Source of the DNA: a virus
Length of the DNA: 39,577 nt
Virus record (IMG/VR): IMGVR_UViG_3300013126_000084
Location: 1-39,577 of that record
Direction: 5' to 3' (one strand)
Shown: in pieces, positions 1 to 39,577 of the stretch
How positions within the stretch are numbered: position 1 is the stretch's first letter
Layout: every line of letters starts with the position of its first letter
Program-made: the position numbers and the translations under genes
Notes under the pieces: model-generated
What the model was told of the DNA's origin: nothing
Database searches by the model: none
The model's input: the letters and a program-made list of their open reading frames with translations, nothing else

Positions 1-759
1 CCCAGCTACTTGTAGTTTATGTAACTCATTTTTAGTCTTTCTCATAACGTGGGTTACACGTTCTGCAGTTTCTAAATTAGACGCACCATATGGAACTACA
101 ATATCTTCGGCAGGGACATACATAGATACTTGGCGTTCTATGTTAGGGTCGTAGTAAACTTTTTTAAATGAGTTACCAGATAAACCTAAACCCCACAACA
201 TGCGTTCATGTTCGGGTCTATATTCAGGCATCATGTCCGTGAGCTGATAATTCATATCATCTTTTACACGTTCGGCAGCATCTTCTTTTTCTTTTGTTTG
301 CTTACCAACGATAACTGTTTTAACTGGGCCTGCAGCGGGAAATGTCTCCATCATAGTTTCAGCTTGAAACTTCACAAGCGCTTCAGTCATGAGTGGGTGA
401 TACACGTTGCATGCACCGGGCCACGGTTCTGTTCTATCTTCTACTTTTAGACCTAATAACTCTAGACCATCAACATATGTAGTAAGCCAATCTTTTCTAG
501 AATTAATATCTGCATCGTACTCACCAATTAAATCACCTGACAACTCTGTAAGTTGTCCTTCATCCATATCTTCTGCTAAGTTCTGATTAAACTCATCATT
601 GGTTTCTTTACCAGGAATAATTGTAATCTCCATGCTACCATCATCTAATGTAACCGAGTCAGGATTTTCAATTTCAATAGCAAGATCTGGTTGAGTTTTA
701 GCTAATTCTTCTAAACCCATTGGAGCTTGACTTACACTTTTATCTATATTCACTGCCAT
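1..759 (-). CDS. Phage portal protein, N-terminal part (cut by window edge)
   Basis: The reading frame starts at an ATG preceded by AGAGGAA and stays open for 253 codons to the left edge, so the C-terminal part lies outside the window. The portal forms the dodecameric ring at the capsid vertex through which the terminase pumps DNA. Around residues 113-147 there is a WPGACNVYHPLMTEA stretch followed by FQAETMMETFPAAGPVK, which I recognise from memory as the N-terminal signature of portal proteins of marine and freshwater podovirus-like phages. The first 80 residues are acidic and probably a disordered head. The position just downstream of terminase genes on the same strand is the usual portal position. 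The family call rests on motif memory and gene order; no search was run. Confidence 0.75.
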   Translation of the reverse strand, partial: MAVNIDKSVSQAPMGLEELAKTQPDLAIEIENPDSVTLDDGSMEITIIPGKETNDEFNQNLAEDMDEGQLTELSGDLIGEYDADINSRKDWLTTYVDGLELLGLKVEDRTEPWPGACNVYHPLMTEALVKFQAETMMETFPAAGPVKTVIVGKQTKEKEDAAERVKDDMNYQLTDMMPEYRPEHERMLWGLGLSGNSFKKVYYDPNIERQVSMYVPAEDIVVPYGASNLETAERVTHVMRKTKNELHKLQVAG

Positions 760-762
760 ATT

Positions 763-933
763 CTATTCCTCTGTTAATTCGTCCGTGTTCGGGTCCCATC
801 TTGTTTTAAAATGCCACCACATTTTTCTGTATTTACGTAACTCAGCGTACACTCTTTTTCTTTTGTCTGAATGTCTTCTTTTAGTTTTTCGTTTACGCCC
901 ATTAAACAAACCTTTAACGCTATATACAATCAT
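763..933 (-). CDS. Small very basic protein between terL and portal
   Basis: This 56-residue frame starts at an ATG that overlaps the terL stop codon (ATGA) and ends three bases before the portal start, with no spare DNA on either side. The middle is rich in Lys and Arg (GRKRKTKRRHSDKRKR around residues 12-27), followed by an aromatic KMWWHFKTRWD segment and an acidic tail. I do not recognise the family. Its position and charge would fit a small nucleic-acid-binding or head-assembly accessory protein, but that is inference. The exact fit between two genes supports translation. Confidence 0.6.
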   Translation of the reverse strand: MIVYSVKGLFNGRKRKTKRRHSDKRKRVYAELRKYRKMWWHFKTRWDPNTDELTEE

Positions 934-2471
934 ACTAAGTACAATCTATTTTTAGCACTCTTGAACCCATATATCTCATCTGGTTCGTCATTAGGCAGTC
1001 TTATGAACCCACCTTGTCTAAACCTCATCAGTGCCATAGTAGTCGAGTCCACTTGGTCATCGTTAGCACCTGATGGAAAGTCATTACACTCTTCAATCAG
1101 TTCATGTGCCCAACGTCTATCAGGAGCCCATACTATACCTGATCTAAAAAGATCTGCCACAGAGTTAACTCTGGATATTTTGTCTTGCCCTTTTCCAGGT
1201 GTAAATTCTCCTACCGGAATACCCATCCTCCTCATCTCCTGATAGAGTGCGGCTCCGTTGGATTTCTTTTCTACTATGAATGCATCTGGCTCCCAATCTT
1301 TATACTCTTCAAGTATGAGTTCTTTAAGCTCAGGAAATTCTAAACGTTTCTTTATTGCATTTAGCAGTATTATATTATAATTATTGGTCTCTTCGTTAAA
1401 AAATACACCCCACGTAGTTAACGAATTATAATCGGCTCTCGTGTTAGCTTCTTGTGCTGCATCTAAAGACATGATGGTAAACTCGCAACTCGGTGGATCT
1501 TCTTTCTCCCATATATTCCACCATTCACGTTTTATTAGTGCGCCTTCCTCCGACACTGGGTTCTGTAAGTATTGCGCGTTCCAGTATCTGACATCGAGTG
1601 AAGCCTTTTTTGCCTGTAATTCTTCTAAAGGCCAAAATTCAGGCCAAAGTGAAGCTTCGTTACCTTCTTTGTCTTCAATAATCGCTGGAAATTCAACGAC
1701 TTCCCACTCGTCTACCCCTTCTGTTTTGATCATTTGGTTAACTAGTTGGCCTGTTAAATCTAACTTAGACCATCTAGTCATTACCACAATAATTGCACCG
1801 CCCGGCATAAGACGCTGTATAGGGCCAGACTGAAACCACTCCCAAGCAGGCAGAAAAACATCCGGGCGTCCCAGCTTGGCGTCTTGCTCGGAGTGTGGAT
1901 CATCAATGATAAACAAATCAGCCCCGCGACCAGCGAGGGCACCACCCACACCAATTGCAAAATATTCTCCATTAAAGTTTGTCCCCCATCGTGATGCTGA
2001 TTTACTGTCAGCTTGTAGTTCTACGTTAGGAAATACGTCTTTATAAGCATCGCTACCAACCAAGTTACGAACTCGCCTACCAAAATTAATAGCAAGGTCA
2101 GCAGTATGAGACGCCATAATAATTTTTTTATCAGGATACTTTCCCAAAAACCAAGCAGGAGCAAGATATGAGATAAGCTCAGACTTCCCGTGTCTCGGCG
2201 CAATATTAACAATAACTCTTTTCTTTTTGCCGTTGACAATTTCTTCAAATATTTTCGCAAGTCTACGATGATGCGCTCCAACTTTATATCCAGGGTATAC
2301 GTGTTGTATAAAATCTAAAAATGTAGTTTGTCTTTTCTCAAGTACCTGACTTTTTTCTAATTCTTCTAAGTGTGCTAAAAACTGTAACTGCTCATGCTTA
2401 GGCAATACTGATATATGTGCAAGGGCATGATCAATATCAGCCTGACTGAATCCTGAAATATCTATAGCCAT
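930..2471 (-). CDS. terL: Terminase large subunit (ATPase and nuclease)
   Basis: This is the packaging motor that cuts concatemeric phage DNA and drives it through the portal. The N-terminal ATPase shows a Walker A motif at residues 91-98 (APRHGKSE) and Walker B at 186-191 (LFIIDD). The C-terminal RNase H-like nuclease shows its expected acidic residues in MSLDAA (D337), FIVEKK (E401) and NDDQVDS (about D471-D475). The length of 513 residues is normal. The start lies one base after the stop of the upstream gene and no clear Shine-Dalgarno sequence is visible, so translation is probably coupled. The arrangement of upstream gene, terL and portal supports the call. Confidence 0.95.
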   Translation of the reverse strand: MAIDISGFSQADIDHALAHISVLPKHEQLQFLAHLEELEKSQVLEKRQTTFLDFIQHVYPGYKVGAHHRRLAKIFEEIVNGKKKRVIVNIAPRHGKSELISYLAPAWFLGKYPDKKIIMASHTADLAINFGRRVRNLVGSDAYKDVFPNVELQADSKSASRWGTNFNGEYFAIGVGGALAGRGADLFIIDDPHSEQDAKLGRPDVFLPAWEWFQSGPIQRLMPGGAIIVVMTRWSKLDLTGQLVNQMIKTEGVDEWEVVEFPAIIEDKEGNEASLWPEFWPLEELQAKKASLDVRYWNAQYLQNPVSEEGALIKREWWNIWEKEDPPSCEFTIMSLDAAQEANTRADYNSLTTWGVFFNEETNNYNIILLNAIKKRLEFPELKELILEEYKDWEPDAFIVEKKSNGAALYQEMRRMGIPVGEFTPGKGQDKISRVNSVADLFRSGIVWAPDRRWAHELIEECNDFPSGANDDQVDSTTMALMRFRQGGFIRLPNDEPDEIYGFKSAKNRLYLV

Positions 2472-2472
2472 A

Positions 2473-3054
2473 TTATATGTCTGGGGTTATATCTTTTGTT
2501 TCAACTACTTCAAAGGTTGTATCTATAACTGCAGTTTTACCAAGTATTTTATACATCTTAGCTTTAATTTGTGCTTCTAAATCTTGTTGACTTAAATTTT
2601 TAACAGTAATTTCTGTTTTTTCTGAGAACAAACCTACATCACTTATCTTACCTAATAGCTCTAATGCTTTTAATCTATGTCTTGGGTCTGATAGTCCTGC
2701 ATCTTCTATTAGTTTATTTGTAACAAACCGTCTCAACTGGACGGCTTCCTCTACAACTTGATGATCATAGTCCGATAACATAGCATAAAGATGCTGAACT
2801 GTAGCAGGAACGTTTAAAGCTTGCTTAGTTGCTGCATTTAATGGTGCTGTTACGTCAGGATTTGTAAAATTTTTAAATATTTCTTCAGCTTCTTTCTTTT
2901 CTGCTGTAGAAACAGGTATTTCTGCACCTGCTTCATCTAAAATTTGCATAGTTTTAGCAGCTACTTTAACTTTTTGTTCTAATGTAGTAGGTTCTTCTGC
3001 CTCAAAGTCATCAGGAAGGGGCATATTTGCTATAGGGATAATAGTTATTGCCAT
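2473..3054 (-). CDS. terS: Probable terminase small subunit
   Basis: This 193-residue protein sits directly upstream of terL on the same strand, the classical place for the DNA-recognition subunit of the terminase. It is largely helical. A Pro-rich acidic head is followed by a segment around residues 100-150 containing QLRRFVTNKLIEDAGLSDPR and HRLKALELLGKISDVGLFS. This resembles the central region of small packaging subunits, whose helices build a ring. No sharp helix-turn-helix is visible. Only a weak AGGA lies well upstream of the ATG, so initiation may be inefficient. The assignment rests mainly on synteny; another packaging or scaffold role is possible. Confidence 0.65.
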   Translation of the reverse strand: MAITIIPIANMPLPDDFEAEEPTTLEQKVKVAAKTMQILDEAGAEIPVSTAEKKEAEEIFKNFTNPDVTAPLNAATKQALNVPATVQHLYAMLSDYDHQVVEEAVQLRRFVTNKLIEDAGLSDPRHRLKALELLGKISDVGLFSEKTEITVKNLSQQDLEAQIKAKMYKILGKTAVIDTTFEVVETKDITPDI

Positions 3055-3097
3055 AAAATGTCGCTGTTTACATCCTAGAAATTTATTTGCAGCTATT

Positions 3098-3197
3098 GGA
3101 GCGCACTATATAACAAAATATCATATAAATCAAGCATGTTTTTGATACAATATTGCTATGATAACCCTCCTTTTTACACAGCCTGACTTTGCGCTCC
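3098..3197. repeat. 8-bp inverted repeat GGAGCGCA / TGCGCTCC in the divergent control region
   Basis: Perfect arms lie at 3098-3105 and 3190-3197, 84 bp apart, in the gap between the divergent terminase and metalloprotease genes. The left arm ends on the -10 box of the minus-strand promoter, so a protein bound there could block it. The pair may be a looping operator. No binding protein is identified. Confidence 0.4.
3105..3133 (-). promoter_or_regulatory. Probable promoter for the terminase operon
   Basis: Read on the minus strand, TTGATT (3133-3128) and TATAGT (3110-3105) are separated by 17 bp, a good sigma70 layout. It points into the terminase genes. It is weaker than the four early promoters and lacks their TTGACA(T/A)TGT context, which would suit a later or differently controlled transcript. 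Confidence 0.55.
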
Positions 3198-3204
3198 TTG
3201 TTTT

Positions 3205-3223
3205 AACCTGGTCTTTCTAGGTT
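3205..3223 (+). promoter_or_regulatory. Small hairpin directly before the metalloprotease start
   Basis: AACCT and AGGTT can pair around a 9-base loop. The hairpin ends three bases before the ATG at 3227. No normal Shine-Dalgarno sequence is present, so this element may replace or mask the ribosome-binding site. The stem is short and chance pairing is possible. Confidence 0.3.
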
Positions 3224-3226
3224 TAT

Positions 3227-3574
3227 ATGAAGCTCACCACGCTTACCTCGGAAAACTTAGCCCATCTCTATGACATGGCATGCAAACTGCCACCTTTTAA
3301 CAAATTTAAAATGCCTAAGTCCTACCGAGTGAAGTTCAAAGTTATTACTGATTCTGGTATTTATGGTTGTTTTGACGAAGTTGAGATGCAAATTGAAATA
3401 AGCTCTGGGTCTTGTGGTCATTTTACTACCATATTTCAAACCTTGTTACACGAAATGGTTCATCTCGCACTATATGTTAAGAAAGATCCTAAGTTTCACC
3501 TCCATGAGGAATCCTTCCTCAAACTTAAAGCTGTGTATTCCGAAGTTTATTCTCTAGATCCTAAAGCTATTTAG
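3227..3574 (+). CDS. Small SprT-like zinc metallopeptidase-like protein
   Basis: This 115-residue protein carries a zinc-binding HExxH motif at residues 75-79 (HEMVH), inside LLHEMVHLALYV. It is followed by HLHEESF around residues 91-97, which can supply the third ligand in the way HGPEF does in SprT-like proteins. A beta-rich N-terminal half (residues 30-60) comes before the catalytic helix, as in the SprT core. It is shorter than most SprT proteins and lacks the C-terminal zinc ribbon. It is the first gene of the rightward block and is divergent from the terminase genes. The substrate is unknown. The peptidase fold is fairly clear; the exact family is less so. Confidence 0.65.
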   Translation: MKLTTLTSENLAHLYDMACKLPPFNKFKMPKSYRVKFKVITDSGIYGCFDEVEMQIEISSGSCGHFTTIFQTLLHEMVHLALYVKKDPKFHLHEESFLKLKAVYSEVYSLDPKAI

Positions 3575-3833
3575 CCTGTCAAACCTTGTTCCTTTCAAAA
3601 TACAGGCAAATCTTTTTATAATCAATTACTTAGTCTTACAAATTAGTCTCCTAACATTTTAAATTTTTTGCAAAAAATTTTTTGATTGACCCTTTTTAAA
3701 AAGAAGGGGGTGGGTTTCGATTTTATAAAAATATGTAATCGTTTGTGCAAAACCCACTGTATGCGTGTGTGGCGGAGTCCCAAAAAATTTTGGGGGTATA
3801 GGGTGTGGGTGGGGTTTATTCCTTATAATATAC
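3575..3833. other. Gene-free stretch upstream of the first strong early promoter
   Basis: No credible gene is seen in these 259 bases. They hold one perfect match to the IHF consensus (AATCAATTACTTA, 3620-3632), long A and T runs near 3650-3680, and the palindrome CCCAAAAAATTTTGGG near 3779-3794. A possible terminator for the metalloprotease gene is not obvious. The stretch probably belongs to the control region that ends with the promoter at 3834. Confidence 0.4.
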
Positions 3834-3862
3834 TTGACATTGTAAAGTTTTTGTGGTATAAT
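3834..3862 (+). promoter_or_regulatory. Strong sigma70-type promoter
   Basis: TTGACA (3834-3839) and TATAAT (3857-3862) are both perfect consensus boxes with a 17-bp spacer. The transcript would start near 3870 and include the conserved stem-loop at 3895-3930 before the 226-residue gene. The -35 box lies in TTGACATTGTAAA, the sequence context shared by the other early promoters. Confidence 0.85.
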
Positions 3863-3894
3863 GCTCGTATGAATTGAATTATATCAGTTCATTT

Positions 3895-3930
3895 CGTTCC
3901 GAAGTGCACTCAATCGTGCAAAGCAGAACG
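3895..3930 (+). promoter_or_regulatory. Conserved 5' UTR stem-loop, copy 1
   Basis: The outer stem CGTTCCG/CAGAACG (one C-A mismatch) encloses an AAG/AAG internal loop and an inner stem TGCAC/GTGCA with a 6-base loop. It lies between the promoter and the ribosome-binding site of the 226-residue gene. It is the most divergent copy in spacing, with 20 bases between the stem and GAGG. Confidence 0.75.
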
Positions 3931-3962
3931 AATTTTATAACTTAACTTATGAGGTGTTTATC

Positions 3963-4643
3963 ATGTCAAAGAAAACAACAGCAACAGCAACAGCAAAGCA
4001 AGTAGAAGCATTATCAGTTCAAGACAAGAAGTTCATTGATGTTGAAATGGTAGATGTAATGGCACAAGCTCACAACGCTGGGTTAAAGCGTAGTGAGTTA
4101 GTGTTTCAAGTTGCACAAGCATCAAAGTCTTTAGTTAAAGACTGCACTAAAAATAAATGGGAATTGGTCTGGGCGGATTTTGAGAACCGCCTTGTCAATA
4201 CCAAATCAATCTTACCTTCAACCGCAAGAAATTATCGTGTTGAAGTAGTTAAGATTTTAAAAGCCGAAGGCATTGAAAAGCCACTAGGCAATAGCAAGAC
4301 CGCAAAGCACGAGCAAGGCAAAAAAGCAACGCAAGACGAGCTAGAAAAGAAGTTAGAGCATGTTAGCATTGAAAACTTGAAAGACGAGTTAGTGCAATTA
4401 TCCGATAAGCTAGATAAGGATAGCAAACAACGCTTTAAGACCATTCAAAGCGTAGTGTTAAAGAAAGCTAAAGTTATTCAAGACGAGCAAGACGCTAAAG
4501 AAAGTCAAGAGTTAAAAGACTTCAAAACTCAATATACGGATTGGTTCAATGGGCTACTCAAAACTCAAGAGGGTAGAACGGAATTGATAGCGTTAAGACT
4601 TAATAAAGAAGTTCGTTTAGTAGTTCAGAAAGTTCTTAACTAA
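3963..4643 (+). CDS. Unidentified 226-residue charged, probably helical protein in its own transcription unit
   Basis: I do not recognise the family. The ATG at 3963 is preferred because GAGG lies eight bases upstream; a GTG nine bases earlier is less well placed. The N-terminus is Thr/Ala rich. Residues 20-110 look like a compact helical domain with WELVWADFENRLVN and STARNYRVEVVKILKAEG, a pattern seen in DNA-binding proteins. Residues 110-170 are Lys/Glu rich and may be coiled coil. The gene has a consensus promoter, a conserved leader stem-loop and a strong terminator. It directly precedes the IHF-like repeat array, so an initiator or regulator role acting on that array is a reasonable guess, not shown. 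Confidence 0.75.
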   Translation: MSKKTTATATAKQVEALSVQDKKFIDVEMVDVMAQAHNAGLKRSELVFQVAQASKSLVKDCTKNKWELVWADFENRLVNTKSILPSTARNYRVEVVKILKAEGIEKPLGNSKTAKHEQGKKATQDELEKKLEHVSIENLKDELVQLSDKLDKDSKQRFKTIQSVVLKKAKVIQDEQDAKESQELKDFKTQYTDWFNGLLKTQEGRTELIALRLNKEVRLVVQKVLN

Positions 4644-4665
4644 CAAAGTTAAAGAAGTTAATTAA

Positions 4666-4699
4666 GGGTTCGTGGTTAATTCCACGAGCCCTTTTTTTT
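4666..4699 (+). terminator. Strong rho-independent terminator
   Basis: A 10-bp stem (GGGTTCGTGG with CCACGAGCCC, one G-T wobble) closes a TTAATT loop and is followed by eight Ts. It begins 22 bases after the stop of the 226-residue gene and closes that single-gene unit. Confidence 0.93.
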
Positions 4700-4731
4700 G
4701 GTCTAAATTTTGTGGCACTTCGTTCCGAACC

Positions 4732-4753
4732 CCGTTCCGATTTTTTGGAACGG
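4732..4753. repeat. 7-bp inverted repeat CCGTTCC / GGAACGG
   Basis: Perfect arms flank an 8-base T-rich spacer, just after the terminator. The same GTTCCGA word appears at 4721-4728 and in the outer arm of the conserved leader stem-loops. It could be a remnant of such an element or a second weak hairpin. No TGCACT inner stem is present. Confidence 0.4.
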
Positions 4754-4844
4754 TCATAATTAGGTAGGTGAGTGTGGGTGAGTTTAAACTAAATTAACTT
4801 CGTGGCTACATCTTTTTGCGTGTTTTTTAATCAAACTTGACATT

Positions 4845-5265
4845 GTATATTATAACACGCACATGGTGTATTATAACAAGCCCTGTTATATTACTGAAAA
4901 ATCAATGACTTATAATACCCCTACAAAATGTAGGGTGTATTATTACTGAAAAATCAATGACTTACAAAAGCAGGTGTAAAAATACAAATATCAATATAAT
5001 CAATAACTTAATATAAAAATACAATATAACACGACTTTTTAAAAATTACCTCGCCAGACAATTTTGTTTTTACTTTTTTAACTTCGTGGCTAATCAATTT
5101 TATTTTTTCCACTGCCTTTTCCTCCAGACCACGCAATGCCGTTTTTCGTGTTATATTGTATTATTACTGAATAATCAATGACTTAACTTGTTATTTTGGT
5201 CTTGACATTGTAAACACCCTTGTTATATTACTTAATAATCAAGCACTTACCTTGTTATAATATAC
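4845..5265. repeat. 13-bp inverted repeat framing the IHF-like array
   Basis: GTATATTATAACA at 4845-4857 is the exact reverse complement of 5253-5265, about 395 bp away. A near copy in the same orientation as the left arm (GTGTATTATAACA) is at 4866-4878. Five IHF-like repeats lie between the two perfect arms. The arms are pure AT apart from two bases and could be easy-melting or protein-binding elements. Confidence 0.7.
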
Positions 5266-5316
5266 CCACAAAGTTAACAAAGTCAACTACACTTTCTCAA
5301 TCAAATCAAACACTTA
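4891..5316 (+). repeat. Six-copy repeat matching the IHF consensus; candidate origin or control centre
   Basis: The core AATCAAnnACTTA occurs in the same orientation at 4900-4912, 4952-4964, 4998-5010, 5173-5185, 5237-5249 and 5304-5316. Each copy fits the known IHF consensus WATCAANNNNTTR exactly. The first two copies are identical over 22 bases and carry an A-run just 5' of the core, as strong IHF sites do. The whole 4700-5570 stretch has no gene, is very AT-rich and also holds two TTGACATTG boxes (4837, 5202). Phage and plasmid origins often combine IHF sites with AT-rich DNA. The origin role is inference. The repeats could also be iterons for a phage protein. Confidence 0.75.
5202..5229 (+). 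promoter_or_regulatory. Possible promoter inside the repeat array
   Basis: TTGACA (5202-5207) and TATATT (5224-5229) are 16 bp apart, and the -35 context is again TTGACATTGTAAA. The -10 box touches the repeat unit at 5228-5249. No gene follows for 340 bp, so it might prime an RNA across the region or be a decoy site for the regulator of this promoter class. Confidence 0.4.
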
Positions 5317-5355
5317 ATAAAAATACACGCCTCTTGACAATCCACCCACTAACTA

Positions 5356-5374
5356 GACAAAGTTAACTTCGTGA
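5356..5374. promoter_or_regulatory. Near-perfect palindrome around GTTAAC
   Basis: ACAAAGTTAACTTCGT is symmetric around GTTAAC with a single mismatched pair. It is the only complete palindrome of a half-site, CACGAAGTTAAC, found several times elsewhere in the window (for example 6391-6402 and 33455-33466, and in reverse at 4794 and 5078). This suggests a dimer binding site. Confidence 0.4.
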
Positions 5375-5450
5375 TACCCCCACAACAGAACACCCCAAAA
5401 TAAAACACCTATCAGCGTATTTATAGGTGATTAAAAAACAAGGTGTTTGC

Positions 5451-5479
5451 TTGACATTGTCAATAAAATAAGGTATAAT
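5451..5479 (+). promoter_or_regulatory. Strong sigma70-type promoter with palindromic -35
   Basis: TTGACA (5451-5456), a 17-bp spacer and TATAAT (5474-5479) give perfect boxes. The -35 lies in TTGACATTGTCAA, a 13-bp palindrome around a central base, which looks like an operator. It drives the operon of small genes starting at 5571. Confidence 0.87.
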
Positions 5480-5516
5480 GGTTATGTTGCGTCAGTAAAG
5501 GTAGTCAATAATAACT

Positions 5517-5551
5517 CGTTCTGTTTTGCACTTTATAGTGCATATCCGAAC
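5517..5551 (+). promoter_or_regulatory. Conserved 5' UTR stem-loop, copy 2
   Basis: An inner stem TGCACT/AGTGCA with a TTAT loop and an outer stem GTTCTG/CCGAAC (one mismatch) are joined by 3-base internal loops. It is followed by ATAACATGAGGAG, a tail shared with copy 4, and lies between the promoter and the first gene of this operon. Confidence 0.82.
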
Positions 5552-5570
5552 ATAACATGAGGAGAATATG

Positions 5571-5903
5571 ATGTCAGATTTATATATTGAAACGGCTAAC
5601 AAAGTTATAAACGCATGGCGTTCTGAATGGGATAAATATCCATTCGGTAGTCGTGCAAGTGATAAGGTAGTAAATGCAATAGTTGACAAACACAAGCTAT
5701 CAAAACCTTTCGTTGAGGAAGTTATTTACTTGCATGAATATGGGTATATTGATAGTGATGATGTGGACTTGGGCGAAAAGGTAGGTATTGACAATCCCAC
5801 ATGGGAACATCAACCCGATGCGTTTCTGATGTTTCGTGCAATACATCAGTTATGGAGTTATAATAATTGTTTAACTTTTGAAAAACCGATTTGCACTATT
5901 TAG
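5571..5903 (+). CDS. Hypothetical small early protein
   Basis: This 110-residue protein is the first gene after the promoter at 5451. The second of two adjacent ATGs is chosen because AGGAG is six bases upstream of it and only three from the first. The sequence is mixed helical, with no membrane segment or known motif. The C-terminal half is acidic and aromatic. The stop codon lies inside the inner stem of stem-loop copy 3. Family unknown. Confidence 0.75.
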   Translation: MSDLYIETANKVINAWRSEWDKYPFGSRASDKVVNAIVDKHKLSKPFVEEVIYLHEYGYIDSDDVDLGEKVGIDNPTWEHQPDAFLMFRAIHQLWSYNNCLTFEKPICTI

Positions 5904-5909
5904 TGCAAA
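5890..5909 (+). promoter_or_regulatory. Conserved stem-loop, copy 3 (between genes)
   Basis: The inner stem is TTTGCACT with AGTGCAAA, perfect over eight pairs around ATTT. The outer stem is eroded to CCG/CAG. The stop codon of the upstream gene sits in the right arm, and AAGGAG of the next gene follows at 5916-5921, so ribosomes finishing the first gene would melt it. Confidence 0.7.
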
Positions 5910-5928
5910 ACAGAAAAGGAGAAATACA

Positions 5929-6093
5929 ATGAAAACAAAACCAATCTTTAAATCATGGCGTGAGTATGACAGAGAAATTTATATGAGTGAGTATGTAACA
6001 ATACCTAAATCACGCTATCGCAGACTTATAGTTAGTGAAGTAGTCAGTTGGGGTATATCAATCTTTTTACTATTAGTCATGGTGCTACGATGA
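5929..6093 (+). CDS. Small membrane protein
   Basis: This 54-residue protein starts at an ATG after AAGGAG. Its first 35 residues are charged, and residues 36-53 form one hydrophobic helix (VVSWGISIFLLLVMVL), so it is probably anchored in the inner membrane by its C-terminus. Its stop overlaps the start of the next gene (ATGA). The role is unknown. Confidence 0.7.
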   Translation: MKTKPIFKSWREYDREIYMSEYVTIPKSRYRRLIVSEVVSWGISIFLLLVMVLR

Positions 6094-6401
6094 ATATAGA
6101 CCAAGTTAAAGAATATGTGGCTACGCAATTAAAAAGCTATCGTGTCAAAGATATACTAGATAAGTTTGATGATAGTGAATGGCTTGCTATGTATGAACAG
6201 ATTGCAAAGGTTAAACCTTGGGAAGTAGAACGCAGACTGATTGATTGGGCAAGGCATGAGTTGGAGTTCTTTAGATATGTGCTATATAAAGAAAGACATT
6301 ACGAAGACTTACTTTTTGACAAAGCCTGTCTTGAATGTCTGAAATGCACTGATGAGTGCGAAACGGAACGGAAGTATTATGTTAGAAAACCACGAAGTTA
6401 A
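6090..6401 (+). CDS. Hypothetical protein
   Basis: This 103-residue frame starts at the ATGA overlap with the membrane protein gene and has no Shine-Dalgarno of its own, so translation is probably coupled. The sequence is helical and charged. A Cys cluster near the C-terminus (residues 81-92, ACLECLKCTDEC) could bind a metal. I do not recognise the family. Confidence 0.7.
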   Translation: MNIDQVKEYVATQLKSYRVKDILDKFDDSEWLAMYEQIAKVKPWEVERRLIDWARHELEFFRYVLYKERHYEDLLFDKACLECLKCTDECETERKYYVRKPRS

Positions 6402-6615
6402 CAAAATAAAAACATTTTTAGTTGAGTGGCTCGTTAGATTTGGTGTTGAGGTGCAAGCACGTCCGCCTCTTGCACTAACAGATATAGATATAGACATGGT
6501 AGATGCATGTGTGGGGTTTGGTTATATAGATGAATTGAAAGACCCGTTCACCAAAATATATAATCACAAAATAACGAAAGAAGGACTAAATTTTTTACAA
6601 AGGAGAAAAGCATGA
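6379..6615 (+). CDS. Hypothetical protein, possible winged-helix fold
   Basis: The 78-residue product begins with ENHEVNKIKTFLVEWLVRFG and ends with an ITKEGLNFLQRRKA motif, the strand and helix often seen at the end of small winged-helix proteins. The ATG at 6379 follows CGGAAG and overlaps the previous gene by 23 bases. The product at 8901-9137 has a similar layout (FLLEWIILHG near the start, ITKKGREYA near the end), so the two may be distant paralogues. Confidence 0.7.
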   Translation: MLENHEVNKIKTFLVEWLVRFGVEVQARPPLALTDIDIDMVDACVGFGYIDELKDPFTKIYNHKITKEGLNFLQRRKA

Positions 6616-6749
6616 GTAATAAAATGATTAAGGACTTGGTAGATATTAGTTATAGATTGGCAGATGAGAAGGATTATGATGACAAGATAGCACCAAAGCT
6701 ACAACGCATCATTGACTATTTAAAACAACAAGGAGAAAAGCATGAGTAA
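6612..6749 (+). CDS. Small hypothetical protein (45 residues)
   Basis: The frame starts at an ATG with AGGAG eight bases upstream and overlaps the preceding stop by four bases. The product (MSNKMIKDLVDISYRLADEK at the N-terminus) is an amphipathic charged helix pair. No family is recognised. Clean RBS and tight packing support it as real. Confidence 0.65.
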   Translation: MSNKMIKDLVDISYRLADEKDYDDKIAPKLQRIIDYLKQQGEKHE

Positions 6750-6921
6750 ATTTTATGGCGAGGAGTATGCCAAAGTAGTGTGGCGAGCAGAAGATATTAA
6801 AAAGATAAAACCTAGATGGTCAATGAGTAAGTGTGAGGAGTGGATAGCTGATAATGAAGAATTCATACAAGACCGATTGACTGAAATAGGTTGGGATATC
6901 ATTGAAGGAAAACTAAAATGA
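6742..6921 (+). CDS. Small hypothetical protein (59 residues)
   Basis: It starts at an ATG after AAGGAG and overlaps the previous gene by eight bases. The Trp-rich, acidic product has VVWRAEDIKKIKPRWSMSKC in the middle and EEWIADNEEFIQDRLTEIGW near its end, a pattern I know from small phage proteins of unknown role. It ends in an ATGA overlap with the next gene. Confidence 0.68.
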   Translation: MSKFYGEEYAKVVWRAEDIKKIKPRWSMSKCEEWIADNEEFIQDRLTEIGWDIIEGKLK

Positions 6922-7163
6922 GTAATAAAACCACAATCATTTTAAGTATTAACTCGGATATTGTGTCAAGGTTTTTATTTGATGACTACATAAATGCTTG
7001 TAATGACGCAGGAATGGTGGTAAGGTATGAGCCGTATACTAGAGATATGTATGCAGAACTCAATGCCAAAGCACTAGACATTGAGAAACAAGATGCTCTT
7101 GCATCACTTGAAGAAGAAATCTTAAACAATGTTGCCTGTGTCAACGGGAATTGTGAAGACTAA
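6918..7163 (+). CDS. Hypothetical protein (81 residues)
   Basis: It begins at the ATGA overlap, with GAAGGAAAA upstream. The N-terminus (MSNKTTIILSINSDIVSRFL) is strand-like, the C-terminal half is an acidic helix with ASLEEEILNN, and the end has two cysteines (ACVNGNC). No family is recognised. Confidence 0.68.
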   Translation: MSNKTTIILSINSDIVSRFLFDDYINACNDAGMVVRYEPYTRDMYAELNAKALDIEKQDALASLEEEILNNVACVNGNCED

Positions 7164-7179
7164 CTAAAAGGAGAAACAT

Positions 7180-7221
7180 ATGAAATCAATCTATTCATTC
7201 GTGGGATTAGCCACATTCTAA
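7180..7221 (+). CDS. Possible 13-residue leader peptide
   Basis: A mini-gene, MKSIYSFVGLATF, has an AAGGAG seven bases before its ATG and ends in TAA. Its stop touches a hairpin at 7221-7237, and the wall hydrolase gene follows about 50 bases later. It may be a leader whose translation affects the hairpin, or simply a decayed gene start. The strong ribosome-binding site is the main support. Confidence 0.4.
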   Translation: MKSIYSFVGLATF

Positions 7222-7237
7222 TAGCCATCTCGGCTAT
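7221..7237 (+). promoter_or_regulatory. Hairpin between leader peptide and wall hydrolase gene
   Basis: ATAGCC and GGCTAT pair perfectly around a 5-base loop, followed by ATTTAAA rather than a T-run. It is too weak for a good terminator but could slow ribosomes or RNases ahead of the lysis gene. Confidence 0.4.
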
Positions 7238-7274
7238 ATTTAAACTCGTATAAACAAATATAAAGGAGGTCAGT

Positions 7275-7661
7275 ATGATTGACCAAGCTTTACTTTGTCT
7301 TGCCACGACCATATACATGGAGTCAGCAACCGAACCTCGTGAAGGGCAGATTGCCGTAGGCTATGTGTTGATGAGGCGAGCCGAATTTAATCACAAGAAT
7401 GTGTGTAGTGAAATGAAACGACCATATCAGTTTAGTTGGTATGGGTTAGTTAAACCACCTTCGGTTATCCGACAATACTATTTTGATATTGCTTATCGTG
7501 TATTACATAGGTTAGAGGTTGATTATAGTTATGGTGCGACTAACTTCCATGACACCACCATAAGTAAGCCGAAGTCATGGTATAGATTAGAACCCGTAGT
7601 CAAGTGGTCTAATCTTATTTTTTATAAACAAAAAGGAGAGAAGTATGCAAGTGCAGATTAA
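7275..7661 (+). CDS. Cell wall hydrolase of the SleB type (probable endolysin)
   Basis: This 128-residue enzyme fits the Hydrolase_2 (SleB) domain over almost its whole length. CLATTIYMESATEPREGQIA (residues 8-27) carries the catalytic glutamate (E16). It is followed by VGYVLMRR, a VCSEMKRPYQFSW segment (42-54), ATNFHD (about 97-102) and a closing VVKWSNLIFYK. SleB-type enzymes are lytic transglycosylases that cut peptidoglycan glycan strands. No signal peptide is visible, so export would need a holin or another route. AAAGGAGGT precedes the start. It lies in the rightward block beside a lipoprotein and membrane proteins, which suggests a lysis module. Confidence 0.85.
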   Translation: MIDQALLCLATTIYMESATEPREGQIAVGYVLMRRAEFNHKNVCSEMKRPYQFSWYGLVKPPSVIRQYYFDIAYRVLHRLEVDYSYGATNFHDTTISKPKSWYRLEPVVKWSNLIFYKQKGEKYASAD

Positions 7662-7893
7662 ATTAACAGATGAACAAGTAGATGATATATTAGTAGAGGG
7701 ACTAAAAAGTGGATATGAAATTAACAAAACATTTCCCGATGAACCCAATTATTATGAAATTGACCAAGCGTTTAAAACATTACTTGCTTATTATATGGGG
7801 GATAAAAATTATGCTAAATACGCACATGATAGGGCTAAAGTTAATAAGACTTATAATGCCAAGCGTCTTGCTGATGCTCATAATGGTTTGTAG
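7645..7893 (+). CDS. Hypothetical protein (82 residues)
   Basis: It starts at an ATG after AAAAAGGAGAGAAGT and overlaps the wall hydrolase gene by 17 bases. The product is soluble, charged and Tyr-rich, with LTDEQVDDILVEGLKSGYEI at the front. The family is not recognised. Its last 38 bases are shared with the lipoprotein gene in another frame. Confidence 0.7.
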   Translation: MQVQIKLTDEQVDDILVEGLKSGYEINKTFPDEPNYYEIDQAFKTLLAYYMGDKNYAKYAHDRAKVNKTYNAKRLADAHNGL

Positions 7894-8059
7894 TGGTTGC
7901 GTAAGTTTAGCCACAAGTGTAGCTACACAAACAACTGTGCAAGTAGTAGGTGAACAATACTTAATAGCACAAAACAAGCCTATTATAAGGTGTAATCTAT
8001 TTAATGTAGCTAAAGGTAATAAAATGTGTAGAGTTTATAAACAATATAGGAGAGCATGA
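7856..8059 (+). CDS. Small lipoprotein, possible outer-membrane spanin
   Basis: This 67-residue product begins with MPSVLLMLIMVCSGCVSLATS, a short lipoprotein signal with the lipid-modified cysteine at residue 15. The mature part has about 53 residues with two further Cys. The start lies inside the preceding gene in a different frame, a nested arrangement typical of outer-membrane spanin (Rz1-like) genes. The nearby wall hydrolase and membrane proteins fit a lysis role. The Pro-rich mature part of Rz1 is absent. A longer frame from 7709 is unlikely because it would bury the signal. The lipoprotein call is good, the spanin call tentative. Confidence 0.6.
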   Translation: MPSVLLMLIMVCSGCVSLATSVATQTTVQVVGEQYLIAQNKPIIRCNLFNVAKGNKMCRVYKQYRRA

Positions 8060-8265
8060 TGGATAAAAAATATGAAGGCACAGGGTTTGTATTGGTAGGT
8101 TTTATTGTAGGTTGTTGTTTAACATGGGCAATCATGCAGTATATCCATGTGCAAAAGAAATATAAAATGAATTTAAAATGTGTGCAAGGGGAATTGTATG
8201 AAGAGATTAAACCTAACTTTTATATTAAGTCGCACTTGGAATGCTTTGAGCAAAGGAGTTTCTAA
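8059..8265 (+). CDS. Small membrane protein of the lysis neighbourhood
   Basis: The 68-residue product has one hydrophobic helix at about residues 8-28 (GTGFVLVGFIVGCCLTWAIM), followed by a basic then acidic soluble part. TAGGAG lies six bases upstream of this ATG; an ATG three bases earlier overlaps the lipoprotein stop. The topology would fit an inner-membrane spanin or another lysis accessory protein, but the soluble part has no clear coiled coil. Confidence 0.65.
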   Translation: MDKKYEGTGFVLVGFIVGCCLTWAIMQYIHVQKKYKMNLKCVQGELYEEIKPNFYIKSHLECFEQRSF

Positions 8266-8266
8266 C

Positions 8267-8383
8267 ATGGATACAATCGCATGGTTGACAGCACTATACA
8301 TAGCTATAAGTGTAGGTGTTATAATTGATGACCACAAAAGTAAAGAACAACAAGAACCACCAAAGGTAGAACAAACAAAATGA
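8267..8383 (+). CDS. Very small membrane protein, possible holin
   Basis: This 38-residue product has one membrane helix (residues 2-21, TIAWLTALYIAISVGVIID) and a short hydrophilic tail rich in Lys, Glu and Pro. AAAGGAG precedes its ATG. A single-helix protein with a charged tail next to a wall hydrolase could be a pinholin-like factor. The evidence is only topology and position. Confidence 0.6.
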   Translation: MDTIAWLTALYIAISVGVIIDDHKSKEQQEPPKVEQTK

Positions 8384-8559
8384 GTTTGCCTTTTACCTAT
8401 GCAGTCGTTGATGATGACGGCGAAGTCTTACGCAAGTATAGATGGTCAGCTAAAGAGGCGAAGTGGCATAAGGAACAAGGGAGTAATGTCATCAAGCTAG
8501 AAGAAGTTAAAGAAGTTAAGGAAGACTTATTTGCCCTAGTGGGTGAATGTTTATTTTAA
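8380..8559 (+). CDS. Hypothetical protein (59 residues)
   Basis: It starts four bases before the previous gene ends (ATGA). The N-terminus, FTYAVVDDDGEVLRKYRWSA, looks like a small beta-hairpin domain, and the C-terminal half is an acidic Lys/Glu helix. No family is recognised. It shares one base with the next start (TAATG). Confidence 0.65.
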   Translation: MSLPFTYAVVDDDGEVLRKYRWSAKEAKWHKEQGSNVIKLEEVKEVKEDLFALVGECLF

Positions 8560-8762
8560 TGTATACCAAGTTAGATGATTGGCGACAAGCCCACAAAGTT
8601 AACGAAATACTACGGAGTAATCCGTCTATCACACAAAAAGAACTTTGTAAGAAAATCGTAACGAATTGGCACAGGTTAAAATACCTAGAGCAACAAGGAT
8701 ACTTAACATTAAAAAGGAGAAACGCAAATGATGCAAAAACAAATACCCTTATTTGCGAATAA
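8559..8762 (+). CDS. Small winged-helix-like protein, probable DNA-binding
   Basis: In this 67-residue product, residues 16-50 read VNEILRSNPSITQKELCKK and then WHRLKYLEQQGYLTLKRR. This is the helix-turn-helix plus wing pattern of small winged-helix proteins. The start follows the previous stop directly (TAATG), so translation is coupled. A regulator of early genes is possible. Confidence 0.62.
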   Translation: MYTKLDDWRQAHKVNEILRSNPSITQKELCKKIVTNWHRLKYLEQQGYLTLKRRNANDAKTNTLICE

Positions 8763-8904
8763 CGCAAATTGGGAAACAATCAAAAAGAATAAATTCTTTA
8801 CAGGGAATTATTCTCATTTCAATTCACCACGCACAGAGTTAGAAGCTATGCGTAATGCCATGACACGCACATGGAACTTAAATACAAGGGAGTATTTAAA
8901 ATGA
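8728..8904 (+). CDS. Hypothetical protein (58 residues)
   Basis: AAGGAG lies eight bases before the ATG, inside the previous gene, giving a 35-base overlap in another frame. The product (MMQKQIPLFANNANWETIKK at the start) is polar with no membrane segment. The N-terminal QIPLF resembles a short clamp-binding-like peptide, but that may be chance. No family is recognised. Confidence 0.62.
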   Translation: MMQKQIPLFANNANWETIKKNKFFTGNYSHFNSPRTELEAMRNAMTRTWNLNTREYLK

Positions 8905-9137
8905 AGCTAAAAAAGTTTCTTTTGGAGTGGATAATATTACATGGTGATAATTGGGTATTTCATAAAGACCTAGACATAAGCACGTATAATTTTCACCAAT
9001 GCAGAGAAGAAAAATACATAGAAGAAAAAGACATACTACCACCTAATGATAAAAGTAAGTGGGGGAGTTACTTTAAAATAACAAAAAAAGGAAGAGAATA
9101 TGCAACTTGGAAACCAACAAAGGAGAATTCAAAATGA
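8901..9137 (+). CDS. Hypothetical protein, possible winged-helix fold
   Basis: This 78-residue product starts in an ATGA overlap after AAGGGAG. It has FLLEWIILHGDNWVFHKDLD near the front and YFKITKKGREYATWKPT near the end, a layout shared with the gene at 6379-6615. The two may be diverged copies of one small DNA-binding family. Confidence 0.65.
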   Translation: MKLKKFLLEWIILHGDNWVFHKDLDISTYNFHQCREEKYIEEKDILPPNDKSKWGSYFKITKKGREYATWKPTKENSK

Positions 9138-9331
9138 AACAATGCTTTGAATGCGGTGATGACATAGCTGACGCTAGATATGCGTTAGGTTATAAGACTT
9201 GTTTATCTTGTGGTGAGAAACACGCACTCAATTATAAACATACAATAGTTCCTATGCCTAAATCCAATTACATAGTAGTAACTGATTATGAACTATTGAA
9301 AGGACTTAACTCATCACACAAAAGTAAGTAA
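9134..9331 (+). CDS. Small TraR/DksA-like C4 zinc finger protein
   Basis: The 65-residue product starts with MKQCFECGDDIADARYALGY and continues KTCLSCGEKH. The two CxxC pairs (residues 4/7 and 23/26) flank a helix exactly as in the TraR/DksA zinc finger. Proteins of this type can enter the secondary channel of RNA polymerase and change promoter output, but only the finger is present here and the long coiled coil is missing. AAGGAG precedes the start. It is the last gene before the promoter at 9352. Confidence 0.75.
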   Translation: MKQCFECGDDIADARYALGYKTCLSCGEKHALNYKHTIVPMPKSNYIVVTDYELLKGLNSSHKSK

Positions 9332-9351
9332 ATATTTTTTTCGGTATTTAC

Positions 9352-9380
9352 TTGACAATGTCAAGTATTTAGTGTATAAT
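9352..9380 (+). promoter_or_regulatory. Strong sigma70-type promoter with palindromic -35
   Basis: TTGACA (9352-9357) and TATAAT (9375-9380) are perfect boxes 17 bp apart. The -35 is part of TTGACAATGTCAA, a perfect palindrome around one central base. It opens the transcript that carries the MoxR/VWA cassette. Confidence 0.87.
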
Positions 9381-9417
9381 GTTATTTGAATTAGTAGTAG
9401 AAGTAAGTTTATCAACC

Positions 9418-9452
9418 CGTTCTGTTTTGCACTCTTTAGTGCATTTCAGAAC
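9418..9452 (+). promoter_or_regulatory. Conserved 5' UTR stem-loop, copy 4
   Basis: This is the most regular copy. The outer stem GTTCTG/CAGAAC is perfect, the internal loops are TTT/TTT, and the inner stem TGCACT/AGTGCA is perfect around CTTT. It is followed by ATAACATGAGGAG and the first gene of the cassette. Confidence 0.87.
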
Positions 9453-9472
9453 ATAACATGAGGAGTAATAGT

Positions 9473-9898
9473 ATGTCACAGAATAAAATCAATAAACAAG
9501 AACAAGAAGTCCTTTACACGCAGTTAAATCTGCTTGGTGCAAGGGAAGTCGTTGTAGAGTTTAGTGGTGCAGGCGATAGTGGTCAGATTGATAGCGTGTA
9601 TTACCTAGACAAGAACAATGAGCCACAAGATATACCTAAAGATATGATTGCATGGACATCACAAACTTACGGTCATGAACAACCTAAAACAGAAGAATCC
9701 ACGCTTGAAGATGCGATTGAAGACATTTGTTATAGGTCATTAGATGGCACAGGGTTAGATTGGTATAACAACGAAGGGGGTCAAGGTAGATTGATAATTG
9801 ACTTTAAAAAAAGCCCACCTAAAACAACACTTCATGTCGGCATCAACGAGATGACAACGGAAGACCACGAGTTTGATTTAGATGAGGAGGAAGAATAA
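9473..9898 (+). CDS. DUF6878-like protein, first gene of the MoxR/VWA cassette
   Basis: The 141-residue product starts at the ATG seven bases after AGGAG; an ATG 15 bases earlier overlaps the ribosome-binding site. The sequence opens with LNLLGAREVVVEFSGAGDSGQIDSV (from residue 19), passes through LEDAIEDICYRSLD, and ends in GGQGRLIIDF followed by a very acidic tail. I recall this pattern as DUF6878, often found with DUF6915 and MoxR-type genes in proteobacteria and phages. The biochemical role is unknown. The next gene starts in the TAATG overlap. Confidence 0.7.
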   Translation: MSQNKINKQEQEVLYTQLNLLGAREVVVEFSGAGDSGQIDSVYYLDKNNEPQDIPKDMIAWTSQTYGHEQPKTEESTLEDAIEDICYRSLDGTGLDWYNNEGGQGRLIIDFKKSPPKTTLHVGINEMTTEDHEFDLDEEEE

Positions 9899-10239
9899 TG
9901 AATACTCATTATCATTCTAAAACATCTGTAAAGAAGTGGGGAGGTGTTGAAGCTGACTACCAACCTATCCATGATTGGTTTGACGCAACGAAAGAATGCT
10001 TTGCCGATGCAAGACATCGTGCTATCAGACACCATGCACAAGGTATATTTGAATGTGAAAGACAATTTGGATTATACATTGTGAATAGTGATGGGCGTGA
10101 AGTTCCTACACGCTTAATAGGTGAACAACATGTTAAAGAAGATTGTGGTGGTTGGATACCAACCATGCAAGATTGGCTTATGAACATGAAGTTCGTCAGT
10201 TGGATGAATAGAGGTTATGACATGAAGGAGGGAGAATAA
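9898..10239 (+). CDS. DUF6915-like protein
   Basis: This 113-residue product has the features I recall for DUF6915: KWGGVEADYQPIHDWFDATK (residues 13-32), then ADARHRAIRHHAQGIFECE (about 37-55), FGLYIVNSDGREVPTRLIGEQHV and a closing PTMQDWL. Many conserved His, Asp and Trp residues suggest a folded, perhaps metal-binding domain, but no activity is established. Translation is coupled to the previous gene by TAATG. Confidence 0.72.
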   Translation: MNTHYHSKTSVKKWGGVEADYQPIHDWFDATKECFADARHRAIRHHAQGIFECERQFGLYIVNSDGREVPTRLIGEQHVKEDCGGWIPTMQDWLMNMKFVSWMNRGYDMKEGE

Positions 10240-10240
10240 A

Positions 10241-11092
10241 ATGGGTTTCCATATCAATGTTTACAACATGCCTCGTATTGAAACATATGACAGGGCAAAA
10301 GAAGATTTTAATAGCAGAACAGTTGTGCGTGGCGAGAGCCAATCAATCCGTAGACTAGGCGATAGATACGAGAAAGAAAAGTGGATACGCAAGGATATTA
10401 TTGATGGTATTGAAGTGTATGTTGCAGGATATTACGACACGGATTTAGTAAGGTTCTATCCAACACACAAAGAGATAACGCTAGGTAGTTATCCGTCACA
10501 AAGCACAGAGTATTTTGTTTGGTATATAAGTGGGCATAGTTTACGAGACTTTGAACATAAATACTATGTGCCATCACCATTTACAAGAAGTCCGATGGTT
10601 AAAAATCATCAGATTGAATGTGAAGTATGGATAGGTGGTGATACTTATTATATGAATGCTCGTGATTGGTATGCCATAAGCTATGACAACAAAGCATTAT
10701 ATCCCGAACAGTTTGAGAAACCTGTTAAGTATAAGTTTGATGCAAAACAAATGCGTGAGTTACGTTTGCCATACAAAAAGTTATTGAAGTATGCAGACAC
10801 CATGCTGAAATTAACTAATGGTGAAGGTGTAGAAAACGATGCAGAGTTAAATAAACAATCAGAAGAATATCGTTTACCTGAATATTCAAAAAATCTGTTA
10901 CCACTTTGTGCTGATGAGGATAAGACAAATTTAGCATATTACAATGTGTTAAGACAATGTCAGCATATAAAATGGTTAGGTAATTACCCTAATCATAAAG
11001 AAAGTTCATATTGCAACATAGGTATATTTAAAAGGTATTTAGATAAACATATTAAGTTAGAAAACCCACAAGTTTTAGTAGAAGTAAATTAA
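10241..11092 (+). CDS. Hypothetical protein (283 residues)
   Basis: It follows the DUF6915-like gene after one base, with GGAGGGAGA upstream. The first two thirds are rich in Tyr, Trp and Asp with beta character (GIEVYVAGYYDTDLVRFYPT). Residues 170-210 include MRELRLPYKKLLKYADTMLK, and the last part is helical with NLAYYNVLRQCQHIKWLGNY. I do not recognise the family. It shares a transcript segment with the two preceding genes and may act with them. Confidence 0.72.
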   Translation: MGFHINVYNMPRIETYDRAKEDFNSRTVVRGESQSIRRLGDRYEKEKWIRKDIIDGIEVYVAGYYDTDLVRFYPTHKEITLGSYPSQSTEYFVWYISGHSLRDFEHKYYVPSPFTRSPMVKNHQIECEVWIGGDTYYMNARDWYAISYDNKALYPEQFEKPVKYKFDAKQMRELRLPYKKLLKYADTMLKLTNGEGVENDAELNKQSEEYRLPEYSKNLLPLCADEDKTNLAYYNVLRQCQHIKWLGNYPNHKESSYCNIGIFKRYLDKHIKLENPQVLVEVN

Positions 11093-11094
11093 CC

Positions 11095-11129
11095 CGTTCC
11101 GTTTTGCACTTTATAGTGCACATCAGAAC
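11095..11129 (+). promoter_or_regulatory. Conserved stem-loop, copy 5 (before the MoxR-like gene)
   Basis: A perfect inner stem TGCACT/AGTGCA with a TTAT loop and an outer stem GTTCCG/CAGAAC with one C-A mismatch. No consensus promoter was seen just upstream, so this copy probably sits within a longer transcript. TATAGGAGAGAG follows, then the ATG of the AAA+ gene. Confidence 0.82.
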
Positions 11130-11149
11130 ATTTTATAGGAGAGAGTATC

Positions 11150-12196
11150 ATGCAACAAGAAATTAGTTTGAAACAAGCAGAAGAGTTGATTGCAACAGTA
11201 GGTCGTGATGTTACTATTCACATGCGTGGTCAACCTGGCATTGGTAAATCATCAATTTTGAAATCATTGAGTGCTAGATTTCCCAACCATACACCTGTGT
11301 ATATAGATTGTGCAGACCTAGATTTGGGCGACCTAGCTATGCCTGCCATGAATCATGAAAGCAAGACAACAACATTCTATCCGAATGAACGCTTTGCTAT
11401 CCATGACAACAAACCTGTCATTATCATGTTAGACGAGATTACTAAAGCTAGTGAGCCTGTCAAGAACATGTTGCTACCTGTCATGCTAGAACGCAGACTT
11501 GGTGCAGTTAAATTTCACCCTGATAGCATCGTGTATTCCACAGGTAATCTTACAACAGATGGTGTTGGCGATAGTATGAAAGCACATGCCAAGAACAGAT
11601 TGACTTCTGTAACTATTCGTAATCCTAACGATGACGAGTGGATTAACTGGGGTGTAGACAACGGCATAGCACCTGAAATACTAGCGTGGGTTAAACAGTT
11701 TCCTCATGCACTAGCGTGTTATACAGATGACTCACAGAAAGAGAACATGTATATATACAATCCTCGTAAGCAACAAGATGCGTTTGTATCCCCTCGTTCG
11801 TTGGAGAAAGCATCGCATATTGTTAAGAACAGACACACACTCGGTGAAGAAACTACTATGGTAGCACTTACAGGCACGCTTGGTGAGTCAGCCTCTCGTG
11901 ATATGTCTGCATACTTTAGTCTTGCCGATGGACTGCCGACCAAAGAAAGTATCTACCAAGAACCTGAAAAAGCTACCTTACCAAGCGACCCCTCTGCTCG
12001 TGTTATTCTTGTCATGCGAGAACTAATGACTATTACAGATAAACATATGGATGCGTGGTTGACTTACTTACAACGCTTACCAATGGAGATACAAGCATTG
12101 TTTGCCGTAAACATTATGGCATCATCACGCAAAGCAGTTGCGGCTCAAAACAAATCGTTTGTTGATTGGGCAGTTAAAAATAACCAATACTTCTAG
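11150..12196 (+). CDS. MoxR-like AAA+ ATPase
   Basis: This 348-residue ATPase belongs to the MoxR/CobS-like (AAA_5) branch. Walker A is at residues 27-34 (GQPGIGKS), Walker B at 91-96 (IIMLDE), sensor 1 at 130-133 (STGN), and a likely arginine finger at R150. MoxR proteins form hexameric chaperones that remodel or load cofactors into partners, usually together with a VWA protein encoded nearby. Here such a VWA protein is encoded four genes downstream in the same stem-loop-delimited segment. The N-terminus is short, so little besides the ATPase core is present there; the C-terminal 100 residues form a helical lid. Confidence 0.9.
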   Translation: MQQEISLKQAEELIATVGRDVTIHMRGQPGIGKSSILKSLSARFPNHTPVYIDCADLDLGDLAMPAMNHESKTTTFYPNERFAIHDNKPVIIMLDEITKASEPVKNMLLPVMLERRLGAVKFHPDSIVYSTGNLTTDGVGDSMKAHAKNRLTSVTIRNPNDDEWINWGVDNGIAPEILAWVKQFPHALACYTDDSQKENMYIYNPRKQQDAFVSPRSLEKASHIVKNRHTLGEETTMVALTGTLGESASRDMSAYFSLADGLPTKESIYQEPEKATLPSDPSARVILVMRELMTITDKHMDAWLTYLQRLPMEIQALFAVNIMASSRKAVAAQNKSFVDWAVKNNQYF

Positions 12197-12205
12197 GAGA
12201 ACAGA

Positions 12206-12535
12206 ATGCGTAAAATAAATCAAGAAGACCCTAACAAAACAGGATATATAGAAGTTAAAGCATATCCAATTACATATAAATATGAAGATGACGAAAGTAA
12301 TGAAGAATATGGTTCATACATAGGAGTATGTAAAGGGACATGGCATGATGCTATTGAAGATTCATGGATAGACTATAAATGTTATTACTTTATGGATAAC
12401 GATGAATTTGAAAAAGCAAAAGTAGGTGACATTATAGGTGAAGCTATATTAACTTCAATTAGTAGAGACAGTGAAATGTCACAAACAATAATATATAACC
12501 CAAAAGAGTTTACTGAAGACGGACAAAAAATATAA
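12206..12535 (+). CDS. Hypothetical acidic protein (109 residues)
   Basis: It starts ten bases after the AAA+ gene, with TAGGAGA upstream. The product is acidic and beta-rich, with a GYIEVKAYPITYKYEDDESN start, an IGVCKGTWHDA turn and VGDIIGEAILTSISRD near the end, and looks like one small beta-barrel-like domain. The family is unknown. Its place inside the MoxR/VWA segment suggests an accessory role. Confidence 0.7.
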   Translation: MRKINQEDPNKTGYIEVKAYPITYKYEDDESNEEYGSYIGVCKGTWHDAIEDSWIDYKCYYFMDNDEFEKAKVGDIIGEAILTSISRDSEMSQTIIYNPKEFTEDGQKI

Positions 12536-12547
12536 GGGAGGTAGAAA

Positions 12548-12716
12548 ATGAGTGATATGTGTAGATGTAGTTATTTTATAAACGTCACACCAAATATAAA
12601 CAATAAAGAATGCCCTAAATTTGAGAGAGAAGATGATGAGAACTATGTGATATGCAGGCATGTTTTAATACGTGATGCAAAAGGGTATTGTGAAATAAAT
12701 TTTAAAGGAGAACAAA

Positions 12717-12727
<11 letters not shown>
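12548..12727 (+). CDS. Small Cys-containing hypothetical protein (59 residues)
   Basis: GGGAGGT lies upstream of the ATG. The product MSDMCRCSYFINVTPNINNK continues with ECPKFER, YVICRHVLIRDAKGYC and a short tail. Five cysteines and one histidine, spaced C-x-C ... C ... C-x-x-H ... C, suggest a small metal-binding domain. Its last 11 bases overlap the next gene in another frame. Confidence 0.62.
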
Positions 12728-12957
<230 letters not shown>

Positions 12958-12974
<17 letters not shown>

Positions 12975-14109
12975 ACAAAGAGTCACGAAGTCCCACATAG
13001 CGATAATGCGTAGCAAACAGTTCTGTATGTTTGCAGGGGTGTTATCGGTGGGCAAAGTAATCTTTACTGACGACATACCAACGGCATGCACCAATGGTCG
13101 TGATGTTATGTATAGCCCTGACTTCATCAAAACTCTAGATGATAAGGAGTTGAACTTTGTCGTGCTACATGAGGCTTTACACAAAGTATATCAACACATG
13201 CACTTGTGGCAAAAGCTATTCAAAGAGAATGGTCAACTTGCTAACATGGCGGCTGACTATGTTGTTAACTATGCAATACATGAAGCTGATGAACATAGTG
13301 AAATTGCTAAACGACCTGACTCAGCGTTGTTTGATATTCATTATGCAAACATGACAACCAAGCAAGTATTTGACATGCTGAAAAAAGATAGTCAGTTTAT
13401 TTCTATACGAGCAGGGCATGATACACATGATTGGGAAGGTGCTGAAAGTCTGTCTGATAAAGAAGTTAAACAGACTGCTAAAGAGATTGACCAAGCGTTG
13501 CGTCAAGGTGAAATTATCCGTAGCAAGATGCAAGGTAACAAGAACCGAAGTATAAACGAAATACTTGAACCTAAAGTAAATTGGCGTGAGCAGTTGCGTG
13601 ACTTTGTCAATGCCACCTGTCGTAACAAAGATAGAACATCATGGAAACGACCACACAAGCGTTTCATTGGGCATGATGTATATATGCCTAGCATGGTGGG
13701 TGAAACCATAGGTAAGATTGTGGTTGGTATTGACACATCAGGTTCTATTGGTCAACAAGAACTTAATGAGTTCTTAACAGAAGTTGTAGCTATATGTGAT
13801 GATGTATCCCCATCAAGTATAGAGTTGTTGTATTGGGATACTCATGTAGCAGGACATGAAACATACAATCAAGGTGATTATAGTGCCTTGGTTCAGTCAA
13901 CAAAACCTGCAGGGGGTGGTGGCACGACAGTTGGTTGCGTCAATCAGTATATCAAAGATAAACGCATCGAACCTGAAGCTATCATTATATTAACAGATGG
14001 TTTTGTTGAGAATGACTTTGGTGGTAATTGGGAATACCCAACACTATGGGCTATCACTACTCGACATATCACGTCGCCACATGGCAAGACAATTCACATT
14101 GATAACTAA
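12958..14109 (+). CDS. Metallopeptidase-like plus VWA-domain protein (DUF2201 type), partner of the MoxR ATPase
   Basis: The third of three in-frame ATGs is chosen because GAGGAG lies seven bases upstream; an upstream extension would read the GAA repeat as poly-lysine. The N-terminal domain has HExxH at residues 71-75 (HEALH) followed by NMAADYVVN (about 96-104), as in the DUF2201 metallopeptidase-like domain. The C-terminal half is a VWA-like domain with a metal-site motif DTSGSIG at 259-265, a GGGGTT turn (319-324) and TDG at 346-348. DUF2201 proteins are typically encoded beside MoxR ATPases. Whether the peptidase site is active, and on what, is unknown. Confidence 0.9.
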
Positions 14110-14111
14110 TC

Positions 14112-14146
14112 GTTTCCGATTTGCACTCAATAGTGCATTTCGGAAC
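14112..14146 (+). promoter_or_regulatory. Conserved stem-loop, copy 6 (after the VWA gene)
   Basis: The outer stem is TTCCG/CGGAA with a C-G pair where copy 4 has T-A, a compensatory change. The inner stem TGCACT/AGTGCA with a CAAT loop is perfect. ATAACATAAGGAG follows and leads into the next gene. It starts two bases after the VWA stop codon. Confidence 0.87.
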
Positions 14147-14166
14147 ATAACATAAGGAGAGAGAAA

Positions 14167-14694
14167 ATGGCAACATACTTGCGTCAAGAAATAAGTAACT
14201 ACATTAAATCAGTTACAGTTGAAATAGATTTTAATATGTTTAGTGATGGACAAATTAAAAACATGATTAAATACATTCGTAATGGTCATGTATCGAAAGG
14301 AGACTCAGCTACATCTACTGTTGTTAGAGCAATCTTTAGAAAATATTCCATGCCACATTTTTTATATGGACCATGGTGGTCTGATTGGAAAGACATCCCC
14401 AACGGTCATACTTTCTTTGAAACGCTAAAAGGGGTGGCGTCGGTTGCTAAACTTACGGCTGATAGCTATGATTTAAAACGTTTAGAAGATGACATAATAA
14501 ATGCAAACGTTCAAAGAAATACTTGCGATGTAAGAATGAGTTCGTATGATAAACATATAAGACAACAATTAAAACAAAGCATGATTATAAAAAATGAATT
14601 ACCTGATGAAGTAAAAATATTCATCGATAAGTTACAAAACAGAACACTCGGCGTAGTGTCTATGGATTTTTATGAAGTAGCTAATAAATATTAA
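14167..14694 (+). CDS. Hypothetical protein (175 residues)
   Basis: It is preceded by ATAAGGAGAGAG and stem-loop copy 6. The product is mostly helical. It opens with a RQEISNYIKSVTVEIDFNMF segment, has an aromatic middle (FLYGPWWSDWKD, near residues 65-76) and a charged C-terminal helix pair. No known domain is recognised. The gene behind it is DUF3150-like, so it probably belongs to the same cassette. Confidence 0.72.
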   Translation: MATYLRQEISNYIKSVTVEIDFNMFSDGQIKNMIKYIRNGHVSKGDSATSTVVRAIFRKYSMPHFLYGPWWSDWKDIPNGHTFFETLKGVASVAKLTADSYDLKRLEDDIINANVQRNTCDVRMSSYDKHIRQQLKQSMIIKNELPDEVKIFIDKLQNRTLGVVSMDFYEVANKY

Positions 14695-14709
14695 TAAGGA
14701 GAAAAAAAA

Positions 14710-15552
14710 ATGAGTATCAGTATATCAAGCAGTGCAGTTTTAATTGACTTAAACATATCAGTATGGACAGCTAGGAAACTAGATAAGAACGTGTCTAAAG
14801 AAATTGATGTGAATAAAAATACAACCATCAAGGCAGGTAATTATAACAAACATATCCTTGCAGGTTCAGACCAACTAGATGCAATTACCAAACTAGCTAA
14901 TGAGATACGAGATTGGCATGGTAGACAAACTCTGCCTTGGTCAGATGCAGGCACAAGGTTGTTACCTATGACTAACTTCTTTGATTACAAACAACAGTTG
15001 GGTGTGTATGAAGCTGAGTTTAAATCTCGTATAAATACCTTTATACAACAATACCCAAACATAATACAAGGTATGGCTTTCAAGCTAGGTAAGTTATTTG
15101 ATAGAGCAGAATATCCCGATGCAGACAAGATTGCATCTAAGTTTAATCTACGCTATACTATTATGCCTGTGCCTGAAACAAATGATTTCCGTGTTGATAT
15201 TGCAGACGATATTCGTAATGAGATGCAACAAGAATATCAGAAAGCATACGAAGGTCGTATTGAAGCCGCTATGTCTGACGCATGGTCTAGATTGCATACT
15301 ACGCTAGAACATATGATTGATAGATTATCAGGTGATGAGAAAAAGATATTTAGAAATAGTATGGTAGATAATGCGTTAGAGTTGACAAATCTATTAACTA
15401 GGCTTAATGTTACAAAAGACCCTAAGTTAGAGAATGCACGACAAGCACTAGAACAATCTTTAGTGGGTGTTACTGCTGATGAGTTGCGTGATAGCGAAGG
15501 TGCAAGAAAAGAAATACTAAACAAGGTAAATCAAATCATGGAGAACATATGA
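14710..15552 (+). CDS. DUF3150-like protein of the MoxR/VWA cassette
   Basis: In this 280-residue product, residues 9-30 read VLIDLNISVWTARKLDKNVS and lead into a Lys-rich linker, the opening I recall for DUF3150. The rest is helical, with LANEIRDWHGRQTLPWSDAG near residue 65 and long amphipathic helices from residue 160 onward. DUF3150 genes are often found beside MoxR or CobS-like ATPases and VWA proteins in phages and proteobacteria, and this gene sits two genes after the VWA protein. Its function is unknown. Assignment is from memory of the N-terminal motif and from context. Confidence 0.72.
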   Translation: MSISISSSAVLIDLNISVWTARKLDKNVSKEIDVNKNTTIKAGNYNKHILAGSDQLDAITKLANEIRDWHGRQTLPWSDAGTRLLPMTNFFDYKQQLGVYEAEFKSRINTFIQQYPNIIQGMAFKLGKLFDRAEYPDADKIASKFNLRYTIMPVPETNDFRVDIADDIRNEMQQEYQKAYEGRIEAAMSDAWSRLHTTLEHMIDRLSGDEKKIFRNSMVDNALELTNLLTRLNVTKDPKLENARQALEQSLVGVTADELRDSEGARKEILNKVNQIMENI

Positions 15553-15860
15553 AAATATATCATGCTATGCATGAAGACTCACCTGACATGACAAAAGAGG
15601 ATAAAGAAAAAATATCTATCCTTAAACTTGTAGATGTGGGTAGGTATGTAAAAGGTGTAGGTATTCGTGATGGACAATTCTATGTATTAGCAGAAGATGA
15701 TACAGACGAGGTGTATCTAAAATACAAAGAAGCAGTAGCAAACATTACAAAACAAATGCATAACGTAAAAATAGACCATAGGCTATTTGAACAAAAGACT
15801 ATGGAGTTTCACAACAAGAAAGCTAAGCTTGTAAAAATGATTTTGGAGACACCTACATGA
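15549..15860 (+). CDS. Hypothetical protein (103 residues)
   Basis: It starts in an ATGA overlap with the DUF3150-like gene, with GGAG upstream. The product has a beta-rich middle (ISILKLVDVGRYVKGVGIRD, then QFYVLAEDDTDEVYLKY) and a long C-terminal helix. The family is unknown. Coupled translation suggests it works with its upstream neighbour or serves nucleic-acid metabolism with the next gene. Confidence 0.7.
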   Translation: MKIYHAMHEDSPDMTKEDKEKISILKLVDVGRYVKGVGIRDGQFYVLAEDDTDEVYLKYKEAVANITKQMHNVKIDHRLFEQKTMEFHNKKAKLVKMILETPT

Positions 15861-16156
15861 AAAAGCAACCTGTGAAAGAAAAGTGGGTTAAACAACAAGT
15901 AGTAAAGATGTTGAAAGCGAGACATCTTTACTACTTCTTTCCTGTTGCAGGTCCGTATCAAAGTTTAGGTGTGCCTGATATTGTTGCGTGTGTTAGAGGT
16001 AGATTTGTAGGTATAGAATGTAAGGCAGGCAAGAACCGCCCTACCGAAATACAACTACGAAACCTTGAAGCCATACGAGATAATGAGGGGATAGCCTTAG
16101 TAGTAAATGAAGACGATTTAGAAGCTTTAGAACAACGATTGGAAACATTAACATGA
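15857..16156 (+). CDS. VRR-NUC type nuclease
   Basis: This 99-residue protein is a stand-alone VRR-NUC domain of the PD-(D/E)XK superfamily. Catalytic residues are visible in GVPDIVACVRGRFVGIECKAG: D41, E54 and K56, with the supporting Q66 in RPTEIQLRNLEAI. Phage VRR-NUC proteins are often Holliday-junction or structure-specific nucleases acting in recombination and replication. The start overlaps the preceding gene (ATGA). It opens the nucleic-acid metabolism block. Confidence 0.92.
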   Translation: MKKQPVKEKWVKQQVVKMLKARHLYYFFPVAGPYQSLGVPDIVACVRGRFVGIECKAGKNRPTEIQLRNLEAIRDNEGIALVVNEDDLEALEQRLETLT

Positions 16157-16197
16157 CAAGAATAAAAACAATATTAAATAAATACAAGGAGACAAGA

Positions 16198-16539
16198 ATG
16201 GCAAGACCAAAACATAGACTACAGCAATCATATGCTGATTATACCAATGAACAAATAAATGCTCTTGTAAAACGAGTAAGTATGGGTAGAGCAAATAGAG
16301 ATAAAGAAGATATAGTAAACAATCCACCTCACTACACACATGGTGGTATCGAAGCTATAGACTATATGAAAGCTAAGTCTACACCTGAAGAATTTTCAGG
16401 GCATTTACGCTTAACTGCTATTAAATATTTGTCAAGGGCAGGATTAAAAGAATCAACACTTATGGACTTGAAGAAAGCACAATGGTATGTTAACGAGTTA
16501 GTGGAGTTTGTAGAGAAACAGACTGTAAATTCTAAATAA
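16198..16539 (+). CDS. DUF3310 protein (T7 gp1.7-like family)
   Basis: The ATG at 16198 follows AAGGAG; a longer version from 16153 adds a Lys-rich head without a ribosome-binding site. Residues 42-105 carry the DUF3310 signature: NPPHYTHGGIEAIDYM, then GHLRLTAIKYLSRAG and KKAQWYVNELVE. The family includes the T7 gp1.7 nucleotide kinase and is common beside phage replication genes, where it is thought to act on nucleotide supply. Kinase activity here is inferred from family only. Confidence 0.9.
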   Translation: MARPKHRLQQSYADYTNEQINALVKRVSMGRANRDKEDIVNNPPHYTHGGIEAIDYMKAKSTPEEFSGHLRLTAIKYLSRAGLKESTLMDLKKAQWYVNELVEFVEKQTVNSK

Positions 16540-16688
16540 TGTGGGTATTTCAGCTTGCACTAATTTCAGGAGTTATGGTAGGATTAGAACTTAAGTTTCT
16601 AGAGGAAGACGCACCTTATGTTTTTTCTCTAGTGCTTGACTTATTCATAATTCGATTAGTGATACAAAAGCTAAAATATGTCCGATGA
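16539..16688 (+). CDS. Small membrane protein (49 residues)
   Basis: It begins in a TAATG overlap with the DUF3310 gene. The product MWVFQLALISGVMVGLELKF continues with an acidic turn and a second hydrophobic stretch (YVFSLVLDLFIIRLVI), so it probably forms two membrane helices as a hairpin. Its end overlaps the next gene by 11 bases. The role is unknown; a holin-like hairpin is one possibility. Confidence 0.6.
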   Translation: MWVFQLALISGVMVGLELKFLEEDAPYVFSLVLDLFIIRLVIQKLKYVR

Positions 16689-16875
16689 TGCAGATAAAAC
16701 CCAAGAAAGAATAGAACTTGAAGATGCCCTTCGGCGTAAAGAAATGGATGGCATCAAGTATATACAAGGAACGGGTTACTGTTTAAACTGTGGCACGAAA
16801 CTTAACAACTTAAGACGTTGGTGCGATAAAGATTGTGCCGATGATTGGGATTATCACGTTAATAAACGCAAATAA
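16678..16875 (+). CDS. Small zinc-ribbon-like protein
   Basis: The 65-residue product has a charged N-terminal helix followed by GYCLNCGTKLNNLRRWCDKD and CADDW. The spacing CxxC ... CxxxC in a short ribbon resembles small DUF2116-like zinc ribbons. It may bind nucleic acid or a protein partner. The start lies inside the previous gene with little ribosome-binding site, so coupling is likely. Confidence 0.65.
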   Translation: MSDDADKTQERIELEDALRRKEMDGIKYIQGTGYCLNCGTKLNNLRRWCDKDCADDWDYHVNKRK

Positions 16876-16885
16876 GGAGAGAGTT

Positions 16886-17080
16886 ATGGCAACAAAGTCA
16901 ACGAAGCCTACCGTTAGGGAGACTTCTGCTACGACATTCGATCGTGGCGAACGCAATCTTATCGTCACCATACATCATGGTGTTATCAAAATCAGACCTA
17001 AAGGTCTCAAGTCAGAAGAAGTTATAGACATCGCTGCAATCTATGAGCATGCAGTTAAAGCTCGTGTGAGGGGTAAATAA
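16886..17080 (+). CDS. Hypothetical protein (64 residues)
   Basis: AAGGAGAGAG precedes the ATG. The basic, beta-rich product contains RNLIVTIHHGVIKIRPKGLK and a helix SEEVIDIAAIYEHAVKAR, a simple fold often seen in small phage accessory proteins. The family is unknown. It shares a base with the next gene (TAATG). Confidence 0.7.
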   Translation: MATKSTKPTVRETSATTFDRGERNLIVTIHHGVIKIRPKGLKSEEVIDIAAIYEHAVKARVRGK

Positions 17081-17283
17081 TGGCTAAACCATATATTAAA
17101 GTAGTAAGTATTAAAGATACAAAGCAAGGTGATTGTAAGCTAACACTTGATATGAACCAAGCAGGCAGAGAAGTTATATTGCAAGCAGGCATTCAAAAAG
17201 CACTATCAGACTACACAGTAGAGAACTCAAAGAAGCTATCGTTTTGGAATAAGCTACAAATCTGTTGGAGTATATTAAGATGA
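17080..17283 (+). CDS. Hypothetical protein (67 residues)
   Basis: The product (YIKVVSIKDTKQGDCKLTLD, then REVILQAGIQKALSDY) looks like a small alpha-beta domain with an aromatic end (SFWNKLQICWSILR). Translation is coupled on both sides by TAATG and ATGA overlaps. No family is recognised. Confidence 0.68.
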   Translation: MAKPYIKVVSIKDTKQGDCKLTLDMNQAGREVILQAGIQKALSDYTVENSKKLSFWNKLQICWSILR

Positions 17284-17432
17284 ATGAGTATAGTGAAGAG
17301 TTTAAGTTATGGTATGAGAGATTTTTTCTACAAAGCCCTAGACTATGTGCATTAAAGTATGACGATGAGAAGATGTGGGAAGCATGGAAAGCAGGTTACA
17401 ACCAAGCAAAAAGAGATTTAGACAATGCCTAA
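17280..17432 (+). CDS. Small hypothetical protein (50 residues)
   Basis: It starts in an ATGA overlap and ends eight bases inside the polymerase gene. The product is helical and aromatic (EFKLWYERFFLQSPRLCALK, then MWEAWKAGYNQAKRDL). The WEAWKAGYNQAK motif is common near the end of small phage proteins of unknown role. Confidence 0.68.
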   Translation: MNEYSEEFKLWYERFFLQSPRLCALKYDDEKMWEAWKAGYNQAKRDLDNA

Positions 17433-19296
17433 ACTAATCACGTTAGACTTTGAAACATACTATGATAAAGAGTATGGGTTAAAAAAGTTTACTACCGAAG
17501 AATATATTAGAAATGAGAAGTTTGAAGTTATAGGTGTTGCAGTCAAGGCTGATGGTGTAACTAAATGGGTATCAGGCCCTTATACAGAAATTAAAGCTTT
17601 TCTTAATAGCTATAACATGCATGAGCACTTTGTGCTAGGACATAACATGAAGTTTGATGCCGCCATTCTTTCATGGCACTACAACATTTACCCCCTAGGT
17701 TTGTTTGATACTATGAGTATGGGGCAAATCTTACATGGTTTAACTGAGTCAGTATCATTAGCTAACCTGTCTAAGTTTTATGGTATAGGGGAAAAAGGAA
17801 CGGAAGTATTAGATGCTTTAGGTAAGCGACGTGTAGATTTTATGTCAAACGAAATGTGCTCTTACGCTAAGTATTGTATGAATGATGTAGAACTTACCTA
17901 TGAATTATTTACAGAAATGAAAGATAAGTTTACTGCACCTGAGATGAAGCTTATCGATTTAACTATACGTATGTTTACAGAACCTAAGTTAGAACTTAAT
18001 AAAGGTTTATTACTACGACACCTCCACGAAGTTAAAGAAGCTAAAGAAAAGCTACTAGCTACAGTGTGTGTAGAGGCTATTGCTTTACCCGCAGGAACAG
18101 ATAGAACTACTGTTGATAAAGAAGTTTTAATGAGCAACCCTAAGTTTGCAGAGTTACTTTTGCAACAAGGTGTAAATCCACCTATGAAAATAAGTTCAAC
18201 CACAGGAAAACTTACTTATGCATTTGCTAAAACAGATGAACAATTTAAAACTTTATTGGAACATGATAATCCATACGTTCAAGCGTTGGCGGCTGCTCGC
18301 ATCGGGAACAAGTCGACGATTGAGGAAACAAGAACAGAAAACTTTATTCAAATAGCTAACAGGGGTAAATTACCCGTTCCACTAAAGTATTCAGGGGCAG
18401 TCGTATCCCATCGATGGTCAGGCGTTGATGGGATTAACTTGCAGAACCTACCAAGAACATCTGAGCTACGTCGAGCTATATGTGCACCTAAAGGATATAA
18501 GATTGTAGCATCTGACTTAAATAATATTGAGTTGAGGTTAGCGTATTGGTTTGCTAAATCACAGAGAAAGTTACAGTTGATTAAAGAAGGTGTGGATTTA
18601 TACATACAGTCAGCATCAGACATAACAGGTATTAAATATGAAGAAGTAAGCAAAGATTTACGATACATTTTTAAAATAGTTAACTTATCAGGTATCTATG
18701 GAGTAGGTGCTGATAAAATGCAATCTATATTAAAACAAGGTGGTGTAGATAAAGAAATTAGAGTAGTTAAACATATTGTAAATGCATATAGAAAAGCTAA
18801 TCCTGAATTAATTAAAGCATGGGCAGATGCAGGAGAAATGTTAGAAGCCGTTCGTGCAGGGCAAGTGTATAGTATGGGTAATGGTGGGATTATTACAAGC
18901 GTTCCACATGAAGGCATGATGAAACCAAATGGTATGTTGTTAGGATTACCTAATTTGCGTAAATTAAGAACAGAACGTGGAGAGTCATGGGCATATGATA
19001 AGTTAATGGGTAAAACTCTAGTTCCTGAATATATACATCCATCTAAAACCTTTCAGCGTTGTATACAATCGTTGGCTCGTGATATAATAGCAGAACAACT
19101 AATTCAAGTATCGAAAAGATACTCTGTTGTTATGACTGTGCATGATGAGTTAGTTATGTTATGTAAAGATACTGAAGTAGATGAATGTAAATCCTACGTT
19201 CAACAATGTATGACGACTGCTCCAACATGGTGTAGCGACTTACCTTTAAATTGTGAGATAGGTGTTGGTGATAATTATATGGATGCTAAAAGGTAG
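17425..19296 (+). CDS. Family A DNA polymerase with 3'-5' exonuclease
   Basis: This 623-residue replicative polymerase shows the DEDDy proofreading motifs: LDFETYY (D8, E10), GHNMKFDA (D78) and YCMND (Y150, D154). The polymerase half shows motif A in VASDLNNIELR (D364), motif B RYIFKIVNLSGIYG (R413, K417, Y425) and motif C VVMTVHDELV (H573, D574, E575). There is no 5'-3' exonuclease domain, as usual in phages. The residue equivalent to E. coli Phe762 is leucine (L421). Polymerase, nucleases, helicase and primase-helicase lie on one strand in order, giving a nearly complete replisome. Confidence 0.97.
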   Translation: MPKLITLDFETYYDKEYGLKKFTTEEYIRNEKFEVIGVAVKADGVTKWVSGPYTEIKAFLNSYNMHEHFVLGHNMKFDAAILSWHYNIYPLGLFDTMSMGQILHGLTESVSLANLSKFYGIGEKGTEVLDALGKRRVDFMSNEMCSYAKYCMNDVELTYELFTEMKDKFTAPEMKLIDLTIRMFTEPKLELNKGLLLRHLHEVKEAKEKLLATVCVEAIALPAGTDRTTVDKEVLMSNPKFAELLLQQGVNPPMKISSTTGKLTYAFAKTDEQFKTLLEHDNPYVQALAAARIGNKSTIEETRTENFIQIANRGKLPVPLKYSGAVVSHRWSGVDGINLQNLPRTSELRRAICAPKGYKIVASDLNNIELRLAYWFAKSQRKLQLIKEGVDLYIQSASDITGIKYEEVSKDLRYIFKIVNLSGIYGVGADKMQSILKQGGVDKEIRVVKHIVNAYRKANPELIKAWADAGEMLEAVRAGQVYSMGNGGIITSVPHEGMMKPNGMLLGLPNLRKLRTERGESWAYDKLMGKTLVPEYIHPSKTFQRCIQSLARDIIAEQLIQVSKRYSVVMTVHDELVMLCKDTEVDECKSYVQQCMTTAPTWCSDLPLNCEIGVGDNYMDAKR

Positions 19297-19299
19297 ATA

Positions 19300-19974
19300 A
19301 TGAGTGGATTAAAAACATGGTCGTATTCTAGTGCCACAACTTTCGAAAAGTGTCCAAAGCAATATTACCATTTATATGTTGCTAAAGATATAAAGCAAGA
19401 CCCGAACACTGAACATTTCTTATATGGTAACGAAGTGCACAAAGCTGCTGAGTTATATGTAAGCAAAGCTAAACCTCTGCCAGAGAAGTTTGAAATGTTT
19501 AAGCCAACGCTTGACAAATTAATAGCTATTCCAGGCGATAAATATTGTGAATATAAACTAGGCTTGACAAAAGAGTTAGAACCTTGTGACTTCTTTGCAC
19601 CTAATGTGTGGTGGCGTGGAGTTATTGACTTACTAGTTATTAACCCTGAAACTAAATTAGCTACTTTAATTGATTATAAAACAGGCAAGTCTAGCCAATA
19701 TGCTGATACTAGACAGCTATCTTTATTTAGTGTAGCTATATTTAAACACTTTTCAGATATGACTAAAATTAAATCGGGCTTAGTTTTCTTGGTGTCTAAA
19801 GAGGTTCTTAAAGAAGATTATACGATAGACAAAATAGATGAAATGTTTGAAGAATGGGGTAAAATAACGCATAGGATAGATACTGCTCATCAGTCAGGGG
19901 TTTTTAATGCAGTCCCAAACTTTGCATGTAGGAAGTTCTGTCCCGTTCAATCATGCTCACATTGGGGAAAGTAA
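19300..19974 (+). CDS. Cas4/RecB-like PD-(D/E)XK nuclease with a probable Fe-S cluster
   Basis: The 224-residue enzyme begins with WSYSSATTFEKCPKQYYH, the usual start of this superfamily. It has H47 in GNEVH, D110 in RGVIDLL, D125 and K127 in IDYKTGK, and Q139 in RQLSLFSV. One cysteine near the N-terminus (C18) and three near the C-terminus (C209, C213, C218) match the four-Cys iron-sulfur site of Cas4 and AddB-type nucleases. It likely acts as a single-strand exonuclease in recombination or end processing. It follows the polymerase after three bases. Confidence 0.9.
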   Translation: MSGLKTWSYSSATTFEKCPKQYYHLYVAKDIKQDPNTEHFLYGNEVHKAAELYVSKAKPLPEKFEMFKPTLDKLIAIPGDKYCEYKLGLTKELEPCDFFAPNVWWRGVIDLLVINPETKLATLIDYKTGKSSQYADTRQLSLFSVAIFKHFSDMTKIKSGLVFLVSKEVLKEDYTIDKIDEMFEEWGKITHRIDTAHQSGVFNAVPNFACRKFCPVQSCSHWGK

Positions 19975-20249
19975 TGGCTAAAGAAAGAGATTATCAAAAA
20001 GAAAACGAATACAAGTCACAACCTGATCAAATTAAAAAACGAGTGGCTAGAAATAAAGCTAGACGAATGATGGTAAAAGCTGGTAAAGTATCAAAGGGTG
20101 ACGGTAAAGATGTAGATCATATTATTCCTTTAAGTAAAGGCGGTAGTAATACCCCTAGCAATATGCGTATTAGAAGTAAAAGTGCTAATAGTTCTTACCC
20201 ACGCAACAGCGATCATTCGATGAAAAGGAATGTTACTAAAAAGAAATAG
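19974..20249 (+). CDS. HNH endonuclease (free-standing)
   Basis: The 91-residue product starts in the TAATG overlap with the Cas4-like gene. The basic N-terminus is followed by VDHIIPLSKGGSNTPSNMRI (residues 47-66), which holds the DH pair, the GG turn and the Asn of the HNH nuclease fold. Such small HNH proteins can be homing-type nicking enzymes or packaging helpers. A position amid replication genes, with a structured leader right after it, favours a selfish element. Confidence 0.87.
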   Translation: MAKERDYQKENEYKSQPDQIKKRVARNKARRMMVKAGKVSKGDGKDVDHIIPLSKGGSNTPSNMRIRSKSANSSYPRNSDHSMKRNVTKKK

Positions 20250-20286
20250 ATCAACCGCTAGGCGTGAGTGCGGTAAAACCACGTCA

Positions 20287-20332
20287 ACTAATAACAGAGA
20301 CCTCATGATAATAAAAACCTCTGTGTATTAGT
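20287..20332 (+). ncRNA. Long stem-loop in the helicase leader
   Basis: ACTAATA-ACAGAG pairs with CTCTGT-G-TATTAGT, giving 13 pairs with one bulged G around a 19-base loop. It lies in the 143-bp gap between the HNH and helicase genes, just before a terminator. Farther upstream, ACCGC/GCGGT and GGCGTG/CACGTC (20254-20285) can form alternative short stems. This looks like a structured RNA leader. Confidence 0.6.
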
Positions 20333-20338
20333 ATTGTA

Positions 20339-20376
20339 GGCGCGTCACTACCTCTCTCGGTGGCGCGTCTATTTTT
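20339..20376 (+). terminator. Terminator-like hairpin just before the helicase ribosome-binding site
   Basis: GGCGCGTCACT pairs with GGTGGCGCGTC over 11 pairs, including three G-T wobbles, around a 9-base pyrimidine-rich loop, followed by TATTTTT. It would stop rightward transcription, yet the helicase TAGGAG starts only six bases later and no promoter fits in between. It may be a regulated attenuator. Confidence 0.72.
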
Positions 20377-20392
20377 ATTATTAGGAGATTGC

Positions 20393-21955
20393 ATGGAAGT
20401 ATACAAAGATAAAGCGTTAATAGTAAATACAAAACGCCCTGAATTAATTATAGATAAGATACCAAAAAGTAAAATCGTTAAAACATACGATAATGGTGTC
20501 ACCCAAGTAGTTGTAAATTGGGGGATAGATGAAGTAATTACTTTATCTGACATGAAAGTTAAAAACCCACCTTCTCCTATAACACGTGACTACAACTTTC
20601 CAGGAATACATAAACCTTTTGAGCACCAAAAAACAACAGCTGAATTTTTATCTGCTCATAAACGTGCATATTGTTTAAGTGAAGCTGGAACAGGTAAAAC
20701 ATCTGCTGTTATATGGGCAGCTGATTACCTTATGAATGTAGGTAAAATAAAACGCATGCTTGTAGTATGTCCTCTATCAATCATGCAGGCGGCATGGCAA
20801 TCGGACTTTTTTAAAACTGCTATGCATAGGTCTGTAGGTATCGCTCATGGCTCTGCTGAAAAAAGAAAGAAAGTATTTGCAGAAAATACAGACGTAGTAA
20901 TTATTAATTACGATGGTATAGAAATTGTAGAGAAAGAAATTAAATCTGGCGGTTTTGATTTAATAGTTGTCGATGAGGCTAACTATGTCAAGACTGTCAC
21001 GACACGTCGCTGGAAGTCATTAAATCGTGTAGTAACACCTCAGACATGGTTATGGCTTATGACAGGAACACCCGCTGCTCAATCACCAGCTGACGCATAT
21101 GGACTGGCTAGACTTGTGAGCCCCGCATCCGTTCCAAAATATGCAGGAACTTTTAAGGATATGGTAATGCAAAAAGTCAGCCAGTTCACCTGGGTGCCTA
21201 GATTCAATGCACAAGATATTGTGTTTAAAACATTACAACCTGCTATTCGATATACTAAAGAAGAATGTTTAGATTTACCTGATGTGTTATATACAACACG
21301 AGAAGTCCCACTAACTCCACAGCAAGATAAGTATTATAAAAAACTTAAAAAAGATAGATATATGCAAGCGGGTGGAGAAGATATTACCGCTGTTACTGCT
21401 GGTGTAGTATTAACAAAACTACTACAAGTAAGTGCAGGGGCAGTTTATTCCGATACAGGTGAAGTTATTGAATTTGATATATCTAATCGTATGACAGCAC
21501 TAAAAGAAATTATTGAAGAGGCAAGCCATAAAGTTATTGTTTTCTGTCCATTCCGTCACAGTATTGAAAAGATTATGACTGAGTTACATAAAAATCATAT
21601 AACTTGCGCTGCTATACATGGTGACGTATCTATGAATAGTCGTTCAGAAATATTTAAAAACTTTCAAGAAACCAAAAATCCACAAGTATTAGTTATACAA
21701 CCTCAAGCTGCATCACATGGGGTTACACTCCACGCAGCTAACGTAGTTGTATTTTGGTCACCTGTGATGTCTGTTGAAACATACATACAATGTTGTGCAC
21801 GTATGGACAGAGCGGGACAGAAAAATAAGATGACCGTAGTGCATTTACAAGGTTCGCCTGTTGAACAAAAAATTTACAAAATGTTGCAAAGTAAAATTGA
21901 TAACCACGTTAAATTAGTTGATCTTTATAAAGAGGAGTTTGGCGATGCCTTATAA
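20393..21955 (+). CDS. SNF2-type superfamily 2 helicase
   Basis: The ATG at 20393 follows TAGGAG; earlier starts would overlap the terminator. The 520-residue protein shows the Q-motif-like HQ at 78-79, Walker A SEAGTGKT (96-103), DEAN (194-197), MTGTP (about 225-229) and motif VI in QCCARMDRAGQ (near 466). This is the Swi2/Snf2 set, as in phage replication or recombination helicases. It probably remodels forks or recombination intermediates together with the Cas4-like and VRR-NUC nucleases. Confidence 0.93.
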   Translation: MEVYKDKALIVNTKRPELIIDKIPKSKIVKTYDNGVTQVVVNWGIDEVITLSDMKVKNPPSPITRDYNFPGIHKPFEHQKTTAEFLSAHKRAYCLSEAGTGKTSAVIWAADYLMNVGKIKRMLVVCPLSIMQAAWQSDFFKTAMHRSVGIAHGSAEKRKKVFAENTDVVIINYDGIEIVEKEIKSGGFDLIVVDEANYVKTVTTRRWKSLNRVVTPQTWLWLMTGTPAAQSPADAYGLARLVSPASVPKYAGTFKDMVMQKVSQFTWVPRFNAQDIVFKTLQPAIRYTKEECLDLPDVLYTTREVPLTPQQDKYYKKLKKDRYMQAGGEDITAVTAGVVLTKLLQVSAGAVYSDTGEVIEFDISNRMTALKEIIEEASHKVIVFCPFRHSIEKIMTELHKNHITCAAIHGDVSMNSRSEIFKNFQETKNPQVLVIQPQAASHGVTLHAANVVVFWSPVMSVETYIQCCARMDRAGQKNKMTVVHLQGSPVEQKIYKMLQSKIDNHVKLVDLYKEEFGDAL

Positions 21956-22433
21956 CACTCCTGAAAAAGAAAAAGAATATCAAAAAAAGTGGCGTTTAAA
22001 AAACAAAGTTAGATTAAAGGCATATCAAAAAGAATGGAGTCTTAAACATCCAGGGCGAAAGAATGAACATAGATATAAACATGTTAAAAATAACCCTGAA
22101 AAATGTTTAATTGCAGGAGCTAAACAAAGATGTAAAAAAACAGGCTTAGAATTTAATATAGATATTTCTGATATTACGATACCTATTGTGTGTCCCATTT
22201 TAGGCATACCTATTATTAAAGAAGTAACAGATAAATCAGGCCCCAAAGCTACATCCCCTTCTATTGACAGGATTGATAACAGTAAGGGATATATAAAAGG
22301 TAATGTGCAAGTTATAAGTAACAAAGCTAACACAATGAAAGGTAACTCAACACCTGAAGAACGAATAAAGTTTGCTTTATGGGTCTTAGCTACTGATGGC
22401 AAAGAGATTTATGAAATACGAAAAATTAGTTGA
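21945..22433 (+). CDS. HNH-type endonuclease, second free-standing copy
   Basis: The ATG at 21945 follows AGAGGAG and overlaps the helicase by 11 bases. The 162-residue product has a Lys/Tyr-rich N-terminus (TPEKEKEYQKKWRLKNKVR) and ends in SPSIDRIDNSKGYIKGNVQV (about 113-132) and ISNKANTMKGNSTPEE. That is the usual signature of phage HNH-like homing endonucleases with a zinc-finger-like CP..G. unit (CPILGIPI). With the HNH gene at 19974 it brackets the helicase gene. Confidence 0.82.
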   Translation: MPYNTPEKEKEYQKKWRLKNKVRLKAYQKEWSLKHPGRKNEHRYKHVKNNPEKCLIAGAKQRCKKTGLEFNIDISDITIPIVCPILGIPIIKEVTDKSGPKATSPSIDRIDNSKGYIKGNVQVISNKANTMKGNSTPEERIKFALWVLATDGKEIYEIRKIS

Positions 22434-22457
22434 CATTGTAAATAGATGTGCTATACT
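22430..22457 (+). promoter_or_regulatory. Sigma70-type promoter for the probable SSB operon
   Basis: TTGACA (22430-22435) and TATACT (22452-22457) are 16 bp apart, and the context TTGACATTGTAAA matches the other early promoters. It overlaps the end of the second HNH gene. No conserved stem-loop follows, which separates this unit from the earlier ones. Confidence 0.8.
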
Positions 22458-22486
22458 AATACCCTTAATTATTGAAAGGAGTAAAT

Positions 22487-22894
22487 ATGGAGTTAGACAA
22501 CAATCAAATTGAGAAGCTAATGAAAGCTTCTGTCAATATGAGAGATAAGATTGAAGAATTAGAAAAACAAATTACTGATATTAAAGTGCAAAGAGATAAA
22601 GTAGATATGGCTCTTAATGAAGCGTGTAGAACTTTAAATGTAACTAGTTTGAAAACAAGTGTAGGCACTTTATCAAGAACGCTTAAAACACGTTATTGGT
22701 CGAGTGATTGGCCTAGTATGTATGACTTTATTTTAGAAAATAAATTGCCTGAGTTTTTTGAAAAAAGATTAGTGCAGTCAGCAATAAAAGAATACTTGGA
22801 GCAGAACCCTGATAAACAACCGCCAGGTTTACAAGCAACAAGCGAATACACAGTTAGAATAACAAAAAGCAAAGAAAACAAGGAGGAAGTATGA
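22487..22894 (+). CDS. Hypothetical coiled-coil protein upstream of the probable ssDNA-binding gene
   Basis: The 135-residue product starts at an ATG after AAAGGAG. Residues 10-50 form a coiled coil (MRDKIEELEKQITDIKVQRD). The rest is SVGTLSRTLKTRYWSSDWPS, then an acidic and aromatic helix (FILENKLPEFFEKRLVQSAI) and a basic end. I know this layout from small phage proteins encoded next to recombination or ssDNA-binding genes, but have no function for it. Confidence 0.78.
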   Translation: MELDNNQIEKLMKASVNMRDKIEELEKQITDIKVQRDKVDMALNEACRTLNVTSLKTSVGTLSRTLKTRYWSSDWPSMYDFILENKLPEFFEKRLVQSAIKEYLEQNPDKQPPGLQATSEYTVRITKSKENKEEV

Positions 22895-23805
22895 GTAACG
22901 AATTAGACGTATTTGGTAGCACCGCAGTAGCAACACATAACCGTCGTGATGATGGCTTTACTGCTAACATTACAGGTAGTTCAACTACTGCTAAACGTAT
23001 CTCTATACGTGGTGGTAAATTTAGATTAATGGTTAATGGTAAAGAAGTTGAGAAGTCTAATCAAGACACACTTGATGTAGTTATTGTTAATGCATCACCA
23101 CACGTGCATAGAATGTATTTCTCTAAAGCATATGTGCCAGGTGAAAAGATGCCACCTCCAACATGTTGGACATCAGATAGTCAAAAGCCTGATGAAGCAG
23201 TTGTAGAAAAACAAGCAGAGTCATGTTTATCATGTCCACAAAATATCAAAGGCTCAGGTGCTAATGGGACTAAAGCATGTCGATTTAGTAGACGTATTGC
23301 AGTAGTTCGTGCTGATGATTTAAATGGTGATGTATATCAAATGACTTTACCGGCACAATCTATCTTTGGTAATGGAACAAAAGATAGAAAACCTTTACAT
23401 GAATATACAGAGTATGTTCGTGCTAATGGTCAAAATCTAATGTCTGTTGTGTCTCGTGTATCTTTTGATGAAGACTCATCAAGCACTAAGATTGGTTTTA
23501 AACCCATTAGAGTGTTAAGCGATGAAGAATATGATTTATGTGCTACAAGGTCAACTTCAGAGGAAGCTAAACGTGCTATTACATTGTCAGTAAATGTGAA
23601 TAAAGATGAAGATGGTGAAGAGTTTGAAACGAAAAAACAACAACCTATTCAACGTCCTGAGCCTTTAAAAGCAATAGATGATATTCCTGAACCAACAGTT
23701 CGTGTAGCTGATAAACCAACTCCGCCACCTGCACCAAAACCAGCAGCCACAAAAGTTGATCAAGGTGATGTTAGTTTAGATGATCTTGTATCAGATTGGA
23801 CGTGA
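22891..23805 (+). CDS. Probable single-stranded DNA-binding protein
   Basis: The 304-residue product begins in an ATGA overlap. Residues 20-180 look like an OB-fold-like beta region (RISIRGGKFRLMVNGKEV; LDVVIVNASPHVHRMYF). Four cysteines (C92, C112, C115, C130) could bind zinc as in T4 gp32-like proteins. A linker rich in Pro, Ala and Lys (about 245-290) leads to an acidic tip DVSLDDLVSDWT, as in SSBs that recruit partners through their tails. The position between polymerase and primase genes agrees. Exact family not recognised. Confidence 0.65.
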   Translation: MSNELDVFGSTAVATHNRRDDGFTANITGSSTTAKRISIRGGKFRLMVNGKEVEKSNQDTLDVVIVNASPHVHRMYFSKAYVPGEKMPPPTCWTSDSQKPDEAVVEKQAESCLSCPQNIKGSGANGTKACRFSRRIAVVRADDLNGDVYQMTLPAQSIFGNGTKDRKPLHEYTEYVRANGQNLMSVVSRVSFDEDSSSTKIGFKPIRVLSDEEYDLCATRSTSEEAKRAITLSVNVNKDEDGEEFETKKQQPIQRPEPLKAIDDIPEPTVRVADKPTPPPAPKPAATKVDQGDVSLDDLVSDWT

Positions 23806-23807
23806 TT

Positions 23808-24038
23808 ATGCGAGGATATTCACAAGTAATTATAGAAGCTAATCAACGAGCAAAAGAAACGGTAGGCACTTTACTTGGAAAACTATGCATATCACTAAAG
23901 TATCCTGCTAGTCAAGTAGCGAAAGAACTTAACGTTTCTCGTCAAACGGTGTATGATTGGTTCTCTGGTAAAACAAAACCATCAAAGCGGACAGAGTCAA
24001 AAGTTGCTGCTTTGATAAATAAAATAAACTTAAAGTAA
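23808..24038 (+). CDS. Small helix-turn-helix regulator (Cro/CI type)
   Basis: The 76-residue product has a clear HTH in residues 34-58: ASQVAKELNVSRQTVYDWFS followed by a GKTKPSK wing region. The first helix pair is also typical. An upstream TTG is less likely than the ATG at 23808. It is the clearest regulator-like HTH in the window and therefore a candidate to bind the TTGACA-n-TGTCAA palindromes at the early promoters. It may also act on the primase gene that follows. Confidence 0.82.
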   Translation: MRGYSQVIIEANQRAKETVGTLLGKLCISLKYPASQVAKELNVSRQTVYDWFSGKTKPSKRTESKVAALINKINLK

Positions 24039-24143
24039 TACAACGGGCGAAAGCACTTTTTTATATATTGCTAGGTGGTAGTTAATTTATAAACCGCAAG
24101 TAGCCCACCAATTTAGTAGCACAAACTTTATTTCGAGAGAATA
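24039..24143 (+). other. Short untranslated stretch before the primase-helicase
   Basis: These 105 bases hold no gene. GGTGG and CCACC can pair across about 30 bases, and a T-run lies near 24057-24062, but no convincing terminator or promoter is seen. The primase start has only GAGAGAA upstream. Confidence 0.3.
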
Positions 24144-26993
24144 ATGCAGACAAAAGAATTTTTACAAACTATATGGCCCGATGATGGATACTATTGTATC
24201 TGCGGCAAAGATCAAAAAAATATAGTCACTCCCAAATTTGTAAAAACTATCGATGAAGCAATCTCAATATCAAACAAGTTTTTAGATGATAAGCAAGATG
24301 TATACTTTGCTTGCTCAACATGGATTGAACCTACGGAACGTAAAGGCATCAATGCTAAAGAACAACGCATTTTTTGGTTAGATATTGATTGTGGTTTTGA
24401 TAGTAAAAAACGTAAATGGAAAGACTATGAAACTAAAGATGCCGCACTAATAGCATTACGAGAGTTTACAGATAAGACAGGATTACCTGCTCCAACTATT
24501 GTAGACTCAGGTAATGGTATTCATTGTTATTGGCCTTTAACAGAACCTATAGATAAAGCTGTATGGAAACCTGTAGCAGAAGGTCTTAAGTTCTTATGTG
24601 TTAAACATGGACTTAAAGCTGATGGTGCTTGCACCGCAGACATGTCACGCATATTAAGAGTTCCAGGCACGCAAAACTTTAAAGATGTTGTAAATCCTGT
24701 AGAAGTTGCCGTTCTTAACGAAGGCACACCTACACCCTTTGATGAATTAGCTAGACTAATTCCTATACATCTTACAGACAAACCTCGTGCTAAACGTCCC
24801 TTAGATGAAGCTACAAAAGCTATATTAGGTAACAACTCATCTAAATTTAAAAAGATATTAGAACGTTGTAGCAAAAATGATGGCTGTGCACAAATAACAC
24901 ATATTGTAACTAAACAATCTACTATTGAAGAACCTCTATGGCGTTCAGGATTATCTATTGCTGCATTCTGTGAAGATGCTGAAGCAGCTATTCACAACAT
25001 ATCTAAGAGGCATCCTGATTATGACTATGCTAGAACAGAAGCTAAGGCTAATGCTATACCAGGTCCCCATACCTGTAAACAATTTGAAAGCTTACGTCCA
25101 TCAGGTTGTGAAGGTTGTAAACATAAAGGTAAGATTACATCACCTATAGAATTAGGTAGAGTTATTCTACGTGCTAAAGGTGCAGATAATGTTATTCAAG
25201 CAAAGTCTGAAGCACTAAACGAAACCTTTACATACCATGTGCCTGACTATCCCTTCCCTTATTTTAGAGGTAAGAATGGTGGGGTATATAAAACTACACA
25301 AGACGAACAAGAAGAAGCTGTATTGATTTATGATTATGACTTTTATCTTGTTGAAATACTAAACGATAAAGACGCAGCGGGTTTTTGTGCATGGTTTAAG
25401 ATACACCTTCCACAAGATGGAGTGCAAGAATTTATAGCACCACTTACACAATTATTATCACGAGATGAAGCTCGTAAGATTTTAGCTGCTAAAGGTATTG
25501 TTAGAAATGGTAAGCAGTTAGATGAAGTTATTTATTACATCATGGCGGTTATTTCAAATCAACAAAAACAAAAGCCCTCTACTATGATGTATAAACAATA
25601 TGGTTGGACACCTGACCACAAAAAGATACTTATAGGCAATAGAGAAATTAGTGCATTTGGTATTAAGTTTGTCCCTGTCTCTGATGATTTAAAAGATGTT
25701 AATCCTGCCTTAACTAAAAAAGGTAGCTTAGACTTATGGAAAAAAGCTATATCTGTTTATGAAAGACCAGGCATGGAACTACGTGCGTTTGGTTTTTTCT
25801 GTGGCTTTGGTTCTTTACTTATGCCTTTCTTTAAATCAAAAGAAAAGTCAGCTGTAATTAATTTATATAACCCTGAGTCAGGTCAAGGTAAATCAACTAT
25901 CTTACAAGCCATGTCTAGTATATATGGTAATCCTGAAATGAATGCAAACCTTATACAAGTATGGGGTGATACAGGTAATGCTGTTATTAATCGTATGGGT
26001 TACATGAATAACTTACCTTCTGCAGTAGATGAATTTACTAAAGTTAATGCCGATCAGTTACACGAGTTCTTAAAGTTCATGGCTACAGGTCGTGGTAAAA
26101 ATCGTATGGATAGTAGTGGAAAAAATAAGGAGCGACATAATGACACTGTTTTTAATCTTATTAGCGTTGTTTCTTCTAACACAGATTTTAGAACCGTAGT
26201 GTTTTCAGAAAATGCTAAGGCATCTGGTGAGATGGCTCGCTTCTTACAGATACGTATAGATGAAGATAAAACGCTTACTAAAGAGCAAGCTGATGAATAC
26301 TTTGAACTTTTATTTGATAATTTTGGTCATGCGGGAGAAATTTATGCTCAATGGCTTATTGCTAATTTAGAACTAGTTAGAGTTAAATTAAAAGAGACTC
26401 AGCTTATTATTGATAAGGCCTGGAATATTACAGGTCGTGAACGTAAGTATTCTGCTACACTAGCTGCGGTATTTTTAGGTGCTAAGATTGCACGTGAGTT
26501 AGGTTTACACAATATAGACCCTGTGCCTGTGCAAGAAGCAGTTCGTAAAGCTTTGAATGACTCTCGTGTTGAAATTAAAGAACGAGACTTTGATGCTATG
26601 GAAACATTAACATCATTCTTACATGAAAACTTGAAGAATACACTAGTGATTAATAGTAAGGTAGACTCTAGGTCTAATTTACAAGAAGCACCTTTATTGA
26701 AACCAATCAATGAGTTACGTGTCAGAATTGAACCTGATACCAATACAATTTATATTGGTGTTGATACTATGCGATTATATTTAAAATCGCTTGGTAAAAT
26801 TGAATTAGAAGATTTTGTTAAAAAATTAAAAGAAGCAAATGTATTGCATCGCCGTTCAGGAGATTTAAAAGTGTTACATAAAGGATTAGATATTAGTGGA
26901 GCAGGTAAACGATGTTTATGGATTGATAACTCATCATTTGATGATATTAAAATAGATAACTTACCATTGGATATACCTAGAAGTGTTCACTAA
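24144..26993 (+). CDS. Primase-helicase (archaeo-eukaryotic primase domain plus superfamily 3-like helicase)
   Basis: The 949-residue protein joins two activities. The N-terminal primase-polymerase shows FWLDIDCG (D80, D82), DSGNGIHCYW (H127) and DMSRILRVPGTQN (about 166-178), the three AEP motifs. The middle has HTCKQFESLRPSGCEGCKHK, a Cys-rich patch typical of the region after such primases. The C-terminal ATPase shows GQGKST near residue 580 and AVDEF near 627, with a sensor-like VVSSN later. It would unwind DNA and lay primers for the family A polymerase. Confidence 0.9.
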   Translation: MQTKEFLQTIWPDDGYYCICGKDQKNIVTPKFVKTIDEAISISNKFLDDKQDVYFACSTWIEPTERKGINAKEQRIFWLDIDCGFDSKKRKWKDYETKDAALIALREFTDKTGLPAPTIVDSGNGIHCYWPLTEPIDKAVWKPVAEGLKFLCVKHGLKADGACTADMSRILRVPGTQNFKDVVNPVEVAVLNEGTPTPFDELARLIPIHLTDKPRAKRPLDEATKAILGNNSSKFKKILERCSKNDGCAQITHIVTKQSTIEEPLWRSGLSIAAFCEDAEAAIHNISKRHPDYDYARTEAKANAIPGPHTCKQFESLRPSGCEGCKHKGKITSPIELGRVILRAKGADNVIQAKSEALNETFTYHVPDYPFPYFRGKNGGVYKTTQDEQEEAVLIYDYDFYLVEILNDKDAAGFCAWFKIHLPQDGVQEFIAPLTQLLSRDEARKILAAKGIVRNGKQLDEVIYYIMAVISNQQKQKPSTMMYKQYGWTPDHKKILIGNREISAFGIKFVPVSDDLKDVNPALTKKGSLDLWKKAISVYERPGMELRAFGFFCGFGSLLMPFFKSKEKSAVINLYNPESGQGKSTILQAMSSIYGNPEMNANLIQVWGDTGNAVINRMGYMNNLPSAVDEFTKVNADQLHEFLKFMATGRGKNRMDSSGKNKERHNDTVFNLISVVSSNTDFRTVVFSENAKASGEMARFLQIRIDEDKTLTKEQADEYFELLFDNFGHAGEIYAQWLIANLELVRVKLKETQLIIDKAWNITGRERKYSATLAAVFLGAKIARELGLHNIDPVPVQEAVRKALNDSRVEIKERDFDAMETLTSFLHENLKNTLVINSKVDSRSNLQEAPLLKPINELRVRIEPDTNTIYIGVDTMRLYLKSLGKIELEDFVKKLKEANVLHRRSGDLKVLHKGLDISGAGKRCLWIDNSSFDDIKIDNLPLDIPRSVH

Positions 26994-27177
26994 CGGAGTA
27001 GATTATCAAATATTGTGGGCAGAGTTTAAACCTGGTTCATCTATGTTTATTCCTGCTGTAGATACTAAATCAGCTATTGCTGCAATTACAAGAGAAAGCA
27101 AGCGTTTAGAATTTGAATTTGCTCACAAGATTGTTATTGAAGACGGTATACAAGGTATACGAGTCTGGCGTTTATAA
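26983..27177 (+). CDS. Small hypothetical protein, last rightward gene
   Basis: The 64-residue product uses a GTG start inside the end of the primase gene and has no clear ribosome-binding site, so coupling is likely. An ATG at 27043 would remove 20 residues. The sequence GVDYQILWAEFKPGSSMFIP, then SAIAAITRESKRLEFEFAHK, is a compact alpha-beta fold. I do not recognise the family. Its stop TAA overlaps the last codon of the large leftward gene. Confidence 0.62.
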   Translation: MFTNGVDYQILWAEFKPGSSMFIPAVDTKSAIAAITRESKRLEFEFAHKIVIEDGIQGIRVWRL

Positions 27178-30100
27178 GCCGCCTTGTTTTCTTAGGTTTT
27201 GAATACGTCTGTCTATACCATCATCAACTTGTTGTTCGTGCCCTAGAATATCTTGACGAGCAGCTTCAATTCTATCAAGTTCAATTTTCTTAGTTTGAGG
27301 AGTCCATTGACCTCTATCTTTAGATGCAATAACTTTATTTTCCCATTCTCTAAGGTTTTGTAAATCTCTTCTAATAGTAGCTAATTCTTTACGTAAATCA
27401 ATTAGTGCTGCTTTGTTATCTTTGTTTTGAAATTCAATAAACTTATCATAATCTGTAGACTTATATCTATTTGCTGATTGAACCGCTGCATCTACAAGTT
27501 GAGTTAATTCATAGAAGTCATTAATGTTTCTAGTGTTTTCTTCTTTAGATAAAAATTTACTCATGTTAGGTATTTGTAAGAGCGTTTCTCTAATAGTTTT
27601 AGCAGGTAATATTTCACCTCTCATATTAGCAATAATACTATTAGTAAATAGTCCTACTAACATACTCGTTGATGCTAACCACCTATTCATAAAATGTTGA
27701 ACAGAAATAGGAGAAACTTCAAATGGAGTATCTTTAGTTAAGTCTGTAACGGCTCTTGCAAACTGTGAGGTATATTTATTACTATACTGTAGTTCTGCTT
27801 CTAAATCTTCTTGACTGCGACCTTTTAAAGGTCTTCCAGTTACAAAGTCAAAGTTTAATGACTGTTCAATAAAGAAAGTTAGATATGATGGTAATGCAGA
27901 AGGCACCGCTAACGCTCTCTTAAATGCTACTGATAGTGCTTTTTTCATTTTTTCTGAATCTTCACTCTGTTCAATATATCTGTTATATAAATGCTCAGGC
28001 AATATTTTAAAGAAGAAAGTCAATATGTCCCCACGAAGTGGCAACTTAAAGCCACCTGTTTCAGGTATTACAATAGCGTTATCTCTATCTTTAGGATCTA
28101 ATTTTTTATAATCATCATCGTCTGCATTTATAGCTACAATAGCTAAGCCAACCATTATAACTTGAGCACCATTTAAAAGAAGTCGTCTTAGCTGCACTAA
28201 TTTACTATCGTTGGTAATATCACTAAACATAATTGTGCCATATGAAATATTCATAGCTTGTAAGTTAGCATTAACGAATACGGCATTTTGACGAACTAGA
28301 TTAACGGCAGAAGAAGAACCTGTTCTACGGAAATTAATAATTTCTTCCGCTGCATAGGTAGCTCTAGCTTTATTACCTGTTTCTAATAATACTTGAGAAT
28401 ATACTGCTTGACGAATAAGGTTGTCTGAAACCATACCTAAAAATTTAAACCCTTTAAGTAAAGCTTTAGGAGGAGCTAAAACATATTCAATTAACTTGCC
28501 CATTTTGGTAGCTTCTTTAACTTCTTTCATACCGTTAATATCAATTCTATCGTATTCAGAATTAAAATCACGTTTACCTGTAATACCACGAGCAGTTAAA
28601 TATTTTCTAGAACTACTAATACCTAATGGTGTATATATAATCTCTTTCATTACTTGTAGTGGCACCATAATAGAAATATTTACGCCCGATGCAAACATAG
28701 CATTAAACATATCCATAGGTATTTGAGCTAAGTTAAATAAAGGTTCTAATACAATTTGTGCACGTAAGAATTCATTAAAAGGCCTTGTAAAAGCAGCACC
28801 TGGAGCCATAGTAGCAGGTTCCATACCTGTGAAACCATCTACCATACTTTCGCCATCATATCCTTGAAATTCATATTTAACTACTTTGCCATCTTGCCAA
28901 ACACCTACTACATTACCTGTAGCAGGTCTACCTGATTTTAATATTTTAATATCATCAGGTAAAAGCTTAGAATAATATTTAATTTTTTCTTGAGCAGCTT
29001 TATTATTAATAGATTTTTTAATTGTATATCTAGCCCAACGCTCCATGTTATCGAACACGTTGTGCACAGGTTGATAACTACCTTTTAATCTCTTTTGTTT
29101 AGCAACGTCTAATAAACCTTTTGGGTATTCATTAAGAGCTTTACCTGCTTCTACTTGTTTATCTCTAAAGAAAGGAACGTAATCAATAATATCTAATAAA
29201 TCGTCAGCTTCTTCTCTTGTAAAAAGACCATTTTCTACTGCTACGTTCATTAAACGAGATCTATTAATATTCCAAACTTTTTTAAGTTTTTTAAGTTCTG
29301 GAACAGTAGTAAAGAATTTTAACCCACGTTTTATTTCTGCTGGGGTTTGATGAACAAGTTTATACTTGTCAGCTTCTTTTCTTGCTTGTGCAGTTTTACC
29401 ATCAGCAAGACGTTTTATTACTTTTCTTTGTAATTTTTGATTAAATTTTATTAAATCTGCAGAGCGTGCTGATACAAAAGCAGCGTTACCATATTGATAC
29501 ATTTCATATTCAGAAACACCATATTTTTTAGCTAAAGCTGTTAATTGTTCTCTGATAGTAGACATACTATTAGATAGGTCTTTTATAACAAAACTAAAGG
29601 ACTCTGGGTCATATTTGATGCCACCATGAACCATCCACATGTCTGCTATATAATCAGCGTTAACTGCTTGAGATACACGAGATGCTTGAATCATTCGAGC
29701 AATATCTTTTTCAGGAATGCCTTGTTTTCTAGCTGCTATAATCATTTTATTATTTTGAGCAGCGTCAAATGAGAAGAAATTTTTTCTAAAGTCTGCTATA
29801 AGTTCATCTGTTGTTTTTAGTGGAGCTTCTACAAAACGTTCACCTAAAGTAGGGAAACCTTTTTCTTCTTTACCAACAGTGCCTGATTTTTTAAGGTCTT
29901 CATCTAATTCTTGTTTAGATGCACGAGCAAATAGTGGTTGTCCAGCCATGGCTTTTTCTTTCATAGCTGAAGTTACTGTAAAGCCTATTTGTTTACCTAC
30001 TTTTTCATCTTCAGGACGATCTTGACTTGGTGGTATAAGCTCAACTGTTTCTAATTGAGTGCCGCCTAACTTCTTAATAAGTTTAGCTGCATATCTAGGA

Positions 30101-33100
30101 ATGTAGTGATCATAGAACTCAACCATTCCTTGAGCAGGTAATTTAAGATCCCCTGCATCCCAGCCATCTGTTTCACCTACTTTAAGTGAGCGAATTTTAT
30201 TAGCAAGACCACCTACATAATCTTCTAAATCTAAGTCACGAATTTTTTCTAAAGTACGTGATCTACCACCACCATCTTTTAATGTAGCATAAATATTAAA
30301 GGTGCCATCTTCATTTCTAGTTCCAAATACTTCATCAATTCTTTCTGCCTTACCGCCTTTAAATGCAGCTTGTTTACCATTAACAAAAGCCACTTTATCG
30401 TATCCACGTTCTGCAGCAAATCTAATGATATTTTTAAGAACTAAATTACTCCATGCCTCAGTATCTTGTACAAAAGGGCCTTTATCGATTTTGCCAGATT
30501 GAGATAATGCTTGGTTTTTAGATTCAAGGTCATTTATTTTTTGAACAAGTTGTTCTTCTTCATATAATAACTTGTCTAGAGTATCTTGATTTTTACGATA
30601 CTGTTCAATGTTTTTTTCAACAATAGGTTCATTTAATATGTCTCTAATTATTTTACTGTCTATTTTATATCCAGAAGGGGTTGTCTTTCCTTCAATGTCA
30701 TTATTTAAAACACTTTTAATATAATCATAACGTGTCATGTCATAACCACGTTCAGTAGCATCCATAGGTCCAACTCGTTTACGAACTTCCGTATCAACAA
30801 TATCTGCAAATTGATTTCTAAAATTTATAAGGTTAAAAATTTGATTTGATAGTTGTTGTTTAGCATCTTTAAATTGGTATACCTTAGTAATTATATTATC
30901 GTATTCTTTTTCTTGCTCTTTAGTAAAAGTTCTTTTAAAGCCCCAATCTCCTGGAACAAATTGAGCAATTTTCTTTTCATCAATCTTATATTTTTCTGCT
31001 AGTTCTTTAATATGTTTTTTACGAAGTTTCCTAGGAGCCTGTGCCCAATCAGATTGCATTTCTTCTACAAATAAAACAATATTACCTTTAATATCTGTAC
31101 GTGCATTTACACGATAGTGAGCTATTGGATTAGAAATATCAGGCCAATGTTGATGAGAAAACACTGTTCCCTTTTTAGGGTTTTGTAGAGCAATTACAAC
31201 TTCAGTGTATTTTTTATCGCCACCTTCCATAGTCCAATCTAAATATCGAGTTCTTACATTTTCATGATCTTCATCCCATTGATCAGCAAGTTCATCTCTA
31301 ACAATATCTGCTCTTTCATATAATTCTGCAATATACCTATCATGAATTTCTTCAGCATATGATGCTATCCCCGCACTGTTTTCTTCATCTACAACTTGTT
31401 GAGCTTCATCTTCTGAAAAATAATAATTATCATCTATGGGGCTTGTTGGATAACCTTCCATATAAATTCTATAACCTTTATTACCATCAGCGTCAGTTAC
31501 ATTTTCTTCTTTATAATAATAAGGAAAGTCAAAATTGTCCGCAGCTTCTTCATAAGCTTGTGAATAAATATCATCTTTTTGTGAGTCTATATAGTCATCA
31601 ACGCCTTCTTGTATCCATGCTTCTTTATCTTTATCAGAGTAAGAAGAACCTTCTCCTTCGCCATACATATATTCATTTACTTTAGTGCCATTCTCATTAA
31701 GGTAATTTAATATATCTTGCTTATTAAATTTCTCTGATTTGTTTAGCTCTAAAAATTCTAATAGTCCTGAGAACTCTAACTCATCACGTTTAACACCTGC
31801 TTCAGATGTTTTGCTATTGAGCCAATTAACCCACTGTTCACCTGATTGTATAGATACATTATTTTTAAATTGGGCATTAGTAATCACACGAGATAGAGCT
31901 GAATAATAGGTAGGACGAGGAGCACCAATTTCTTCTGCTGCCATAGTAAGGTCTGGTTCAATACCTTTAACTTTACCTGCAAGTGACATCCGCACAGAAT
32001 GCTGCACCATATCACGAATATCATCAGCAGTAATCTTATTAACATCCCAACCATAACCTAGTTTAGATAGGAACTGTTTAATATAACCTATAATTTGACG
32101 AAATATAGAATTGTTAGGAGCAGTCTCACCAATCTTAGCAATAACTTCTTGCATAAAATTATCACTATTTTCAGCTAACTCAGGATATGTTTCTAAAGTA
32201 CTATCCCAAGCTGCTTTTAATTCTTTATCTGTAAGATGGTTTTGTTTGATTTGTTTAATTACACGTTTGTAGTTAGCAGTGCCTAACATACCTTCTAAGC
32301 CATAGTGCACACCAATTTCATGGAGAAGCATGCGTGGAGCATTTTCTTTTGTGATACGATTAGCTATAAAGTAGCCTTTACCTTTATAGTAAACAGCTTT
32401 AGTAGTAGGACTTACTTGCCCTATTTCAGGTGGTAATTCAGACGCATCTTTTAGGAAATTTAATAACCCACGTTGTTTAGCTAAACGAACATTCTTGCCA
32501 TATTGTTTTTGAAACTCTTGTTCAATAGTATCAGGTGTTTCACCTGTTTCTTGAATTTGACCACGAGCTTCTAGTGGGCCTTCTTCTTTTGTTTGTCTAG
32601 CTAAAAACTCATCTTGTAAATCTTTAAACTCATCTTCAGATAAGGGCTTTTCTTTTTGAGTGATTGTCTCACCTTCTTTTTCTAGTGCTGCTACTTCTTC
32701 AGGAGTCATTCGCACTTTATATTTATTGCGTAGACTTTCTGCTAATAAGTAATCACGAGCATGCTGATTAAGTTCTTGACGTTCAGCATCAGGCACATCT
32801 TCATTTCTTAAATCTTCAATGAGATAGTTAGGTTTATCTTTTAGAGTGCTTAAGATGTTTGCTAGATTAGTTGATTGATCGACAATCGGATACTGAGTCT
32901 TTTTAAGATTAGCATATTTAGCACGTTCTTCACGTTCTAACTTAGCACCTTCTTTAATAAGTTCATTGGTCTCTTGAGTTTTAAACCAATCCACAAAGCT
33001 ACGTCTAGCAGCCCTACGTTGTTGTGGATTAGGGTCGTTAAGTAGTTCTTGAATATCAAGTAGTCGTTCACCACCTTTTAATGTTTCAGGTTTAGCCCGT

Positions 33101-34809
33101 GCTTCTGGACCCTTTAGTGCAACGTCGCCTGCGCCTTCTCCCGCTTGATCGACTCGAGTAACACCTCCACTGATATCAGTTGTAGGTCCGTAACGTCCTG
33201 AAGCTCCACTGGGAGTGCCATATTTTTGTCCTCCAAGTACTGCATCGCTAATTCTAGTTGTTCCAAAGTCAATTCTTGCATCTGGAGCCTCTTCTTTCTG
33301 TTGATCGAGTAATGATGTAAATGTATTTACGGCATCTTCATTAAGCTTACCAGGATAAGCCTCTAGTGTTTTTTCTACTAAGTCTCGGCCTTCTGGTGTA
33401 CTTGCATCTACACCTTTTAATACTTTAAACGCATTAGAATTCTTTTTGATACCCCACGAAGTTAACGTAGTATCATCAAGCGGACCTACAATAATAGGTT
33501 TACCTACTTCAACAGATGGTCCACCCACAACGTTAAATAATTTACCTTGATCAGCGGTAGCTCCTTCTTGAGATATAGTAGGTAGATTGATGTTAGCTAG
33601 TTTAGCGGCTTTCTCTGCTTTAACTCTGTTAATTTCGTCAGCTTTCTCTTCCGCATCTTTTAAAAACTGACGTTTTAATACGTCTCTTGATGGGCGTTTT
33701 TGTTCAGTGCCTGGAACAGCCTCTGCCTCAGGTTTTTCTTGTTCAGTTTTAAATTCTCTATATTTACTGTAAGCGTTTGCTGCAGAACCTATACTAGAAC
33801 CAACAGCCAACCCTGCCCATCCAGCTTCAAATAATTGTCGTTTAGACTCTTCAGTTGTTATATCTCCACCAGCTTGAATTATTTCTGCCGCTTGTTCAAA
33901 CATTTCAGTAGGCGCTTCAGTAATACCTTTAGCTACACCTACTCCCGCGGCTTTACCTACTTCTTTAGCTACAGCAGTTTTAACTCCTTCTCCCGCGGCT
34001 TTACGTTTGGCTATTTCCTCAGTTATTTTACCTAACATGGCTTTTTGACCAAACTTACTACCAATACCACCTACAAATTTATCCACAAGGAAACCAAGAG
34101 GTGCTGTAATAGCTGCCCATGTTCTAGCTTGATTAGGGTCTAACTCTTCAGGAGCTTTTTTAACAAGCCCTTGAGTTTCCATAAAATGACCGTATTGTTG
34201 AAGACCATAAGAACCTATACCAGCAATTGTAGCTGCAACTGGAGCCGCAATTGGAGCAGCTGGTCCTGATATCATTGCAGCGCCTGTACCTACAAGTAAC
34301 GAAGTTAAAAGAGGCACAGCCATTTCTGGACCTGATTTAAGAACTTGTTCTACAATATAAGATGGGACTTGAGCACTTGCAGGTAGTAAACCTTTTTCAT
34401 GAGCAATACGATTAATATCAGTTGCAGTTAATGTAGGTGTAACAGGTTGTTCTGCTTTAGTTTTAATCTCTTCCATTTTAGCTGCAGCAGCTTCTAAATC
34501 ACCACGATCTTTTGCAGAACCTAATTCATAACCACGTTTAATTCCACCAAAAGAAGATACACCTTCTTTTAAAGATTCTTTAGCACGAGCTAAAAAGCCC
34601 ACATCTTCAGGTTTAGGTTGTGGTTTAATACTAGGAGGTTCTGTGAGATTTTGTTGTGGTTGAGTAGTATCTACTGGAGTTTCAGTAGCTAATTCAGCTT
34701 GTGCAGCTTCAACCTGTTTGATATAAGGAATTAATTGAGATACTGATTCAGTATCTCCTTCGGCATCTAATTGTTCTAAAACTCGGTAGAGTTCGTTTAA
34801 ATCTTCCAT
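27172..34809 (-). CDS. Giant multidomain virion protein (2545 residues) with metallopeptidase motif
   Basis: This product is far longer than ordinary phage proteins and resembles the polyvalent proteins or internal virion proteins injected with the DNA. Hydrophobic segments lie near residues 160-205 (LLTSLLVGTGAAMIS). A zinc peptidase motif HEIGVH is at 830-835. A segment near 1480-1580 (GGKAERIDEVFGTRNEDGTF; GMVEFYDHYIPRYAAKLIKK) and VTSAMKEKAMAGQPLFA near 1615 resemble parts of large polyvalent protein-associated domains. The C-terminal part (about 1850-2300) with NEFLRAQIVLEPLFNLAQIP and a membrane helix near 2215 is like LPD38-type ends. The start has no ribosome-binding site and follows the upstream gene by three bases, so expression is probably coupled. 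Domain names are from memory. Confidence 0.85.
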   Translation of the reverse strand: MEDLNELYRVLEQLDAEGDTESVSQLIPYIKQVEAAQAELATETPVDTTQPQQNLTEPPSIKPQPKPEDVGFLARAKESLKEGVSSFGGIKRGYELGSAKDRGDLEAAAAKMEEIKTKAEQPVTPTLTATDINRIAHEKGLLPASAQVPSYIVEQVLKSGPEMAVPLLTSLLVGTGAAMISGPAAPIAAPVAATIAGIGSYGLQQYGHFMETQGLVKKAPEELDPNQARTWAAITAPLGFLVDKFVGGIGSKFGQKAMLGKITEEIAKRKAAGEGVKTAVAKEVGKAAGVGVAKGITEAPTEMFEQAAEIIQAGGDITTEESKRQLFEAGWAGLAVGSSIGSAANAYSKYREFKTEQEKPEAEAVPGTEQKRPSRDVLKRQFLKDAEEKADEINRVKAEKAAKLANINLPTISQEGATADQGKLFNVVGGPSVEVGKPIIVGPLDDTTLTSWGIKKNSNAFKVLKGVDASTPEGRDLVEKTLEAYPGKLNEDAVNTFTSLLDQQKEEAPDARIDFGTTRISDAVLGGQKYGTPSGASGRYGPTTDISGGVTRVDQAGEGAGDVALKGPEARAKPETLKGGERLLDIQELLNDPNPQQRRAARRSFVDWFKTQETNELIKEGAKLEREERAKYANLKKTQYPIVDQSTNLANILSTLKDKPNYLIEDLRNEDVPDAERQELNQHARDYLLAESLRNKYKVRMTPEEVAALEKEGETITQKEKPLSEDEFKDLQDEFLARQTKEEGPLEARGQIQETGETPDTIEQEFQKQYGKNVRLAKQRGLLNFLKDASELPPEIGQVSPTTKAVYYKGKGYFIANRITKENAPRMLLHEIGVHYGLEGMLGTANYKRVIKQIKQNHLTDKELKAAWDSTLETYPELAENSDNFMQEVIAKIGETAPNNSIFRQIIGYIKQFLSKLGYGWDVNKITADDIRDMVQHSVRMSLAGKVKGIEPDLTMAAEEIGAPRPTYYSALSRVITNAQFKNNVSIQSGEQWVNWLNSKTSEAGVKRDELEFSGLLEFLELNKSEKFNKQDILNYLNENGTKVNEYMYGEGEGSSYSDKDKEAWIQEGVDDYIDSQKDDIYSQAYEEAADNFDFPYYYKEENVTDADGNKGYRIYMEGYPTSPIDDNYYFSEDEAQQVVDEENSAGIASYAEEIHDRYIAELYERADIVRDELADQWDEDHENVRTRYLDWTMEGGDKKYTEVVIALQNPKKGTVFSHQHWPDISNPIAHYRVNARTDIKGNIVLFVEEMQSDWAQAPRKLRKKHIKELAEKYKIDEKKIAQFVPGDWGFKRTFTKEQEKEYDNIITKVYQFKDAKQQLSNQIFNLINFRNQFADIVDTEVRKRVGPMDATERGYDMTRYDYIKSVLNNDIEGKTTPSGYKIDSKIIRDILNEPIVEKNIEQYRKNQDTLDKLLYEEEQLVQKINDLESKNQALSQSGKIDKGPFVQDTEAWSNLVLKNIIRFAAERGYDKVAFVNGKQAAFKGGKAERIDEVFGTRNEDGTFNIYATLKDGGGRSRTLEKIRDLDLEDYVGGLANKIRSLKVGETDGWDAGDLKLPAQGMVEFYDHYIPRYAAKLIKKLGGTQLETVELIPPSQDRPEDEKVGKQIGFTVTSAMKEKAMAGQPLFARASKQELDEDLKKSGTVGKEEKGFPTLGERFVEAPLKTTDELIADFRKNFFSFDAAQNNKMIIAARKQGIPEKDIARMIQASRVSQAVNADYIADMWMVHGGIKYDPESFSFVIKDLSNSMSTIREQLTALAKKYGVSEYEMYQYGNAAFVSARSADLIKFNQKLQRKVIKRLADGKTAQARKEADKYKLVHQTPAEIKRGLKFFTTVPELKKLKKVWNINRSRLMNVAVENGLFTREEADDLLDIIDYVPFFRDKQVEAGKALNEYPKGLLDVAKQKRLKGSYQPVHNVFDNMERWARYTIKKSINNKAAQEKIKYYSKLLPDDIKILKSGRPATGNVVGVWQDGKVVKYEFQGYDGESMVDGFTGMEPATMAPGAAFTRPFNEFLRAQIVLEPLFNLAQIPMDMFNAMFASGVNISIMVPLQVMKEIIYTPLGISSSRKYLTARGITGKRDFNSEYDRIDINGMKEVKEATKMGKLIEYVLAPPKALLKGFKFLGMVSDNLIRQAVYSQVLLETGNKARATYAAEEIINFRRTGSSSAVNLVRQNAVFVNANLQAMNISYGTIMFSDITNDSKLVQLRRLLLNGAQVIMVGLAIVAINADDDDYKKLDPKDRDNAIVIPETGGFKLPLRGDILTFFFKILPEHLYNRYIEQSEDSEKMKKALSVAFKRALAVPSALPSYLTFFIEQSLNFDFVTGRPLKGRSQEDLEAELQYSNKYTSQFARAVTDLTKDTPFEVSPISVQHFMNRWLASTSMLVGLFTNSIIANMRGEILPAKTIRETLLQIPNMSKFLSKEENTRNINDFYELTQLVDAAVQSANRYKSTDYDKFIEFQNKDNKAALIDLRKELATIRRDLQNLREWENKVIASKDRGQWTPQTKKIELDRIEAARQDILGHEQQVDDGIDRRIQNLRKQGGL

Positions 34810-34812
34810 AAT

Positions 34813-36231
34813 TTAATTTTGATAGTATGGGTCGTCTAAACCTTGTCCTGCTTTATCAAAAGGTATATCTAGTTCTTCTTGTGTATTGGTAGTTCTATAG
34901 TTATTAGACGCATTCCTACGTGCTTCAGCAGCATCCATAATTTTTTGAATATTAGTAGGACGAGGTATATTTAATAAACTTTCAGGACCACTTACTTTTG
35001 AAGCTGGTTTTTTCTTATCTTCTGGTTTTACATTAGCTGCTGGGTTTTTAGTTTGTTCAAACATTTTCATTAATTGAGATTCTGTAGGCACATCTGGCAT
35101 TGTACCGCTTCTAATATAGTTTTGTGCGTTTTTAAGATAAACGTTTTTAACAAACTGTAAAAAGCCTGGATTATTACGGAATACACCTGACGCTGATCCA
35201 GAAGGAAAGGAAGCAGTAAAATCTTTTATATATTTATCATATATTTTAGAATTTAAATCTCCTTCTTTACCTGCTAATGTAGCAGACCTTTTAATTTGTG
35301 CAGCCTCAATCGTTGCGCCAGTAGTAGCATTAACTTTTTGTGCTTCAAATTCTTTAGTTCTAGCTGATTCTTTAAGAGCAGCTGCTGTTTTAAAGTCTCC
35401 TATAGATTCAGCGTATTTAGCTTGCTCAAGCTCATTTAGAGCGGCACGATTTAATCGTTTAGCTGCAATAATATTTTTATTCATTTCAGCAACAGCAGGA
35501 CCCGCTTTAACCCCTGCAGCTACAGCGCCTCTTACAAAACCTCCAGGTGTTGTGCCAAACCCTTCAGCTAATTTAAACAAGATATTGGCTTTATCCGCCT
35601 CTCTACTTTCTTTTATATCTTCTAGTGTTTGAGCTTCTAAGTCTTGTTTACGTTTTTTATAAAAATCAGGATCAACAAAACGTGATTTTAAATCTTGTGT
35701 TTCTAATAATAAATCATCTGCTGTAGGTATTGCAGGAATAGGCATTCTAAAAGTTGCATAAGGATCTTTTACTAAATCTCCAGCAGCAAAGGCAACAATT
35801 CCACCATTAGCATAATTATTTTCATTAAACATATCACCTACATTTAAGTCTGCTACGCCCCCCTCTGCCATCATTTGAGTAGGAGCTTCTGGCATTTGTG
35901 ATGCTTGTGCCATCATTTGAGTAGGAGCTTGTGACATTTGTGGTGGGGCTATAGAAGCTAAACCTTGAGGTTGATCAGATTCAGCTAGTTTATTTTGTAT
36001 TTGTTCAGATACTGTTTCTGTAGGAGCAGACATACTAGCATTACTACCTTGTTTATTACGAGCAACAATACTAGATGCTAAACTAACAAGTAATGCACCT
36101 TTATCACCAAGTTCAGGTGGTGGGTTTTGACTATACTTTAAAAGTAAAATAGGGTCTATGGTTCCTGCTTTAACTAATCTATTTAAAGCTGCTTGTAAAT
36201 TAACTGAGCCATTATCTTGTTGAATACTCAT
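34813..36231 (-). CDS. Virion protein with repeats in its N-terminal half
   Basis: The 472-residue product contains PTQMMA repeats around residues 100-125, then AEGGVADLNVGDMF and YANGGIVAFAAGDLVK, the GG-V/I-A segments seen in many marine phage virion proteins and also in the gene at 37758. The middle (about 190-310) is a long helical, Ala/Lys/Glu-rich region. AAGGA precedes the ATG. It lies directly upstream of the giant gene and probably forms part of the internal or tail machinery. No specific family name is supported. Confidence 0.72.
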   Translation of the reverse strand: MSIQQDNGSVNLQAALNRLVKAGTIDPILLLKYSQNPPPELGDKGALLVSLASSIVARNKQGSNASMSAPTETVSEQIQNKLAESDQPQGLASIAPPQMSQAPTQMMAQASQMPEAPTQMMAEGGVADLNVGDMFNENNYANGGIVAFAAGDLVKDPYATFRMPIPAIPTADDLLLETQDLKSRFVDPDFYKKRKQDLEAQTLEDIKESREADKANILFKLAEGFGTTPGGFVRGAVAAGVKAGPAVAEMNKNIIAAKRLNRAALNELEQAKYAESIGDFKTAAALKESARTKEFEAQKVNATTGATIEAAQIKRSATLAGKEGDLNSKIYDKYIKDFTASFPSGSASGVFRNNPGFLQFVKNVYLKNAQNYIRSGTMPDVPTESQLMKMFEQTKNPAANVKPEDKKKPASKVSGPESLLNIPRPTNIQKIMDAAEARRNASNNYRTTNTQEELDIPFDKAGQGLDDPYYQN

Positions 36232-36241
36232 TATATAATCC

Positions 36242-37351
36242 TTAACTTAACGCTTTAGAAAGAGCAAGACCAGATAATCCTAAACTGGCTATCTGTGATG
36301 CTGTGCTTGGTTGTGGTGTATATTGTACCTGAGTTGAACCCAAAGCACCTGCGTTACCTCTAAGAATATTGCTAAGGTATTCAAGTTGATTTCTTTGATA
36401 GTTTTGTTGTTCTTGAAATTGTTGATATTTCATATCATTAATTTGTTGTTGTAGCGCTTGTTTTTCACCTTCAGTAGCAGCTTGAGCTTTTAATCTTTCT
36501 AAATTAGCTGTTTGTTCTGCAGTACCTAAAGCACCAAGTTTACCTGATGTATCAATACCTGCCATCATACCTGCTAGACCAATATCTTTGCCTAACCCAG
36601 CTTGGAATTGTTGTGCTTGTTGTCCTAATTGAGCTGCTTGCATACGACGTGCTTGATCGCGTTCAAACTGTGCTTGAGCATTCATAAATGCTTCTTGTTG
36701 ACCTTTAGCTCTAATATCACCAATCGTTTGCATAGTATTACGGCCTTGTTCCGCTTGTAATAATGCTTGACGTGCACCACCAAATGTACCGCGGCCAATT
36801 GATCCCAATGCACCGGCAGATTTATCCATAGCTGCTTTTCTTTCAGCTTCACGAACGGCAATATCTGTCACATTAGATTGATATGGAGACATATAATAAG
36901 AAGCTGCAGGAGCATCAAACGTACCACCAGATACAGCCATAGGACTATAACCAAAAGCTCCGGTTAAACCAGCAGCACCCGCACCATAACCCATAGTTTG
37001 ACCCGCAGTTAAGCCTGCTTGAGATTGACCAAATTGACTAGGAAGCCCTAATCCCATGGTTTCTCTTTGTATGGCTTCTTGACCTGGAGTAAAACCTGCA
37101 ACGCGTTCGCCTGTATAAACAGGCATTGGTTTAACACCTGTTACAGCACCAGAAGAATCTGTTGTATAAACCTGTTTACCAGTTTCTTTTAATAGTTGTT
37201 CGTAATATGGCTTAGCATATTCAGGTAAGTTAGTGGAATAAGAAGTAGATGTTTGATTGCCTCCACCACCACCGCCTCCAGAGCTTCCACCATAAAAGGT
37301 AAATGCTTCTACTAGGTCAGTTACCCAAGTAAACAATTTAAATAATTTCAT
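36242..37351 (-). CDS. Virion structural protein (369 residues), Gln/Ala-rich
   Basis: The product has a Gly-rich linker near residues 22-32, then LPEYAKPYYEQLLKETGKQV and YTGERVAGFTPGQEAI. A long Ala/Gln/Gly helical part follows, with AQFERDQARRMQAAQLGQQA. I recall this type of protein as a frequent neighbour of internal virion genes in marine podovirus-like phages. The helical core could line a channel or bundle with the other virion proteins. Its start overlaps the preceding stop (ATGA) with GGAG upstream. Confidence 0.72.
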   Translation of the reverse strand: MKLFKLFTWVTDLVEAFTFYGGSSGGGGGGGNQTSTSYSTNLPEYAKPYYEQLLKETGKQVYTTDSSGAVTGVKPMPVYTGERVAGFTPGQEAIQRETMGLGLPSQFGQSQAGLTAGQTMGYGAGAAGLTGAFGYSPMAVSGGTFDAPAASYYMSPYQSNVTDIAVREAERKAAMDKSAGALGSIGRGTFGGARQALLQAEQGRNTMQTIGDIRAKGQQEAFMNAQAQFERDQARRMQAAQLGQQAQQFQAGLGKDIGLAGMMAGIDTSGKLGALGTAEQTANLERLKAQAATEGEKQALQQQINDMKYQQFQEQQNYQRNQLEYLSNILRGNAGALGSTQVQYTPQPSTASQIASLGLSGLALSKALS

Positions 37352-37761
37352 AAATCTTTCTCCACAACCATTCTAACGGTATTAAAGTTTGCTTTTATTT
37401 TATATAATCTTGCCTGAGCTTCTTGGGCCCAAGCAGCAGCTTTTGTTGCGCCTTGCATTCTAGCCCAAGTTTCTACTTGACTAAATGTTTCATCATTTAC
37501 TATACCTAATCCACCTAATGCTGTAATAAACATAGTCCTTGCATTGGGATGATTAATAAATTCTACAGTCATCGCTCCGTTTATTTTATTATTTTTATTA
37601 ACGGATACTAACAAAGTTTGTTCACCTTTTACTAACAATAACTTTAATTGATCTAAAGTCATGTCATTATTGCTTACATTAATAGAAGCGTTCAAATATG
37701 TTTCTATATCAGCCCAAACGTTATATACGTTATTAGGTGCTACAATTTGTACAGTGTTCAT
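37348..37761 (-). CDS. GNAT-like virion-associated protein
   Basis: The 137-residue product resembles the small acetyltransferase-fold proteins of podoviruses (T7 gp13-like): KLLLVKGEQTLLVSVNKNNK and INGAMTVEFINHPNARTMFI (about residues 46-84), then GLGIVNDETFSQVETWARMQ and a closing basic end. Such proteins are often needed for virion assembly even where no acetylation is known. A clear acetyl-CoA loop is not visible, so activity is doubtful. Confidence 0.62.
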   Translation of the reverse strand: MNTVQIVAPNNVYNVWADIETYLNASINVSNNDMTLDQLKLLLVKGEQTLLVSVNKNNKINGAMTVEFINHPNARTMFITALGGLGIVNDETFSQVETWARMQGATKAAAWAQEAQARLYKIKANFNTVRMVVEKDL

Positions 37762-39422
37762 GCAGGCATGTATTTTGCTGGTTTAATTTGTTTACCTTGT
37801 TTAGTATGACCTGTTCTTGCTTTTCGAACTCTATCTAACATCGCATATAATCTTTTTGATCCTGCTTTAGTAGAGCCATTACCTAAATGACTAACAACAT
37901 CTGCAGGAATTACAAATTCACCATCAGCTAAACGAGCTGGTTGTTTACCTTCTATTGTAGCAGGTATTGAATCACTCATACCATCACCAGCTCCATTTAA
38001 ATAACCGCCTTTAGCATATCCTGTTCTAGCACCAGTTAAGTTTTGAACAAAACTAGCTTGAGGTGGGACTAATTGATTTTGCATAGCCGCTGCAACATTA
38101 GAGAAAGCTCCAGGAGCATAATTTTGAGTAGGAATACTACCAGTATTTAATGCGTTAGATGTTAAATTATTTAATTTATTTTCTAGCATTTCTGTTTTAG
38201 CTGTCTCATTAATAATCATATTTTCTAAATTTTCTGGAGCAGAGGCAGTTTTTGATGGGTCTGGTAAATCTAAACTAGCTACTCCACCATCTGCATACCC
38301 TAATGTTTGTGCTTGAGTTATAGCTTGTTCACCCGCAAGATTATTAAGACGTCCTAAACCAAAACCTGATAAACCAGGAGAAATAGTAGGTTGATTGTCT
38401 GGTGTGCCATATAAGTCTCTTATACCACCTGATTGAATTGTACCACCTGTTGCATAGCCATCAATATATCCACCCTTTGCAACTAAACGAAGACCTGTAT
38501 CGGTACTTAAATCTAATCTAGCATAAGGATCATATTTTTCAGCCTCCGCCCTCTGTATGGGTTTACCATAAATGTCTGATTCTTCTAAACCACCAAACAC
38601 AGCGGCACCACCAACAGGCAACATTGTTTTGCCTAGGGCCCCCATAGCAGAATCAGCACCTATAGCTTTGGTATAAGCATCAATAGCAGCTTGGTTACCT
38701 GTAGCAGCTCCACCAATTCCTTTAAATGCATCTCCCACATTACCTAAAAATGTTGGATCTGGGGCAACACTTCCTGTGTAATTAAAAGCATTTGCCATAC
38801 CAATAGGTTTACCCGCTGCTAATAATTTATCAACGTCCATAGCACCTGAAGCACCTGATATTGCAGAGTTAGCAGCTCCGCCAGTTTGAGCTGCCATCAT
38901 AGCATTATTATAAGCTAAGTCCGCTCCTGATGTAGCATTTGGAATATATCCACCGCCAGTAGCAAGACCTGATGAACCTCCTCCAATCCCCGCGTTAGTT
39001 GCTGCAGTTTTAGCAGCTTCAGCAGAACCCATAGCCCCAGCAGCTGCTTTACCAGCTCCCATAATACTTGCACCACTATAACCACCAAGTCCACCTGTTA
39101 CAGCACCTAATAATTTATTTTTATTTGTTAAAGCACCTGTAGCAGCACCGGCTAAAATACCAGTAAGCATTGGATAAGAGGCAAATTGCATGCCTGGAAT
39201 CATAGAAGCAAAACCACCTACTACAGTAGGAAGTAATGATTTAAAGAATCCGCCAAGTTTAAATGCTTCAGGGAGTCCTGTATTTGGGTTTATAGTTAAA
39301 GACCCGCCTTGTGCCATAGCTAAACCTTGAAGGCCTGCTACTTCTGAAGGGCTCATGTGAACGAGCATTGAGTCGCCATTACGACCTAATGATGCTAAAC
39401 CTTGGGGTGATTGATACGTCAT
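37758..39422 (-). CDS. Virion protein with Gly-rich repeats (554 residues)
   Basis: The product opens with NGDSMLVHMSPSEVAGLQGL, has a Gly/Ala-rich hydrophobic part (residues 60-160) and repeated GG(Y/V) segments such as YADGGVASLDL, VAKGGYIDGYATGGTIQSGG and YAKGGYLNGAG. The C-terminus (DGMSDSIPATIEGKQPARLA, then GEFVIPADVVSHLGNGSTKA) is a module I have seen in many phage structural proteins. AAGGA lies nine bases before the ATG. The exact place in the virion is unknown. Confidence 0.75.
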   Translation of the reverse strand: MTYQSPQGLASLGRNGDSMLVHMSPSEVAGLQGLAMAQGGSLTINPNTGLPEAFKLGGFFKSLLPTVVGGFASMIPGMQFASYPMLTGILAGAATGALTNKNKLLGAVTGGLGGYSGASIMGAGKAAAGAMGSAEAAKTAATNAGIGGGSSGLATGGGYIPNATSGADLAYNNAMMAAQTGGAANSAISGASGAMDVDKLLAAGKPIGMANAFNYTGSVAPDPTFLGNVGDAFKGIGGAATGNQAAIDAYTKAIGADSAMGALGKTMLPVGGAAVFGGLEESDIYGKPIQRAEAEKYDPYARLDLSTDTGLRLVAKGGYIDGYATGGTIQSGGIRDLYGTPDNQPTISPGLSGFGLGRLNNLAGEQAITQAQTLGYADGGVASLDLPDPSKTASAPENLENMIINETAKTEMLENKLNNLTSNALNTGSIPTQNYAPGAFSNVAAAMQNQLVPPQASFVQNLTGARTGYAKGGYLNGAGDGMSDSIPATIEGKQPARLADGEFVIPADVVSHLGNGSTKAGSKRLYAMLDRVRKARTGHTKQGKQIKPAKYMPA

Positions 39423-39469
39423 AAAGAAAAATCCTTAATTTTGTCTAATAATATCATGTTTCTAAGCCT

Positions 39470-39577
39470 TTATGCTACTGTAATTGTGGGGGCTATACCC
39501 ACTAAGTTAACTGAACCTGCTACACCACTAATGGTATTCTCTAAAACAATCTTTAAAACGCCACCATCGTTATATAC
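39470..39577 (-). CDS. C-terminal end of an unidentified protein (cut by window edge)
   Basis: A minus-strand frame is open from the right edge to TAA at 39472-39470, giving 35 residues that end in ISGVAGSVNLVGIAPTITVA. It is followed by a 47-base gap holding the AAGGA of the next gene. Position suggests another virion protein; the fragment is too short to name. Confidence 0.55.
   Translation of the reverse strand, partial: VYNDGGVLKIVLENTISGVAGSVNLVGIAPTITVA

Follow-up and report, generated by a model that had tools for sequence, protein, structure and literature searches.

A conserved MoxR-type ATPase, metallopeptidase-VWA and DUF3150-like gene set in an early operon of an uncultivated water phage, with relatives on conjugative plasmids

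The window analysed was the whole 39,577-nt stretch of the IMG/VR record IMGVR_UViG_3300013126_000084, which derives from an uncultivated water phage. The DUF6878, DUF6915, 283-aa, MoxR, VWA, 175-aa and DUF3150-like genes, which a sequence-only reading had assigned to a cassette, were all found at the claimed positions on the plus strand. The promoter placed in front of them was also borne out, as the TTGACA and TATAAT elements, spaced by 17 bp (9352-9380, plus strand, as read from the sequence), match the sigma-70 consensus perfectly. Its -35 element sits inside a palindrome, TTGACAATGTCAA, that is common to relatives. Near-perfect promoters (at least 11 of 12 positions) were located 5' of DUF6878 in 7 of 18 relatives and 5' of the 283-aa gene in 9 of the 32 relatives where this gene opens the operon, versus 0 of 224 control segments. 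The DUF6878 protein (9473-9898; PF21798, 3.3e-21) probably starts at 9473, the start favoured by the RBS, while the ORF list gave 9458. It is followed by the DUF6915 protein (9898-10239; PF21866, 1.1e-43), which is highly conserved in the loci that have it (dN/dS 0.06), and by an orphan 283-aa protein, p283 (10241-11092), with no family match. The fold predicted for p283 was confident, and a comparison with the PDB gave no match with E ≤ 1e-3. A second orphan, the fast-evolving 175-aa protein p175 (14167-14694; dN/dS 0.40), lies between the VWA and DUF3150-like genes. The cassette had been proposed to end at 15860, but the operon continues on the plus strand from a 103-aa protein (15549-15860) into a Holliday-junction-resolvase (Hjc)/VRR-NUC-like nuclease (15857-16156; phrog_93 endonuclease, 3e-16), followed by DUF3310 (16153-16539). 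The nuclease and DUF3310 genes were found together with the operon in relatives too. The entire operon is located in the early/DNA-metabolism region, 5' of DNA polymerase A and a PD-(D/E)XK exonuclease, with the late genes on the minus strand.

Three of these genes stood out from the others. The protein encoded at 11150-12196 was assigned as a MoxR-type AAA+ ATPase from its Walker A (GQPGIGKSS), Walker B (IIMLDE) and sensor 1 (STGN) motifs and its AAA_5-type core (2.5e-6, above the Pfam cut-off; phrog_1297, 2.6e-54), and the key motif residues were kept in 55-56 of 56 relatives. The protein encoded at 12958-14109 is a predicted DUF2201 metallopeptidase-VWA protein of the phrog_1314 (7e-85), N4 gp25-like family, with two Pfam matches exceeding the cut-off (PF13203, 3.2e-26; PF09967, 3.9e-17). 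It contains the HEALH motif, the third-ligand Asp in AAD and the MIDAS motif DTSGS...T...D. These HExxH, third-ligand and MIDAS residues were invariant in 56 of 56 homologues, so the loss of active residues that would have told against the sequence-only reading was not seen. The PHROG label of this family, 'HNH endonuclease', was ruled out, given the metallopeptidase and VWA matches in Pfam. The third protein (14710-15552) is DUF3150-like; its match to PF11348 (1.5e-4) scored 21.6 bits, below the gathering threshold of 24.9 bits, and 20.2 bits in the own-genome search. Its predicted structure was of modest confidence (pLDDT 70, pTM 0.45) and had no PDB match with E ≤ 1e-3, and the adaptor role suggested below is consequently only positional.

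The viral loci were scanned using MoxR peptides alone as the query. Among the MoxR loci with enough flanking sequence, VWA was present in 64 of 64 and DUF3150 in 50 of 50, and the order MoxR>VWA>DUF3150 was constant in 55 distinct environmental viral loci. In locus L066, the three genes are contiguous, with gaps of 25 and 30 nt, and in many relatives VWA begins 15-16 nt past the end of MoxR. The median dN/dS values were 0.08 (MoxR), 0.13 (VWA) and 0.09 (DUF3150), compared with 0.26-0.40 for p283, DUF6878 and p175; the three genes are real and under strongly purifying selection. These data supported the proposed MoxR-VWA chaperone and conserved gene set, and the missing co-occurrence that would also have told against the sequence-only reading was not seen. 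The accompanying claim of at least five further proteins of unknown function held for DUF3150, the only family tightly coupled to the MoxR-VWA pair in phages and plasmids alike; the 283-aa, 175-aa and DUF6878 genes evolve faster and are less firmly linked to the set. Similarly, of the four small partners ascribed to the ATPase, only the HExxH-VWA protein stood. The remaining ORFs on the plus strand, of 109 aa (12206-12535), 59 aa (12548-12727) and 85 aa with a poly-Glu tail (12717-12974), are private to this genome, as none had a match in any fetched locus at E 0.01. The poly-Glu ORF overlaps the start of VWA and was ruled out as a VWA partner owing to its absence from every relative. The VWA gene most likely begins at the ATG at 12958, within the end of the poly-Glu frame, giving 383 aa; therefore, the poly-Glu/poly-Lys stretch would lie outside the VWA protein.

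The nearer cellular relatives of the set were found on conjugative plasmids. The RavA-ViaA and CobS-CobT systems, to which the pair had been compared, are analogues and, like NorQ-NorD and CbbQ-CbbO, combine a MoxR ATPase with a MIDAS-bearing VWA partner, but lack DUF3150. Their targets are respiratory complexes (RavA-ViaA), cobalamin (CobS-CobT), NO reductase (NorQ-NorD) and Rubisco (CbbQ-CbbO). When the plasmid protein was used to fetch bacterial loci, each of the 10 retrieved had all three families. In IncP-7 pCAR1, AAA-DUF3150-VWA correspond to ORF101-103; the ATPase-DUF3150-VWA genes are contiguous in Burkholderiales plasmids, including Cupriavidus pRK1-1, and in Rhodovastum, and are arranged as ATPase...DUF3150-VWA in Simplicispira. 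The order is AAA-x-ssb-bet-exo-DUF3150-VWA in IncC and recT-exo-x-MoxR-DUF3150 in pT82A, while a Manganitrophus plasmid carries DUF3150 with no MoxR-VWA nearby. The phage cassette shares with the plasmid cassette the presence of the three families in one cluster, and HExxH/Asp/MIDAS are kept in the pCAR1 and phage VWA types alike. The plasmid cassettes differ in order (AAA-DUF3150-VWA versus AAA-VWA-DUF3150 in phages), in their neighbours (ssb-bet-exo or PRTRC) and in the longer, NorD-like VWA protein of pCAR1 and IncC. The DUF3150 branches are distant. The pCAR1 member scored 307 bits, an intermediate Cupriavidus protein was just under the cut-off, and hhalign of the pCAR1 and phage proteins gave a probability of only 29% (E 6e-4). 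The motif [VL]LIDLxISxWTARK is nevertheless common to both, pCAR1 LLLVDLSGIHLWTARK corresponding to AVLIDLNISVWTARK in the window. Matches to the pCAR1-type DUF3150 came from 1118 plasmid records, of which 969 were conjugative. The first genome scan gave no chromosomal homologues of the phage DUF3150, and querying genomes with the plasmid protein retrieved only Cupriavidus/Ralstonia-group loci.

The MoxR and metallopeptidase-VWA pair itself was already known in phages. In group 2.2 jumbo phages, MoxR adjoins a vWA protein whose N-terminal domain is a metallopeptidase; virion assembly was proposed and DUF3150 was not described (PMC7824862), whereas the present cassette lies in an early operon of a smaller phage. 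The AAA/vWFA pair gp24/gp25 of N4, which N4-like roseophages retain and which is transcribed among the N4 middle genes (PMC2784036, PMC4193335), belongs to the same two families (phrog_1297/phrog_1314; identity about 20-31%), and the ATPase and VWA genes studied here are likewise adjacent and in the same orientation. The VWA profile matched Presley gp33, and 709 phage records contained relatives of VWA by tblastn. The pair does not always require DUF3150, as none was detected in the stretch that was read around the ATPase-VWA genes of Presley (N4-like) and Bacillus phage G. In contrast to the VMAP/bpMoxR ternary conflict systems (PMC7159879), the phage cassette has neither a bpMoxR domain (13.5 bits; cut-off 27) nor a VMAP or beta-propeller third component (no match in the Pfam search). 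The new elements are the coupling of DUF3150 to the pair as a third component and the links to cyanophage MinM2/Pag-Yong1 and to plasmids.

Our tentative preference is for an early AAA+/VWA remodelling complex that acts in DNA-phase establishment rather than virion assembly, an explanation we regard as quite possible. Its core would be a three-protein machine in which a MoxR-type ATPase forms the ring and a VWA/MIDAS protein, with an intact zinc-metallopeptidase-like domain of its own, acts as co-factor; DUF3150 would be the dedicated third subunit, perhaps an adaptor or a substrate-presenting protein. The complex, produced in the early/DNA-metabolism phase under a single consensus promoter and from an operon segmented by genome-specific leader palindromes, may remodel, and possibly also cleave, some nucleoprotein or host assembly met by the incoming mobile element during establishment and replication of its DNA. 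Remodelling for DNA establishment appeared the most likely because the distant plasmid module adjoins or interleaves the ssb-bet-exo recombination genes. The phage operon running into a resolvase-like nuclease and the middle-gene status of N4 gp24/gp25 are in line with this. Given the distant relatives on conjugative plasmids, the job is probably common to phages and plasmids entering a new cell. That same distribution agrees with counter-defence or host takeover, in which the complex would dismantle a defence or regulatory assembly of the host in the early stage of infection or following conjugative entry, as both kinds of element face defence at entry; the variable small neighbours in the early operon and the interleaving of the IncC relative with ssb-bet-exo fit as well. 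However, anti-defence genes typically turn over fast, whereas the triad has a dN/dS of about 0.1 and is invariably present in the clade; neither a defence target nor, in the literature searched, such a function was found, making this explanation rather unlikely.

A virion-assembly chaperone with proteolytic maturation, whereby MoxR and the metallopeptidase-VWA protein would remodel and process structural proteins, is unlikely. It was already proposed for the same domain architecture in the group 2.2 jumbo phages (PMC7824862), has an archaeal MoxR-VWA precedent in the tail assembly of Acidianus two-tailed virus, as far as the citing paper (PMC7824862) describes it, and accords with the four virion proteins encoded near the gp24/gp25 homologues of roseophage RPP1 (PMC4193335). 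The plus-strand operon in the early region, opposite the minus-strand late genes, and the occurrence of the triad on conjugative plasmids, which form no virion, argue against it. All three genes were missing from the complete genomes of DSL-LC04, HTVC027P and 023Pt_psg01 (large terminase 48-54% identical), but these phages share little with the window beyond TerL and the SNF2 helicase and therefore oppose a virion role only weakly. Cellular MoxR-VWA pairs (NorQD, CobST, CbbQO) act in metal or cofactor insertion, and the annotation of the pCAR1 homologues as CbbQ_C and NorD-like would suit a similar chaperone activating a phage or host metalloenzyme. This is highly improbable, as the phage MoxR had no CbbQ_C match in Pfam, and no chelatase, NOR or Rubisco gene was detected either within the window or as a neighbour of the module. 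Besides free phages, more than a thousand plasmid records contain the three-gene set by way of its remote DUF3150 branch; among them is IncC, whose backbone many resistance plasmids share. Its target, once found, would explain a step common to phages and plasmids, and the HExxH, MIDAS and DUF3150 motifs offer clear mutants.

The three predicted stem-loops were confirmed on the plus strand at 9419-9452 (5' of DUF6878; outer GTTCTG/CAGAAC, inner TGCACT/AGTGCA), 11096-11129 (5' of MoxR) and 14114-14145 (5' of the 175-aa gene). A further plus-strand copy lies 5' of a 111-aa ORF (about 5518-5551), with weaker copies near 5892 and 3904. Counted on both strands, with each palindrome entering twice, the core pattern matched the window 13 times versus 0.5 expected. 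Of the MoxR leaders of relatives, 40 of 51 had nested palindromes of differing sequence (0.5 expected), as did 38 of 41 leaders of the 175-aa gene (0.65 expected), the expected values being derived by counting palindromes against shuffles. A single sequence type occurs within a genome and differs among genomes, with almost nothing shared even where MoxR is about 90% identical. An Rfam search of 3500-17500 gave no match for the stem-loops. A purely RNA reading was weakened by the stem mismatches (10 G-U versus 21 A-C), since RNA pairing should favour G-U; the rarity or lack of promoters in the MoxR and p175 leaders leaves room for it. The role of the Extended Start-Associated Sequences (ESAS), which the palindromes resemble, has been open since 2011. 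As in the ESAS of cluster K mycobacteriophages (PMC3203893), the inverted repeats lie just 5' of starts, several per genome, with a consensus that varies among phage groups and departures that do not favour RNA pairing. An ESAS, however, comprises a 13-bp SAS, GGGATAGGAGCCC, and a 17-bp inverted repeat (PMC3203893), while the phage leaders read ...AACATAAGGAGAGAG... and lack the SAS; they work like ESAS but are not ESAS. A candidate cognate regulator is the diverged protein p229 (3954-4643, plus strand), the sequence of which tends to follow the palindrome type of its genome. In a bolder and rather doubtful proposal, the MoxR/metallopeptidase-VWA/DUF3150 proteins would form a ternary AAA+ machine specific to mobile elements, serving phage and plasmid DNA establishment and, in the present phages, under the control of a fast-switching recognition code in which p229 and its palindromic leader sites would change jointly between otherwise near-identical phages. 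Like ESAS, the leader palindromes offer a natural experiment on how a regulator and its sites diversify together.

All genes that the sequence-only reading had named were found in the window, and profile searches bore out the DUF6878, DUF6915, MoxR/AAA_5 ATPase and DUF2201 metallopeptidase-VWA calls; the DUF3150-like protein did resemble its family, with a Pfam score just under the cut-off. The 283-aa (p283, 10241..11092, + strand) and 175-aa (p175, 14167..14694, +) proteins were orphans in family searches. The MoxR-VWA-DUF3150 module is real and conserved. Among 67 viral loci fetched with MoxR peptides as the scan query, the VWA gene was present in all 64 loci with at least 2 kb downstream of MoxR, and DUF3150 in 50/50 with at least 4.5 kb. 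The order MoxR (11150..12196, +), VWA (12958..14109, +), DUF3150 (14710..15552, +) was constant in 55 loci with differing MoxR sequences, with MoxR-VWA spacers of 13 to 522 nt and VWA-DUF3150 spacers of 30 to about 2500 nt. The spacers held differing small genes from locus to locus, and the 109-aa, 59-aa and poly-Glu genes, previously counted as parts of the cassette, had matches in none of the fetched loci. The HExxH and MIDAS residues were retained as invariant in 56/56 sequences, as were the Walker A Lys and the Asp following HExxH. Median dN/dS against the window was 0.08 for MoxR, 0.13 for VWA, 0.09 for DUF3150 and 0.06 for DUF6915; the 283-aa, DUF6878 and 175-aa proteins had higher values, 0.26-0.40. 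The predicted structures of DUF3150 (pLDDT 70) and p283 (pLDDT 88.5) had no PDB match at E <= 1e-3, and these models gave no clue to function.

MoxR-VWA pairs of phages are already known; this analysis adds DUF3150 and the connection to plasmids. As an IMG/VR record the window is linear; its group includes contigs of 59-66 kb, and its nearest named phages by large terminase were DSL-LC04, 023Pt_psg01, pelagiphages HTVC027P/HTVC023P and cyanophage MinM2/Planktothrix phage Pag-Yong1. Only the MinM2/Pag-Yong1 group had detectable DUF3150 relatives among named phages, in the order ATPase-x-DUF3150-x-x-x-VWA. N4-like Presley and Bacillus phage G carried the ATPase and VWA, with no DUF3150 found by profile within the stretch read. 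DUF3150 relatives occurred in 42 plasmid records, mostly of Burkholderiales, with contiguous ATPase-DUF3150-VWA on plasmids of Cupriavidus and Rhodovastum and all three genes close together in Simplicispira; the three were also together in 10/10 bacterial contigs retrieved by searching with the plasmid protein. The pCAR1 order is AAA-DUF3150-NorD-like VWA, a cassette described as conserved in R478, Rts1, SXT and R391 (PMC2642839), and that of IncC is AAA-x-ssb-bet-exo-DUF3150-VWA. Phage and pCAR1 DUF3150 matched weakly by profile comparison alone (29% probability, E 6e-4); their alignment had [VL]LIDLxISxWTARK in common, and HExxH, the Asp and MIDAS were retained in the VWA of both types. The pCAR1-type DUF3150 had matches in 1118 plasmid records, 969 of them conjugative. 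On a Candidatus Manganitrophus plasmid, DUF3150 (7989-8876) adjoined AAA, DUF1257 and DUF2997 genes, another family context, with MoxR and DUF2201 absent around it. No mention of DUF3150 was found in the open-access literature searched. The label of HNH or homing endonuclease that N4 gp25-like metallopeptidase-VWA proteins commonly bear (PHROG phrog_1314, many GenBank records) is apparently an annotation error.

Sequence comparison has shown a coupled, conserved ATPase/VWA/DUF3150 set with intact catalytic residues, located in an early operon and common to conjugative plasmids. What is established about MoxR-VWA systems leads to the expectation that the VWA subunit docks on the MoxR ring through its MIDAS and recruits a client, which the ATPase then remodels. 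DUF3150 would then be the adaptor or client-presenting subunit, and the client may also be a proteolytic target of the metallopeptidase-like domain. Virion assembly has been proposed for the MoxR-VWA pair of group 2.2 jumbo phages (PMC7824862); however, plasmids have no virion to build, the operon leads on to nuclease and polymerase genes, and N4 gp24/25 are middle genes (PMC2784036, PMC4193335). These three points lead us to favour a putative role in the DNA phase. Three complete genomes whose terminases are related to that of the window also lack the triad, which argues against assembly, but they have little else in common with the window.

Genome-specific leader palindromes are an unexpected accompaniment of the module. 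The three noted stem-loops were located 5' of DUF6878 (9419..9452), MoxR (11096..11129) and p175 (14114..14145), with more copies upstream. They are nested palindromes directly 5' of the ribosome-binding site, with an outer and an inner stem of 5-6 bp each, a short internal loop between the two and a terminal loop of 4 nt. In unselected counts per gene leader, with expectations from shuffles, they occurred in 40/51 MoxR (expected 0.5), 38/41 p175 (0.65), 11/22 p229 (0.55), 9/33 p283 (0.25) and 7/18 DUF6878 leaders (0.2), against 0/56 VWA, 0/20 DUF6915 and 2/55 p99 comparison leaders. By the same criterion the + strand had 144 distinct elements and the - strand 8; these figures are not normalised for the + strand carrying most genes. 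Median similarity was 0.82 within and 0.45 between genomes, with 0/500 permutations reaching the observed mean, and both arms changed together between genomes. In one 66-kb record, all four exact window-type copies were at 57-65 kb. The MoxR of locus L035 (start 8001) was 99% identical to that of L014 and had an L014-type leader, the remaining L035 leaders being of another type; it looks like a recombinant that carried its own leader along.

The promoter at 9352 was confirmed as a perfect TTGACA-17-TATAAT, and consensus promoters also preceded p229 and either DUF6878 or p283. In the early promoters (9352-9364 and those of relatives), the -35 region was within a conserved palindrome, TTGACA[AT]TGTCAA, with no genome-specific form, which suggests a candidate shared operator. 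Since promoters scoring at least 11/12 occurred in only 1/50 MoxR leaders and in none of the p175, VWA or DUF3150 leaders, the palindromes 5' of MoxR and p175 probably lie within a single long transcript. Stem mismatches (G-U 10, A-C 21) did not favour G-U, a pattern that fits a DNA site bound by protein just as well as an RNA hairpin; the discoverers of the cluster K ESAS used the same reasoning (PMC3203893).

A candidate partner is the fast-diverging p229 (3954-4643, +), with little-conserved homologues at the same place in relatives reaching that far (e.g., L014:1714-2334, L034:1452-2072). When 31 genome pairs sharing at least 88% MoxR identity were compared, p229 identity tracked palindrome similarity (Spearman 0.56, versus 0.17 for MoxR; partial Mantel controlling for MoxR, p = 0.022, 15 genomes). 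Most other tested genes were below p229; DUF6878 (0.88) and DUF6915 (0.65) were above it, on 6 genomes only. That p229 follows the palindrome type of its genome is only suggestive, because the link was noticed before the test, the comparison took in several genes, and the pairs are not independent. The p229 gene itself often had a leader palindrome and a consensus promoter. It adjoins a 115-aa SprT-like metalloprotease (3227-3574; Pfam 2.6e-5, just under the cut-off). The 2545-aa product of the largest gene (27172-34809, -, the late strand) has a zinc-protease-like HEIGVH motif. DUF6915 (9898-10239) is another uncharacterised family common to phages and plasmids: 111 phage records, chiefly from Streptomyces phages, and 224 plasmid records, chiefly from Rhodobacterales, have relatives of it.

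Follow-up and report, generated by a model that had tools for sequence, protein, structure and literature searches.

A gap between two genes of an IMG/VR virus record holds a real, conserved and uncatalogued phage RNA, the core of which is formed by a pseudoknot and a hairpin that we call P3. The record comprises 39,577 bases and is referred to as the window throughout. We regard the RNA structure itself as near certain. What might such an RNA do? The reading that we favour, tentatively and as one that falls somewhat short of probable, is that of a non-coding module with anti-Shine-Dalgarno-like loops, to which a terminator would give its 3' end.

A structured RNA between an HNH gene and a helicase gene

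The modelled RNA starts 2 nt behind the end of the stop codon of an HNH gene and precedes an SNF2-type helicase gene. Its elements and the neighbouring genes are given below; alignments A1 and A2 and the corresponding covariance models R1 and R2 are described in the following section, and loci of related viruses carry L numbers.

17425-19296: family A DNA polymerase gene, near the gap.
19300-19974: PD-(D/E)XK exonuclease gene, near the gap.
19974-20249, + strand: HNH gene, 91 aa, upstream of the RNA (phrog_4590, E 2.7e-20; Pfam HNH PF01844, 24.0 bits at a cut-off of 21.4).
20252-20333, + strand: RNA core (pseudoknot and P3 hairpin), span of the covariance model (R1, which has the window sequence itself in its training set, 78.8 bits, E 7.7e-14; R2, 67.5 bits).
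20254-20258, + strand: ACCGC, 5' strand of pseudoknot helix S1, covarying with 20270-20274.
20261-20266, + strand: GGCGUG, 5' strand of pseudoknot helix S2, pairing with 20280-20285.
20267-20269, + strand: conserved unpaired AGU between the S2 5' and S1 3' strands (A16, G17 and T18, columns 16-18, invariant in the 36 A1 rows, GAGT having been part of the regular expression that selected those sequences).
20270-20274, + strand: GCGGU, 3' strand of S1, supported by covariation.
20277-20279, + strand: conserved unpaired AAC ahead of the S2 3' strand (A26, A27 and C28 invariant in A1; also demanded by the selecting expression, yet retained in the protein-selected L279-L301).
20280-20285, + strand: CACGUC, 3' strand of S2, supported by covariation.
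20287-20332, + strand: P3 hairpin of 13 pairs, a single G bulged out, loop variable, found by folding; changes on both sides at all 11 modelled pairs in A2.
20300-20304, + strand: pyrimidine motif ACCUC on the 5' side of the P3 loop; CCU[UC] is frequent in the P3 interiors of relatives.
20336-20372, + strand: terminator hairpin, 14 pairs in the minimum free energy (MFE) fold, loop ACCTCTCTC (RNA ACCUCUCUC).
20370-20379, + strand: U-rich terminator tail, TATTTTTATT.
20382-20387, + strand: helicase Shine-Dalgarno sequence TAGGAG; the helicase ATG is at 20393.
20393-21955, + strand: SNF2-type helicase gene, 520 aa, downstream of the RNA (phrog_62, E 2.4e-102; PF00176 and PF00271).

The + strand of the gap segment folds at -44.0 kcal/mol, compared to a mean of -31.2 kcal/mol for dinucleotide shuffles (z -3.52), and beats 200 of 200 of these; the fold of the - strand is unremarkable by the same measure (z -1.02). 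The first-pass annotation had described much of the 3' part of this segment accurately. Folding reproduces its 13-pair stem-loop, the 11 terminator pairs that it named lie inside the 14-pair MFE hairpin with the T-run behind it, the TAGGAG of the helicase follows just past the terminator, and no sigma-70-like promoter turned up when the + strand was searched from the HNH stop to the helicase ATG, in line with its claim. The hairpin is absent from the output of our terminator scan, which is restricted to loops of 3 to 8 nt, whereas the loop here measures 9. Scans of the whole record with the covariance models yielded a single copy of the core.

Beyond the gap, an endonuclease-VII/HNH-like gene (21942-22433; phrog_3322, E 4.4e-35) follows the helicase gene and overlaps its end, and the top sigma-70-like site of the scanned region lies just past it (22430-22457, TTGACA-16-TATACT, 11/12). 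The open reading frame at 12859-14109 begins with a long lysine run, encoded by an A-rich stretch at about 12859-12960; probably its real start is downstream, or the A-rich stretch is a low-complexity artefact. A 2545-aa reading frame on the - strand (27172-34809) is exceptionally long for the record.

Two helices probably form one pseudoknot

Upstream of the helicase genes of relatives we found a common pattern, CCGC-AA-GGCGUG-AGU-GCGG-UAAAAC-CACGUC-A-hairpin-terminator, in which AA, AGU and AAC are conserved and unpaired. The first-pass annotation had proposed ACCGC/GCGGT and GGCGTG/CACGTC as two mutually exclusive short stems. Both stems are present; their exclusivity did not hold. The strands of S1 and S2 are four separate segments, arranged in H-type pseudoknot order (20254-20258, 20261-20266, 20270-20274 and 20280-20285), and the two helices use different bases. 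In a test with a pattern that fixed part of the core but put no constraint on two S2 pairs and most of S1, 92 stretches were recovered, 51 of them unique; both helices pair in 41 of the 51, neither in 5, S1 only in 3 and S2 only in 2. Because S1 and S2 share no bases, and because both of them pair and covary, a single pseudoknot is a better reading than two alternative stems. Most simply, then, judging from the sequences, S1 and S2 are the two helices of a single H-type pseudoknot, directly followed by the bulged P3. Covariation alone leaves room for the two helices to form at different times, and they may do so.

The R1 model was built from 36 sequences (A1) and includes S2 and P3 and leaves out S1; rows were admitted to A1 if S2 and the first five P3 pairs were paired, with no requirement on S1, and L159:1755 (coding, no P3) was excluded. 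R2, the broader model, rests on 57 sequences (A2, rows fitted to R1), from which the probable chance matches to coding sequence in L404, L432 and L433/L446 were kept out. R1 also matched sequences outside its training set, namely L062 (38.8 bits) and L280-L301. In A1, 95.5% of cells are paired compared to 80.7% in shuffles, and both sides have changed in 114 cells compared to 30.9; the corresponding values for A2 are 92.2% against 68.8%, and 294 cells against 83.2. By its number of pairs with any both-side change, 18, A2 does not stand out from the shuffles, which give 16.8 and attain 18 in 125 of 500 cases. S1 pairs in 93.1% of A1 cells, with both-side changes at 3 of 4 pairs, and in 81.6% of A2 cells, the lower value arising because a bulge in L280-like rows shifts the register. 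Lack of stem conservation in relatives had been named as grounds for rejecting the element; among IMG/VR relatives and by the covariance models, the helices recur with compensating changes.

S2 is found as GGCACG/CGUGUC, GGCAUG/CAUGUC, GAUAUG/CAUAUC, GGCGAG/CUCGUC, GGUAAG/CUUAUC and GGCUCA/UGGGCC. G-U pairs are common in this helix, with column pair 11-68 being G-U in 38 of the 57 A2 rows. In the clade of L280 (the protein-selected L279-L301), inspection by eye shows an outer S1 helix, absent from the models, that is rewritten from virus to virus and mostly pairs (CGUUGC/GCAACG, GAGUCA/UGACUC, AGCUAUA/UAUAGCU); one position of six is unpaired in each of L286, L280 and L301.

Several other explanations of the gap were set aside. 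An origin or other DNA element is disfavoured, as the frequent G-U pairs of S2 and the unremarkable - strand fold favour RNA. A frameshift or readthrough pseudoknot would call for a slippery sequence, and none conserved was seen by eye before the HNH stop, which is followed by in-frame stops. The potential leader peptide ATGATAATAAAAACCTCTGTGTATTAG within the window's P3 is not retained among relatives.

Occurrence and gene context

Searching IMG/VR with the helicase protein gave 203 related stretches, 80 of which were kept. The R2 core is present in 62 of the 80 loci picked by the window helicase alone, in 25 of 80 picked by the distant helicase of L220, and in 1 of 21 extra loci picked by the L122 helicase (only those not scanned earlier). 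Many of the R2-scored sequences also went into the models, and their scores are to that extent dependent on them; selection of the loci themselves was by protein. Among 16 virus records scanned with R2, 14 contain one copy. A weaker second copy (25.9 bits) was noticed at L178:2999-3101, about 350 nt past the first, each upstream of a small reading frame; at a stricter cut-off R2 retains the first copy only.

Is the RNA a companion of the HNH gene, as the first-pass annotation also considered? We tabulated both in those loci selected by helicase that extend 1.1 kb or more upstream of it, 141 in all, near-identical loci not being collapsed. HNH gene and element occur together in 74, the HNH gene alone in 65, neither in 2, and the element was never seen without the HNH gene. 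The RNA is thus anchored to the HNH stop (median 6 nt from stop to model start, range -15 to 37, 74 loci), and this part of the proposal stood; a dependence of HNH on the RNA did not, since 65 of 139 HNH loci are without it. In L312-L316, L336, L344 and L356 the HNH gene abuts the helicase gene with no gap at all.

The proposal of a dedicated helicase attenuator found no support. RNA and helicase are separated by 126 to 1706 nt, a distance that varies because other genes can intervene (L050-L052, L062, L282, L306, L359), the core occurs without a terminator (L279-L301, L116, L118, L178), and in L441 it lies tail to tail with an integrase gene on the opposite strand. What stands of the attenuator layout is the arrangement of a conserved RNA and an intrinsic-terminator-like hairpin before the helicase ribosome-binding site. 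Elsewhere the core precedes a terminase small subunit gene (L439) or terminase genes, with the large subunit further on (L407); it follows a primase/helicase gene and precedes a terminator (L411), or follows a tape-measure gene (L443). L176 and L177 have a terminator after the core, and in L176 plausible opposite-strand reading frames come after it, without PHROG match. In L118, L407, L437 and L439 the core occupies an apparent 5' leader position, often after a terminator. Given these varied contexts, the core is tied to neither helicase nor HNH as such. A different structure seems possible, by eye, after the HNH genes of L054, L055, L214 and L215, where the main core is absent: a mini H-type pseudoknot (AACGU-GUG-GCUCAA-ACGUU-A-UUGAGC; AACGU-UU-GGUCU-ACGUU-AC-AGACC), with a CU-loop terminator behind it.

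A stem of at least 12 pairs with a U-rich tail is found in 36 of 44 loci checked for a terminator; L116, L118, L178, L220, L280, L283, L289 and L355 are without one. Stem sequences differ from lineage to lineage, yet 32 of the 36 loops remain CU-rich. By this comparison of sequences, the pseudoknot-P3 core is the family, and the terminator, which the window's clade conserves, is a clade-specific extension. Inspection of the terminator-locus sequences by eye revealed no antiterminator pairing that is conserved. A promoter match on the + strand after the terminator appeared among relatives only in L057 (10/12), at chance frequency, and was not used. Just before the helicase ribosome-binding site, L279-L301, L305, L307 and L355 have a short hairpin without a U-run (e.g. 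GAAGCGG-ACA-CCGCUUUC); it holds the place that the terminator has in the window clade, and is seen also in L305 and L307, both of which are without the core.

Pyrimidine-rich loops resemble the anti-Shine-Dalgarno sequence

Of 46 P3 interiors, 40 contain CCU[UC], compared to 13.0 on average and 22 at most in 2000 shuffles (relatedness ignored); 15 contain CCUUUC, compared to 0.65 in shuffles, related sequences not being independent. Three loci truncated where the model ends (L301, L289 and L290) were excluded from this test; 6 of the 46 interiors are devoid of the motif. For comparison we used CCUCCUUUC, the 3' end of 16S rRNA, from which the tails of the hosts may differ. Fuller anti-Shine-Dalgarno-like P3 loops are CCUCCUUC in L410, L412 and L439, and ACCUCCUGCC in L441.

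Does the loop pair with a Shine-Dalgarno sequence in cis? In the window, the P3 loop at 20302-20317 and the segment 20372-20387, comprising the U-run and the helicase Shine-Dalgarno sequence, form an inverted repeat (88% of 16 nt, -12.4 kcal/mol). Across 30 loci, cognate pairing at -8.70 shows no gain over shuffled loops at -8.43, the value for non-cognate partners being -8.11, and the P3 loop matches the nearby start region only as well as shuffled loops do (a median of 54.5 of 100 shuffles as good). A role in sequestering Shine-Dalgarno sequences in cis is therefore unsupported; a role in trans is only inferred.

Relation to known RNAs

A search of the window against Rfam 15 returned no family at gathering score, and widening the limit to E 5 added just atoC and snR75. 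The atoC RNA (RF01733) match, at 22.8 bits and E 0.048, falls far short of the gathering threshold of 50, and it spans the terminator instead of the pseudoknot; what the two RNAs share is a terminator hairpin with a CCCUCCU-type loop. In L116 and L118, cmscan at E up to 1 reported tRNAs away from the core. In L415 it reported three sub-threshold sRNA matches; two of them, 5266-5313 and, on the other strand, 5288-5360, sit at the end at which the core starts. R1 gave one match at E 0.5 in ten whole named phage records and none in ten stretches of named phages, and R2 one match (16.9 bits, E 0.03) in twelve whole records, some of them also in the R1 scan; none is convincing. DNA similarity to named phages was found neither for the window region nor for L116/L118. 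Two patterns run against 84,980 bacterial and archaeal genomes, both fixing part of S1, had no match; the first was too narrow, with a fixed spacer, and the second still fixed the S1 GCG. No description of a pseudoknot-P3 RNA was found in open-licence PMC papers.

Among known systems, terminator-type riboswitches and attenuators likewise place a structured leader and an intrinsic terminator before the ribosome-binding site of a gene; unlike them, the phage RNA shows no mutually exclusive antiterminator, is not anchored to the downstream gene, and occurs without terminator and in 3' untranslated regions. The pistol ribozyme has an H-type pseudoknot followed by a hairpin, which is the element order of the phage core; the conserved letters differ, and neither this nor any other catalogued self-cleaving ribozyme was matched by covariance models in the window or the scanned relatives. 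The put antiterminators of HK022 consist of two hairpins near an early promoter; they too are phage RNA structures near terminators, whereas the core described here often follows a terminator (L118, L407, L437, L439) or has none. In type III antitoxin loci a pseudoknot is followed by a terminator and then a gene; there, tandem pseudoknot repeats accompany a toxin nuclease gene, whereas here a single copy lies beside an HNH endonuclease and an SNF2 helicase gene.

A precedent for the loops comes from alpha-r14 (cuckoo) trans-acting sRNAs, such as NfeR1 of Sinorhizobium meliloti. According to the passages of PMC10746234 on these RNAs, one conserved anti-Shine-Dalgarno motif, CCUCCUCCC, recurs in three hairpins with stems differing in sequence. 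The phage RNA may be built in a similar way, with hairpin stems that vary and loops that mostly keep anti-Shine-Dalgarno-like pyrimidines. The alpha-r14 sRNAs are host-encoded, and those passages describe no pseudoknot core; their motif is fixed, whereas the phage RNA has the looser CCU[UC], not in every locus, and has no Rfam match.

Discussion

How are these observations best accounted for? We favour a non-coding RNA with anti-Shine-Dalgarno-like loops over a cis-acting control element, which strikes us as a possible but doubtful explanation. As a cis element, the pseudoknot and P3 would together be an aptamer, with a metabolite, an ion or a protein of phage or host as its ligand; in the window clade it would switch the terminator and so attenuate the helicase in the manner of a riboswitch or leader. 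The conserved unpaired bases around a compact pseudoknot fit such a switch, as do a terminator 16 nt ahead of the helicase start codon with no promoter found between them, the 5'-leader-like position in L118, L407, L437 and L439, and the hairpins of other kinds ahead of the helicase in L279-L301. However, the RNA is anchored to HNH and not to a regulated gene, genes have been inserted between RNA and helicase in the loci listed above, the downstream integrase of L441 is convergent, a conserved antiterminator was not found, and the downstream genes have no common function. Partial attenuation of the helicase is possible within the window's own clade. Might the structures instead act on the message that precedes them, by blocking exonucleases or marking a cleavage site and thereby setting the stability of the HNH mRNA and of what lies downstream? 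The position directly after a stop codon in most loci, the retained terminator and the tolerance of many gene contexts agree with an mRNA 3'-end or processing element, yet this account leaves the conserved AGU/AAC and the pyrimidine loops unexplained, and 65 of the 139 HNH-bearing relatives manage without the RNA; we consider it distinctly unlikely.

A small self-cleaving ribozyme, suggested by the pistol-like element order and the bulge in P3, is less likely again. Compact pseudoknot, conserved unpaired bases, strong covariation and intergenic placement are what one would look for, and the weaker second copy beside the first in L178 may be counted with them; against this, no Rfam ribozyme matches at E up to 5 and no invariant cleavage-site motif was recognised. 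The passages of PMC10085705 that deal with a 2023 search report ten pseudoknot-type candidate motifs that were tested and showed no cleavage, so that structure alone is weak evidence for a ribozyme. Least credible of all, in our estimation, is that the RNA acts as a decoy for an abortive-infection system of the host, resembling a lone type III antitoxin pseudoknot. The layout of pseudoknot, terminator and gene matches such loci, yet the unit is single and not tandemly repeated, the downstream genes are not toxins, Rfam yields no match, and a related pattern (which fixed part of S1) found none in the 84,980 bacterial and archaeal genomes.

The non-coding RNA that we favour would in most cases reside in the 3' untranslated region of an early or replication gene, here HNH. 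The terminator would supply the 3' end of the RNA, and the pseudoknot would stabilise it or present it to a partner. The pyrimidine loops of P3 and terminator, similar to the 16S 3' end, may then act in trans by pairing with mRNAs at their Shine-Dalgarno regions, in the manner of the alpha-r14/cuckoo loops. Readthrough of the terminator would produce helicase mRNA, and the same hairpin would thereby lower the helicase level, as an incidental attenuation. We count in favour of this reading the covariation, the independence of context, the mostly single copy per record, the CU-rich loops and the alpha-r14 precedent. Counted against it are that no promoter of its own is evident and that the RNA begins 3 to 37 nt past the HNH stop in most loci, as well as its apparent 5' leader position in L118, L407, L437 and L439. 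Several lineages (L116, L118, L178, L279-L301) have no terminator, so that a released RNA is not general. The loops without the motif and the complementarity between P3 loop and start region, which is at the shuffled level, also speak against it.

An RNA core of about 80 nt with strong covariation thus extends across phages that differ widely in genes and G+C content, and conserved structured phage RNAs are rarely catalogued. It is conceivable, if on balance unlikely, that it represents a class of non-coding RNA that is widespread in phages and not yet catalogued, in which a pseudoknot stabilises a mimic of the 16S 3' end that competes for Shine-Dalgarno sequences and reprograms translation during infection. 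If the loops are anti-Shine-Dalgarno mimics, they would provide phages with a route to RNA-based control of translation; if the core binds a ligand or protein instead, the RNA would be a new switch whose terminator output can be exchanged.
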